Below, in pieces: positions 1 to 64,000 of a stretch of DNA of 64,000 bases (the first letter of the stretch is position 1; each line of letters opens with the position of its first letter). Under the pieces are notes generated by a model. The model saw only the letters and a list, made by a program, of their open reading frames with translations. It ran no database searches and had not been told where the DNA came from. The stretch spans positions 32,302,001 through 32,366,000 of the forward strand of contig OX579635.1 in NCBI GenBank assembly GCA_951230915.1, written 5' to 3'. Source of the DNA: Antitrichia curtipendula (lineage: Eukaryota; Streptophyta; Bryopsida; Hypnales; Leucodontaceae). The translations under genes and the position numbers were made by a program.

Positions 1-3000
1 ACTTTCGCATGCTACTGTCACGTACTTTGAATTATTGACTTCACTACAATTTAAGGTGCCTTGCATTGATTCCTCTACCACCTTTGTAGACCTGGTTTTG
101 ACTCGAGGTTGCGAGAAGTTTACTTTGTCTGGTCTATGTGAATCTCCTGCATCACCAATAGGAACATCGAGGCTCCTCTTTGTGCTCCCAAATATTTCTT
201 CTCCTTCTAGATGTGGTACTCGAGATCCCACGCCATGACCTTCCGGCAATAAATTCAATGCCTCTGCTATTTTTTTGGGACACCCAGTGCGCCTAGCTAC
301 TCTCAACTTCAACTCACTCTTAGATGGTCCTAACCCAGATGTATGCCCTCTAAGGTAAGCTCGGTAGTTTGTCATTTGCATCCAAGCCCGAATACTGTCA
401 TCACAAGTGGCGTCAAATAAACTGTTTCCTTTCTTCCCCGACATTTGAAGCCACTTGTTATGTACAGTTTCGGACAAATTGCAAGAAGGCATGTCTGCCA
501 TCTCTTGTAAAGTAAGCCCCTAAAATGCAACCATCACCAGATGCAATTAAGATAAATCTCAAAATATACCATGCCATTTATATTTGTAATCGCTTTATAA
601 ATTGGCAAGAATGAAAATATTCTATCAACTCTACAAATGTACTATTGAAAGAAAATAAAGAAAGACTTCATTAAAATTTGTTTTTTTCAACTACTACAAA
701 ATAAAAACAAGAAGTTGAAAACATAGTACAATCATCCATACATGGAAAAATTTCTACAGTAGACCCTAATACTCAAATTCTATTTCAACAAATACAAGGC
801 GATTGAATTCGTCGGGTTTAACAGTTTTAAAAAAAAATCCACTATGCAAAATCAAAACTCTTTCATTGAAATTTGAAGCTTTAGGGTTCTCAACAATTTC
901 CGAAATGCAAGCTTCTAGGATGTGAGTGTTTAAAATCATATTACATTTTTTTTTATAACAATCATATTACATTTAGATCCGTCGGATCCGACGGATGCAT
1001 ACTTTATTGGAACAAATATTTTTATTCAAAATCTTCTGAAATTTATACACTTCACGTACAACGTTAAAAAAAATCTCTATCAAAACATTTAACTGAAAAG
1101 AATAAGTAGTAATTCCAAAATAATCTTCATGGATATAGTTCAAATTTATAGATGCCTACTTCACTGAAAATAGAAAAAAAAGTGCACACCAAATAAGATT
1201 AACATACCATTGTCATGAAACCTCCCCATTGTAAATAACAAAAATGCCAAAATGCTAGCCAATGCTCCAAATGATGAAGTGCGTCCTCGGTTGTTGCTCC
1301 AGATGATAGCCACCATGATCGGATTGCAAGATAGTGAACCTCCACTTCATCCAAAGTCTTGGATTCTTTATATTGCTTGCATAATGCAATGTGTTGTTGT
1401 TGTAATGCTGGCTTGATGTGTTTCTGGGTGTGCTTCATAAGAGAATTACTCCAATGCAATAAACATGACCTCTCCCGATTTGTCATGACATCATCTGCAG
1501 AACCACTACCATATACAATGCGAATTGCATTCCAATTGGCCATTGCACTATCCGCCATGAATCCCTTAAAATTTGGATTGGGTACTCCATGTTTCTCCAT
1601 CACAGCATTCAAGGACCTCCAAAATTGTACTTGAATCTCCGTATCTTCTGATTGCATGTCACAAATTGCAATGGTCATAACCTTCTTGTACTGCGAGTCA
1701 TACACGTGGCATGCCATGGTGGTCCAGTCCTTCACGCGCTTCACGTGGTCGAACATCATCCACGCATTCTCTAGATCACCTTGTGGTTGCATCCGCTTTA
1801 CCAAGTTCACTCCACTTCCAGGCCCCTCCGTGAGCATCTTAAAGAGATAGACTTTTTCTTTGCCTTGGCCTGGGAAGACACTGTCATGTATGAACTCGAA
1901 CTTCGATTCCTTCTTCATGGCCATAATGTTGTCAATGATCCCTCCTTGATTGTTGGAGCGGAAAGAAGAGATAATATTCCGTATACTAGGACTACTTAGC
2001 GATTGAAAGCGCTCCATGACTTCTTCCATTTCATCTCCCTTTAAGATCTTCTTCTCTCCTTCTCCATGGTGAAAAAGGTGGTTCGTAAGGAAGTCTTTGC
2101 TAGCAGATAGGGCTATGGCAGAGTTCGTGGCCGATGGGGTTTTAGCCACTTGTTCTGCTATGAGTTTAGTAATCTCTTTTGCGGAATCTCTATACACGCC
2201 TTTTGCTACTGGATGGGAGTGATTTCCTAGGTGAATTGCTGCTCTAGTCATATTAGGGTTATCAGTATAGCAGTAGTACATTCTTGCATCACAGGACCTA
2301 AGGCAGGTAGGTATTGTTTTGCAGACTTTGCAGAGAAGTTTGCAAGTTTGTGGTGGCACAACTCCTACGATAAAAGGGAATACTGTAGACCCTATCCATT
2401 CTGTTTCATTTCGCCTAGAAGTCCTAGACAAGTACTCGCAGGTAGCATTTTCACAAACAAGGTGGCCAGCACAGAACGACTTACGGAACTTAAGATTATC
2501 AGAGTTGTGGATGTTTGTTGTCACTAGCTTGCACCACGCATGTCCATCGTGGCGCTTTTCCATTCCCTCCAAGTTCTTTGCTGCAGATGAAGAAGAAGAG
2601 GCTCGACATGGCGGCAATTCGAAGATGATGTCTCCGTCATAAGTAGGTGGCAAATACTCCACTTGGTGGTGCGTTACACCGCTCATGTTTAATGTAGAAG
2701 GTTTGTTTCGGGAACGGTGAAGACCAGAAAGACCCTTCAAGCATATCATTATACTTGTTGAAGTGGTTGGACTCAGACCTAAATCTTGTTGTGAAAAGAT
2801 AGGTTGCTCATAAGGACTAGTAGATGTATTATGTAGTGATTGTCCTAGTCTAGTGTCAGTAGACTCAATTTTGACTACAGAAGAGTTAGGTGAAAGGGGC
2901 AAGGAAGGGGACTCGCCTTCTGAATCAGTAGAGAGTTCTACAATAGTCCCTAATATCTGTGTCTTTGCTTGCGACAAAATTTCTGGTTTTTGTCCAAACA

Positions 3001-3370
3001 CTGGAAAACATCCTGTAGGTGTAGTCGGGTTGGTGGCTTCAGGTACACAAGGTCTATTCACTGTAGAATTATTGGACTCATGACTTGCTATCTCAGTGGT
3101 CAAAGCTAGCATAGAAAGAGGAAGACCGTAAGCTCTATAGTTTCCAAGACCTAGATACCAACAGTGACCTTCATCGGAGAGAGACTTTGGAACTGGTATT
3201 GACTGAAGTAATTCACCGGAAGCAGAACAACGCTCTTCCTCAACATAGATAGAAGACTGTGCAAATTTAAATCAAACATGGAGCAAGTGGCTGGAAACAG
3301 TCGCCCAACCGTCTACGTCAAGTGGAAACACAAGAGGTACTTCGTGACCATCTACCCGAATGCTTGCCAT
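1..3370 (-). CDS. MULE-transposase-derived zinc-finger gene, partial, with one in-frame TGA
   Basis: Two exons are visible: 3370-1208 and 519 to the window edge. The donor ATG|GTATGT at 1207 and acceptor TTTTAG at 521-520 join in phase 0. The frame is open from ATG 3370 except for TGA at 3274-3272; the next ATG is at 3112. After an acidic, Ser-rich N-terminus come a Cys cluster (C-x-G-x-L-x-C-x3-x-C type), then CKVC...C...C...HLGNHSHP, which looks like the GCM/WRKY-like zinc region of Mutator-type transposases. A MULE-like DDE core follows, with FKGFMADSAMANWNAI and then SCLLHW (the C-x2-H element). The second exon (LTLQEMADMPSCN...) is well conserved in appearance but I do not know its fold. 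No terminal inverted repeats were found nearby, so this may be a domesticated transposase. The first 32 codons before TGA could be a lost N-terminus, or translation may start at 3112. Confidence 0.6.
977..996. repeat. Perfect 20-bp palindrome with GGATCC centre
   Basis: ATCCGTCGGATCCGACGGAT is its own reverse complement. It lies inside the intron of the MULE-derived gene. The same core (CGTCGGATCCGACG) recurs at 14538-14559 and as the centre of the longer hairpins at 6.5-8.7 kb. Confidence 0.9.
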
Positions 3371-4184
3371 GTTGCTCTCAAAACAAAATTAGAAAGATAC
3401 AAACATACAAAGAACTCTCTGTAGTTGAGGATCAAATGTAGGACTCATATTAGGATGTCTAAGGTCCGTTGATGAATAATAAATGATCAAACATGGACTC
3501 AGTGAATTTCAAATTGTTTATTTACAAATCAAAAACGTCGGCGCATATGGGTCTAGGTGTATAGGGGATTAGGCTACGATATAATTTTTGGCTTGCCGTC
3601 ATATTTGGAAAAAAAATAATGAGTGCAATGGCACCCCTATACTTTTTATAATATAAAGAGGACAATGCTAGTGCCGTCATTCTTCCAAGGGTTTTGGTCC
3701 ATTCTAGAAAATAAATTACCTTGCCTCTTTCACTTCTATTAGTATCCCACACGTTTGCAAATAGGACATTGTCAGTGCTAGGACTATCATTTTTTAAAAT
3801 AAAAGAATAAGGGTAGTAAGGGAATTACCTACTCAAATTAATTTAGCAAAGCTTCGTAATTGAATGTGTGAGGAATCCTTAGGCATAATTTTTTATTTGC
3901 ATTGCGGCCCCCCCCAAAACGGCTCGTTCAAACTTCGATGTATACCAAAATCTAAGGAATCTGACATTGGCGGCATAGAGTACCTTGGGCAGTGTGAGCT
4001 TGAAGTGCAAATAAATGCCGGCGCCGAATTCAGAACTTATGAGACACCAATGCATTTGAGATGGAGCGGTTTGGGTGATGTATAAAGGAAGCCATTGAGG
4101 TGGGGAGCTCTCATTTCACAACCTCCCTTGTATTGTGGGCAACGGTGGTCCTTGGGTTCAATGTTGTAGCTTTTCTATTAGGTC
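3371..4184. promoter_or_regulatory. Head-to-head intergenic region with TATA box for the rightward gene
   Basis: This stretch separates the divergent MULE-derived gene (minus) and the ParB/methyltransferase-like gene (plus). A TATA box, TATAAAGG, lies at 4081-4088, about 100 bp before ATG 4185. A tiny upstream ORF (ATG TTG TAG at 4162) precedes the start. A run of nine C lies near 3909. No convincing coding exon was seen; a small minus-strand ORF at 3522-3752 lacks coding character. Confidence 0.45.
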
Positions 4185-7100
4185 ATGCGCTTGGACAGTT
4201 TGAGTGAATCATTAGACATTCAGGAGCACAAAAAAGGTCGTAGAAAACGTAGGCCGTTGTATTTCTCTTCTCATAAGTCTTTACAGAGAGCAAGAATGGT
4301 ACGCTCCAAGAAGACAGGAAACAAGAGAGTTTTAGGTGACAATAGTCAGTCACAGAAGTCTCAGTCCTCTGAGGGAGGAGATGGAGAGCAGCACGAAGTT
4401 GGTGATGTCCACCGGCGAGAAGGAGAGCAAGACCAGAACCCGAAAGCATTACAAGCGGAAGAAGAAGTTTCAATGTCCCTACAGCCATCGAATGTAAGTT
4501 TGTAGTTTGAATTCTTTGAAAAATAGATACTTTTTCAATTTGCAGTTCCGAGTACTTTGAATTTGTCGAGTTTACGAAGTCAATTCTTGGCTGGACTGTG
4601 TTCATTGCTAAGAAGTAAGAAAGGTTGGTAGATAAGGGAGGCAGGACTAGGATCAAGGCTCAGAAAGGCAGTTAGGAGAGGCAAGACTAGGATGAAGGCT
4701 AAGGAAGGCAGTAGGAGTTTTGTATGAAATGTTGGTATACATCCAAGAGTCCATCTTCATGTTGAAGGTTATGTTCGATGAATTCTTGACAAACAAATTT
4801 TGCTAAGAAGGATTATAGTCATTAGGTTCAGTTTAAGTGCAAGTTCTCAAGTGGGTACCAGAACACTAAGAGTCCAAAGAGAGTGAGCTTGTCATTGTTA
4901 TTGTGGAGAGCCACAAACCTTAACTGAGGACTTACTAATGAATTTGCAATAGAGTATGAGAAATACTTGTAATGAAATGAATTTGGCAATATCAATTTAA
5001 TCAATACTGAAGAAAGGTCAATTTACAATTTTGACTTTATACTGCGATGAAATGCATGATTAGGTAATCCTAACTAATGGCTCAATATTGGAATAGTGCA
5101 ATGCATGAGATGCAGTATTCCAATGTCATCACGTACTCCTTGTAAGGTTGAATATTTGTATATTTGTATTTATTATTTGGTGAACGTTTAGATCATTTGT
5201 CTTTGGATTATCCCCTCAAAATAATGAATTATTAAAATCATGCTGATGAGATCTAAAATGAGTAGAAGGTTCTCAAATGGAACGGGTTCTAAAATGGTGC
5301 CCTATCAACTTCAAAATTTTATAACAAATTCAAATAACCTCCAAAAAATATGACACGAGTTGAGTTAGATTGGAAATTCTTCTTGTCTAAAAAAATTAAT
5401 TTACTAAAAAATATTGATAGATGTTTCACCTCCCCAAAATTCAAGTGAGTGGTGCAACAAGAATTTTCAGAAACATGAATGACTGGTTTAATACCTAAAA
5501 TTAGTTTGTGAAGTTGAGGAAAATTGGACTGCCCTTCAATCCGGATCGCACGTTTGATTGAATGGCTGGAATTCCTGGAAATTTTGGATCTTGTTCTATA
5601 GGCAATTGAAAAATAACTTGGAAAATATAGGAACTGCTTGAGGTTGAACCACTTTTGGGAGCCATAAATTTGAGAGCTAAATCTTTGATGTCGATCTGGT
5701 TGCAAAATTAAAAATTACTTGACAAATGTACGAGAATTCTTGTGAATTTCTGCGTAAGATCCATGCATATACAAACTTCATCATTGCTAAGTGAGATTTT
5801 TGAAATTCCATATCCACACGTACATGCACCATTGGATGTACCTAAGAGGTTCATTTGGGAAATTCGGAATCAATTTTTGACTTTCTCCTATTGGCCAAGG
5901 GAAGCCAAGCAGACAGCGCGCCGAACTCACTTTACGAGATAGGAAATCTGAGGAAGAGCCCGTACAGGCCAATCCAAGTTCTGGATCAGGATGAGCTTGT
6001 AACCGCGGTACGTGAACCATGAGTCCACCTTGCATCCTTCCGTTCTTTCATTTTCTTGCAAACCTCAACGAGCAATCTTGTTCTAGAGACTGTAGTCGTG
6101 GCGGCCCTTCATAATCACTACAACCGTTGTAGAGTGCGTGTATGCATGGTTTCTTGTTCTTCCTTTACTCCTCCCGGGAATCTAGATGGTGTCCTTTTCT
6201 TAAGCTTCGCTTGTTGTACACAACTTAGATCTTCCCCGAAGTTGATTTTTGAGAATCTTGCTGTTCAGTTTGCGCCATCTTGGGTGTTTGCGGATCCTGG
6301 TACTGTGCATCATGCGAGTTGTTGCATTAGTTTTTGTAGTGTCAGTCTACTGCAACATGAGATTTTGACATTACTCTTTTAAATCTTCTTGTACCTTCAT
6401 GCAGATGGATCGAAGTACTCGAAGTAGAGCTAGAGCGGTTGCGGGAGCAGGAGGAAGGCCCAATGAGGATGTGAACTCTCAACAGGTTTCTTTTTTCAAT
6501 CTCATGCCTTAGTTGTGTACCAAATTTGTTTCACTCAACTTGATCTAGATTTGAAACAAGAAAAAGACACAAAATCTAGGGGTACCACGAGGCAAGCCAG
6601 AAATGCCCGTCGGCTCCGACCTGTTCTTGCAGGGGTGCTCGTGGTCCCCCCGAATTCCCATTTCTATTTTTTCATTCGAGGATGACGTTTCCAAGATTTG
6701 AGCTCGGATCCAACGTATACAGCGGCCATCCGTCCATGCATCGAGCGGATCGTGTCTTGAAAGCAGAGCAGTTAAAAAAAAACTGGAAATCCGAGGGTAC
6801 CTTGCGGGGGTCGGGAAACTCCCATAGGATCCGACGTGGGTTTCCTTGGAGACTCGATGTACCCTTGCATTCACCCTTTTTTTTTATTTTTTCAACGTTT
6901 TTGGAACCTAGAGTTTGCAGCAGTCTGAGGATGTAGATCCGAGAGTCCGACAGCTTGCTTGTGCAAACGAGAGATCAAGAAGAATACTTTTGTTTCACCT
7001 CCCCAACTGCAAGGACAGTCTTACTGAGATTCGAAACCAGGTGTAGGTTTCTGCATGGACATTTACGGTTCAATTGTGATTCGATTACTCAGCTTGCATG

Positions 7101-10100
7101 CCGAAGCACCCTAGCCACACTTGCATTTTGGCAGCATGTCGATTAAGATTCTAGGTTCTGTGATTCAAATTCTAGATTCCACGTCGATTCATTTTGTAAG
7201 CACGTCGATCCATTTTGTAAGCATTCATTCTGTAACCAGTCATTCCAAATTGATCCATTTTGTAAGCACGTTGATTTAGATTCTAGATTGAAGGAATTTG
7301 TGAGCATGATTTTCGTTCATCTGATTCCAGGTTGAGAATTAGTGTCAAGAACCCAGGTTGAATCCGGTCGTGCCTAGCTTGAATCCGGTCGTACCCAGCT
7401 TGAATCCGGTTGTGAGTAATAGAAATCCAGTCTTGCGGTGGAGGGATTAAATTAAGTTCTTGCGGTGCATGGCCAATTTAGATGTTGGAGCGATTTCCCA
7501 GCTTCTTTCATCACTTTGCAGGGAATGATTCAGTTCATCTGAGATCAGATCAATACATCAGTTTGTTCGAAAATTTGTTGCTCTTTACTGTAGCTTGGAT
7601 GTACCTATCGAATTCTCATTTAGACTTTGAACAGGTACCAACATTTATGTCTCAATCTGGCCTTAACGTAAAATATACAATATAATATCGTTGCCATGAT
7701 AGCTGAGGTACTCCGTCTCCAATTTGATACCAGAACATGCGGCTATCAGTTGATCAGATTTTTGACCACTTTTTTAGTTTGATCAAGGATCAACTTGATT
7801 TGGGATCGAATGATCCATCTGTGACTTGGTTCGGTAGAAAGTTCTTTTTATCTATGCTTTCGTTCAGCTTGTAAGAAATAGTTGTAATCTATTGCGTGCA
7901 TGCCGTAAAAAAATGAGAAATTGGGGGGTACCTTGAGGTGCACCAAAAACTCCCTTCGGATCCGACGTGGGTTTTCAAGGTGCCCCAATGTACCCCCTGA
8001 TTTCTCTTCCTATTTTTCATTTTTTTTGAAAGAACTTGCAATTGAATGTTTGCAGCAGTCTTGCAAGCTAAGGATCAAGCATTGCTTATGGAATACCCGA
8101 GGATGTTAATCATAGAGTCTATATGCTTATTTGTCTATTAGCACAATTTGGAGTCAGTAAGCACGTCAAATTAGATTTTGTAGTTTGTATATAGAACCTC
8201 GAAGGAGCAGTCTAAAAGCACAATCAGGCAGGTTATTAGAATTGCCCAAAGTCAATAATTCACAAATTTGGACTTGCTGTGGAATGATTCAAATGCAGTC
8301 TTGCGATGCATGGTCGTTCTTAGATGTGGAGTGATTTATTTGGTTAATTTCAGAAATAGTAATTTGTTTGGTTTTATTTCTTAGATGTTTTGTTTGGTTA
8401 ATTTCTTAGTTCATAATTTTTTTGGTCTATTTTTTAGATCTTCATTTGTTTGGTAATTTGTTTGGTCAATTTCTTAGATCTTAATTTGTTTGGTAATTTT
8501 TTTTGTTAATTTCATAGATGTGGAGTGATTTGTTTGATTTTGCAAGATCTGTTCAATTATGATTTTTCCATTTTGAAAGGAACATGTACCAAGATTATTT
8601 CATTTAGATATTTTTAAATCTAATTTTGGAAGTCCTTTGAGTGCATGCCGAAGACCCCGTCGGATCCGACGTAGGTTCCAACATGCACTCAAGGGACCCC
8701 AAAAAATGCTTATTTTGAAAATATGTAAATTTCCTTGAAAGCCATTCTCTTTGGTCCGCAATTGTTCAGGATGACGTGAGCTTTTTCTCAGCCATAGAGT
8801 TGGTATTTATTTGTTTTATTTTTTTGATAGAGAGAATTAAATGAGTAATCCACAACAAGTGGTTTTAAATTGTTTAAAGGTTTTTTGAACTTTAGATTAA
8901 TTTTTGAAAATGGTTTGTTTTCGGTTGCTATTTTATCCCCACATCATTTATAATTTAATGGTCTTTCGTTGATAAAAACTTTTGACTTATGAAATGAATG
9001 TAGTGTATCATTGAGATATATGCGTAATCAAAACTTAAAGGGTCCCCCTACAAATTTATTTCTAATTTAATGTCTGATGATTTCTACAGAGTGGTCCAGC
9101 ACGAGGCAAACGCCTAAAACTAACAACTTCTTCCGAGGATCCAACAATGGAGGAATTTACTCCAGCTCCCAAGATTGGAGGGCCTTCAAAGCAAAACACT
9201 TTGTTAGAAGAAGGCGGGTCACATGCAAGTGACGATGAAGGGGCTGAAGAGAACTTGGTGAGTTTTGACGATGTAATGGACGCAGCTGATAGGGCAATAG
9301 ATGCATTTGAAACAAGTGTCCAGAGTGGTAATGGGCTCCAGCGCTTCGTATTCTCAACTTATAGTTCAGAGGAGGAGTTTCCGTACATGGAGCTTAAGAG
9401 CTCCACCAGCAAAGGGCGTCTTCAGAGCTCGGATGCATAGGAGAGTACCGGGTTTAGAGAGAGTTTCCAAGGGGCGGAAATCATTATCCTTAGCTCTGAC
9501 GAGGATGATGATGTCGTAATCTATGACTAGATTTGTGTACAAGTGATTTTATATAAATCATGTTTTCAGGATTTATCGGCATTTAGACTATTTTGATCTG
9601 ACATTGTGCTTTTGAGTTTGACTACCAATGACAGAATAATATGAATGTATAAATTTTTGTTCAATGTTTATCCGTGTATATGTTGCTATCATCTACATAT
9701 TGCTTTACAAGCAAATTTGTATTTATTAAACTTAATGTTTTCTTTTCTAGATGGACATCACACCCGAAAAAATTATGGAAGAGGAGACCATCTTTGAGAC
9801 TCCAGGCTCTCAAAAAGTTCAACAACCTGAAATTGAGCAAGTTTCTGACGGTGACAATGATGATGATGGAGAAGTTGGCGAGGAAGACTCAACAGATGTC
9901 ATCCAAGAGCATCCAGAGGAGAAGGTGATGACCGAGGATGAATTACGCAAAATCCAAAAGGGAGATACCGTCAATATTCTGGCCCACCTCCGTATGAAGC
10001 CGGAGGAGTCCTTCTGTATGCACATTCCACTGTGCAGATTGGTGACCATGCCCATGGTCCGACCAGCTCTCCTGTCTGATATATCAAAATTGGAGCAAGA

Positions 10101-13100
10101 TTTTGCAGCCGGGGGCTACCTAGATGGTGCGGCAGTCTTCTATGTCTCCACAACAAACGAAGAGGGGAACACAGAAGAATTTACAGAGGTAGAGATGGAG
10201 AAATGGGACCCCATCTGGAGAGAGAAGAACCAGATCTTCTCTCAAAAGGTTGAGGGAAGGCAAGAGCTCCAATTTTTGAAGAAATTGAAGTTCTTCATTT
10301 GCGATGGAAACCACAGACGGGTCGCATGGATGAATTTCATTGGAAAACATTCCAAGTGGCATTGCAATGTGGATTGTATAATCCTCGATACAAAAGGAAA
10401 AAATGAGATCGTCATGCAGGTCATGCATGATATAAACAAGTAAGTGAATTGGCCTTTTTTCTTTTCAAATGCAAGACTCAATCATTTCATTTTGAATACT
10501 TCATTAGTTATGATCTCAATCTTCAACTTTACCGCTAATCCAAATGTTTCGGTGACATGTAGGTCTGTGGAGGATTCTCACGTTAAGACAAACTTGGTAC
10601 ACACGTTGTTCCAAGTTCAAAAGTATGGAATGCTCCCAATCAATAAATTTGCAACTCTTTTGAGGCCTGCGGAAAGGAAGAGGTGCCTTGAGAACCCGGT
10701 GACAAAGAAATGGTATTCAGTTCTGCCCGACATTTTCACGTCATTCATTTTTAGGGTAAGGACATTCCACACTCTTTGATTTCAAGAGTTTTACACATAC
10801 CCAGTTTTCATTGCACAGGTTTTTATATCTAATTTGATGGAGGACACTATACAGCAAGAGATTTCTCAAGCAGCTGATTCGTCAGTTAGAAGATATCTAG
10901 AGGCTACGAGAGAGACTGGTAGTACACCAGAGGGAGCGGCCGAAGCAATGAGGGAAGGGGCCATGGAGAGAAAGAAGGCACTTACGTCAAAGATGTTTAA
11001 GCTCTTGGCCGTAGCAAACCCAGGCAACGGAATGGACTTCCTTAAAGAGGTGAATGTTTGAGAATCATGGTTTCTTGCTTCTTCTTATTCCACAAGAATC
11101 TATTACTTATAAATTTTTCTTTCTTTGCAGGTGGAGAAGCATTGGGGAAACTATGAGGTGCCAGAAATGACGTTGGAGAAGCTACAAATGGTTGGAACCT
11201 CGAAAATGACTGGTAAGCACAAAACCAACATTTTAAAGTGGTGGAACTCTTCGACACTTACTCGAGAAGCCCGAAAGTTGCCACCCAAACCAGTCTCGGA
11301 AATCCATCTTTCTCAATTCATAGTGAAGTGTACTTGGTACACAGGGGTAAGTCCTTCTTCTCTTTTTCCTATTGACTTTAAACTACGGTAATGAAGAAAC
11401 GGACAATGCGATAATTTTCTTATGTTTTATTTTTTTTGTACTGCTTTACTATTTTGATTTTGTATCACTAATTTCAGATTGAAGATGCTGCGGTTGCGTT
11501 GTTCGAGAAAATTGTCAAGGAGGACAATCTCACCATCAACTACAATACCCCTGACGAACCAGAGCAGCTACCGGAGTACATTGAAGGATGGCGGCAAAAA
11601 ATTTGGGACCACGGGTTTCTGAACTACTTGAAAGGAAACAACTATTTCAAGAAGGGAATGACCTTTGATATGTTCCCGGGCTCTGTGGCAGTGGTTCGGA
11701 GAGTACTCTACCGGTATACATTAAATTCTTTGAATACATTTTTTTTTCACAACTTAAAGTATTTTGGAACTTGTAATTTATAATAATTCAATATTTTTAT
11801 TGTCTTCTCCTATTTTCTTGATGTAGTGAACTGAAGTTGAAGTGAAGTGTCATTTTGGTCTTTTTTTATTAAAAGTCTACTTAGTACGTTGTTTTTTAAA
11901 TATGAAATTGGCTTATTTGCAGGTACTTTAAGCTAGAGCTAGAAGCGAAGGGGGCCATCACCAAATTGGATATCCCTCCTTGTCTTAGTGGCTTCCTTGA
12001 TCGCAACTCTCCATCCTGCATGTTCAGCGCACACCAGTTGCGAACGTACACAACAGCTCATTTGAGTGGTGCGGGCTGGTACTTGGACTGCACTTTGGAG
12101 TTCACTCATCACTCTGAAACGCAGCTTAGAAAATCCTTGGAGGGAAAAGGGATTGTGGATTTGGATCTCATTGATGAGTTCATCGGCATGGATGACGAAG
12201 CCAAGAGGAAGGCCATCAACAAGAGGGATGCAGTGGATCGCAAGAAAGAAGTGAAGAATCAGTTCGCACTCCAAATCAAAGAAAAGAAAGAAGCGGAGAA
12301 AGCGACAAAGAAGGCTGAGAAGGACTTAGTGAAAGAGAAAGAAGAGAAGACTAAAAGCAAGGGCAAGAAAACGGTGGAAGAAGAAGGCCAAGTAGTGACT
12401 TCCTCCACTGTGGATCAAGCGGGTCAGACACAAGAGGGGGTGAAAAAGAAAATCACTTTGTCACAGCTCACGGAAGATGTAATCTCGCGCGTCACTCAAG
12501 CGTTGGTCCTCTCCGATGACGAGGTTCCCAAGACCGAGGATTTAATCCTCAATGTTTGCATTGAGGATATTGCAATGGACATGGAGAGCAAAAAAGCCAA
12601 CGTCTTTGATGAGGTCTTAAAGTACTTGAATAAGGTATAGTAGTTATCCTTTATAGATCAGTTTTCTGGTTTTTGTCAATGATATCATTTTTCTGTACTT
12701 GTGATGTATTGATGTTGTAGTACTATAGAAAAATTTAATGTTTGTGTACATTACATTTACCAATACTTTTTACTTCATTAATTTGTTTTTCAAAGATGTC
12801 ATGTGCACAAAGCACATTATAGTAATTTTGTCGAATTTAATGGAATTTTATAAAATGACTTTTTGTCTTCTGTACTTCTCTGTTCAAATTGTTTGCCTAA
12901 ACCATTTGAATTTTGGAGGATTCATTGGTTACGCAATGGTAGATAGATGAGCTTTATTAGTTTATTACTACATTGACATTGGATTGAATCAAAAAATTTC
13001 AGATGTCAGTTGGGAAGACCCGGATGTTTGAAGGTGTAGCCAATGCAAGGGCTGGAGTGGACGTCATTTTCATCGATTGTCCTGAAAATTTGCCCGTACC

Positions 13101-14382
13101 GGGCATTTCAACATCGCCGAAGGACGTGCCCAAGTGGAATGCAGATCCAGAGGCAGATGCTCTGCAATCTACCTGTGCGTTTGCTGTAGAGCATTTGCAC
13201 GATGATGGATGCATAGTTGTTTTTCACTCCTTTAGCGTCGCATCGAGGTCGGACATTGCTGGAGCTTGCGAGGTGTATGACTTAAAAAAGAAGAAAGATT
13301 GGCTCGGCATGAATCGCATGCACCTCACGTCGGCATTAGATATCACAAAGACGGTATGCTAATTTGTAAATTTGAGTTCCAGTTTTTAAATTGTGTCTAC
13401 ACATAATTATCTTCACTCTAATGTTTTTTGTTCTCTTCAAATTGCAGACACAGAAGTTTGGAGTGACAGTTCTTGTGAAGGACCTTCAATCAGTAGGCGA
13501 ATCAAAATTTGCCTTCAAACGTACGCAAATGATGAAGAAGGCTGGGGTAGATGTAGAAATCGATGATATGCTCATGAACTATATGCATGAAGATGACCTC
13601 TCTATGAATGGAAACAAGCCATGGAGAGGCGCACGCGAGAAGGATCCAAGGTTCTTCACTCTCTTCCTCGAGGCCACAAGCAATGAAGGCGATATCATTA
13701 TGGACTGTTCAGCCTCTACTGGTTAGTGTTCTAATTTTGTAAATTTGAATTGTATTCAATTGTACAAATTGATAGCCTAATCTAACTGAAATACATTCTT
13801 TTACTGTTGTAGGTGCTTGCATTAACGCTTGCAGAGGCACCGGGCGCAATATATTGGCTTTGGAAGGGAACAAGGACATTTTCAACGCCCTCTTGAAGCC
13901 AATGACAAAGTCTACACCGTCTGTGGTAGCAAGAACAACGCCAACAACAATAGCTGACCTCCCAATCAATCCAGAGGATGTGCCCATCGTACCTCGCAAG
14001 TTTGTTCGAAAAGGAAAATCTAGTAAGTAAGTCCCAACCTCTTTCATTCTTTGTTTGTTTTCTTCCTCTTGCATTTTCAAACACTCATCCATTGTCTTCA
14101 ATTTCTTTCAGGAGTGACAGGTTGATGTTGGCAGAGGCCATAGAGAAGAAGAAATGGCTTATCGTTAGTCCAGAAAAGCCTTTTCATCTTCCACAATATG
14201 CAGAGCAAATGGCAAGCGCTTTTGCAACTTGTGGTTCCTCTAAACCAAAACGACGCAAGAACACTTATGCCCTAAATGTCTTGCAATATGTAGATGTTTC
14301 TGCATCTGAGGGTAGGGAGTCCTCAGAGTCATCTACTGAGTCAGATTCTGTGATTGAATCAACCAATGACTTGGATTCTTGA
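4185..14382 (+). CDS. ParB/Srx-like plus beta-class DNA methyltransferase-like protein (copy 1)
   Basis: Proposed exons: 4185-4493, 6405-6485, 9090-9257, 9751-10439, 10563-10755, 10819-11049, 11131-11346, 11478-11713, 11923-12634, 13003-13353, 13448-13721, 13813-14026, 14112-14382. All have GT-AG borders and compatible phases, giving 1314 residues; exons from 9751 on are supported by copy 2, the first three are weaker. Residues 1-260 are acidic and disordered. About 267-416 look ParB/sulfiredoxin-like: IPLCRL...VRPALLSDISKLEQDF, then FICDGNHRRVAW. Later comes a Lys/Glu-rich stretch. The C-terminus (about 946-1240) follows beta-class methyltransferase order: VIFIDCPEN at the DPPY position, LHDDGCIVVFHS, then WRGAREKDP...GDIIMDCSASTGAC...GRNILALEGN at the SAM-binding motif. 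Both motifs are degenerate, so catalysis is doubtful. Bacterial and phage ParB-methylase fusions are the nearest known architecture. Function here is inference. Confidence 0.72.
6578..6652. repeat. Imperfect hairpin in intron 2 of copy 1 (family member 1)
   Basis: The left arm GGGGTACCACGAGGCAAG pairs imperfectly with the right arm ending TGCTCGTGGTCCCCCC around a TCGGCTCCGA centre. It shares the GGGGTAC end and TCGGNTCCGA centre with the hairpins at 6.8, 7.9 and 8.6 kb. Confidence 0.6.
6794..6866. repeat. Imperfect hairpin in intron 2 of copy 1 (family member 2)
   Basis: The arms begin GAGGGTACCTTGCGG and end TCGATGTACCCTTGC, around a GGATCCGACGTGGG centre. The structure matches the member at 7.9 kb in length and centre. 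Confidence 0.65.
7923..7998. repeat. Imperfect hairpin in intron 2 of copy 1 (family member 3)
   Basis: The left arm GGGGGGTACCTTGAGGTGC pairs with the right arm AAGGTGCCCCAATGTACCCC around TTCGGATCCGACGTGGG. It is the clearest member of the family. Confidence 0.7.
8634..8694. repeat. Imperfect hairpin in intron 2 of copy 1 (family member 4)
   Basis: The left arm CCTTTGAGTGCATG pairs with the right arm CATGCACTCAAGG around CGTCGGATCCGACG. The arms differ from the other members but the core is the same. Confidence 0.7.
9090..9530 (+). other. Extended exon 3 reading frame ending in a SUMO-interaction-like motif
   Basis: If the donor at 9258 (TTG|GTGAGT) is not used, the frame stays open to TAG 9438-9440. 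It then continues in frame for 29 more codons to TAG 9528-9530. The last part reads EIIILSSDEDDDVVIYD, which has the hydrophobic-plus-acidic form of a SUMO-interacting motif. This could be an alternative short product of the gene, or a former separate gene spoiled by the first TAG. The stretch has coding-like composition (YSSEEEFPYMEL). Transcript data would decide. Confidence 0.4.
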
Positions 14383-16500
14383 GATCGACGTATCTCTTGG
14401 ATTGTAATATTGTGTTTTGCTCTTTAATTGGATTGGATTGGCTTTGTGTGTTTTATGGTTACTTCTAAGAGTCTCATCTTTGTCATTTTATATTTGAATT
14501 TTTTTTAACATTAGTACCCCAAAAATCAATATTTACAATTCCGTCGGATCCGACGGAATCATAGGTATTGCTCAATATTTCTCACATTTATATTTTTTGA
14601 AGACAACTTTTTCTCATCACCACTTATGGTCTATAATTCAACAACTCTCTTTAATCTTTTTTTTAATCTTTTATCTTCCATTTTCTCGATTTGTGGTTTT
14701 AAGCCATCATCTCTGTTATCCTATATTGTTCTTTTCATTAAAAAATTGCTCGATTTTTTTTTAAGTATAAAAGATTTAGTATTTCTAGCATAAAACTCTC
14801 CTAAATATTCAAGAAATACTTTAGGTCTAGAAAATAGACCCTAAATGTCTACTCTATAATATACATTGTCCACGGTCATGGGTATTTGAGATAACAAAGA
14901 GAGGAAAAATCCAGGTAATTTATATATAATCCAAATGTTTAAACCCACGGTTATAGGTAGCCAGCTATAATTTTTATTATAAAAAAGTTCCTGCTCACAG
15001 GCTCACAAGCTCACAGGCTCACCACTCCATGCTCGCCTGCTAGCAACCCTATTATGGATTAAACGGCTATTGCTGGAGTGCTACCCCTTTCACAGTGAAT
15101 TCCCTTTACAATTGCGTGAGTTCTTCTTCTTGATATATGGAGACGCTATGAAAATAATAATGTCTTGTAAATGAGTGGACGCCAAGTGGTGGTGATCTTA
15201 AAATAAAGTGATTGCATACCTCCACCTATCCCCTAAAGAACTGATCGACAATTGCATATAGATGTACGCTGTTGTATGGTTGGCATTTGCCACCAACGAA
15301 AACTCTTAATTTGGGATCTTGTTTAGCTCATTAGAACCGCATTTGTCTAAAACATGGCTGTGTAGTCCACAAAAATGATTGTGTAGTCAAGTTAAAGAGT
15401 TTGTGTATCGGGCCAAAGTAGTTGTGATTGTCAAATTAACCTTTGAAGACCTTAGCCATGTGAGAGGAATCTCTTCAGCAGAACTGAAAACTTATTAAAA
15501 ATCTTAAGGTAGGATTTCCTTTTAAACTTATTTGAGATGATGTAGTTTGAATGCCGTGAATTTGGACCATATCAACTGATTGCTAATTTCAGAAATAAGA
15601 TACATTATTATACTCTATAGATACACTTAGGATTAAGTGCTTAACCCCTAAAAAACCATTGCCCCTTTGGGGGACAACGGTTATTTCTTGGACAGGTAAC
15701 AATGTCCTAAAATTTATTAGTGATATTTATAAACAATTTTTTGGGGGATTCATTTTTCTGAGGATTCATTTCTCAGTGGAATTTTCCAAATTAATCATTT
15801 GTTTTTGGATGGTTTAGTTTAGTTTTCTTTCTACCACAATCTCACAATTAAGATTTTTGTAATAGAATTCCATCGAGAAATTGTTAATATTTTAGATTTT
15901 CCTAATATCTTGTACTTTTTTCTTATTATTACTATAAGATAAATAGATAAGTATACATATTTCTCCCAGAAATGTAACCTAAAATGTCCACTTTACGAAT
16001 TTAAAGCTTTGAACATGAAGTGGAAAAAATTCAAGTAGAAAATAAATATATTCACAAAATCAAGTCGAGCTTTGTATTGCAGAACTTGTTGGATTTGGTG
16101 TTACTAGAATATATGCGTTTCTAAAGCTACAAATGTGGAAGTATGTCAAGTGGTCAATTATCATTGACATTAGTTGAAGATTAGATGTCCAAAAATGAGG
16201 TCGATGATGTAAGGGTCACATAAACTTCAATAAATCACCATATGAAGATAACCTCATTTTAAATCCATTCTAACATATACTCAAAAGAATTGAGGATCTA
16301 ACATCACAGATAGGATTTAAAAATCAAAATCTATAGCTTTCATTTGAATACCGATTCCAAAATATTGGGTACCCGAATTGTAGTTCATAGTGGATTTGCT
16401 TAAATCGTCAAATCTGGAGATGAATCCAGATGTTGTGGGGATAATAAAATTAGTTTAACATTTGAACAAGTAAGGGAACATTGAAATCGATGACCCTGGA
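14383..16500. other. Intergenic AT-rich stretch, no gene seen
   Basis: I see no supportable gene. A short run of CTCACAGG/CTCACAAG-type repeats lies near 14995-15025, and a similar CTCACTGCTCA run lies near 26010-26085. Around 15640-15690 the sequence TTAACCCCTAAA followed by CCATTGCCCC...GGGGACAACGG resembles the ends of the inverted-repeat element at 55048-55980, so a relic of that family may be present. Confidence 0.4.
14538..14559. repeat. Perfect 22-bp palindrome with GGATCC centre
   Basis: The inner 18 bp are TCCGTCGGATCCGACGGA, identical to the core of the palindrome at 977-996. It lies about 160 bp after the stop codon of copy 1. Confidence 0.9.
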
Positions 16501-16732
16501 CAGATATTGGTCTGGTTTAAGGGGCCGAACCCAATCGCGGTAGATGTGCATATTCGGGATGGACGGATAATTTCATCCTTGAGGGTTTACGGTGAAGGAG
16601 TTCCGCCTTGGGTTCCCTGTGGCCTCTGAGAGGGATCATTGTTTCTGCCTTTAGCTTGACTGTCGAGGGGAGCGATTCCGTCTTCAAGCTGCTCATTCGT
16701 GCCACAGCAAACAACCACATTTGCGGTTTGAG
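16500..16732. other. GC-richer unassigned block, possible lost 5' exon of copy 2
   Basis: Base composition rises here and frames are open for short distances on the plus strand, ending at a possible donor TTTGAG|GTATGA at 16733. No frame is fully open and I recognise no protein. If it is an upstream exon of the 19.9-25.1 kb gene, the satellite that follows would be intronic. That is a guess. Confidence 0.2.
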
Positions 16733-16875
16733 GTATGATCACTGTCTTTTCTGATTTTAGGTAAGATCAAATTTGTATTGAGAATTTAGGGTTTAGTGCG
16801 ATTTGAGGTATGATCACTGTCTTCACTGATTTTAGGTAAGATCAAATTCGTATTGAGAATTTGGGGAGGGGGACA
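16730..16875. repeat. Tandem duplication of 75 bp
   Basis: The block starting GAGGTATGATCACTGTCTT occurs at 16730 and again at 16805, followed in both by TGATTTTAGGTAAGATCAAA and TATTGAGAATTT. It lies just before the satellite array. Confidence 0.8.
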
Positions 16876-16899
16876 GTGCGTCGCCGGTAGGCCTTAGTT

Positions 16900-19840
16900 C
16901 TTCACTGCTTTTGCTCAACGCTCCTCCATACCGAAATTGCCACCTCGGGCTTGTGAAATTTGTTTCTCGACATAGTTGTGTGGGCACTCCGAAATTTGGG
17001 GAGGGGGACATTGCGACCTTGGTGGGCATTCGTTCTTCAGCTTTTTCACTCAGCGCTCCCCGATTCCGAAACTGCCACTAAGGGCTTGTGACATTTGTTT
17101 GTCAACAAGGTTGTGCGGACACTCCAGATTTTGGAGACGGGGACATTGCTTAAGGGTGCGCATTAGTTTTCAGCTTCTTATGCTCAGCTCTCCACGGTAC
17201 CTAAACTGCCATCCGGGGCTCTTGAAATTTGTTTCTTGGCAGAGGTTGTGCAGTCACTCTCAATAAATTGCAACTGGGGTAAGTGCGTCCCCGCCTCCCC
17301 GGTGCGCGTTAGATTTTGGCTTCATGTGCTCAGAGCTCCTCGGTACCGAAATGGCCGTCTAGGGCTCTCTGAAATTTCTTTCGCGATAGAGGTTGTGTAG
17401 ACAGTACAGATTTTGCACTCGGGGACAGAGCGTGCCCGGAGCGTGTCAAATTTTCGCTACTTGTGCTTAGCGTCCTCGGTACCAAAACTGCCGTCTGGGG
17501 CTCCCGAAATTCGTTTTGGGGCAGGGCTGGTTTGGGTTCTCGATAATTTGTAGATAGGGACACGGCGTCCCCGGTGTTCATTAGATTTTGGCTACTTGGG
17601 CTTAGCTTTCCTCGGTACCGAAACTGCCGTCTGGGGCTCTTCGAATTTTATTTCGCGGCAGAGGTTGTGCGGTCACTGTCGATAATTTGCACTCGGGGAC
17701 AGAGCGTCCCCGGTGTTCGTTAGATTTTGGCTACTTGGGCTTATTGCTCCTCGGTACCGAAACTGCCGTCTGGGCTCTTTCAAATTTCTTTCGCAACAGA
17801 GGTTGTGCGGTCTCTCTCGATAATTTGCACTTGGGTCAGTGCGTCCGCGGTGGGAGTTAAATTTTGGCTTCATTTGCTCACCGCTCCTGGGTACCGAAAC
17901 GGAAGTCTGGGGATCCCAAAATTTGACACGCGACAAGGCTGGTGTGGACACTCTCGATATATTGCACTTGGAGTCAGTTTGTGTTTGTACGCGTAAGACT
18001 TTGGCTTCATGGGCTGAGCGCTCCTTGGTACCAAAACGGCCATCTGAAGCTCTTGAAATATGATTTTAGGCAGACGTTGTTTGGTCACGACAAATTTTGC
18101 ACTTGGGGGTCAATGGGTCTGCAGTCCGCGTAAAATTTGGCTTCATGTGCTCAGTGCTCCTCGGTACCGAAATGGCCATCAGGGGCTCTTTCAAATTTGT
18201 TTCGCGTTAGGCTGGTGTGGACACTCTCGATAGTTTGCACATGGGGACAGAGCATCCCCGATGTTTGTTAGATTTTGGCGACTTGGGCTGAGCGCTCCTC
18301 GGTACCGAAACTGCCGTCTGGGCTCTTTCAAATTTCTTTCGCGGCAGAGGTTGTGCGGTCTTTCACGACAGATTTTGCACTTGGGGTCAGTGCGTCCCCG
18401 GTGCGTGTTAAATTTTGGCCTCATTTGCTCAGCGCTCCTCGGTACCGAAACTGGCATCCGGGGCTCTCGAAATTTGAATCTAGGTAGAGCTTGTGATGAC
18501 GGTAAAGATTTTGCACTTAGGGTAAGTGCGTCCCCGGTGCGCGTTTGATTTTTGCTTCATGTGCTCAGAGCTCCTCGGTACCAAAATGGCCGACTGGGGC
18601 TCCTGAAATTTCTTTCGCGACAGAGGTTTCGTGGACAGTACAGATTTTGCACTCGGGGACAGAGCGTGCCCGGGGCGTGTCAAATTTTGGCTTCATGTGC
18701 TCAGTGCTCCTCGGTACCGAAATGGCCATCAGGGGCTCTTTCAAATTTGTTTCGCGTTAGGCTGGTGTGGACACTCTCGATAGTTTGCACATGGGGACAG
18801 AGCGTCCCCGATGTTTGTTAGATTTTGGCGACTTGGGCTGAGCGCTCCTCGGTACCGAAACTGCCGTCTGGGCTCTTTCAAATTTCTTTCGCGGCAGAGG
18901 TTGTGCGGTCACGACAGATTTTGCACTTGGGGACAGAGCGTCCCCGGTGCGCGTTAGATTTAGGCTACTTGTGCTTAGCGCTCCTCGGTACCAAAATGGC
19001 GGGCTGGGGCTCTTGAAATTTGTTTTGGGCCAGGGTTGGTTTGGGTTCTCGATAATTTGCACATGGGACAGAGAGTCCTGGTGTTTGTTAGATTTTGGCT
19101 ACTTGGGCTTACCGCTCCTCGGTACCGAAATGGCCGTCTGGGCTCTTTCATATTTCTTTCGTGACAGAGGTTGTGCGGTCTCTCTCGATAATTTGCACTT
19201 GGGACAATGCGTCTTCAGTGCGCATTAGACTTTGGCTTCATGTGCTCAGCGCTCCTCGGTACCGAAATGGCCATCAGGGGCTCTTTCAAATTTGTTTCGC
19301 GACAGGCTGGTGTGGACACTCTCGATAATTTGCACATGGGGATAGAGCGTCCCCGATGTTTGTTAGATTTTGGCGACTTGGGCTGAGCGCTCCTCGGTAC
19401 CGAAACTGCCGTCTGGGCTCTTTCAAATTTCTTTTACGACAGAGGTTGTGCGGTCTCTCTCGATAATTTGCACTTGGGTCAGTGCGTCCCCGATGCTCGT
19501 TAAATTTGGCTTCATGTGCTCAGCGCTCCTCGGTACCGAAATGGCCGACTGGGGCTCTTTCAAATTTGTTTCGTGACAGAGGTTGTCTGGACACTCTCAT
19601 TAATTTGCACTTGGGACAATGTGGCCCCGGTGCGCGTTAGACTTTGGCTTCATGTGCTCAGTGATCCTCGGTACCGAAATGGCCGTCTGGGGCTCTTTCA
19701 AATTTGTTTCGCGACAGGCTGGTGTGGACACTCTCGATAATTTGCACATGGGGATAGAGCGTCCCCGATGTTTGTTAGATTTTGGCGACTTGGGCTGAGC
19801 GCTCCTCGGTACCGAAACTGCCGCTCAAGGCTTATGGAGT
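16900..19840. repeat. Satellite array, about 22 monomers of about 137 bp
   Basis: The phrase CTCCTCGGTACCGAAA (often followed by TGGCC or CTGCC) recurs about every 137 bp, for example near 17340, 17615, 17752, 18160, 18300, 18434, 18575, 18714, 18848, 19120, 19257, 19395, 19530 and 19808. Each monomer also carries GGGCTCTTTCAAATTTGTTTCG, a TCTCGATAATTTGCAC block and a GGACAGAGCGTCCCCGGTG block. The first monomers (16.92 and 17.05 kb) are the most diverged. Segments of two to four monomers are nearly identical to each other (18.14-18.40 with 18.69-18.95; 19.24-19.44 with 19.66-19.83), which indicates higher-order duplication. The array ends about 75 bp before the first visible exon of copy 2. 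Short ORFs in it are repeat artefacts. Confidence 0.9.
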
Positions 19841-19916
19841 TTGTTTCTGATACTTGTGCTGATACTTTTCCTTTCTTGATTTATCTTTTACTGTTAACGT
19901 TTGGATAATTCAGTAG

Positions 19917-22900
19917 ATGGGAGATGATGAAGTTGGTGCATGCGAGTCTCTTTCCTTGGGCGATGAATTTGAGGTAAGCTTTCGCTCTAAATGTTTCAGA
20001 TTGGATTACAGGGGACTTCGTGTAGTATCTGTGTTTTAAATGGCTGCTTTGATTCATTTGGCAGATGGAAGTCGAGAACATGGAGTCCGAGATTGTTCCT
20101 TTGCAGAATGTCGGGGATGTAGGTTCTCCGCAGTTTGAGACGATGCAAAGTGTCGGAGACGAGAATGTTGGAGTTAAAGGCGATGGCACGTCCGAGGAAC
20201 TCCGGAAGGACGGTGTAGTTGAATCTCAAAGCTTGTTATCTGTGGAGGATGAGACTACAACAATCCATGAGGAGAGTTTGAATATTGACATGATGGTTGG
20301 ACTCAGCATTGATGAGGCAGAGAATGCCTTCAGAGTGAAGGAGAAGCTTGATTCCATATCAATAATACAGGAGTTGCGGTTCAAGCCAGTCGATTCTTCT
20401 CGCTTGAGAATTCCACTTTGTCGGATGATTCCTTTGCTACTAGTCCGACCACTTCTACACTCCGATGTTAGGCGTTTAGAGGCAGAGTTTGTACATGGAT
20501 ATCGGGAAGGTGACCGAGTGTTCTATGTATCCATATCGGATGATGCTGGGAAATCTCAGCTTGTCACGGACGAAATTATGGAGAGTTGGGATTTTCATTG
20601 GCTAAAGGAGAACGATGCATTTGAAAAGCAATTATCTTCTGATGTGCACTTGTCTTCTCTTTCCGGCCATATGTTCTTCATCTGGGATGGAAACCAAAGG
20701 TTCTAAGCTTGGAGTAAGTATATTTCACGATTGCATTCAGATGAGGCGGAATGGCATTTTTCGGTGGATACTATACTCCTCACATCAAAGGGCAGTACTG
20801 GCATTCTTCTGAATGCAATGAACAATGTAAACAGGTATGTAAATATGATTTATCTTCTAAGTTGATTTTGTGTAATCAACTTTGAGTGAACCTCTATCTA
20901 ATTTTCATGATTTCCCAGGTCCACGGAGAATGCGCATGTTAAAACAAACCTTGTACACAAACTGCATCGCATAAGTTCGTATGGGGTATTAAAGTTACCT
21001 GATTTTAAAGAGTTACTCACAGCGGATGAGTACAAAGCCTGTGAGACTCGACCGAAGCCGTATCCATGGTATCCGTTAACATCAGATGTCTTTATCAAAT
21101 TCTTGAACCGGGTAAGAATTGTTTTCTCACCAATTTGTTATTTTGAAGTATTTCCCATTCTTCATAGAGTAAAGTCTAATTCTTGACGTCATATATGCAG
21201 CAAGATGTCTCCGCCGCTGCGGATGAAGCCGCTAGATTGTACATGGAGAAGACCGCAAAGGCAGACCGTACTGCTCGTGGCATACACGATGCAATGGAAA
21301 CTGCCTCACAAGCCAGAGTGAAGTCCTACCGTACAGAGTTTGACAAGATGATAGGCGTGGTAAATCCCAAGCATGGCCCCAAGTTCCTGGAAGCGGTAAG
21401 CAAACCACTTTGTCCTCACCTTCCCTCAATTTATTGTCAAATTCTTATCATGGTGAATGTGCACTCTATGCAATTGCAATATCCTTCAAGGAAGTGTGAG
21501 TTTCTTCTCTACACCAAGAATTGAGTAAATAATGGGTGATTGTTGTTTTAGTGTATTTCTTTGTCTATATTTGATTCATGAAATTGAAATTGATTGGACT
21601 TGACTGAAAATGAATTAATTTCAAAAATGAAGACAAGTTTCCATTTACGCTATTAACAAATGAATCCTTCATATTTGAATTCTAGATATATTACCATTGG
21701 AGCCAGTTCGAGAAGCCTGAGATGTCAATTGAGAAACTCTAGAAGATTTCATCGACAATTGTTGAACCCCAGTTCAAGGTCAAGTGGTTGAATTGGTGGA
21801 ATTCCGGAGATTTGAGCCGTGTAGCGTTGCGGTTTCCAACAGCTGGTGTCACTGACGAGAAACTAGAAGCGTGGTTAACGAAGGCTGCTTTCTGGGCTCA
21901 GGTGAGCTATTTGAATTGAGACGTTTCCGTAACAAAGCCATCCGATCTATGTCGCTCAATAGTATGTGAAGCTACTTGTACTTGTATTGTAACTAATTCG
22001 TTTATTATACACGCTTGTAGTTGGAGTTTGTTACGGTTCAAGCTGTGAACGAGACAATGAAGTCAGAAGAAATTATGGTGGACTGGAGAGCAAGAGATGA
22101 TGTGGACGAAATTGAAGAGTACATTGAAAAATACCGCATTATTTTGTGGGATCACGCATTTTATTTCTATTTCCGCAAGTCAGTGGAATACTCTCGATCC
22201 AAGCCGTTTCTTTCACAAGACGGAGCTAAGAGAGCAATGCAGCGTCTGCAGTACCGGTAAAATCTTCAATTACCTTACCAAGTTAACTTTCGTGCTATCC
22301 AATGTGGTTCAAATGTTAGATTTTGTTGCTTTGAAGTGACCAAGGCTCCGGTACTTATTGCTATTTAGATAATACAATATGTCTACTTTGTCGGACATGT
22401 CACGAACGCTCCGCCGGAAGCTTTTGTGGTGAGTTTTAAAAAGCCTGGGTAGACGCTCACAGATGCTGGCACGGAAGCTAGATATGAAATGACCTCTTCG
22501 GTAACGAGGAGGCTATTCTGGTGACTCTTTGCATTGTTTTTTTGGTCACGGGGTTTCTTTCTAAATTGAGATTTTGGTAATATTAATTGCTTTGAAGTTA
22601 TTCATGTATGCAATTGTTGGTAGTCCATGGCTGTGTTTTGTTGGATTGGTTTTCTAACTTCATTCAGTTTTCAAACCTGACCTTCATGTTTTGATCTTAG
22701 TTGGTTGGTTTTGAAACTTCATTAATGGACGACATAGTAACTAGATTGTATTGTGCTCTGACCCTTTTAATGGCTTACATGAAACTTCAAGCCCTTAAAT
22801 TTTTGAAACAATTGTATTTCACATATTCTTCTCTAACATTGCATTTCTCTTTGTTGAAGGTACTTCAAAAGAGAACTCCTTGGGAAAAAAGCAATTGACA

Positions 22901-25067
22901 AGAAGTCTTTCCCAAAATTATTTGGGGGTTGGTTGGAGAAAACTTTGAAGGATGCATACATGTTTACACCTGGGCAGGTACGTGGGTTTAATTCTATCGA
23001 GCACACAACATGTCCATGGTATTTGGAATGCCCGAAGAAATTTGTCCCAAGTGAAGAAGAAGCTGAGAAGGCGCTTCAGTCATCCTCAACCCAAGTGCCT
23101 GCAGAGGATTCCGATGCAGATATGAGTGATGACCCCCAGTCCGAGATAGAGATGAAGAAAACTAGCAAGACAGGAAGAAAGGTAACTAAGGAATCTGTGG
23201 GGACCAAGAAGACAATTGAGACCAAGGAGACAAAGGGCAATACTTCAAAAGGCAAAGGTGAGGGAGAAGCAGTTGTTGTTGGGAGTGCTTCAGAGACTAT
23301 TTCTTTGGACCCCATTAACCCTGGCAGGTTTATTAGTCCAAGACATTGTCCCCCGGAGTTGCTTTCAATGTCCACGGAGATTTTTGCACCATCTCAGCTT
23401 TATGAGAAGACTGCTAAACGCATTGACACACATGGTGTAAATTCCGAAGTCCGTCTTTTGAAGACTTCGGTTCACTCTATCATGCAGTTCATGGTCCTCA
23501 ATAAGCAATCCTCTCCTGAGTTCACGCAGATCTTGACATTTGCTCAGAAGGTTTGGCCCTAATACTCTTTTGTATTTCTTTCGGCTCTTTGTTATATTCT
23601 ATTTCATGTGCCAGTACATGTTCTAAAGATCTTTTTCTTGTTGTTGGTACTTGCATAGATGGGTCGTGGTCGTCAACAACTCCTTGGTGGTGTGCTCAAG
23701 AGAGAGGCTTGCCTTGATCTTATCGTGGCAGATGTGCCAGATGGTCTTCCAATCCCAGATATGGGAGCTTCGGTCCCCACATGGAATACACTAGCAGAGG
23801 ATTGGCCGGAATCCATTTTTGAGGTGGCTCGTAATACACTGCAAGATGATGGGGCGGTTATGCTTTTTCACCCTGATATTCCAGAGGTCCGACAAGCAAC
23901 GGATGGTCTTGCAGAAGCTTACGGTTTCACAACGTTGTATGATTGGTGGGGCGTCAACGATATGCTACTCACATCTTTCAGAAACCACAGTCGCACGGTA
24001 ATAATTTTAAGCCTTTCCATTCCATGGGTTTCTCCTTTTATCCTTTGCATTTTGTATCTTTACTTCATATGGATGTTAATGATTTATCTCCTCCTGATTT
24101 TGTATTTTTCTTTTCCAGACTAAGCGGTTTTGGATTATCCTCTACGTGAAGGAGTCATACTTTGACAATCCAGTTTAGTCCCAATTCTCCATTGAAGTCA
24201 ATCGAGACCTCAGTAATTTGGGCACTGATATTGTTGGGCAATGTGCCCTTTACAACTACACTAGTTTGACTACGGCCTTAAAGAACGGGGACAAAATGTG
24301 GAGAGGAGCTCGAGAAAAAGACCCTGTTCTTGTGCAACTTCTTATTGAGAGCTTTTCCAAACCTGGGGATGTGGTGTTGGATTGCAATGCATCAACTGGT
24401 ACAATCTTCACTCTTCATTTGTTTCTACTTTATGATTATTTCTACCCTTCAGCAATTTGCTTTGATTTTTATGCGACGTATTTGTATTTTTTAGGCTCCA
24501 GCGTTCACGCTTGCCGTCGAAGTGGGCGTCACCTCATTGCACTCGAGTCCGATGAGGAAATCTTTGAGGCTATTCTAGTTCCACTCTCTACTGCAGTTTC
24601 CTCCGAGGGCTCCATGGGCAAAAAACGAAAGGAACCTCCAGCCCCAAAAGGCACCGCAAAGGAAAGACCTACAAAGAGGATTGCGAAGAATCGCATGTGT
24701 ACGTAAGTCCTACCCTTTTTTCATTTGCTTCTGTTTTAACTTTATTTCCTTCAGAAGTAATAATTAATTTCATGTCATTGTTTTCCATCTCTGCAGGTTG
24801 GTAGACTTTTTTCCCAGTCCTCCAAGTCCGTTGTCTTTACCATGTTACATTGAGGCAATGGCCATTGACCTTGCGAATGTGGATAGTCCTACGGAAGTCC
24901 CAATTTTACCTCGGTATGATCCGAATGTGCGTAGATATATTGACTATGAGGCAAAGGAGGTTATTGTTGTTACTTCCAGTGGCAACACTGAGAGCGGTTC
25001 TAGTGCCACTTCCAGTGAGGTATCTTCTATGTGTGGTAGCAGTTCAGACTGTGTTTCCAAATCTTGA
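19917..25067 (+). pseudogene. ParB/Srx-like plus methyltransferase-like gene, copy 2, three nonsense codons
   Basis: Exons: 19917-19973, 20065-20834, 20919-21111, 21201-21395, 21686-21901, 22021-22256, 22860-23550, 23659-23997, 24119-24398, 24495-24702, 24797-25067. Borders and phases match copy 1, and three exons (193, 216, 236 nt) have identical lengths, so this is a duplicate with conserved gene structure. The frame would give 1151 residues but is broken by TAA 20704-20706, TAG 21740-21742 and TAG 24176-24178, with no frameshift. The first stop falls in the ParB-like motif: copy 1 GNHRRVAW, here GNQRF-stop-AW, so the His is also lost. The methyltransferase-like part keeps LIVADVPDG and VVLDCNASTG...GRHLIALES. 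An AG precedes ATG 19917, so an upstream exon may lie before or across the satellite. Confidence 0.75.
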
Positions 25068-25536
25068 CTTTTTTCATTGTATGCTTTGTTTACTTCCATG
25101 TAGTGAGACTAAAAGGGCCACTACACTTTATTTTGGTACTTCATATTCTCTAATTGTCTTACATTGTTTTCATGTCTTTGGAACTTCACTGATGTTGGCC
25201 TCTTTCAATGGGCTTGATATCATTCGCCACTTCTCTCATATACCATCGTCATAATGCCTTTTTTGTGTTTTTAGAAATTTATACATTACATTTAATCATA
25301 TCTCTTTCTGTCTACAGACTTTGTTCATATTGTTATTCAAATTATTTTAGAGAAAATTACGCACCTGAAGACAACCTCAACACAACCAAAAAAAAGTGAC
25401 TTGTGTTGAGGTGGGGTTGAGGTAGAGCTCAACTCACCCGAACTCAACAAAAAATCTTTAACTTGTTTTGAGGATACATTTTGCATGGCCCTTTTAAAAT
25501 TGTAGCTTTAATAAACAATACATTGAACTTCCAATG

Positions 25537-25712
25537 AAAATTTGGAGTGCCAAAAGGGTTCTTCTGTACCGAAAAACCCTTTTGTGCTTCAAAAAAATTT
25601 GGAGGGTCAAAAGGCCTCCTCGGTACCGAGGAGGCCTTTTAGCTCTCCAAATTTTTTTGGAGGCCAGTAGGGTTCCTCGGTACCGAAGAACCCTTTTGGC
25701 ACTCCAAATTTT
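25537..25712. repeat. 176-bp near-complete hairpin with GGTACC centre
   Basis: The two 88-bp halves meet at 25624/25625 and pair over nearly their full length with scattered mismatches. The central 32 bp are a perfect palindrome (half: AAAAGGCCTCCTCGGT). Each arm contains a smaller hairpin, for example GGTTCCTCGGTACCGAAGAA. The CTCGGTACCGA core is also the hallmark of the upstream satellite monomers. It may be a fold-back element or a small-RNA source. It is followed by about 200 bp of AT-rich sequence. Confidence 0.85.
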
Positions 25713-28700
25713 TGTGTGAATTCTGACCAAAATATTAAAAAGGGGCAACAATCATGTCCCACTCATAATTTAATTTTTTTCAAGAATATTTCATTCATCC
25801 TTGTTCAGAGAACATTCATCTTTATCAATCTATCATCCATTCATTTTTATTCGAGTACTTTGAAAGATTGATTTCTACGATTTAGAATCCCACTTTCGCC
25901 AGCAATTTTTTTTTTTCCATGGATTTGGGCGCCACACTCAGTCAAATTTCACATCTTTATACCCCCAAATCCCGTGGTCATAGGGTACCACACATAAGTA
26001 AAAAAAAATTCTCACTGCTCACTACTCACACTGCACTGCTCATTGCTCATTGCTCACTGCTCACATTCTAGCATTCCTGTTGCATTAGTCGTTGGCCTGC
26101 TCCCCTTCTATCCTAAGTTTCTCGCTGTTACCCACTTATCGTTGTAGCCGCCACTACCTAACTTTCTTGCACCATCCAGCTCCTTGCCAATCATCTATAT
26201 TCGCCTTTCATAGTTCTCCAACTGAGTTGATCTCCCCACATGCGCCTCGTTGCCTTCTCCCTCATCGTAACTGACTGTTTGCTCCTCTCATCATAGCTGC
26301 CTCTCACACCGTTGTAGCTGACTTAATGACTACTATAGCCACCTTGATTCTTCCATCACAGTATGGTCGTCCTTCCTTGTCGGCAACTGCTCCTCGTTCT
26401 GGCCTATTTCCGCTCTCCTCCTAAGTAATCACCCTCATTATGTGAACCCTAGGGCGTCGGTTTGCTCCTGAATCTCCTTCTCCACTTGTAGATGTTGTTG
26501 CTCATGTTTGAGGTCTTTGGGAGATGTCTACTACGGTGGGTCACTGGAGGTGAGCCTTTCTTCCCTCTGAGTTTTCTTTCCCCTGTTGCTTGTACTGGTA
26601 ATTATTGTGTGCGTATTTCTTCCTACTGACTACTTCACAGGGCCCCTACTCATTTTTTGTCCCCATTCTTGCAATGCCAATTAATTGATGCATATTGGTA
26701 GCCACTAGCCAAAGATCCTCTTGCATTGGTAGAGTCGATGTTGAGAAAAATTGTGGGGTTTTGTCCATTGAGTGTTGGCAATGGAGGGAGTGTAGTTGCC
26801 AGTGATCCTCTTTCCTCTGTCCTAGTTCTTCTTTTGCTGACCTTGTTGAAAGTTGTGTTCCTCTCTCCCCTTGCCAGATTCCCATCCACTTCTAAAGTCC
26901 TGCTTTCTTCCCTTTTCTTTGCCCCCAAGCAATCCTTAATCAGCTGCTCTGTCATGTAATTCAATGGCAGGTAGCTATTAGACTTTGCAGGGCTCACTAA
27001 AGGTTGATTGTAGACTTAGTATAGCTAAAATGGCCATATATTGGCCATTGGGGGGCTAAAGTGATGTTTCGGGATTGTAAAAGGTGTGAATGGAGTTATT
27101 TTGGGGCGCCTTTGGAGAGGTGTAACCCGAGGCTGCCCCTTTGCTTCTCCATTCTCTTCAAGTCTTGCAAGTGTTAGTGTTTTGAAGTTGAGAGGAGTTG
27201 GAGCACGTTGTGTAGATGATGGTTGATATTTTGCCAATCTTTTACTAAGTGTTACTCCTCTATGCAAAGTGTATTGCAAGACTAATCCAATTGAGACAAA
27301 GTTGAAGCAACCTAGGAAATTTAGAAAGCTTATTATTGAATGGTTGTTCATTTGTGCCTTATTATAGTGTGAATTTGCTTTAATGTGCATGTATATATAT
27401 TTTGGTAAATGTAGTTTACAATACCAACTATAAACAATGTAGAGTGACAAGACAACTCAGTACAATAGCATAACCAACATCTAATTGGGAGGTAGCAATA
27501 AGCCACATCAATAATTGTCTTTTCTCTCGTGCCCTTGTTTGTAATTGAAAGTTGGATCTTCCATTCTTGGTCAGCTAGAACTACAATGCAGAACCACTAG
27601 TCTGCCATAGAGAGATTTTTTTTATCATTGCCAGTACCTCACCAAGGTTCCCTGCAACTTTCTTTGCTACATCAATGAATTTGTCCAAGATTCTTCTCAA
27701 GGTTATCCAAGTTGGGACCTTCAACCATGAAGGTTGATTAGCATTGAATCATATACCCCACGGTTGTAAAATACAAGTGCCCCACTTCGAATGGTGTGGA
27801 GTGAATGTGAACACCTTTTGTGTCGCTTCACCTTCCTTGTCAAAACTTGAAAAAATCCTTTGCCAAGATCACGCCCTAATCCTATCAATTCACCCACTTG
27901 AGCCTATAGAGACGTGATCCATTGAGCTAAATCTGTCGAGTTCTAGTGACCAACAACAAAGTAAGCTATAAATACATGGCTCTTTACACATTCTGTAATT
28001 TTCCAAACTACCTCATAATTGACCTTGACTTCTTTCATTGTGGTGTAAAGGAGAAAGCCTATGGTACTTCTAGCAAAGCCTTCAGGAAGGATCTCACCTC
28101 GTTTGGCAATGGTCGGGTGTATCTCTGCGTGCCGCCCCATATTGGACACAACGGCGACTAGCTATGGCTCCACGGTGTCATCTCCGTTGCATGCTCATTT
28201 TTTGCCTTTCTGTTTGGTACAATGTGACTAGCACATGCTCAAGCCTCATAGAGGGATTCAACATACATCAACCGTTCCATACCGACCCAATCTCCAAATC
28301 AAAAAACCGATTTTTGGTTATCAAAACCCTAATATTACTCTACAAATCCTAAGTAATCCCATCCAAATATGATCCCTTTGTTGCTCACAACACGAAAGAA
28401 GTAAATGTTCACCTAAAGCAAGCATACAAATATGGATTGAAAATGGACTAGTTTCAATAGTAGAAATGGATCATGGATCGCTCACTAGATCTACCTTTTG
28501 CTCTCCATGGCACCTCCAAAGCTGCATCACGGTTGTCATCCTTTCGTTATCTTTGGTCACAATTTAGTGGTGTCAATATGAGTTTTTGAGATTGGGCACC
28601 AGTACATGACCGGCATCCCTCCCTCCACAAGTGTGTCGACAACCTAATTCATACATACACACCAAGTCTGATGATGAGGATTTAATATGAGATTGTAATC

Positions 28701-30135
28701 ATTAGCTTGTAGACTTCTATTAATTAAACAAACCTAATTTTAATCCTATTACTAAAATTGTTCATTCTAGATTCTTGTCTTAAGTATAACTTTCTCAGCG
28801 TAAGAACCTAGGATAATAATGGATACACCTATAATCAATACTTTGAAATACTAATTATTTATATGGTATTCAAAAATTACAAGCGAAAAGTATTTCAAAT
28901 CCATTTTAAATTGCCATCACGATCCAAAAAGAAAATAAGACATAATAATAATAGGAACCAAACTAAGATTCTTATTCAAATGATATGAGGTGTAATTACC
29001 TCAATCTTTAAAGGACAATCTAAGCCTGATGGGCATTTTGAAAGTTAAAACTTAAATTTTTATATAGTTCTTGAATTTAAATGTTTTAAAGCTTAACTAA
29101 GAAAATGTAGTTCCAATAATCTAATTTTCACTCCATTTCTTTTCAAAATTGATAAAATTATAATTTTCTTGATACTTTGAAGATAGCATCTTCAAAGCTC
29201 AAAATACACTACTTTGGAACTTTTTCTATCAAATTTCTCTTGGTGTGAGCTCCAAAGGAATACATCAGTTACACCATGATGTTTTCCACTATTATTTCCA
29301 ATTTTATTTAAACTTTTATAATATTTTAATCATTTTTGTAATTACTATGATTTTTACAAAGATTTTTTGAAAAATCACATAGAACTCAATTTCATGTTTA
29401 GAATTCAATTTCATTTATTTATGAAAAAATGAGATTAAATTTTAAACATATGTTACTACATGTGAAAATAATTATAATTTTGAACTATACATTTTAATGT
29501 AATAAAAACTATTAAGTTTGACCAAAGCCGGACATGAAATGTTCTTTAAGGATTAATCCTTGATATACTTGAGGACTTCAAGATAATGACTCTAGCCATT
29601 TAGACATTACTATCCTCTTTAAAACATGAAGGACGACATTTATCCCTTAAAGGACCAGCATGCATTTTTTGGCAGTTTAGAAACTTTAGGCAGGTACTTG
29701 TAGCTAGAGGTTTTCATATTTTTGGTTGAAATTTTATTAGAAGGTGGGGTCGAAGCATTAGAGACCATTTGAGGTCACTGGAAGGCCTTTGCGGGGCAGC
29801 CACTTGCTGAGAAAAGGACGGTGCCACCTCTGCTCTCCACTGTGCTATCAATGCTACCATGCTGCCAACGATGTCAGAATTTCTGGGGGTGCGGCCAATG
29901 AGGAAGGTTTGACCAAAACCCTGGTGGAGTGCGGACAATTTGCGGGTCAGTAAACTACGATTATTTTATGGAAGCACGGCAGCTGACAACCCTCTTGTGC
30001 TCGAGTTCCTTGTACACATGCTCGAAGGATAAACACTTTTAAATTGAATAACTTCAATATAATAAGCTATGAACGGCGTTACTGGCCGCACAGATGGGGA
30101 CCTGTTGTAGCGGGAAAATTGCCACAAGGCGCCAC
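25713..30135. other. Long intergenic stretch, no firm gene
   Basis: Mostly AT-rich with a C/T-rich part at 26.0-26.6 kb. A possible broken reading frame is listed separately (26650-27450, minus). I saw no conserved domain elsewhere, no hAT ends, and no rRNA or tRNA. Short open frames at 27943-28149, 28164-28352 and 29714-29938 have no coding features. Confidence 0.4.
26650..27450 (-). pseudogene. Possible broken reading frame, product unknown
   Basis: Two minus-strand segments lie in one frame, separated by only ten codons that include TAG and TAA (just below 27027). The joined reading contains FSPPMANIWPF, then LNYMTEQLIKDCLGAKKREE. The composition is protein-like, but I do not recognise the family and no splice structure is evident. 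It may be noise. Confidence 0.2.
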
Positions 30136-30255
30136 ATGGACAGCAGTCATGCTTTGGAAGCGCAAGCAGCAGTTACGTTGAGGTCAAAGCAAAGAAGGGG
30201 GTTCAGCTGCCAACATTAGCGTGCTTGATAGTTGAAAATTTTGAATAGTGGAATC

Positions 30256-31580
30256 ATGGTAGGGCAGGATAACCTAGCAGCTGAGGTGCAGTCTGTTGTG
30301 ATTCACAACGACAAGGATGCTGCCGGAAGGTGGATTCCTCTACGGATTGAGATCGGCTCATGGGTTACTTTGAAGCCTGCAGCAAGCGGTCCTTGGTCGA
30401 AGGATGCTCGTGTGCACGGTGGGGAATCCTTTGTGGGCGCGTAGAAGGCGCAGGTTGTCCGCTTCAAGTTTCATGCCAGCACCACTGGAGGCAAGGATGT
30501 GCAGAAGCTAGTGGCAATCCAGGTGCGCCATGCTTACCAACGTCGCCAATTGGACCTGGATCTAGTGTCGCTAGCCAGCGAGCCACGCGCATGCAACTAC
30601 TTGTATGCCTCATATTGGGATGACTTGGTGCCGCCCTCGTCGATTTTGGATGTCATTTTGGTGCTACACCACGAAATTGGCGAACCTGGACGCAATGGGA
30701 GGAGTCATAGACAGCTGCTGCAGAATGACACTTTCTTTCTTAGAGCAGTGTATGTACCTCGGTCTGGCTCTGAGTTGTATGGAAGTTTGGAGCCGTTGCC
30801 GCTTCCAAAGCTCAGTGACGTGTTTTGGCCAATACCTGACATGCATACGTCTGAGGCATTTCGTTTGAAGATGTCCCATGACGTTGCGGCCGCAATGAAG
30901 GGGAGCACGGGAAGCAAGGTTGCACACGTTCAGTGGTTCCTGCCAGTGCACGTAATGGCCGATTTGTTTGCAGTAGCAGACGACATTCGCCGCACTCCAG
31001 CAATGTATGTCTTCCGATCTCCCTCTGCCTTGCTTCTGGCGAGCTTAATGGATCCTAAGTGGGATGAAAAGTGGCAAAGCGGACAAGACATCATCAAATG
31101 CGTTGTCAGCAAAGGCAGTGTGGGATTTCGTTACCATCTAGCACGGCAGATGCTGTACATGAACTTTTGCTATGTGAGGTATAGGCGTGAAGGGCCACAG
31201 TGGGTGGCAATGGATCAGACTGTGCTTCCAGACATGGTGAGGGCGGAGGTCGTGTTCAGGGGTGAAGTAATGCCTGCTTTCAAGGTAGGGAAGTCCTGGC
31301 TTGTGTCCCAAATTCGGAACGAGATTGCTATTCTATTGCCACGAGATGTCATCCCCGACTACTACGACCTCGTTATCGAGCGGCCTGGTCGACCCGATAG
31401 AAAGGTATGCTGTTTTCCCACATTGAAGGAAAATTTGTGAATTGCTGCTTATGACATCTACTTCACTATACTAATGAGTTCTTGAATTGCTGCTTGCCGC
31501 AGATAAACCATCGGCTGGAACGGTGCACTGAGATCCAAGGCGTGATGCCACTAGGAGCGAGATTCAAGATGGTTTTGTAG
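30256..31580 (+). pseudogene. BAH-like domain protein with one in-frame TAG
   Basis: Exon 1 is 30256-31404 and exon 2 is 31503-31580; the donor AAG|GTATGC and acceptor CCGCAG fit in phase 0, giving 408 residues plus stop. A single TAG at 30442-30444 interrupts the frame after GESFVGA; the following codons continue with clear coding character. GSWVTLKP, then VVRFKFHAS and NYLYASYWDDLVPPSSILDV resemble the strands of a BAH (bromo-adjacent homology) chromatin domain. The C-terminus (VFRGEVMPAFKVGKSWLVSQ...GARFKMVL) could be a ubiquitin-like beta-grasp fold. Both domain calls are from pattern only. The gene lies just outside the left end of the outer hAT element. Several stops block extension to the upstream ATG at 30136. 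Confidence 0.5.
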
Positions 31581-32246
31581 GAGTCATGCTTCAGCAAGGC
31601 TTCAGGATGGTAGACAGTGTGACTCCCGAGGCGATTTGTAGGTGGCTATCGTGACATTGCGTTGTCTAGGATTTTGTAAAGGTGTAGCAGGTGTGAGAAA
31701 CGTCTTCCATTTTTAAAGCCCAGGGATACGTTCAATTCTAAATTAACTCTCAATTTTGATGGAGGCTATAAAATTGTATATTGAATTCAGTGCAGAGGTC
31801 TTGTCTATATATTGCGCTTATGTGGTTGTAGTGCAGTATGATCAATCTTTGGTTCACTAGCTCGTTTTATGAAGCTTACGTGCCACATTCAGACTAGACA
31901 GCACCTTTGACGGAAATGGTTTTCTTAGACAATGCATGAACTGGTGAATGCTTCAGCAGCACAGTCACACAATGAAAGTAAATGACACAGAAAAATGACA
32001 CTGACAGGATATACAGGGATATACAGGGTTTTTAGGCAGTGCAACAACAGAGGAATGCTTCAGCAGCTCACACTAATAGAAAAAGAAGAGAGGATGAATG
32101 ACATTTTTACATGGAACTGAATTCAAAGATGAAATTTGCGTGCCATTAATTGAATGATTCAGCAAAATACTTTGGAAGACAGAAGACGAGAGAATGACGA
32201 TTTGTGGTACACCGCTTTTGTAACTTGCACTTGCTGAATTCACACA
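31581..32246. other. Intergenic flank of the outer hAT element
   Basis: No gene seen. This is host sequence between the BAH-like gene and the left terminus of the outer element. The eight bases before the terminus (32247-32254) read CAGAAAGA and would be its target-site duplication if the other end could be found. Confidence 0.4.
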
Positions 32247-32254
32247 CAGAAAGA

Positions 32255-32345
32255 CAGGGTTGTCATATCGGGCGAGTCAGGGTGATCGGACGGGACGGAC
32301 AGACGGGCAAACCAGACCGGACGGACGGTCCAGACAAGCCAGACG
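32255..32345 (+). repeat. Left terminal and subterminal region of the outer element
   Basis: Begins CAGGGTTGTCATA, then CGGGCGAGTCAGG, followed by GGACGG/GGACAG repeats and GGGCAAACCAGACC. hAT elements typically begin CAG-G and have short inverted ends with subterminal repeats. It is homologous to 34511-34605. Confidence 0.75.
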
Positions 32346-32394
32346 CCTTTCATTTTTGAAAAATTCCAATTGTCCACGCTGGCGGTCCACACTG

Positions 32395-32495
32395 GAATCA
32401 AAGCGCGGACGTGAAAGTCAGGGCGGGGAACTGAGTGCAGGGCGCGGACGGATTCGTTGGGGCGCGGACGTGTTAGGAAGGGCGGGGACGCTACA
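32395..32495. repeat. GC-rich unit array near the outer left end
   Basis: A few GGGCGCGGAC / GGGCGGGGAC units spaced by short spacers, the same unit type as the promoter arrays of the cargo genes. Confidence 0.75.
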
Positions 32496-32499
32496 GTTT

Positions 32500-33373
32500 A
32501 ATTTGAATGAAGTAGAAGTTCTACTTTTTCCAGGATCATGTTGAAGGCTTTATTTTGAAAAATAGTGGCTACAAGTGTCTCAAATTCATATCCAATACAA
32601 AGAGACATCTTTGTAGTCATCTTGAAAAGGATTGGTTTACAAATTTGAGGATACAACTGTACAAGGGTTTGGATTTCAAATCATATACAAGTTATGTCAA
32701 TTTTGGTTTCAAGTTCAATGAGTTCGTTTTTGTTGCTGGATAGTGGATATTAGAATGGTTTGGATTTGAAATTCAGGTACGTTTTTTGGGGTTGTACTTG
32801 AAGTTTTCATTTTTGTAAATAGAAGCTCAAACGGTTTGGAATCAACATCAAATGCGTGTGATATTTGTTGTCCATCTAATTGGATTAGATTTAAATCAAA
32901 ATCCTTCTAACAAACTAGCAATGTAGCGCCTATTTCCAAAAAAAAATCATTCAATTTCTTTTGCTTGGTTTAGGGCGAAGGGTTTAGGGTTTGACGTCAT
33001 TGACTTTATTGTTGTCATTGACCATTGTTGTACTCGCACTTGAAAATTCTGTGGACAATATCTTCTACTATTCAATATAACTGCACTCACAAATGTCATC
33101 TACATGCATGGCAAATGCGATAGTTTTGCAAACACAATTGGAGACTTCATTATTTCAGATAACCAACAACATTTATAAATTTCAAGCATTGTTTAGTACA
33201 ATAAGAAGTTCACAACACAATGAATCTATACTTTCAAGATACGCCTCCTCTTCCATTGGTTATCTCCTACCCTCCTTCTTGTTCTTGTAGATCTTCATTA
33301 CTTCATGTTTCAATTGGTGCAACTGTCTTGAACTCATGATGATTGAAAATCTACTAATGGTGTTGGGTGCCCC
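32500..33373. repeat. Diverged AT-rich repeats of the outer element (type 2)
   Basis: Degenerate copies of a phrase like ACAAGGGTTTGGATTTCAAA followed by ATACAAGTTATGTCAATTTT and GTTCAA. The same phrase is abundant at 56-59 kb. No gene was seen. The transposase tail ends at 33374. Confidence 0.6.
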
Positions 33374-34510
33374 TCAATTGTTGAAACGACTTGATCTGCG
33401 GACTTCTTGTGTACTCGGAACCGGTAATGCAGGATTTCGAATTACCACATCATCATCTGCTGGTGCCTCATCACAATCATGGTCGTCTTCATCATCACTG
33501 CCTTCACTAGTTCCACGTTCATCTCCTCCATCGTCACCGTCTATCCAGTGGCCCTCCACTTCCGAGTTATCATTTCGAAGCTCTACAACTATTTCACCCT
33601 GCCTACGATGGCGTTTAAACCTCTTGTATTGTTGAGCTCTAGGGTCCTCCGCGTCAGAATTTATAGTGGGGCCTCCTTGTACTCGAGGAAGTGGAGGAAC
33701 AACATACGCTGGAGTGGACAAAGTTGGTTCTGGAACATACGTATTCAAGAATGGCGCTATCATCACGTTTGGGCGGGGAACCCCAATTCCTCTGAGAGGG
33801 CGTTTAGCAGGCCTAGATGATGACGCTTCGTTGTCGTTTTGTCCACCTCTAATACCACGGCCTCCAATCCCTACACGATCTTCAGTCCCCGCCCGACCCC
33901 TTGCTCCTCCATGGACGGCAGTCCTTCCACGTCCTTGTCGATATTCACCCATGGCGTAGTTTTCTATGGGTCGAGGGGCGGTAGGGGGTCTACCACCCGT
34001 TGTCACATTTGAAATGCTTTGAGGCGTGAATTCAACATTTCCCACTGAGCCTAGCCCTTGTTGGGAAGGTTGACGGTGAGCACTCGAAGTTGCGGAAGAA
34101 GAAGGGTTAAGGGAACCCTGCACCGGTGTATTCCGGTTAGGAAAAATAATACGCACAGCAACTGGTGGGGGTACACGGGCTTCGTCTTCAAGTGGGTCTG
34201 TAAACGCAAAAACATCACTGGGATCTAAACGTTCAGGGTCAAAACGCCTTGCTCCCGCTACAGAAATCCTCGTGACATTTCTTGCAATTGATTGTGCCAT
34301 TCCCGTATTTCCAATGTTCTGGCCATGGCGTCCTTCGACAACTCTATTGCTGTCGCGGCCACCCACTCCTCCGGGCCCCCTACTGCCATCACGATCGCTA
34401 ACAGATCCTTCAGTACTCTGAGTTGCATTGTTCCTCAAATTCCCACCGCCATTTCCATTTCCTCCTTCGTTTTCCAGAGGGAGGTCGTCGTTGTTGTCGG
34501 AGGGAACATT
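33374..34510 (-). pseudogene. 3' part of the outer hAT transposase gene (Gly/Asn-rich tail)
   Basis: The minus-strand frame from 34510 reads NVPSDNNDDLPLENEGGNGN and ends RRSSRFNN at 33374. It is clearly homologous to the tail of the inner hAT transposase (NDDNV...GGNGNGGG...RRSSRLNN). It continues, in frame and across the shared GGAACATT target site, the transposase part at 54231-51844. The inner element therefore interrupts this gene within its low-complexity tail. The tail carries repeated RG-rich parts and acidic blocks (EDDHDCDEAPADDD). The frame extends to 34612 only by accidental reading into the inner element's end. Confidence 0.85.
34503..34510. repeat. 8-bp target-site duplication, left copy
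   Basis: GGAACATT directly before the terminus CAGGG at 34511. An identical GGAACATT directly follows the other terminus at 51844-51851. Eight bases is the standard hAT duplication length. Confidence 0.9.
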
Positions 34511-34664
34511 CAGGGTTGTCATAACGGGCAAGTTAGGATCATCGGATGTCCCAGACGGACGGGCAAACCGGACCGGACGGACGGATGGTCCGGACCAACT
34601 GGACGGCCTCAATTTCTCAAAGTTGTGGAATTTTTTTCAATGACACGTCAGCTTGGACAGCTGG

Positions 34665-35110
34665 ATCCAGGGGCGGGGACTTCTTCAGTCAGGGCGCGGA
34701 CTTTGGCGCGTGAGGGTGCGGACTCCTTCAAGCAAGGCGGAGACATCAGTGTGAGCGTCAGGGCGCGGACTCCTTCATTCACGGCGCGGACTTCAGCGCT
34801 TCAGGGCGCGAACTTCAGCGCTTCAGGGCGCGGACTCATCAAATCAGGGCGGGGACTTCAGTGTGAGCGTCAGGGCGCGGACTCCTTCAAGCAGGGCGCG
34901 GACTTCGGCTAGCAGGGCGCGGACTCCTCGAAGCAGGGCGGGGACTTCTGTGTGACAGTCAGGGCACGGACTTCAGTGCGTCAGGGCACGGACTCCTTCA
35001 AGCAGGGCGGGGACTTCACTGTGACAGGCAGGGCGCGGACTTCAGCGCGTTAGGGCGCGGACTCCTTCAGGTACGGCGCGGACCTGAACGTGAGTGGGAG
35101 GGCGCGGACG
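34665..35110. repeat. GC-rich unit array in the inner left end
   Basis: Irregular tandem units such as CAGGGCGCGGACTCCTTCAA and CAGGGCGGGGACTTCAGTG, many carrying GGACTCC or GGACTTC. It lies between the left terminus and the end of the transposase gene. Confidence 0.85.
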
Positions 35111-35139
35111 GGCAATGGTGGATTAAATTTATGTATTCT

Positions 35140-35141
<2 letters not shown>

Positions 35142-35181
<40 letters not shown>
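35142..35181. repeat. AT dinucleotide microsatellite
   Basis: About 20 AT repeats in a row. Confidence 0.95.
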
Positions 35182-35184
<3 letters not shown>

Positions 35185-35542
35185 AAAAAAAATTCGGAAC
35201 AAATAGGAGACCCCACTGCATTAAAAAGAACCAGTAACTGGAATGTATTTTACATGATTTCCCCACCAAGGTTTCCAGGAGGCCCATCAAATACAAAATA
35301 CACAAAAAAAATACAGGTAGGCTGCAATGTTTGTGATAACCAAAATAGTTTATAAAATTCATGCATTGCAAAGTACAATATCAATACAATGAATCTATAC
35401 TTCCAAAATATGCTCACTTTCTCTGTTTCTCATAGGTTATCCAAAACATTTTTTTGGCTTCTCGTCTATATTTCTTCCAATTGCTACAATTGTCTTCAAC
35501 TCTTAAAGATCCGAGATCTACCATCGATGCAACTCAATAACC

Positions 35543-38500
35543 TCAATTATTCAAACGACTCGACCTACGAACTTCTTGGGCACTTGGATTCGCTGCATTA
35601 GCATCTCGAACAACAACATCATCATCCTCTGGTGCCTCGTCATTGGCATCTTCATTGCTGTCATATTCATCTTCTGCTTCACCATTGTCGGTGGTCCAAT
35701 GTTCCTCAACTTCCGAGTTTTCATTTCGAAGCTCTATAGTTGTTTGGCCATGAGTACGTTTGCGCTTCAACCTCTTGTGTCGTTGTGCGTTGGGGTCTTC
35801 TGCATCAGAATTTATAGTAGGCCCACCTGGAATTGTTCGAACAACAAATGCCGGAGTTGACCGGCTAGGTCCTGGTACGTATGTACTTAGGAACGGTTCT
35901 ATCACCCTATTTGGATCTCTTGCTCCAATTCCGAGGGGTGAACGATTAGCATGCCTTGGCGATGATGCTTCTCCAATATGCAGATCTTCTATTCGTCCTC
36001 GGCCTGTACTCCCTCCACGGCCTGCAGCTCTACCATGACCTCTCGTCCGTCCACGGGCTTGTTGATATTGACCTACTTCATGATGAATGGAGGGCCGAGG
36101 GGCCACAGGTGGTCTACCACGTGAAACTCTTTGCAGAGTCAAATCAACATTTCCCACTGAGCCTAATCCTTCTTGAGAAGGTCTTTGGATGGCATTGGAA
36201 ATTGTTTCTGAAGATGGATCTAGGGAATGTGGCACTTGTGTACCATGTTCAGAAATAGCAGGATGGCCCGCAACTGGAGCCGGTACAGGGGCAATGTCTT
36301 CGGGTGGTTCTACAAAAGCAAAAACATCATCATGGTCCACATGCTCTGGATCAAAAGGCCTTCTCATGTTACCAGCCGGTTGATTTCTTGCAAAAGGGCG
36401 TGGCACTCTTGCATTTCTAACATTTCTATCATGCTGTCTTTCTAGAGCTCTAATGTTACGAGTTGCTGGTTCCACTCCCGTAGGGCGTGTATTGCCATCT
36501 CGATTGTGAGAAGATCCTCCATGATTTGGATTCGCATTCCTCCCCCTGTTTCTCTCGCCATTTTCATGTCCACCGCCATTTCCATTTCCACCGCCATTTC
36601 CGCCGCCATTTCCTGGAGGGAGGTTGTCATCATCGTCGTTGTTGTTGTGGGAAATACCATCATCAACGTTATCGTCATTTGGATTGTCGGTCTCCAAATA
36701 AGACGACAAAGCTGGGACTTCTACAACCCCTTCATTTTGAGGAAGTGGAGGTGAAAGACTACGACGAGGATTTGGTGGTGGTGGTCCCCTACGACCACGA
36801 AGGAGTTCCTCCTCTCCATCATCAGCATCTCCATAGTAGTTCCGCGCTTCTTCGAGGTGATCGGCTCCTTGCCTCTAAAGATCTGGGTTTGCCGGATACT
36901 CTTGAGCTCCTCGGTTGGCTTCCCCATCAACCTCTTCTTCTTCCTCTGATTGCAGTGCGTCAAATTCCCGATTGCGTTCATTCACCGGGATCGGTCCAAG
37001 GGCATCTGGATCAGAATCCTCTGAGTACATATTCGCATCATACCAACGAACTGGATCGGCTCCTGGTCGTTGGTGAAGTACACGGCTATTGGTATAAATA
37101 TATACCAAGGACTCTGCCTTTTTAGGGGCCAATCGATTTCGGATCTTATTGTGAACAAAGGAATACATACTCCAATTCCTTTCACAGGAGCTGGCGGAAC
37201 ACGTGAGGGATAAAACACGCACAGCAATTTTCGAAAGAGCCCGATCTCCAACCCTGTGCCACCATTGGTGGGGAAGCATTTGTGTCGCACGGATGTTGGG
37301 TGTCTCAGCTGGACTGTAGGTTCCAATACCCTCCTCGAATTCTATTAATTCCGCCATCACATCATCAAAATTGACACCCAGGTTCCCCATCATGTTGCGG
37401 ATGACTCTGTACAATGCACGTAGGACAGTTCGATCTTCCCTGAGCGCCACGTTATCCAAGAGGTATGGATTCAAAAGGGCCGCTGCGTAGTGTGTATCTT
37501 CAAAAACCATGTGCCATCTTGCACTGAAAGATTCTTCCAAAATGACTGCTATGTCATCACGTAAGCTGAAAGGTGGTTCTCTTAAAGAAAACACATGCCC
37601 TCGCAAATTGTGCATTACGAGCCACGCCCGACCCATGGCTGCTTCTCGTCCATCAAACACACGCAAAGCCTTCAATACGACTTCAGTCATGTACACGTAA
37701 TTCACATACCGTTGCCAGAAAGCCACATCTTCAATGGTTCTTTTGACATTACATGAAGCGGTAGCTGCTTGCGGTCCATTTTGTTCATTCCTTAGGGTAT
37801 CAAAGAAATTTAGAATACGTGGGTGGTTATTCAACCGCTCCAAGACTCCTCTGAGTTTCACCAATTGCTGCAACATGAGGAAATTACAAGCGAAGCGGGT
37901 TTCGCTAGGCACTACGAGTTGCAGATTCGGACTCAACTCGCGGACAACCGACATGGTCGCATGATGGTTTCGAATGTATTGGCACAATCTTTTTGCCCTG
38001 GCAATTAAATCGGAAAATTCTTGGACTTTGGCCCAGTCTTCCAACATGAGATCTAGTGCATGTGCCATGCAGCCTTGCGCAAAAATATGCGGGTATGTGT
38101 TAGTGATGTCCTTCAATGCGCCAAGCATGTTTGCTGCATTATCTGTGCACAATTGTGTTACATATTTGGGACCCACCTTCTCAATGTACACGTTCATTTG
38201 GTCCGATATGTAGCGCATGGTTTTCTTTTGCGAGGTAGTATCAATTGACCCCAAAAATACATCACCTGTGGGGCATGACATCATCACATTCATGAGGGGT
38301 CTCCGATTGACATCATCCCAACCATCGGTGCATATCGACACCCCGTAGTGCTTGACAGCAAATCCAACCTTCTCTTGAATCTGCTTCTCAATTTGCAACC
38401 TCCTCGGTTCAATCAAATTAGTCCTAAATTGATGGTAAGAAGGTGGACTGTATTCAAACTTCGCCACTGAGGTTGCCCTCACCGCTTCAATGAAGGCTGG

Positions 38501-39055
38501 ATGCCTTGCCACATTAAATGGCACATTCGCTTCATAGAAAAAACTTGCCCACTTCTCATCCAACTCCTTCCTCTTTGCAATGTTGAATGCGTCCGCCATG
38601 CGTTGTTGACGTAATGATCCAGATCTCGTAGAATTGGATCCAGCAAGACTATTTGACATTTGTAGAATATCAATTCCTTCTGAAACGTTTGCCCCTTCTT
38701 CCGCTCTTCCACCATTGATCCCACCCGTCACCTCATTTTCAGTGGCTTCACTTGAACTTGCAAGAGGAGTTGCTCTAGATGGCGCACTTTGAATTGGTTC
38801 TCCTTCATACATGTCCCCGACACCGATTCGTAGCGGGACAAATCCTGCACAATTGGCAAATCTATGTCGCACTGGATGAGGCATACTTCGACAAATTGAC
38901 CTCTCCGATTTGGAGCCATATCCAAAGTGTGCAAAAGCACGCTCACGTTTGTAACTGAAGGTCCCAGCACAGAAAACACAAGTCACTTTAACCCCATTCT
39001 CCGTAAACTGAAGCCACGGCTCCCATTCCTTGGTCTGCTTCCTTTGACTTGCCAT
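35543..39055 (-). CDS. BED/DUF659-type hAT transposase with long tail, one in-frame TAG (inner)
   Basis: The frame is open from ATG 39055 (MASQRKQTKEWEPW) to 36878, then TAG at 36877-36875, then open in the same frame to 35543. The older copy has Trp (NPDLW) where this one has NPDL-stop, so TGG became TAG. Domains: BED-like zinc finger (about 15-65; CVFC, later His and CRS); DUF659/hAT core with GVSICTDGWDDVNRRPLMNV (about 240-260) and QLCTDNAANMLGA (about 300-315), then GCMAHALDLMLEDW; C-terminal hAT dimerisation segment with LTCSASSCERNWSMYSFVHN (about 620-670). After the stop come about 440 codons of Asn/Asp/Gly-rich sequence, RG-rich blocks and a final RRSSRLNN. The first 726 residues are a complete transposase, so this may still be active without its tail. 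Confidence 0.9.
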
Positions 39056-39313
39056 TGCGTTCAACGATCCAAGGATATTTTCTTCCGTCTTCCTCCTCCT
39101 TTATATTGAAGTTAAAAGGATCCAAGATATACCAAACACAGTATCAGTAACAGCAGTTAGCGCTATTCCACTGCTTGAACTGATTTTGACATCACCTCAG
39201 CAGCAAACTAGGGCCATCTGCCACCCAAGTAGACTCACAAGGAGCTCAAAATGAATTGAAGTCCAAGAAATAGAGGCCAGGTGACAAATGTGGGAAATGC
39301 TGGGTCTTCCTTT

Positions 39314-39324
39314 CCTTTATATAC
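39314..39324 (-). promoter_or_regulatory. TATA box of the inner transposase
   Basis: On the minus strand the sequence reads GTATATAAAGG, about 260 bp before the ATG and directly beside the GC-rich array at 39338-39545. The stretch between TATA and ATG (CCATCTGCCACCCAAGTAGA and neighbours) is strongly conserved with the same region of the outer transposase at 54.30-54.47 kb. Confidence 0.7.
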
Positions 39325-39337
39325 TTAGCGGTTTAGG

Positions 39338-39545
39338 GGGCGTGGACGTCTTCGTCACCAAAGTATAGGGCGGGGACTCTAAGTCAGGGCGGGGACTCTA
39401 AGGCGGGGACTCAAAGGCAGGGCGGGGACTTGAAGGCAGGGCGCGGACTCCAGGGCGGGGACTCGAAGGCAGGGCGGGGACTCGAAGACAGGGCGGGGAC
39501 TCCAGGGCGGGGACTCGAACGCGCGGACTCCAGGGCGCGACTCCA
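39338..39545. repeat. GC-rich unit array upstream of the inner transposase
   Basis: Plus-strand units such as AGGGCGGGGACTCGAAGGC and CAGGGCGCGGACTCC. It abuts the TATA box on its upstream side. Confidence 0.9.
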
Positions 39546-39737
39546 GTACAGAAATGCAGGTGTGCTCACGAGGATGCATCGAAAAGTACGTTGACCTTCG
39601 CCATCCTTAATGGTATGGGAAGATTGTGTCCCTCCTTTTCATGGAAAAAAGGGAACATTAAATGTCGTCACGCCCCCAAATTCGTGGGCAAAGAAAATGG
39701 CTTTCACTCCCCAATGTTTTTGCTCAATGGATTGTGC

Positions 39738-39972
39738 TAGGGCGCGGACACAGGGCGCGGACTCCGAGGCGGACAATTCACACAAATGGAGGAACTTGAG
39801 AGAGCGCAGCTCAATCTCAGACTCCATGGAATGGACTCAAAGTCAGGGCGGGGACTTGAAGGCAGGGCGGGGACTCTAGGGCGGGGACTCGAAGGCAGGG
39901 CGCGGACTCCAGGGCGCGGACTCTAGGGCGGGGACTCGAAGGCAGGGCGGGGACTCCAGGGCGGGGACGTAC
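39738..39972. repeat. Second GC-rich array, two blocks
   Basis: Units near 39738-39775 and 39842-39972 of the form GGGCGGGGACTCGAAGGCA. The sequence that follows (AAGCATTAATTTTAGCCTCA...) is repeated after the small GC block at 42508-42550. Confidence 0.85.
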
Positions 39973-40044
39973 TCGTCCAGCCCAGGAAGCATGACTTTGA
40001 AATGCGCTTGTGCTTGACATCCTTCAACCGCCTTTTCCTTAGAG

Positions 40045-40160
40045 CGGGGGAAGCATTAATTTTAGCCTCAACAAATTCTGACAAGACAATGAAAGCAAGA
40101 TGCCGAATAAAGAGCTCCACGGCCTAAGATTTGGAAGAAACTCCATGGAAGAGCATGTCC
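40045..40160. repeat. Direct repeat, copy 1 (partner 42545-42670)
   Basis: Both copies read AAGCATTAATTT, then AGCCTCAACAA, then GACAAGACAATGAAAGCAAG, GAATAAAGAG and GCCTAAGATTTGGAAGAAA, with few differences. Both follow a GC-rich block. Confidence 0.85.
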
Positions 40161-41165
40161 CCTTCGTTGTGATGAAAGGTATTAGGAAAACTCTCCTATC
40201 CCAAGTTTGTGCCATTCATTCGAGGTCGGATCTTTCTCTCTCCTTTTTTTTGGGCTTCATTTCTAGAACTCTCCCATTCCAACTTATTCTAATTTTTTTT
40301 CTTTTGGTTGAATCATTCTTTTTTCTATTTTGTTCCTAAAACTCTTCCATCTCAAATCAAAGCCAAATGTTCATTTTTGGTTCCATCATTCCTTTCCCTA
40401 TTTATTTGGATCATTCCTAAAACTCTCCCATCCCAATTCATATTTTTTGGGTTGTTTTGTTGAATGATCTCCTTTTCTAATTTGTTTTGCTTCAAAACTT
40501 AGCAAGTCTCTTTTGTAGTATTCTTCCAACATCATGCTGATCTTTGTTTGTTGAATCATGCCCTTTCCTACTTCATTTTTGCTTATTTCTTGAAGTTCTA
40601 CCACCTCAATTCAAAGCCATAATTTATTTGTTCCATCATTCTCTTTTTTTTCGTTTTTGTTTCTGCTTCATTTCTAAAATTCTTCCATTCCACCTCAATG
40701 CCCCTTAGTTTTTTTGGCTACATGAACTCCTTAAGCACTTTGTTTTCAACTCAATGCCATTTTATTTTTGTTCCACCATTCCCTTTCCTATTTTGTTTGG
40801 CTTCATTAATTCCTAAAACTCTTTAATTCCAATTGCATGCCAATAGTTATATGTAGAATCATTCAATTTTCTATTTTTATATACATTCCTATTTTTTTCC
40901 TTCTTTAATTCCTAAACTCTTTTATTCCAAGTCTATGCCAATCTTTTTTTATTTAGTCATTCCCTTTCCTATATTTGTTCTTTGCTTCGTTCCAAAAACT
41001 CTTCCATCCTAAATCATTGCCATTCTTGATTTGTTGAATCATTCCCTTTCTTATCACTTTTGCTTCATCCATAAACAAATTCTTCCATCCGAAGTTCCGA
41101 ACTCAATGCCATTTGTTTTTTAATCCATTATTCATATTCCTATTGATTTTTTATTTCATTCTTGT
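40160..41165. repeat. Diverged AT-rich tandem repeats of the inner element (type 1)
   Basis: Loose copies, about 90-100 bp apart, of a phrase like AATCATTCCCTTTCCTATTT, then GCTTCATTCCTAAAACTCTT, then CCATCCCAACTCAATGCCAT. The same phrase is found at 42.9-44.5 and 48.0-49.3 kb. Confidence 0.75.
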
Positions 41166-41712
41166 CTTAGAACAATGAGAAGTTACAAGTTATAGTTTGT
41201 TCTTCATGTAAAGGGATTCATTTTTTGGAATACTTGGCACAAGGGACTCTTTTTTAATTGAATGTACAGTACCCTCCAAGAACTCTTGCAACCCCATGTC
41301 TAGTTCTCATCCGAGTAGTTTGATTACAAATCAAACTCATGGTAGGTAAATTTAGATATTTGATTGAGATTTTTTGCCCCAAACTAGGTGAGTCATGCAC
41401 CTTGTTGTAACTCATTCCACTTCTTAGAAAAATCTTTCTTTGTGAAAGGTGGTTGATTTTGAAAACACTAAGCTAAATTTAAAGGGACAATGCTAATTTG
41501 AAAATTTCATTGTAGAAGATCATAGGTAGTGGATTTCAACCGGTTTTGCAGTTGAGAGGATCAACATTAGTGCATGCATGCTTCTAGTGATTGTTGCTTG
41601 TAGACATAGCCTAGAAGTTTTGTGAGAAAAAATTAATGTTTGTCTAAAATATTGTATATATGATGTTGCTAGAAGTTCTATAAGCAAACTTGTGAAGTTC
41701 TAAGCAATGTTG
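41166..41712. other. Spacer without recognised gene
   Basis: AT-rich sequence between the type 1 repeats and the Tc1/mariner relic. It may include the lost upstream part of that transposase, but nothing in it can be aligned by eye. Confidence 0.3.
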
Positions 41713-41970
41713 GTCAACTTTGCACCATGACATAATGTAAAATTCATTGAGTGGCCACCAAATTCTTTTGACCTTAATCCTATAGAGAATTTATAGAAGC
41801 AAGTCAAAGATCGAGTACAAAAAAGATGTAGATCCTACAACAATGACTAAATGTGGACATTAGTGAATATGGCATGCAAAGATATACCTCAAGAAAGTAT
41901 TCAAAAGTCAATTTCTACGATGCCAAACCAAATCAAAGCTAAGATAGCAGCTCAAGGTGGTAGTACTTGA
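41713..41970 (+). pseudogene. Tc1/mariner-type transposase C-terminal relic
   Basis: One plus-strand frame reads VNFAP-stop-HNVKFIEWPP, then NSFDLNPIENL-stop-KQVKDRV, then, after another stop, IPQESIQKSISTMPNQIKA. WPPxSxDLNPIENLW is the signature of the third catalytic region of Tc1-like transposases, and the W after IENL has become TAG. The segment lies in the spacer of the inner hAT element. Only about 85 codons are recognisable. Confidence 0.75.
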
Positions 41971-42507
41971 TGGTAGTAGGTGTAACACTTTGTTGCAAAG
42001 TCGTTGCTAGTCAGCGAGACATACTGTAAAATTCATGATATAGTAGGCTTCTACAATACCATAGCTTCCTAATGATATCCTATTTGACAATATTTATTCA
42101 AATGTTTTTGAATACATGACCTTTGCCTTGAACATGTATAAAAGGAAATTGTAAAATACATTAAAGCCAAATAGACAAAAAATTTACCTACATAGTGTGC
42201 ATCTTTGTAATATGAAAGATGTGAACAATGATGTTTCCTAAATATATACGCAATCAGATCTTAAAAAATCATCGTACACATTTTCTAATTAATTATTATA
42301 TAATATCGTGAAAAATAAATAAAATAATTCACCAAAAATGGAGTTTCTATTTTTAGACATTGAAATTTCATATGTTGGTGAAGGTTACATAAAGCAATAG
42401 ATTTAATAGGATACTTTTCATAGTATGTTCTTAAAATGGAGTTAAAAAGGAAAATTTGAAGGACTTCATAATGGGGTTGCAGGACTTTTTGGAGGGTACT
42501 ATACAAT

Positions 42508-42670
42508 AGGGCGGGGACTCCATGGTGGGGACTTCAAATAAAGGTGGGAAGCATTAATTTAGCCTCAACAACTTATTTTGGATTCTGACAAGACAATGAA
42601 AGCAAGATGCTGAATAAAGAGGTCCATGGCCTAAGATTTGGAAGAAAATCCATGGAAGAGGATGTTTCCT
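42508..42670. repeat. Small GC block plus direct repeat, copy 2
   Basis: GGGCGGGGACTCCATGGTGG at 42508, followed by the direct repeat described at 40045-40160. This module is about 2.5 kb downstream of its partner. Confidence 0.8.
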
Positions 42671-42939
42671 TTGTTGTGGTGAGAAATGTTTTTCCTTACT
42701 TCTTCTAACACTTCAAACTACTTTGAACAAACATATCATTTAGGTTGTAAAAAACAATGTAAATTCTTTGATTTAGGAAATGTTTAGGACACTTTGAGGA
42801 AATATTTAGTAAATGTTTAATCAATATTTTTGAAATGTAGTGTACTAGATAAAAGGATAAAACTACATTGTATTTGAAATGAAAGAAATAGTAGGGGAGT
42901 TATTTAAAATTCTAGGCCTTCAATATGCAACTGCAATTT

Positions 42940-44480
42940 TTAATTCCATCATTTCCTTTCCTAATTTTTTGGGTTTCATTCCTAAAAGTCTTCCATTCTA
43001 AGTCACTGTCCTTTTTTGGGGGGCATCATTCCCTTTCCTATTTTTTTCCAGGAATTAGCACAGGTCTCCCATCCCGACTTGTCAATTGTATGGCATTCTT
43101 TTTGGGTTGGATCATTTTGTCTTCTTTTTCTGTAGATGCTTCATTCGTAAGACTCTCCCATCCCAAATTATATTTAATTTTTTTGGTTTAGTTGAATCAT
43201 TCCTTTTTCTATTTTGTTCCTAACAATCTTCCATCCCAATTTTCAATTCATCTTTTTTTGTTGAATCATTTCCATCTCTATTTTGTTTTCGCTTATTTCC
43301 TGAAGTTCTCCCACCCCAAGTCCCCAACTCAAAGACACCATTTTTTTCTTCATTAATTCATAGAACTCTTTTATGTGAACTCCATGCCAATATTTATTCA
43401 TCCAACTCACTTCCTTTCCTATTTTTTTTCTTCATTAATTCCTAAAATTGTTTAATCCAACGGTAAGCATTTTTTTTTTGCTTATTTCCTTTCCTATTTG
43501 TTTTATTTATTAGCACAATTATTCCATCCTAAGGGATTCCCTAAATTTTTTTCTTTATGGTACGAAATTGAAGTCTATCCATTCACTTCCCATTTTTCAT
43601 ATGACATAAGAGGTAATGTGAAACAATATTTGTTTCATATTTCTTTCACATTTGTTTGTTTTTATTAGCAACATTTAAAATGCACTTACATTTCTTTCCC
43701 TTCCTAATCTTTGTAAAATTCATTAGCAAAATGCCAAAATGTCTCCATTCCATCATGAGCCCGAAGGCCATTTAAATAATTTAATTTTTGTATTACCTAA
43801 GCCCTTCTTATTTTTTGTTAGTGATTTGCAAGATTATTGTATCCCAAATAGATGCCTTTTTTTTGGGTATATCATTTACTTCCTAATTTTATTTGAACTT
43901 CATTTGCAACATTATCCCATGCCATCCCAATGGCCAATGCCCTTTATTTTTTGTATATCATTCCCTTTCCTATTTCTTTGGGATTCATTCCCTTATCAAA
44001 TGTTTCTTGGGATTCATTCCCTTTCCTTTTTGGGGGGGATTCTTTCCCTTTCCTAATTTTTTGGATTCATTTCTTTTCCAATTTTTTTTAGATTGATTAG
44101 CAAAATTGTTACATCCCAAGTTATATAAAAACTAAATGGCATTATTATTCTCTTCCTAATTTTTCTCCAACTCAATGCCAATTTTTGGCATTCAGTTTAC
44201 CTTCCTACTTTTTTTGGGCTTCATTAGCAAAATTGCTCCATCTAAAATTCTCAATCAAAGACCATTTAAATTTTGTATTCTCTAAACCCATTCTAATTTT
44301 TTTGGGCTTCATTTGTCACGTTATTCTATCCCAACTAAATGCCATTCATTTTTAAGTAGGTAATTACTTCCCTATTTTTTGCTTTTCTCTATCATTCCTT
44401 TGCCTATTTTGCAAGTGAATTTTTACCTATTTCAATCCCTTTTGGGGGGGAGTTCCATCATTCCTTTGCATATATATATT
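42940..44480. repeat. Diverged AT-rich tandem repeats (type 1), second block
   Basis: Many copies of CATTCCCTTTCCTATTTTTT with GCTTCATT and CCATCCCAA phrases. It lies immediately downstream of the RING gene. No open frame of interest. Confidence 0.75.
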
Positions 44481-44891
44481 TCCATCAAGGCATTAATGAC
44501 ATTTGAAAAGCGTTTTTTCCCCTAATTTCAAGTTCGGGCCACTTCGTGCCTTCGTGGTCCGTCCAACCTTCCCTACTTCTATTCATTGAGTGGAAATTGG
44601 GAATGAATTGTACTCCAATTCAATGACATTTCATTTCATGGTATAAATAATTTTAATATGTATGAAGTCCACAAGTCCATTCAAATTTCAAATGAGTACG
44701 TGCAAAAAATAAATGAAGTCACTTTGGGCAAAATCATTCAAAACAAAATCAAATATATTTCATATGCATAGTGTAATACAAAGTAGGAAAGTATATAAGC
44801 CTATATAATATTATAGTGCTAGGAAAATAAGTCTTCTAAGAAAACCTAAGTTCACTAGCTAAAACACTCAAAACTATATTCAAAACTATAC

Positions 44892-47186
44892 TTAGTCCAT
44901 GTTCATTGGACTACTTGCACTGCCACTTGGTCCAGCCTCATTGTCATGTGTCCCGGCGCGAATTGGAAGGTCTTCATCTGTTCCCAAACGAAGCCTACGA
45001 ACTGCGGATCGAGTTCTCCTCGCTGGTCCGTCTTCCTCTAAAAGAGCCTTCAATATTTGTGATTGCTTGAGGCTTTGAAGACATTGGAGAGTTCCCGGGC
45101 TATGTTGTTCCAACAAGAAGTCCATCCCATCATTTCGAAAGGTTTCTCGCCACTCTGACTCCGATAGTTGTGCAAGTTCAGCAGGGTCTGGCATGTCAAT
45201 GTCTTCCCCCCTCCGCATCCCCTGATCGTCAGGAATGCAAACTCCATCAACGCCCCACAACCATCCAAGAGGATGAGGTCCAAATTGGAAGTATTCTTGT
45301 GCCTCATTCCAATGCCCATTGAAGCATTGGAAGAAGAAATTCCGTCGTCCTTGGCTAAAGTTGTCCTTCAATGGAACCAAGTGGTGGCACACCTCCACAA
45401 TTTGAGCCGGATCTTTTTCCCAACTCCATTCGGTACAAAGTTGTTGTTTGCCCAACGAATGGATGTTCAATTTCCAACTCCACACCAAGTCTGTTCCCCA
45501 CTTCTGAGAATGATCAGGGGCATTTTCAGCATTGAATTCCCAATGCGGTGGCATGTAGGGAACTAATCCAAACAACTCATACAAGCGCTTATGGAAAGGA
45601 GCCTTGCATAGTGAACAACGTCGGCGGACAATCATCAAGCTAATTAGGCAGAATGGGTGGTACAAATGTTCACACGTGCCTAAGTGCATTCCACCTTCCG
45701 GGCCAAATGGATTAAGGCAAATGGGATATGTAGTTCCATCGTGTACGAAGGTTGAAGGGTTTGGCCACAGTAGTAATGGATTGCCTTCATGGTCCATGGC
45801 AGAGCCAACTTCATTCTTGAAATCCCAATCATATTTGGACCAGTCGATGGTTGTTTGTCCACCAGCAATGTCAATGGTTGCCATTTCATCCATGTTGAAA
45901 TGATCATCCACTAGGGCCCACGATGTCAAACCAAAAACCCTCTCTTGATTGTGTGCGCCGTAATTGTGGTCAATTTTTTTGAATTCCTCCACCATTTGCC
46001 TAGTCTTGTCAATATTGAAGACACATGCCAGCTTCCATTGGTAATACTGCTCCATCAATGCATGCAATTGATTTTTCAATGTCAAATTCATTGCAAGCGC
46101 GTCCGTCAGTTGGATGCTTTGGTCCACTGGCCCTGCTGCACCTACATTTGCGGGTAATTCTCCAAAGGACAAAGAATCATCCTGAGTATCCATTGTTGCA
46201 CCAACTTCTGTAGGTTCCAATGGAATTTGAGAATTATTTGAAGGCCCTTGCGCTTCTCCTCGTGGATCTTGACCACGATTGGCCAATGTTGCTGCCTCAA
46301 GAGCGTGCCGAAGTACCTCCATCTCACGTTGTTGTTGATTGATAATGTTGTCCTTCTCTTGCATGTCTTCTCTCATTTTGTTAACATCATTATACAAAGA
46401 ATACAATTCCTCATTCTTCTCATTCACTTCAATCAACAAACCCTGGATTCGGTTTGTAGCAGCTGTAACATCCACAATTCCTACCACTGGTTCATCAATA
46501 GGTGGCACCTGTTCCTCCACAACATTTTCGTGTAAAACCTCAACAGTTTGACGCGAAGCCCTCCTCTTTTTAGCTCGTAGTTGAGTTCTATGGCTGACTA
46601 CAACTGGTACACGAGATCCATCTGAGTCGTCGTCCGTAGATGAGTCTTCAGTGTCATATCTTCGTGGTGCTTGAACCTGCGTATTTGTTTTCCCTAGACC
46701 ACCTTCCGGGTATCTTTTTACCCCCCTTGGAATGAATCCATTTGCTGGAGTAGGAATATTGACATTTTCTCCTATTTGCTTCAAAGTTGACCAATCCACT
46801 CTCTTGTTCAACTTCAGCTCCGCATAGACCCCTCGTGCAAGGAAAAGTTGCACTTCATTGCGTATGACGTTTGAGAGAGCATACAACACTTGGTACACCT
46901 CAATGCATCGGTTTGTAAACTCTTTGTCTAGGCAGTATTTTAAATTTGCCTTGTGGAAGCGTCTGTGACAGTTATGTCGCTCTTCCGGGAACAACTTGTC
47001 TATGCGGCACCACTCAATGTAATTGGCGCAGTCATCATATGTCCATGGTTCAAGCACGCCCTCCCACCCCCTGAATGCAAGCTTGTCAGGGTTTCGTAGA
47101 ACATGTAGTCGCTTGCGATGTTTGTTTCCGGCTCGTGGTCGGGTCCTATCTCGTTCTTCCTTGGTCATTCTTGGTGGTGTATCCAT
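44892..47186 (-). CDS. Coiled-coil RING-finger protein, cargo of the inner element
   Basis: The true start is ATG 47186 (MDTPPRMTKEERD); the frame is open further upstream but without ATG. Length is 764 residues, one exon. Order: a Lys/Arg-rich head; a conserved globular part (WTYDDCANYIEWCRIDKLFP); an acidic linker with a DDDSDG block; a predicted coiled coil at about 244-300; a Trp-rich region; a RING-H2-like finger at about 486-527 (YPIC...CEHLYHPFC...CSLC); and a tail with RRTRSAVRRLRL. The first zinc ligand is Tyr (TYPIC) where the outer copy has Cys (MCPIC), so zinc binding and ubiquitin-ligase activity may be impaired. The role is inferred only from the domain. It has the same strand and position relative to the transposase in both elements. 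Confidence 0.85.
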   Translation of the reverse strand: MDTPPRMTKEERDRTRPRAGNKHRKRLHVLRNPDKLAFRGWEGVLEPWTYDDCANYIEWCRIDKLFPEERHNCHRRFHKANLKYCLDKEFTNRCIEVYQVLYALSNVIRNEVQLFLARGVYAELKLNKRVDWSTLKQIGENVNIPTPANGFIPRGVKRYPEGGLGKTNTQVQAPRRYDTEDSSTDDDSDGSRVPVVVSHRTQLRAKKRRASRQTVEVLHENVVEEQVPPIDEPVVGIVDVTAATNRIQGLLIEVNEKNEELYSLYNDVNKMREDMQEKDNIINQQQREMEVLRHALEAATLANRGQDPRGEAQGPSNNSQIPLEPTEVGATMDTQDDSLSFGELPANVGAAGPVDQSIQLTDALAMNLTLKNQLHALMEQYYQWKLACVFNIDKTRQMVEEFKKIDHNYGAHNQERVFGLTSWALVDDHFNMDEMATIDIAGGQTTIDWSKYDWDFKNEVGSAMDHEGNPLLLWPNPSTFVHDGTTYPICLNPFGPEGGMHLGTCEHLYHPFCLISLMIVRRRCSLCKAPFHKRLYELFGLVPYMPPHWEFNAENAPDHSQKWGTDLVWSWKLNIHSLGKQQLCTEWSWEKDPAQIVEVCHHLVPLKDNFSQGRRNFFFQCFNGHWNEAQEYFQFGPHPLGWLWGVDGVCIPDDQGMRRGEDIDMPDPAELAQLSESEWRETFRNDGMDFLLEQHSPGTLQCLQSLKQSQILKALLEEDGPARRTRSAVRRLRLGTDEDLPIRAGTHDNEAGPSGSASSPMNMD

Positions 47187-47284
47187 TTTTGTAGGAAAAA
47201 GCGAAATCCTCCACGTGGCAATCAAGTAGACCCCGCACAACGCTCACAACCAGCTCAATGAAGAGATAGAAGGCTGAGAGTAAG

Positions 47285-47590
47285 CAGGGCGGGGACAAAT
47301 GAGGCGGGGACGGCCTTATATAGTTGCAGCTGGGGGACGCCAGGGCGGGGACTCCATCGAGTTGGGGCGGGGACTCCTCCGAGTGGGGGCGGGGACTCCA
47401 TCGAGTGGAGGCGGGGACTCCTCCGTGTGGGGGCGGGGACTCCAGACAGTGGGGACGGGGACTCCAGACAGTGGGGGCGGGGACTCCAGAGAGTGGGACT
47501 GGGACTCCAGAGAGTGGGGCAGGGACTCCAGAGAGTGGGTCGGGGACTCCAGAGAGTGGGGCGGGGACTCCAGAGAGTGGGCGCGGACAT
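47285..47590. repeat. GC-rich unit array upstream of the RING gene
   Basis: Plus-strand units of about 17-26 bp such as GGGGCGGGGACTCCAGAGAG and GGGCGGGGACTCCATCGAGT. About 12 units lie beyond the TATA box and two between TATA and the start. Confidence 0.9.
47314..47323 (-). promoter_or_regulatory. TATA box of the inner RING gene
   Basis: Minus-strand CTATATAAGG about 130 bp before ATG 47186, embedded between GC-rich units. Confidence 0.7.
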
Positions 47591-49320
47591 GATTTAAATA
47601 TACGAAGTTAATGTGCTTAGACATATTTCCATTTCCTAAGGTAGAAGGCTCGAAAAGAGTTTTGGCATTAAGAACTGCCCCTATAAGTGGTTGTAGAATG
47701 GACATGATGCAGTTTTCAAATTGACCTCAAAAGACAAAAAGGAAGGAAGGAAAAAAACATTCTTTATCACAAGAGCCAATCATTGTCTTTGCTATCCCCA
47801 TTTTTCTTTAAAATTGCAATATGAAGGACGTAAGAATATAAATAGGGACCTAGGACACATCTCCTTTGAAAATTTATAATTAATTCAATAATGTTTAAAA
47901 AAATATGAAACCGATTGGGCTACATTCCTCATCAATTTTTCTTGGTTTCAAGGATGAGCTTAAAAATATTCCCATGTAAAGAAATACTGTAGAAATGCGA
48001 ACCAGCCCTTAGATGAGTGATTTCTGAGCCTTCTACATTACTCCATGTTCTAAGTGACTCTAGCAGTCCATATTGAGATTTAATGTTAGATCATATCACT
48101 CTAACACCCCAATAATTTCCATATCCTAATCAATCCACCATTCCATATTTTTTTTGGGTGTTAAATTGCTTCATTATAAGTTTGTAACCCCCAAACCACT
48201 TCCATGTCCAAATCACTCCACTATTCCATAGATTTTTTGGATGTTACATTATTTTATAGTGACACCCAAATCATTTCCATATAAGAAAGCACTCCACCAT
48301 TCATATTTCTTTTAATGTTAGATTATTTAAGTCCGTAAAAATAATTCCCCCGCTAAAAATCCTAAAATAAATTGGTATGCTTTTCTAAAGCTTTGGTCAC
48401 TCCATCTCCCCTTTTAGACATTGATTTTTAAAGCACACTTCCATTTCAAGTGATTGCCATAATTTTTCTGGTGTTTTCATTCTCTTCCCTATTTTGTGGG
48501 CATCATTACCAAAAAAAATTATTTGAATTCAATGCCACTTGTGTAAGGTGGAATGATTTTTTTTTCCCGCTATTAGCAAAATTATTCCATCCCAACTCGA
48601 GGCCATTTATTTTTGAATGATCATTCCTATTAATTTCATTTTTTGCTTTTATTAGCCAAGCTCTTTCATCTAAAGGAAATTCCATTTACCTTTTTGTGGT
48701 AACGCAAATCTATCCAAACTAAATGGTAAATTTTTTGGGGTGTTAGTTGAAATCACTTTGACACACTATTTTTTGTGGGTCTATGTCTCTCACAAAATTA
48801 TTCCATACCAACCCCAAGCCATTTCGGATTTGTTCCATGATTTCCTTTCCTATTTTTTTTTTCATTAATGAACAAAGGAGTTCCCATGCCAACTCTATGC
48901 CATTCCTTTTGGCTTGGATGATTATCTTTTTTTGTTCGCTTCATTCCTAAAACTCTCCCATCCCAACTCATAGTTATTTTTTTTTTTTTTGTTCAAACAT
49001 TCCATTTTCTATTTTGTTTTCGTTCATTAAGTGAGAAGACTATTTTATTCGAATTCATAGTTTAGCTTTATTTGTTCAATCTTTCCTTTCCCTACTTTAT
49101 TTTTTTCTAATTTACTAAAGTTCTTCCACCTCAACTCAAAGCCATTAATCTTATTTTTGGGTTCCATCATTCCCTTTCCTTTTTTTTTTTTCGTTTTATA
49201 ATTTTTAATTTTTTTGAACCTTTTTTTGTGTTCATGATTAAAATTATCCCAATGTACTTCAATGTTATTCTTTTTTTTGTTGGATCATTTATTTTATTTT
49301 GGGGGGGCTTCATTAACTTC
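47591..49320. repeat. AT-rich spacer with type 1 repeats
   Basis: After about 400 bp without features, the type 1 phrases (CCATCCCAA, CATTCCCTTTCCTATTT, GCTTCATTCCTAAAACTCTC) recur from about 48030 to 49320 between the RING and kinase genes. No gene seen. Confidence 0.65.
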
Positions 49321-49629
49321 TAAAACTGTAAAACATAGACATAGTGAAAAGATAAAGTGTATGTATTTTTATACCAAACTATTGCATTCACTATTTTTAT
49401 AAAAGTTTTATCATCAATTCATAGAACTCATAAACATGCAATGAGAAAGAACAATGACATAGCAGGTTAATATATTCACATGAGATTTTGAATGTACAAT
49501 GCATCTGACTTCATATATATTTGAGGTATTCGGCAATTGCGAAGTACATACACATGGTCCTCTATGAGGATGATTTACCTTCTATGCCTGAACTATATGC
49601 TAAGCTACAAAAAGTAAAAAAACTAAATA
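49321..49629. other. Short AT-rich stretch downstream of the kinase gene
   Basis: Nothing recognised; it would hold the kinase terminator and 3' untranslated region. Confidence 0.3.
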
Positions 49630-51210
49630 CTATATACGATAACAACATTCTGGCATAGTCCAACAGTGGGGGGCCTTCTTCAATGCGTCGAGAACATCTG
49701 GCACTGACGCCCTTTCACTCACATCCTCTTTTACGAGGCTTTCCAATTTGATCCTGAGGTTCTGATATTGCTCTGGATTCTTCGTTGTAAAGTATTTGGA
49801 GTCCCACTCTTCCTTCCAAATTTGTGCTGCTATCCATCCGGCTGCATATGCATCAGCTGCCATGGAATATAAATGCATTTTTTGCATGGCCTCAATTGAA
49901 TTTGCCGAACCTTGCTCTCCGTATATATAAAACAATTCAGGGGCTGCAAACCTTCGCATTCTCTTCTCCTTCACTAGGATGTCCTTGTTGGGAAAGCCAT
50001 ACCTTGACGGCTCCTTCTCTACAGCTCGGCTAGAAAGTCCCCAATCACATATCCCTATATACACCGTGTGCTCTTTATAATCATCAAAATGGAGCAAAAT
50101 ATTGGATGGAGTGATGTCGTTGTGCATGTACTGCGCATCGTGGCATTTCCCCACAATGACAAGCAAAGAGAGTGCCAAGTTCACTCGGTTCCGTCGGTAA
50201 GTTGCAACCCATGTAAGCTCCTCTTTTGTCAACCCTGTACCTTGTTCATGCTTAATCTCATCGACATCCAATGTTTCGCTTACTTTCGAATTGTATTTGG
50301 ATAAGAAAGAAATTAGAGAGCCTCCATTCCACCATAACGTGTAGCCTTCCATCGTTTTAGGGTGGAGGTACGCAATTCGAATGATGCCAGGATGTCTCAC
50401 TGGACACCCGCCCGCCTCATTGATGATTCCTTGGCGCTTCTCCTTTTCATTCGTGGTTTTCAAGCTCTTCCCAGCAAAAAATATCCAACTAGGAATGCTC
50501 TGAAGTTTTGTAAGCATCACCTTCCTCACGGTCCCATATGAACCAACGGCACTCTGTTCCGGCATGGGGATGACTTTTACTGAACTTTCAAGCCACTTGA
50601 ATGTTCCACTAACACAATGAGCTGTTATGGTGTCTTCAATTGTCGCTTTCCAAGGTGCTTGCTTTTTCTTACGTGATGAAGAAAATTGTTGAGCAAAGTT
50701 TTGAATGATTTTTAACTTTGCAACCACCTCTTTATTTTGTGTGTCCCAATCGCTACCATCTTCTTTCTTCCCCATGTGGTAACACCAATTTGACACTATA
50801 TTGGTTGTGAAGGCAACCACCTGTTTATCCAGCCAGTCTTGGTGCAACCAATAATTGGAGAAATTGTTGAATTTCTCAGATGCTTCAAACTTTGACTCCA
50901 GCTCCGTTTGCAGGTCCCTCGTGAGTTTGTGGTACCCTTCTTCGTTGAGCGCCACATACTCCCTGGTCAACATAGTCGTACTGCGACGAGTGTAGAACAC
51001 CACAACTATTGCTCTCCCTTCAACTATGAATTCATGTGGAGGCATATGGGGATTGAGTGCTTTCTTGCGTTTCTTTTGGCTTGATGAAGAAGGGTTCGAT
51101 GAACCTGAGGCCATCAAGTTGTCCGTGGATGGAATTACCATCTCACCGACATCATCTAAATCTACAAACATAGGACGTTTCTCCGCCGATGCACTCCCTT
51201 CCCCCGCCAT
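49630..51210 (-). CDS. Protein kinase, cargo of the inner element
   Basis: ATG 51210 (MAGEGSASAEKRP) gives 526 residues in one exon; the frame is open upstream but only by non-ATG codons. The first 220 residues contain a Ser-rich basic stretch (SSSSQKKRKK) and an unknown helical region. The kinase domain (about 222-515) has VGSYGTVRKV as glycine loop, a Lys in FFAGKSLK, MHNDITPSNILLHF as catalytic loop (HND instead of HRD), ICDWGLS in place of DFG, and AAPELF as the APE motif. Catalytic Lys and both Asp are present, so activity is plausible. I cannot place it in a named plant kinase family. A GC-rich array and TATA box precede it, as for the other cargo genes. It is the gene nearest the right terminus. 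Confidence 0.85.
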   Translation of the reverse strand: MAGEGSASAEKRPMFVDLDDVGEMVIPSTDNLMASGSSNPSSSSQKKRKKALNPHMPPHEFIVEGRAIVVVFYTRRSTTMLTREYVALNEEGYHKLTRDLQTELESKFEASEKFNNFSNYWLHQDWLDKQVVAFTTNIVSNWCYHMGKKEDGSDWDTQNKEVVAKLKIIQNFAQQFSSSRKKKQAPWKATIEDTITAHCVSGTFKWLESSVKVIPMPEQSAVGSYGTVRKVMLTKLQSIPSWIFFAGKSLKTTNEKEKRQGIINEAGGCPVRHPGIIRIAYLHPKTMEGYTLWWNGGSLISFLSKYNSKVSETLDVDEIKHEQGTGLTKEELTWVATYRRNRVNLALSLLVIVGKCHDAQYMHNDITPSNILLHFDDYKEHTVYIGICDWGLSSRAVEKEPSRYGFPNKDILVKEKRMRRFAAPELFYIYGEQGSANSIEAMQKMHLYSMAADAYAAGWIAAQIWKEEWDSKYFTTKNPEQYQNLRIKLESLVKEDVSERASVPDVLDALKKAPHCWTMPECCYRI

Positions 51211-51349
51211 AACGAAAAGAAATTGTTCAATGGGCCTCTGCAAGCACAAAAGCCCCGAAAATTTGAAAAAAACCGGGTCACATATGAGGGCCAAGCCCAC
51301 CACCCACCAAACTCACTCACATAGGCCGTGGGGACGAACTAGTGTGTGA

Positions 51350-51700
51350 GGCGTAGGGCGCGGACTTGGCAAAGAAATGAGGGCGGGGACTCGCTTTATA
51401 TAGTTCCCCCGCTCCTCAAGTACTCGCCCCGACACGTGCCGTCCACGCCCCGTCTTCCTCACGTTCCCGCCCCAGTCGCTGGAGTCCCCGCCCCCACGCA
51501 GGAGTCCCCGCCCCACTCTCTGGAGTCCCCGCCCCCTCTCACTGGAGTCCCCGCCCCCCACTCACTGGAGTCCCCGCCCCCACTCACTGGAGTCCCCGCC
51601 CCCACTGTCTGGAGTCCCCGCCCCTACTGGATGGAGTCCCTGCCCCCACTCAATGGAGTCCCCGCCCTGACTTTGGAGTCCCCGCCCTGCATGTTCCTAA
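51350..51700. repeat. GC-rich unit array upstream of the kinase gene
   Basis: Plus-strand units such as CACTCACTGGAGTCCCCGCC and TGGAGTCCCCGCCCCCACT: the same unit as at 47.3-47.6 kb but in reverse orientation on the plus strand. About 10 units lie beyond the TATA box, and one or two between it and the gene. Confidence 0.9.
51394..51403 (-). promoter_or_regulatory. TATA box of the kinase gene
   Basis: Minus-strand CTATATAAAG about 185 bp before ATG 51210, directly beside the GC-rich array. Confidence 0.7.
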
Positions 51701-51764
51701 ATCCACGTGGCGTCCACGTGGCCTACTTTTTTGGTTTTATAAAATCAACTTTGTGTTGACTGTA

Positions 51765-51843
51765 TCGGGCGGGTGAGACCTCTAACGGACGTCCCGGACG
51801 GACGGACGGGCGAACCGGACGTCCGTACAGTATGACAACCATG
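51765..51843 (-). repeat. Right terminal and subterminal region of the inner element
   Basis: Read inward on the minus strand it starts CATGGTTGTCATACTG, then GGACGTCC and CCGTCCGTCCGTCC repeats, then a CCCGCCCGATACAG box. The first 13 bases match the left end with one difference. Confidence 0.85.
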
Positions 51844-51851
51844 GGAACATT
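51844..51851. repeat. 8-bp target-site duplication, right copy
   Basis: GGAACATT, identical to 34503-34510. Confidence 0.9.
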
Positions 51852-54231
51852 ATCATCATTGACGTCCACTGCGTCCGCGCCATCACTCTCCGAAGACGAT
51901 GACAAAGGCTGCACTTCCGGAACGACTGGATTTTGAGGGACAGGGGGGGGGGCCCCAAGGGCCCCAACGACCAGGGAGAACTTCCTCTTCCACTTCATCA
52001 TCATCTCCGTAGTAATTTCTAGCTTCCTCGAGGTGATCGGCCCCTGCCCTCCACAAGTCTGGATTTGGTTGGTACTCTCCAGGTGCTTGGTTTGCTTCCA
52101 CATCAGCGTCTTCCTCTTCTTCAACTGCCAGCACGTCAAATTCACGATTGCGTTCACCCACCGGAACGGGGCCAAGGGCATCCAGATCAGAATCCTCCGA
52201 TAAGATATTAGCATCGTACCAACGAACCGGATCGGCCCCTGGTCTCTGCTGAAGTACACGGCTATTGGTATAGATATATACCAATGACTCAGCCTTCTCG
52301 GGGGCTAACCGATTCCGGACCTTGTTGTGGACAAAGGAATACATACTCCAATTCCTTTCACATGAGCATGCTGAACATGTCAATGATAGAATACGCACGG
52401 CAATCTTTGATAGTGCTCGATTTCCAACTCTGTGCCACCATTGGTGGGGAAGCATATTTGTCGCTCGGATGTCGGGTGTCTCAGCAACACTATATGGCCC
52501 TGTGCCCTCCTCGAATTCTGTTAATTCCGCCATCACGACGTTGAACTGTACACCCACTACATTTTCCATTTTGCGGATGACGTGATATAATGCACGGAGG
52601 GCAATTCCATCAGCCCTAAGCGCCACGTTATCCAAGAGATACGGATTTAAAAGGGCCCCGGCGTAGTGAACATCCGAAAAGACCATGTTCTACCTTGTTT
52701 CGAAAGACTCCTCCATGATGGTGGCTATGTCATCTCGTAGGTTGAAGGGTGGCTCTCTTAAAGAAAACACATGGGCTCTCAAATTATGCATTACGAGCCA
52801 CGCCCGACCCATAGCTGGTTCTCGGCCATCAAATATGCGCAATGCCCTCAACATGTCTTCAATCATGTGCAAGTAATTCACACATCGTTGCCAAAAGCCC
52901 ACATCTGTGATAGTTGACACCACATTACCTGCAGCCGTAGCTGCTTGCTCCCCATTTTGTCTGTTTCGCAGACCAGCAAAGTAATTTTGAACGCGTGGAT
53001 GGTCTTTTGATCGCACGATTACTCCTCGAAGTTTCTCCAGTCAGTGCATCATGAGGAAATTACAAGCAAAGCGGGTTTCATTTGGCACTACGAGCTGAAG
53101 GCTCGGACTCAACTCCCGGAAAACAGACATGGTCGCGTGATGGTTCCGAATGTACTGGCACAATCTTTTTGCCCGAGCAATTAAATCTTGGAATTCTTTT
53201 ATTTTGGCCCAATCTTCCAACATGAGATCCAAGGCATGTGCCATGCAGCCTTGTTTGAAAATGTGCGGGTACGTGTGAATGATATTGTCCACTGCCCCAA
53301 GCATGTTTGCTGCATTATCCGTACAAACTTGCGTGACGTGTTTCGGACCCACTTTCTCAATGAATACTTTCATCTGGTCTGATATATAGCGCATGGACTT
53401 CCTTTGTCCGGTAGTGTCAATGGCCCCCAAAAATACATCACCAGAAGGGCACGACATCATCACATTCATTAGGGGCCTCCGGTTCACGTCATCCCAGCCA
53501 TCAGTGCATATTGTCACCCCGTAATGCTTCACTGCAAAACCAACTTTGGTTTCGATTTACTTCTCAATCTGCAACCTCTTGGGTTCAATAAACTTAGTCC
53601 TGAACTGATGATAAGAAGGTGGACTGTATTCAAACCTTGCCACTGAGGTTGCCCTCACAGCCTCAATAAAGGCTGGATTTCTTGCCACATTAAATGGCAC
53701 GTTTGCCTCATAAAAAAACGATGCCCACTTGTCATCTAACTCTTTCCTCTTTGCAATGTTAAAAGCATCCTGCATGCGTTGCTGAAGTAATGTCCCAGAT
53801 CTCGTGGAATTTGATGCAGCGAGACTTTGAGACCTCTCTATTGGATCATTCCCTTCATGGAGAGTAGCCCCTTCAGCCTGGTTCCTACCGGGGCCTCCTG
53901 CCGTCACTTCATTCTGAGCGGATTGGCTTGAACTTGCGACTGGAGTTGCTCTTGATGGACCACTGGGAATTGATTCTCCTTCGTATATGTCCTCGGGGCT
54001 CAATCGTTGCGGGATAAAGTTTGCACAATTTGCAAATCGGTGGCGTACAGGTCGCGGCGCACTATGACAAATTGACCTCTTGGACTTTGCGCCATACCCA
54101 AAGTGAGCAAAAGCACGCTCGCGTTTATAGCTGAATGTCGCATTGCAGAAAACACAGCTGACTTTACTCCCATTCTCAGAGAAATTATACCATGGTTCCC
54201 ATTCTTTTGTTTGCTTTCGTTGACTTCCCAT
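51844..54231 (-). pseudogene. 5' part of the outer hAT transposase, three nonsense codons and a frameshift
   Basis: It starts at ATG 54231 (MGSQRKQTKEWEPW) and is homologous throughout to the inner transposase: BED finger (CVFC), ICTDGWDDVNRRPLMNV, CTDNAANMLGA, LTCSACSCERNWSMYSFVHN. Breaks are TAA 53559-53557 (Gln in the inner copy), TGA 53043-53041, TAG 52692-52690 (Trp in the inner copy) and a frameshift at the run of ten G near 51943-51952. After that the correct frame resumes (QNPVVPEVQPLSSSSESDG) and reaches the inner-element insertion site in VNDDNVP. The gene continues at 34510-33374. The damage agrees with this being the older copy. Confidence 0.88.
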
Positions 54232-54472
54232 TGCATTCACAACGAATGCAAACGTGTTCTTGTAGGAAGTAGAAGCGGCTATCACACCAATTGAAAAGGA
54301 CAAAATAATAGTTAGCGCCAATCCACTGTTTGAACTGATTTTTACATCACCTCAACAGTAAACCAAGGCCATCTGCCACCCAAGTAGACTCACAAGGAGC
54401 TCAAATTGAATTGAAGTCCAAGATTATGAGGCCAAGATGACAAATGTAGGGAAGTAGAGTGCAACAGGGTTG

Positions 54473-54480
54473 CCTTTATA
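54473..54480 (-). promoter_or_regulatory. TATA box of the outer transposase
   Basis: Minus-strand TATAAAGG about 245 bp before ATG 54231, beside the GC-rich array at 54494-54680; same arrangement as in the inner transposase. Confidence 0.6.
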
Positions 54481-54493
54481 CCCTTGGAGTGTA

Positions 54494-54680
54494 GGGGCGG
54501 GGACCTATTCTGCAGGGGCGGGGACATCAGAGGAGGGCAGTTTTTCTATGGGGCCCGGACGTCATGTGCAGGCGCGGACGTGGGGGGCGCGGACTTCCCG
54601 TCGGGGCGCGGACGCAAGGGCGCGGACTTCCCGTCAGGGTGCGGACGTCCCGTCAGGGCGCGGACGCAGGGGTGCGGACA
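54494..54680. repeat. GC-rich unit array upstream of the outer transposase
   Basis: Plus-strand units such as AGGGGCGGGGACATCAG and GGGCGCGGACTTCCCGTC. Units are more varied than in the inner element. Confidence 0.85.
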
Positions 54681-54935
54681 TCCCACTCCTCAGCCATAGT
54701 GGGGGGGTCTTGAATTTGGTCCTGGGATTCTTCTTTCCTATGGAGAGGGGGAACCCATTAATGCAGGCAGCCCTTCATTTGACTTCGGGGAATATCTTCA
54801 AGTCAATGGCTCTATTAAGAGGTCCAACCACTTTTTCAATTTAAAGATCATGTATGGGAGCATGTGGCTCCCTTCTTGGTGCCAAACTTCTCCTTCTTGC
54901 CTTCACCAAGCACTTGAGAATTAGGAACCACCCAA
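54660..54935. repeat. Direct repeat of about 275 bp, copy 1 (partner 57305-57580)
   Basis: Both copies share GGAGAGGGGGAACCCATTAA, GGAATATCTTCAAGTCAATG and GGAGCATGTGGCTCCCTTCT, and both follow a GC-rich array. The duplicated block looks like a promoter-plus-leader module. Confidence 0.9.
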
Positions 54936-55047
54936 AACAAAACAAATTTAGAAAATGAAATTGAACTTCCAAACAAGAAGGACAAAATTTGTGTGAGTAG
55001 AATCTCAAAGGGTTTAGAGTCCTAATGAAAGACAAGGTACGTATTTG

Positions 55048-55980
55048 TTTAACCCCTAAAGTCCCAAGGCCATTTTTCTATCAAAAAATACTCAAAGCTG
55101 TTAGTTCTATTGCATTCATTGAAGAAAAGAGAAAAAACACTTTCTTAAGAATCTAATCGTAGGATCTTGTACTTAATTTATCTCAGATCATGTGGTAAAA
55201 ATTTCATAAAATTTGACCGTACCAATTACAAGATGTCAGCATTCAAAGTTGGAAGAACTTGTCTTTTTGAACATTGGTTTGCAATTTCAGATGACTGGGG
55301 CCACCATTTAAAAAAAAAATTGCACTACAAATTTGAATTTGATTTTTTTTATGTTGAACACTTGAATTGAGAATCTAGGATAAAAATTTCAAAAAAGATT
55401 CACTTGGTTTTCATTCTTTGAAAAATTGTTAAGTAGAAGTAGGTCCAAGATTGAGAAAAAAAACTAAATCGTCAACAACTCTAAAATGGAATTAAAATAC
55501 TATAATCCAAATGTTAAGATTGTTTTAGCAAGCAAACTTACCCTCGTCAAATAGTTATTTTTGAAAAATTGTGAAAATTGCATTCCGAAATGAATCCTAT
55601 AAATTCTTTTTTCAAGAAGATGCTCTAACTGCCCAAAAAATAAGATTGTCCATAACTTTCATATAACAAATCCAAATGGAATGAATCAAAGATTCCCATA
55701 TAGATAAAAGTACCATCTATGAGAAAATAATTTTTAAAAATTTTAAGAGAAAAAATTGTGTGAGAAGATTTCTGCCCGCCGCATTGAAAAAATGGACCTT
55801 TTGTGCCATAACTTTTGCTCCCGGGCACCGATTGAAATAAAAATTATATATCCATAAAGCTAATGTATTTATCTATCTTCACAAATAGTTTCAAAAAATA
55901 ATGATGAATATTGAGGCCGTAGTAGCCTGCCCAAAATCCATATTGTCCCTCGAGGGGACAATGAGACTTTAGGGGTTAAA
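55048..55980. mobile_element. Inverted-repeat (MITE-like) element of about 933 bp
   Basis: It starts TTTAACCCCTAAAGT at 55048 and ends with the reverse complement ACTTTAGGGGTTAAA at 55980. Just inside the right end is the small hairpin TTGTCCCTCGAGGGGACAA. No open frame of note. A related end-like sequence is near 15640. Target duplication cannot be settled by eye (two or three A/T bases). Confidence 0.65.
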
Positions 55981-56415
55981 TTCGAGTTCAAGAATTTTTA
56001 TTTATTTCTTCTAAATAGAACCTATTTGGAATTAAAGATTTGGATTTTACAAATCAAATCATAACCAACTTATACTTTTTTGGCTTTTTGTTCAAGGCTT
56101 TATTTTTAAACTAAATGGCTACAAGGGTTTGGATTGAAATCTAATACACATTATAATGCATTGAAATATATTTGAAGGATTTGTTTTCGGAAGAAGAAGC
56201 TACAAGGGTTTGGATCTTGAAGACTTCAACGGTATATTCTTCTAATGGGGATCCCAAAAGAGGGTGGCATTGAAATCAAATACTACTTAAGCTATTTTTT
56301 AATTCAAGTTCAATGGTACATTTTGGTAATGGGATCTGAGAAGGCTTTGGAATTGAGGTGAAATACTTGTTAAGATTTTTTGGGAATTCACCTTCAACGG
56401 GTTCTTTTTGTAAGG

Positions 56416-56945
56416 GGCTACTAGAGGGTTTGGGATTGAAATGAAATATTAGTTCCCTTATTTTCTAATTCAAGTGGAACGGTATTTTATTGTAATGGGG
56501 ATATGTAAATATGGGTTGGGATTGAAAATTTTAAATGAAATAGTATCCAACTTGTTTTGAATTCAAGCATTCCACTAGAAAATTTTATTTGTGTAATGGG
56601 ATCCTACGAGGGTTTGGGATTGAAATGAAATACTAGTTCCCTTATTTTCTAATTCAAGTGGAACGGTATTTTATTGTAATGGGGATATGTAAATATGGGT
56701 TGGGATTGAAAATTTTAAATGAAATAGTATCCAACTTGTTTTGAATTCAAGCATTCCACTAGAAAATTTTATTTGTGTAATGGGATCCTACGAGGGTTTG
56801 GGATTGAAATGAAATACTAGTTCCCTTATTTTCTAATTCAAGTGGAACGGTATTTTATTGTAATGGGGATATGTAAATATGGGTTGGGATTGAAAATTTT
56901 AAATGAAATAGTATCCAACTTGTTTTGAATTCAAGCCTCCCAAAA
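56416..56945. repeat. Tandem repeat, 184-bp unit, nearly three copies
   Basis: TTTTCTAATTCAAGTGGAAC recurs at 56461, 56645 and 56829, exactly 184 bp apart, with almost no differences between units. This recent amplification sits inside the older type 2 repeats. Confidence 0.95.
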
Positions 56946-57179
56946 CAATATTTCAAAAATATAAACTTCTACATTGAGCAAATTCGTTAGGGTTTTGATT
57001 TCAAACTCAAATTAGGGTCAACACCCAAGTTCGGTGCCTTGGGCATTTAGGGGTTCAGATATTTGTGAATTCAAGTTTGTGAATTCGCGTGTTCAACTTT
57101 GTCATAGAGGGAGTTCAAATTTGGCTTGGAGGAACTTCAGGTCTGGGAGCTTGGATAAATTTCCACACATACTTCAGGT

Positions 57180-57303
57180 CAGGTCGCGGACTTCAGGTCG
57201 GGGCGCGGACGTCGAGGCGCGGACATCAAGGCGGGGACTTCAAGTCGAGGCGCGGACGTCAGGGCGGGGACTTGAAGGCAGGGCGGGGACTTGAAGGGGC
57301 GCG
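57180..57303. repeat. GC-rich unit array in the outer spacer
   Basis: Units such as GGGGCGCGGACGTCGAGG and AGGGCGGGGACTTGAAGG, followed by the second copy of the 275-bp direct repeat. No gene starts next to it now. Confidence 0.85.
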
Positions 57304-57304
57304 A

Positions 57305-57580
57305 ACGTCCCAATCCTCCGCCATAGTGTGGGGGGAAAGTGAAGTTTATTTTGAACTTGGCCATGGGATTCTTCCTTCCCATGGAGAGGGGGAACCCATT
57401 AATGCATCCAGCTCTTCATTTCGGTTCGGGAATATCTTCAAGTCAATGGCTCCATTAAGAGGTCCAACTACTTTTTAAATTAAAAGACCATGCATGGGAG
57501 CATGTGGCTCCCTTCTTGGTGCCAAACTTCTCCTTCTTGCCTTCACCAAGCACTTGAGAATTAGGAACCACCCAAGGAAA
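57305..57580. repeat. Direct repeat of about 275 bp, copy 2
   Basis: Partner of 54660-54935. Confidence 0.9.
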
Positions 57581-58950
57581 ATAGGAGATTTCTGAAAATG
57601 AAAATTTTATTGCACGCTTCAATAAAAAAAATTTTGAAATTACATGCTACAAGATTTTGGATTTATAACGAAAGACAAGGTATACATTTTTTAAAATTCA
57701 AGTGGAAGGATGCATTTTCAAATTTCCCAAATATAAACTAAAAGGGTTTACAGTTAAAAAAAATTCAAACACGTCTTATATTTTTTAGACTTCTAATTGA
57801 ATTGGTTAGTTTTTGGTAATGGAGGGTATAAGGGTTTGGAAATTGGGAATTCACATCAATAACATATTACAATGTATTACAATGTAGTTCAAGGATTTTA
57901 TTTTTAAAATTAGAGGCTATAAGGATTTGGAAAGGAAACAAAATGAAAGATCTATTGGTTTCGAAGAAAGTTGAAGGCTCTAGTCTTGTTACTAGATGCT
58001 ACAAGGTTGAAGGGTTTTGATTTCAAATGAAATAGAAGTTATGTTTTGTTTTGTTATAGTTGAAGCCTTTATGGTGTTGGTAAATTGTTCTTCCAAGTGT
58101 TTAAAATTCAAATCAAATACAAGTTAAATGTTATGTGCTTGTACTTCAAGGGCTTCAAGTTAAAGTACAAGTTATAAGGGTTTAGAAATTCCTTCAAATA
58201 CAAGTCAACATTTTTGGGTTCTACTTCAAGGGTTCATTTGTGTTAATGGAAGATTGGAAGATACAAGGATTGGGAATTCAAATCAGATACAAGTTCTTTT
58301 ATACTTGGTTAGGATTAAAGGGTTAACTTCTGTAAGTACTACGTAGAGGCTACCAGATTTTGGAATTCCTATGAAATACATGATATAGTTGTTGGGGATT
58401 CAAGTTGCAACCTTGCAGGGGCTATTTCTGTCATCAAAGGCTACAAAGGCTGGGTATTCAATTCAAATATGGAATGGAAAATCTTCAGTTCTAGTCAAAG
58501 GGTCAATTTGTGTAATTAGCAATTACAAGATTAATTCTACTTAATTGGAGGATAAAACTACTGCAAAGGTTTAGGAAACCATCCAATTTGAAGTGTTTTT
58601 TTTTTTGGATTTCAGTTCAAACGTTCATTGCTTCATTTCAGTAACAAGAGTCTAATTATGTTTGGATTTAAGAATTGAAATAAAAATATGAAATGCCTCT
58701 TCTTTTATTTTTGGGTTTAGGTTGTTTTTAAAAAACCCCAAAAATGGATACTAGAATTGTTTTGGGAAAAAAACTAATACAATTTGTTTTATTTTCGGAT
58801 TCAACTATTTAAGTTAAATGGTTCCTTTGATAATTGTAATCTAAACATCTACTTATGTTTGGAATTGAAGTAAAATGCAATGGTTTTTTTGCTTTAAAAA
58901 AATTTCAACGGTTTAGGGTTTGGTAATAGGATAGTATATTAGTACATGAG

Positions 58951-60337
58951 TACATCAAGTTTTCAAACTCTAGAATCGTACTTTAATTTGAGCTCACCAT
59001 GAGCAATGGAACTCCTAAGCACTAATTGTAATTAACATATCTCATGTGGGTTGTTGTACGTCCTACCACCTCATATATATATATAATGAGCTCCTCTTTC
59101 TAGTTTCTATTTTCTAATCTAAAATTTCAAACAGGATGATAAATAATTTTTAAATTTTTCTTAGATATTGTACGAAATTGAATGTTTTTTTCCATATTTA
59201 GCTGTAGGATACTGTATTAGACATTTTGACTAGTATAAAAATGTTTGGACGAAATTCCTGAAAATTTGAGCAAATAGATTGCAAGATAGTTATCTTCAAC
59301 CCCTGAAGAGTGAAGACCTAACAATGGTTAATCTATTAGGTGGATCAAAGAGGGTCCCCCTCTTTGTATGTTCACTTAGTTTCTTGCTTTCTTTTCTGCT
59401 CATCTTCTCTTCATTTGCTCTTATTCTCTTCATTTGTCCAGCCTTTGGCTTGGCGGTTACTTTTTTTCTCTTAATACAATGGTTTCCATTTGTTATCAAA
59501 AAAAAAAAAAGACCTAACAATGTGTCAATGTTTTGACAATGAAATTTTCCAATGAATCTTCCCACTTTGAAATTTTTTTGCGTATGGGATATTGGAATGT
59601 ATTTGAAATTTATAATACAAGCGTACAAAAAAGAAGATTGCTATGTCTAGGGTAGTATGATGTGTGGAATTAATTATAAAATATTGACCGTTGGATTTTT
59701 TAATTATAACAATTTTGGATGATCAATTGTGTAGGTAAAAATTAGAAAATGCAGCTTCTGGAGAAGAAAAATGATAAGAAGATGAATAGTGCTTTCCCCA
59801 CTAGGGAAAAAATTATTTTGGAATTTGAGGCAAATGCATTATTTTTAATTTTTAAGAATACACAATGTTTGGAACATTATGCTAATTTTTCCTGGGATTC
59901 CATCAAATTTGGAATCAGTCCAGTTATTTTTGTGTTTTTAATTGCTCCCATTTTTCTATTACACTACATTTCCAAAAAAAAAATTAAAATACTTTTCACA
60001 TTGAAATCTTCACAATCAAATTGTATAATAGTTTGTAAACTTATTACTGAATAACTTTTTAGTTAAGGAATTATACATGCATCATGCAAAGGAATTCAAC
60101 AAGTGAATAATGAATATATGTATTTCATATGCATCATGTAGTACAAAATTGGAAAAGTCTATAGCACATTTTCCATGATAAAATTTGCATATCCACGAGT
60201 CTTTCTCTAATACTGTTTATAGTACCGAACTACCAAAGTAGCAAACTAGCAATTCTATAAGCATCGGTAATGATAAGTGTCTAAGTCTACACAAAATATG
60301 CTTTACTAATTAGTAATTACCACACTAGGAAATGCAC
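58951..60337. other. AT-rich spacer downstream of the outer RING gene
   Basis: Apart from the retroposon at 59313-59522, nothing recognised. A plus-strand frame at 59749-60054 has no coding features. Confidence 0.35.
59313..59522 (+). mobile_element. Short poly(A)-tailed retroposon with 14-bp target duplication
   Basis: AAGACCTAACAATG occurs at 59313-59326 and again at 59509-59522. Between them lie about 182 bp that end in a run of A. The body has a T/C-rich part and CTTAATACAATGG shortly before the tail, as in plant LINE 3' ends. It is a SINE or a 5'-truncated LINE; no RNA polymerase III boxes were identified. Confidence 0.8.
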
Positions 60338-62137
60338 TCAGTCGATGTTCATTGGACTATTTGCAGTGCCGCTAGGTCCAGCCTCGTTGTTGTGTGTGCT
60401 GTGCTGCATCGGAAAATCTTCGCCGGATTCTAGTTGAAGTCTACGAACCGCAGACCGAGTTCTCCTCGCCGGTCCGTCTTCTTCCAAAATGGCCCTCATA
60501 ATTTGCGATTGCTTGAGGCTCTCCAGAGCTCGACGTGTATCTGGGCTATGATGTTCAAGCAGGAAATCCAGCCCTTCGTTTTTGAAAGTTTCCCTCCACT
60601 CAGATTCCGATAATTGAACAAGCTCCGCGGGGTTGGGCATGTCAGGGTCCTCCCCAATACGAACCCCGTTGTCATCGGTGACACGGACTCCATCAACGCC
60701 CCACAACCATTGCCTGGGGTGAGGTCCAAATTGAAACTTCTTTCCGACCTTGTCCCAATGTCCATTGAAGCATTGGAAGAAAAAATTCCGTTGTCCTTGG
60801 CTATGCTTGTCTTTCATCTGAATCAAGTGGTGGCAGACTTGGACAATTTGATCTGGGTCAGTCTCCCAACCACATTCAGCAGCTACCTGTATCATGTCCA
60901 ACGACGTCATTTTCAATTTCCAGCTCCACACCAAGTCTTTTCCCCACATATTAGATTGATCGGGGGCATTTGTGGCATTGAATTCCCAATGTGGTGGCAT
61001 ATATGGGACCAAGCCAAACAACTCGTACAAGCGCTCGTGGAAAGGAGCCTTGCACACTGCGCACCGACGACGGACAATCATAAAACTGATGAGGCAAAAT
61101 GGGTGGTACAGGTGGTTGCAGGTGCCCAAGTGAATTCCACCTTCAGGGCCGAATGGATTCATACAAATCGGGCACATAGTCCCGTCGTGCACAAAACTGG
61201 AAGGATTTGGCCACTCCAACAACGATTTTCCTTTGTAGTCGATCTTCGATCCAAGCTGATTTTTGTAATCCCAATTGTGTTGGGACCAATCAATGATTGT
61301 TTTTCCACCACCAAGCTTGATGGTTGCCATGTCGGTATTGAAAAGATCATCCACAAGGGCCCAGGAAGTCAAGCCAAACACTCTTTCTTGATTGTGTTCA
61401 CTGTAGCAGTGGTCCATTTTCTTGAACTCTGCTACCAGTTGTCGGATTTTGTCGACGGTGAACACGCATGCCAACTTCCATTGGTAGTACTGCTCCACCA
61501 AGGCATGCAAACGACTTTGTAATTTTTTGTTCTCGGCTCGCAAGTCGTTCAGCTCAGAGCTGTTGTCCCTAACCATGCCCTGAACTTCAGTTTCCATTGG
61601 TACGTTGGCGGTGGCAATGAATTCGCCGAAAGACAATGAATCATGTTCTGTAAACATGGCAGTACCACCGTATACATCTTGCACTGGAATTTCAGAATCG
61701 CGAGTAGGTCCTTGCGCTTGTCCTCGTGGATCCTGACCTTCGTTCATCATTTGTGCTACTTGCAGAGCTCGCCGAAGCTCCTCTATGTCACGTGCTTGCT
61801 GAGCAATTACTTCGTCCTTGCGCGTGATTTCTTCCCTAAATTTGCCCACATCTTCATACAGAGCATGCATTTCATCACCTCTATCTTGTAATTGCACCCT
61901 CAAGCTCTGTATGGTGTTTGCAGCAGCCATGGCATCAACAACTCCAATAGTTGGTTCATCAGGTGCTTGGAACTGCGCCTCAGCAACTCCAAGCATTGGT
62001 TCCTGAGGGCCATGGAACTGCGCATCAGCATTTTGCTCTGGAAGTTCTCCAAAAAGTGCACGCTCAGCCTTCCGCTTTTGTGCACGTTGTTGTCCTCTGT
62101 TGGTTAACTCCACTACTGTATGAGCCCCATCAGAGTC
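60338..62137 (-). pseudogene. Coiled-coil RING protein of the outer element, N-terminus cut off
   Basis: 600 codons, open throughout, homologous to residues from the DSDG acidic block to the C-terminus of the inner RING protein. It keeps the coiled coil, the Trp-rich region and a complete RING-H2-like finger (MCPICMNPF...CNHLYHPFC...CAVC) and the RRTRSAVRRLQL tail. Homology stops at 62137, where the inserted GC-richer sequence begins, so about 190 N-terminal residues and the promoter are displaced. The RING ligands are more complete than in the inner copy. An intact frame in a truncated gene implies that the insertion is recent. Confidence 0.85.
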
Positions 62138-62433
62138 TGTCACAACACGGAAACCAAATTTCCGTATAGATAGAGTAGAATAGATGGAATAGATAGAGAT
62201 TTTTCATTTTTTTCGGTTAAGAAATGATAGATGTCTTCCGGAAAAGCTTACGTTTGGAATAAGCCTTCATCCGGAAATTAGTTTCCGATCCGACCAAGAT
62301 TAGGGTTTCCGGAAATGGACCGGAGCGCCGCCACCTACGGACTAGGGATCCGGCCTACGAGGCTAGGGGACGCGCCTCGGCAACGGAAACCTAATCCAGT
62401 TCCAATCCGAGAACTCGTGGCACTGTTTTGGCT

Positions 62434-62441
62434 ATTTAAAG
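62434..62441 (+). promoter_or_regulatory. TATA-like box of the inserted gene
   Basis: TATTTAAA about 140 bp before ATG 62583, within a GC-rich context. Confidence 0.5.
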
Positions 62442-62582
62442 GCCACCACCCGCCTTTCTCTCTCCATCTTTTGAGTTTCCAAACTTGTCCGCGCGTAGCT
62501 AGTTGAGAGAAAGTCTGGTGAGAGTTCGATTACGGATAGAGAGAGGTGAGGCCGGATTAGGGTTTTCCTTGTCGGTGTAGCG

Positions 62583-64000
62583 ATGGCGGAAACTAGTGCG
62601 GCGCGATCCGCAAAATCGTCGGTGGTTGCCCGGATGGTGAGTCCGTCCATACCGACAGACCCCACCGCTCGGCAGGAGTTGGAGCAGGATCTCCAGAGAT
62701 TAGGGTGTGCCGGATTGATCGACCGGCCGTGGAATCTGAGAGGGGAAGAGTTGATTCAGGAATTGATCAACGGGACTTCGAACCAGTATGAGTTGATGGT
62801 GCGAGGGCAACCCAAGGGGTGGACGGAGGACGTATGGGCGGAAGTCTACTCTTTTCGGAAGTTCGGAGACGGATTCGCCTCACGGGCGGATAAGTACGCG
62901 ACCGGAAAGTTCCGAAACCCTCCTCACGCGAAGGAAGGGTATGCGATTAGCGACTGCGTGGACGAGCGCCACAAGAGGGTGTTGAATTTCCTCATCCCGA
63001 TACTGTATCCGGAAAAACCTACCCGGGTTACGGTTACGATGGCCAACACAATTTTTGGAGCGATGGAGGAGAGAGTGGTGCACTGGGGACGTATCATAGC
63101 ACAGGTGGTGTCAAAACTCGCTGACCACGTATCCAAAAGCCGGTACAGCCCGATCAGCCCCTACCTTTTCCACATTTACCACCACGGTGACGTATTGACG
63201 ACGGATGAGATGTTGGTGTACAACACCGGGTTGGAATTGCTCAAATATGACCTTACGGATGAGCTGGAGAAGGACGAGCCGATGGAGGCGAAGGAAGACG
63301 ATCCGGAAGAGGAAGCCTTGGAGCGGAAGAAACCCAGGCGGAAGTCGACGGATCCAAGTTCACGGGGGAAGCAACCTGAGACGGAACCACGGGAACCAAG
63401 CCCAGTTTCGGAAGAGGAGAAGCCACCTCTAAGGGAGTTCTTCGACATCAGGTTTGACTGGATGCATCAGGCCCGGAACCTACACCACAAGGCCATCCAG
63501 TTCATGGAAGAGGTGGCGACGGAACTGAACGTGCCACCCGCGGAGATCATCGAAGAAATTCGGCGGAGGCCGAATCCGGAAATCATCCGTCAGAAGGACG
63601 AGCAGATCCGGGTCCTAGAGAGAAGTCGGGAGGAGGCGGAAAGCCGGAGGAACTGGGCACAAGGAGAATGCGAGGCGGCACAGAAAAATGAGAAAGATGC
63701 CATGCAGATGGTCCGGAACCTCCAAGCCCTGATCGAACAACTGGCGGAGGTTGTGAACAAGGCAAGATTCTACGACGCCCAACTGGTAGTAGGGGGACAC
63801 GTGGCCGGATCCAAGATCGTAATGATCCTTATGGATTTTGAGGCCCGGATGCAGAGGGTACTTCAAGAAATGCAGACTCTGGTGGCTCGAGTCGATCCGG
63901 ATAGGGCAATGGACTTCTCGACCTTTCCGGAAGCGGATCTCACCACCAACCCGTATCTCCAAACTCCGCCGAAACCAGTTGTGGGGATTCCGGTACTGTC
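62583..64000 (+). CDS. Gag-like or plant-transposon protein, runs off the right edge
   Basis: From ATG 62583 (MAETSAARSAKSS) the frame is open for 472 codons to the window end. An N-terminal globular domain contains LIDRPWNLRGEELIQEL, VLNFLIPILYPEKPTRVTVT and SPYLFHIYHHGDVLTTDEML. This resembles the putative plant transposon protein domains next to retroelement Gag regions, but the match is by impression only. Then follow a charged Glu/Lys/Pro-rich linker and a coiled coil (QIRVLERSREEAESRR). No zinc knuckle, protease or reverse transcriptase is visible before the edge. Codon use is strongly GC- and CGG/GAG-biased, unlike the neighbouring genes, which supports a separate, recent origin. Confidence 0.65.
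   Translation, partial: MAETSAARSAKSSVVARMVSPSIPTDPTARQELEQDLQRLGCAGLIDRPWNLRGEELIQELINGTSNQYELMVRGQPKGWTEDVWAEVYSFRKFGDGFASRADKYATGKFRNPPHAKEGYAISDCVDERHKRVLNFLIPILYPEKPTRVTVTMANTIFGAMEERVVHWGRIIAQVVSKLADHVSKSRYSPISPYLFHIYHHGDVLTTDEMLVYNTGLELLKYDLTDELEKDEPMEAKEDDPEEEALERKKPRRKSTDPSSRGKQPETEPREPSPVSEEEKPPLREFFDIRFDWMHQARNLHHKAIQFMEEVATELNVPPAEIIEEIRRRPNPEIIRQKDEQIRVLERSREEAESRRNWAQGECEAAQKNEKDAMQMVRNLQALIEQLAEVVNKARFYDAQLVVGGHVAGSKIVMILMDFEARMQRVLQEMQTLVARVDPDRAMDFSTFPEADLTTNPYLQTPPKPVVGIPVL

Follow-up and report, generated by a model that had tools for sequence, protein, structure and literature searches.

A giant hAT transposon of 17,333 bp was found at positions 34511 to 51843 of the window, the 64,000-nucleotide stretch of Antitrichia curtipendula contig OX579635.1 that was analysed. 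Assignment of this unit to the hAT superfamily is confirmed: short inverted ends, an 8-bp target-site duplication and the C-terminal dimerisation region were all present. With a probability of roughly 0.78, the unit is a three-gene cut-and-paste transposon whose RING and protein kinase genes most likely encode accessory factors for the transposon itself. Its significance lies in the family to which it belongs, for which 30 paired units of 14-21 kb and 169 right-end matches were counted, with little synonymous divergence among the genes and two specific extra proteins.

The element in the window

The features of this element, referred to below as the inner element, were as follows.

34503 to 34510: target-site duplication GGAACATT, left copy
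34511 to 51843, with all genes on the minus strand: the complete inner element of 17,333 bp, with both ends and the 8-bp duplication flanking it
34511 to 34523, plus strand: left terminal inverted repeat CAGGGTTGTCATA, unchanged or almost unchanged in the 30 end pairs whose junctions were read
35543 to 36874, minus strand: C-terminal tail of the transposase, 443 aa, severed by a stop in the window copy
36875 to 39100, minus strand: main part of the hAT transposase, 741 aa, with the stop at 36875-36877
44892 to 47243, minus strand: gene for a coiled-coil RING-H2 protein, open frame of 783 aa (764 aa from the first ATG at 47186)
49630 to 51312, minus strand: protein kinase gene, open frame of 560 aa (526 aa from the first ATG at 51210)
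51831 to 51843, minus strand: right terminal inverted repeat CATGGTTGTCATA, one mismatch compared to the left repeat
51844 to 51851: target-site duplication GGAACATT, right copy

The left junction reads GGAACATT followed by CAGGGTTGTCATA and the right junction, on the other strand, reads AATGTTCC followed by CATGGTTGTCATA. An earlier note on this DNA had described matching 13-bp inverted ends; they are present on both sides and start with CAG and CAT, but they are not perfect, as 12 of the 13 bases match. Inverted repeats at hAT ends are typically 5-27 bp long and often start with CAG or TAG. The 8-bp duplication that the same note had reported on both sides was found to be exact. Its description of three genes on one strand also held, since Pfam matches and open frames placed the kinase, the coiled-coil RING protein and the hAT transposase all on the minus strand.

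The window transposase matched DUF659 (PF04937, 1.8e-36) and Dimer_Tnp_hAT (PF05699, 1.2e-8) above cut-off. The tail at 35543-36874 most likely belongs to the transposase protein, judging from the frames of its relatives, because the reported open frame was at least 1000 aa in 50 of the 60 scored copies (counted by eye) and half of the database relatives, 17 of 34, span 1007-1206 aa. The motifs TDGW, CTDNAAN and CERNWS were retained in 30/30, 26/30 and 30/30 transposase copies, respectively, and we take TDGW, TDN and CERNWS to mark the acidic catalytic residues of the hAT transposase. A BED-type zinc finger at the N terminus is a hAT feature; no Pfam match to it was obtained at E 0.1, and a single improvised zinc-finger pattern was absent from all 30 transposase copies.

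The window kinase matched Pkinase in Pfam (1.9e-9). Its predicted model had a mean pLDDT of 80 and resembled many solved kinases in the PDB (best E 5e-9), scattered over many kinase groups, and four kinase motifs were retained in 29-30 of 30 copies. The RING protein combines RING-H2 spacing with long helices that fit a coiled-coil structure, and its N-terminal region is conserved; its best solved match in a profile search was RING finger protein 24 (E 7e-8), and its Pfam RING matches fell below the cut-offs (best 5.3e-4 for the copy in the inner element and 7.4e-5 for a second copy in the window, described below). The first RING cysteine is a tyrosine in the inner copy and a cysteine in the second copy and in the nearest database relative. 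Given this lost cysteine and the stop inside the transposase, the window's own copy is damaged and is probably no longer self-sufficient.

Database relatives numbered 34 for the transposase, 31 for the RING protein and 27 for the kinase, mostly in short contigs without informative names. Neither RING nor kinase relatives were confirmed in viral contigs, and the kinase had no match in phage records. Ribosomal RNA patterns gave no sign of a plant host: a land-plant 18S pattern had no match at up to three mismatches, and a more general pattern for the 18S 3' region had a single match, on contig C36, with letters of the animal or fungal type, which may stem from contamination. The Wnt family had no match in a search whose control genomes gave none either.

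Copies across the assembly

Copies were searched for in the window's own assembly (400 Mb, 303 contigs), where 60 of 1785 first-look candidates were scored for the transposase, 57 of 2397 for the RING gene and 78 of 1452 for the kinase. A 29-base right-end pattern, allowing up to three mismatches, gave 169 matches compared to 0 for the control, and a search with the first 170 bases of the left end yielded 189 candidates, 40 of which were scored. When the positions of 100 of the 169 right ends were used for pairing, at least 31 of the 40 left ends had a listed right-end partner, and nine had none among the matches listed. Thirty of the paired units were 13,851-21,286 bp long (median 17,702) and one was 795 bp long.

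Junctions were read in 30 of the 31 pairs, comprising 29 large units and the 795-bp unit. The 8-bp duplication was exact in 22, matched at 7/8 positions in six and was absent in two, and the duplications differed from locus to locus. When the left flank of one locus was compared to the right flank of another, a match of 7/8 or better was found in 1 of 870 pairings, and no duplication (0/30) was found when positions were shifted outward by 8, 10 or 12 bases. These findings show that units of 14-21 kb moved whole, with both ends and their own 8-bp duplications. The 795-bp unit shares these ends, is flanked by an exact duplication and represents a non-autonomous derivative.

The genes recurred together. 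A RING gene was found downstream of the kinase, on the same strand and within 30 kb, for at least 42 of the 78 kinase copies, 39 of these 42 at 3.6-4.1 kb. The transposase lay downstream of the RING gene for at least 29 of 57 copies (19 at 8.1-9.2 kb, eight at 5.6-5.8 kb and two farther) and downstream of the kinase for at least 38 of 78. Among the matches listed, the right end was 392-628 bp from the kinase in 72 pairs, and opposite-strand neighbours within 30 kb were seen for kinase and RING in 4 of 78 cases and for the other two pairs in none. At least seven of the 30 large paired units held all three genes, at least 21 held two or more and at least 28 held one or more; among the matches listed, two of the 30 held none of the genes and no gene was on the wrong strand.

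The 169 right-end matches and the 30 paired units lend strong support to a large hAT family, present in many copies, whose members have RING and kinase genes between the ends, and the search with the ends and the transposase that had been suggested earlier did find the same genes at other loci with the same ends. The earlier term "cargo-bearing" stands in part: the same two extra genes are indeed present in other loci, but because kinase and RING recur from copy to copy among the matches listed, "accessory genes" appears to fit better than variable cargo, with the content of the other copies taken from match lists.

The mean synonymous distance was 0.022 among 30 kinase copies and 0.020 among 30 transposase copies, indicating that these copies spread recently. 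Pooled dN/dS ratios among the same numbers of recent copies were 0.395 (kinase) and 0.559 (transposase); these ratios need caution because ranking by protein similarity favours copies with few amino-acid changes. Nonsynonymous and synonymous variants shared by at least two copies numbered 31 and 28 in the kinase, compared to 90 and 51 for single-copy variants. In the transposase they numbered 38 and 26 compared to 188 and 87, respectively. As raw counts, the lower proportion of nonsynonymous changes among shared variants would point towards constraint.

The outer element and the repeat arrays

The gene interrupted by the inner element, called a target gene in the earlier note, is not an ordinary host gene. 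It proved to be another copy of the same hAT transposase gene that has diverged from the inner one, with 78% blastn identity across 2523 bp (51959-54453), and therefore one member of the family sits inside another, diverged one. The parts of this outer element were as follows.

32255 to 32267, plus strand: left terminal repeat of the outer element, CAGGGTTGTCATA, matching the inner left end at 84% identity across 74 bp
33374 to 34502, minus strand: outer transposase tail, on the left side of the inserted element; blastn places its match to the inner tail, at 64% identity, at 33142-34250 of the window
51883 to 54351, minus strand: outer transposase pieces (51883-52689, 53041-53556 and 53557-54351), split from the tail by the inner element
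60338 to 62203, minus strand: outer RING gene, open frame of 621 aa that lacks the N-terminal part (lost or in another frame) and retains the first RING cysteine

The claim that the frame of the target is restored on removal of the inner element was upheld. Deletion of the element together with one duplication from the window sequence left 529 codons open across the junction, compared to a frame that stops 42 codons beyond the junction with the element in place. The outer transposase seems to shift frame at a run of G residues immediately ahead of the junction, a damage separate from the insertion. At the position where the inner transposase stops, the outer copy has no stop and reads through. 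The right end of the outer element was absent from the window, and a right end joined to the left flank CAGAAAGA gave no match at one mismatch or fewer, which indicates that the duplication was lost, that the end differs or that the flank has changed.

The transposase-RING pair is common to the inner and outer copies, at 78% and 72% DNA identity, respectively (the latter by blastn, 60336-61961). The expected position of the outer kinase, near C3:32,367,000, falls beyond the window, and the linkage of the kinase was shown for the younger subfamily. Between the inner and outer RING genes, dS was 1.32 and dN 0.256 over 599 codons (dN/dS approximately 0.19), and the three transposase pieces gave dN/dS ratios of approximately 0.19, 0.09 and 0.18. 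These ratios show long-term constraint on both the RING and the transposase genes between the two subfamilies.

GC-rich arrays with a unit of approximately 19-22 bp containing GGAGTCCCCGCCC, and with the core GGGGACT or AGTCCCC and close forms, were found at four places in the inner element.

34670 to 35100, no strand assigned: array between the left end and the 3' end of the transposase gene, recorded in the window
39360 to 39990, no strand assigned: array upstream of the transposase gene
47343 to 47602, no strand assigned: array upstream of the RING gene, recorded in the window
51442 to 51694, no strand assigned: array upstream of the kinase gene

The window holds 67 core motifs, of which 56 are inside the inner element. 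In all 30 kinase copies, the 1500 bp upstream contained 5-13 cores, compared to 0-1 downstream. All 30 transposase copies had 10-35 cores upstream, with 0-1 downstream in 29 of them and eight in one. Similar arrays before all three genes suggest shared regulation, and the arrays may be sites of such control or candidate protein-binding sites.

Possible roles of the RING and kinase genes

Movement of the family is likely to be transposase-driven cut and paste, with the biochemical steps carried over from what is known of hAT elements. The element's own transposase would recognise the short inverted ends, excise the whole 17-kb unit and reinsert it with an 8-bp target duplication; hAT excision proceeds through hairpins on the flanking DNA. 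The RING gene has accompanied the transposase since before the split of the two subfamilies in the window, and the kinase is linked to RING and transposase in the younger subfamily. The RING protein, a putative ubiquitin ligase, and the kinase, a putative signalling enzyme, may each aid transposition or make host control less effective, and the matching GC-rich arrays may give the three genes shared regulation. By analogy, the two proteins would act for the element, and help with transposition or with escape from host control is preferred because the genes recur with the transposase, the RING gene has long been constrained and the VANC protein, discussed below, offers a precedent. Counting against this explanation, stops are common in the copies and two of the 30 end pairs lack a duplication.

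Stops were found in 11 transposase copies and 12 kinase copies, of 30 each, and in 35 of 57 RING copies (the last counted by eye). Those in the kinase and RING genes would also be expected if a hAT element had taken up the two genes from a host on a single occasion and had carried them since as passengers without a role. Capture of genes by DNA transposons is well known, and the roles proposed above for the two proteins are putative. We nevertheless consider simple passengers unlikely, given the constraint on the RING gene across a dS of 1.3, the key kinase and RING positions that are invariant or nearly so in 22 and 24 aligned relatives, respectively, and the similar arrays that precede the genes. 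The frames without stops, in 18 of 30 kinase and 22 of 57 RING copies (the latter counted by eye), could instead mean that the two genes benefit the host, as Starship cargo can, and that the transposon persists because of them. This is highly improbable: the 169 right ends, the locus-specific duplications and the short non-autonomous derivative resemble ordinary selfish spread, and no other gene content was seen in the other copies, which are known from match lists only. A few equal-score matches do lie in inverted pairs on one contig (e.g. C1 and C4), as would be predicted if the units had spread through segmental duplication or with a neighbouring element, the hAT ends being incidental. The chance of this is close to nil, since 28 of 30 pairs have their own 8-bp duplication directly at the ends and different flanks, compared to the single match among 870 cross-locus pairings, and segmental duplication was rejected for these 28 loci.

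Returning to RING and kinase as accessory factors of the transposon, their recurrence across copies suggests that hAT-class transposons can carry a set of helper genes. If the two proteins aid movement or evade silencing, the family would be a eukaryotic cut-and-paste transposon with its own ubiquitin and phosphorylation tools. A bolder version, which we put forward tentatively and with the odds somewhat against it, is that of an old, widespread three-gene hAT lineage in which the ubiquitin-ligase and kinase pair acts on host proteins of silencing, repair or the cell cycle and the arrays are shared control sites. If so, the relatives of all three proteins in public data would be parts of the same element, and a cut-and-paste transposon would possess a virus-like set of host-directed regulators.

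The hAT elements Ac, hobo, Tam3 and Tol2 are usually a few kb long with one gene. The element described here shares with them the 8-bp target duplication, the short inverted ends starting with CA, and the hAT dimerisation region and DUF659. In contrast to the usual hAT elements, it is 17 kb long and has two recurring extra genes and an array before each gene. No hAT element with RING and kinase genes was found in the open-licence literature searched. In the available text of the reports on ToxhAT of wheat-infecting fungi, that unit is approximately 14 kb long, tied to a hAT-like transposase and mobile in one species (PMC6737239; PMC12506042); it is described there as having 74-bp ends, as a composite of at least two transposons and as fragmented in most annotated instances (PMC6737239). 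Both are large hAT-linked units carrying other genes, but the ends are 13 bp long here, and the genes that the ToxhAT text names are ToxA, a patatin-type gene and a transporter. Enlarged DNA transposons with extra genes are also known from other superfamilies, according to the text available (PMC6431247).

VANDAL/Hiun elements carry, in the parts of the reports at hand, the anti-silencing accessory protein VANC beside the transposase (PMC10398659, PMC5735166, PMC6446971). The likeness, on those parts, is an accessory gene beside the transposase, and VANC is a model for a possible role of RING and kinase; unlike the window element, VANDAL/Hiun are described as Mutator-like, and a role of the VANC type would be putative for RING and kinase. 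To our knowledge, VANC is neither a kinase nor a RING protein. Starships are presented, in the text available, as fungal elements with a tyrosine recombinase and up to hundreds of accessory genes (PMC12134995, PMC12289983). On that description both are large transposons with extra genes; unlike in Starships, the recombinase between the ends is a hAT transposase and not a tyrosine recombinase captain, and the extra genes are two recurring ones. Compared to the variable cargo of the Starship type, the same genes in the same order were seen here among the matches listed.

Size classes and a short derivative

Among the matches listed genome-wide, the interval between the RING and transposase genes was found to be 5.6-5.8 kb in 8 of 29 cases and 8.1-9.2 kb in 19 of 29, and these two main classes agree with the sizes of the units, which lie near 14.9 and 17.7 kb. 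A short non-autonomous derivative of the giant hAT family is present on contig C9 of the same assembly:

G000:C9:19129718-19130512, 795-bp unit that has both of the family's ends, flanked by an 8-bp duplication without mismatch

An inverted repeat pair

Within the RING-transposase interval of the inner element, the following pair was observed:

window 41263-42505, inverted repeats of 35 nt, 89% complementary, 1.2 kb apart

The presence of TA close to each edge suggests that this segment is a nested mariner/pogo-type insertion.

Other frames and a kinase relative

The long open frames at 30445-31440 (+, 331 aa) and 1199-3271 (-, 690 aa) of the window gave no Pfam match at E 0.1. The reading frames at 9751-12640 (+) and 20053-24706 (+) appear similar, and the two regions seem to be copies of some other gene or element that is repeated. 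The latter contains:

within 20053-24706, + strand, DNA methylase match (PF01555; Pfam, 1.2e-6)

One database protein, P0002, is closely related to the kinase (74%). Its record names a Bacilli metagenome bin as the source, where its presence is probably eukaryotic contamination.
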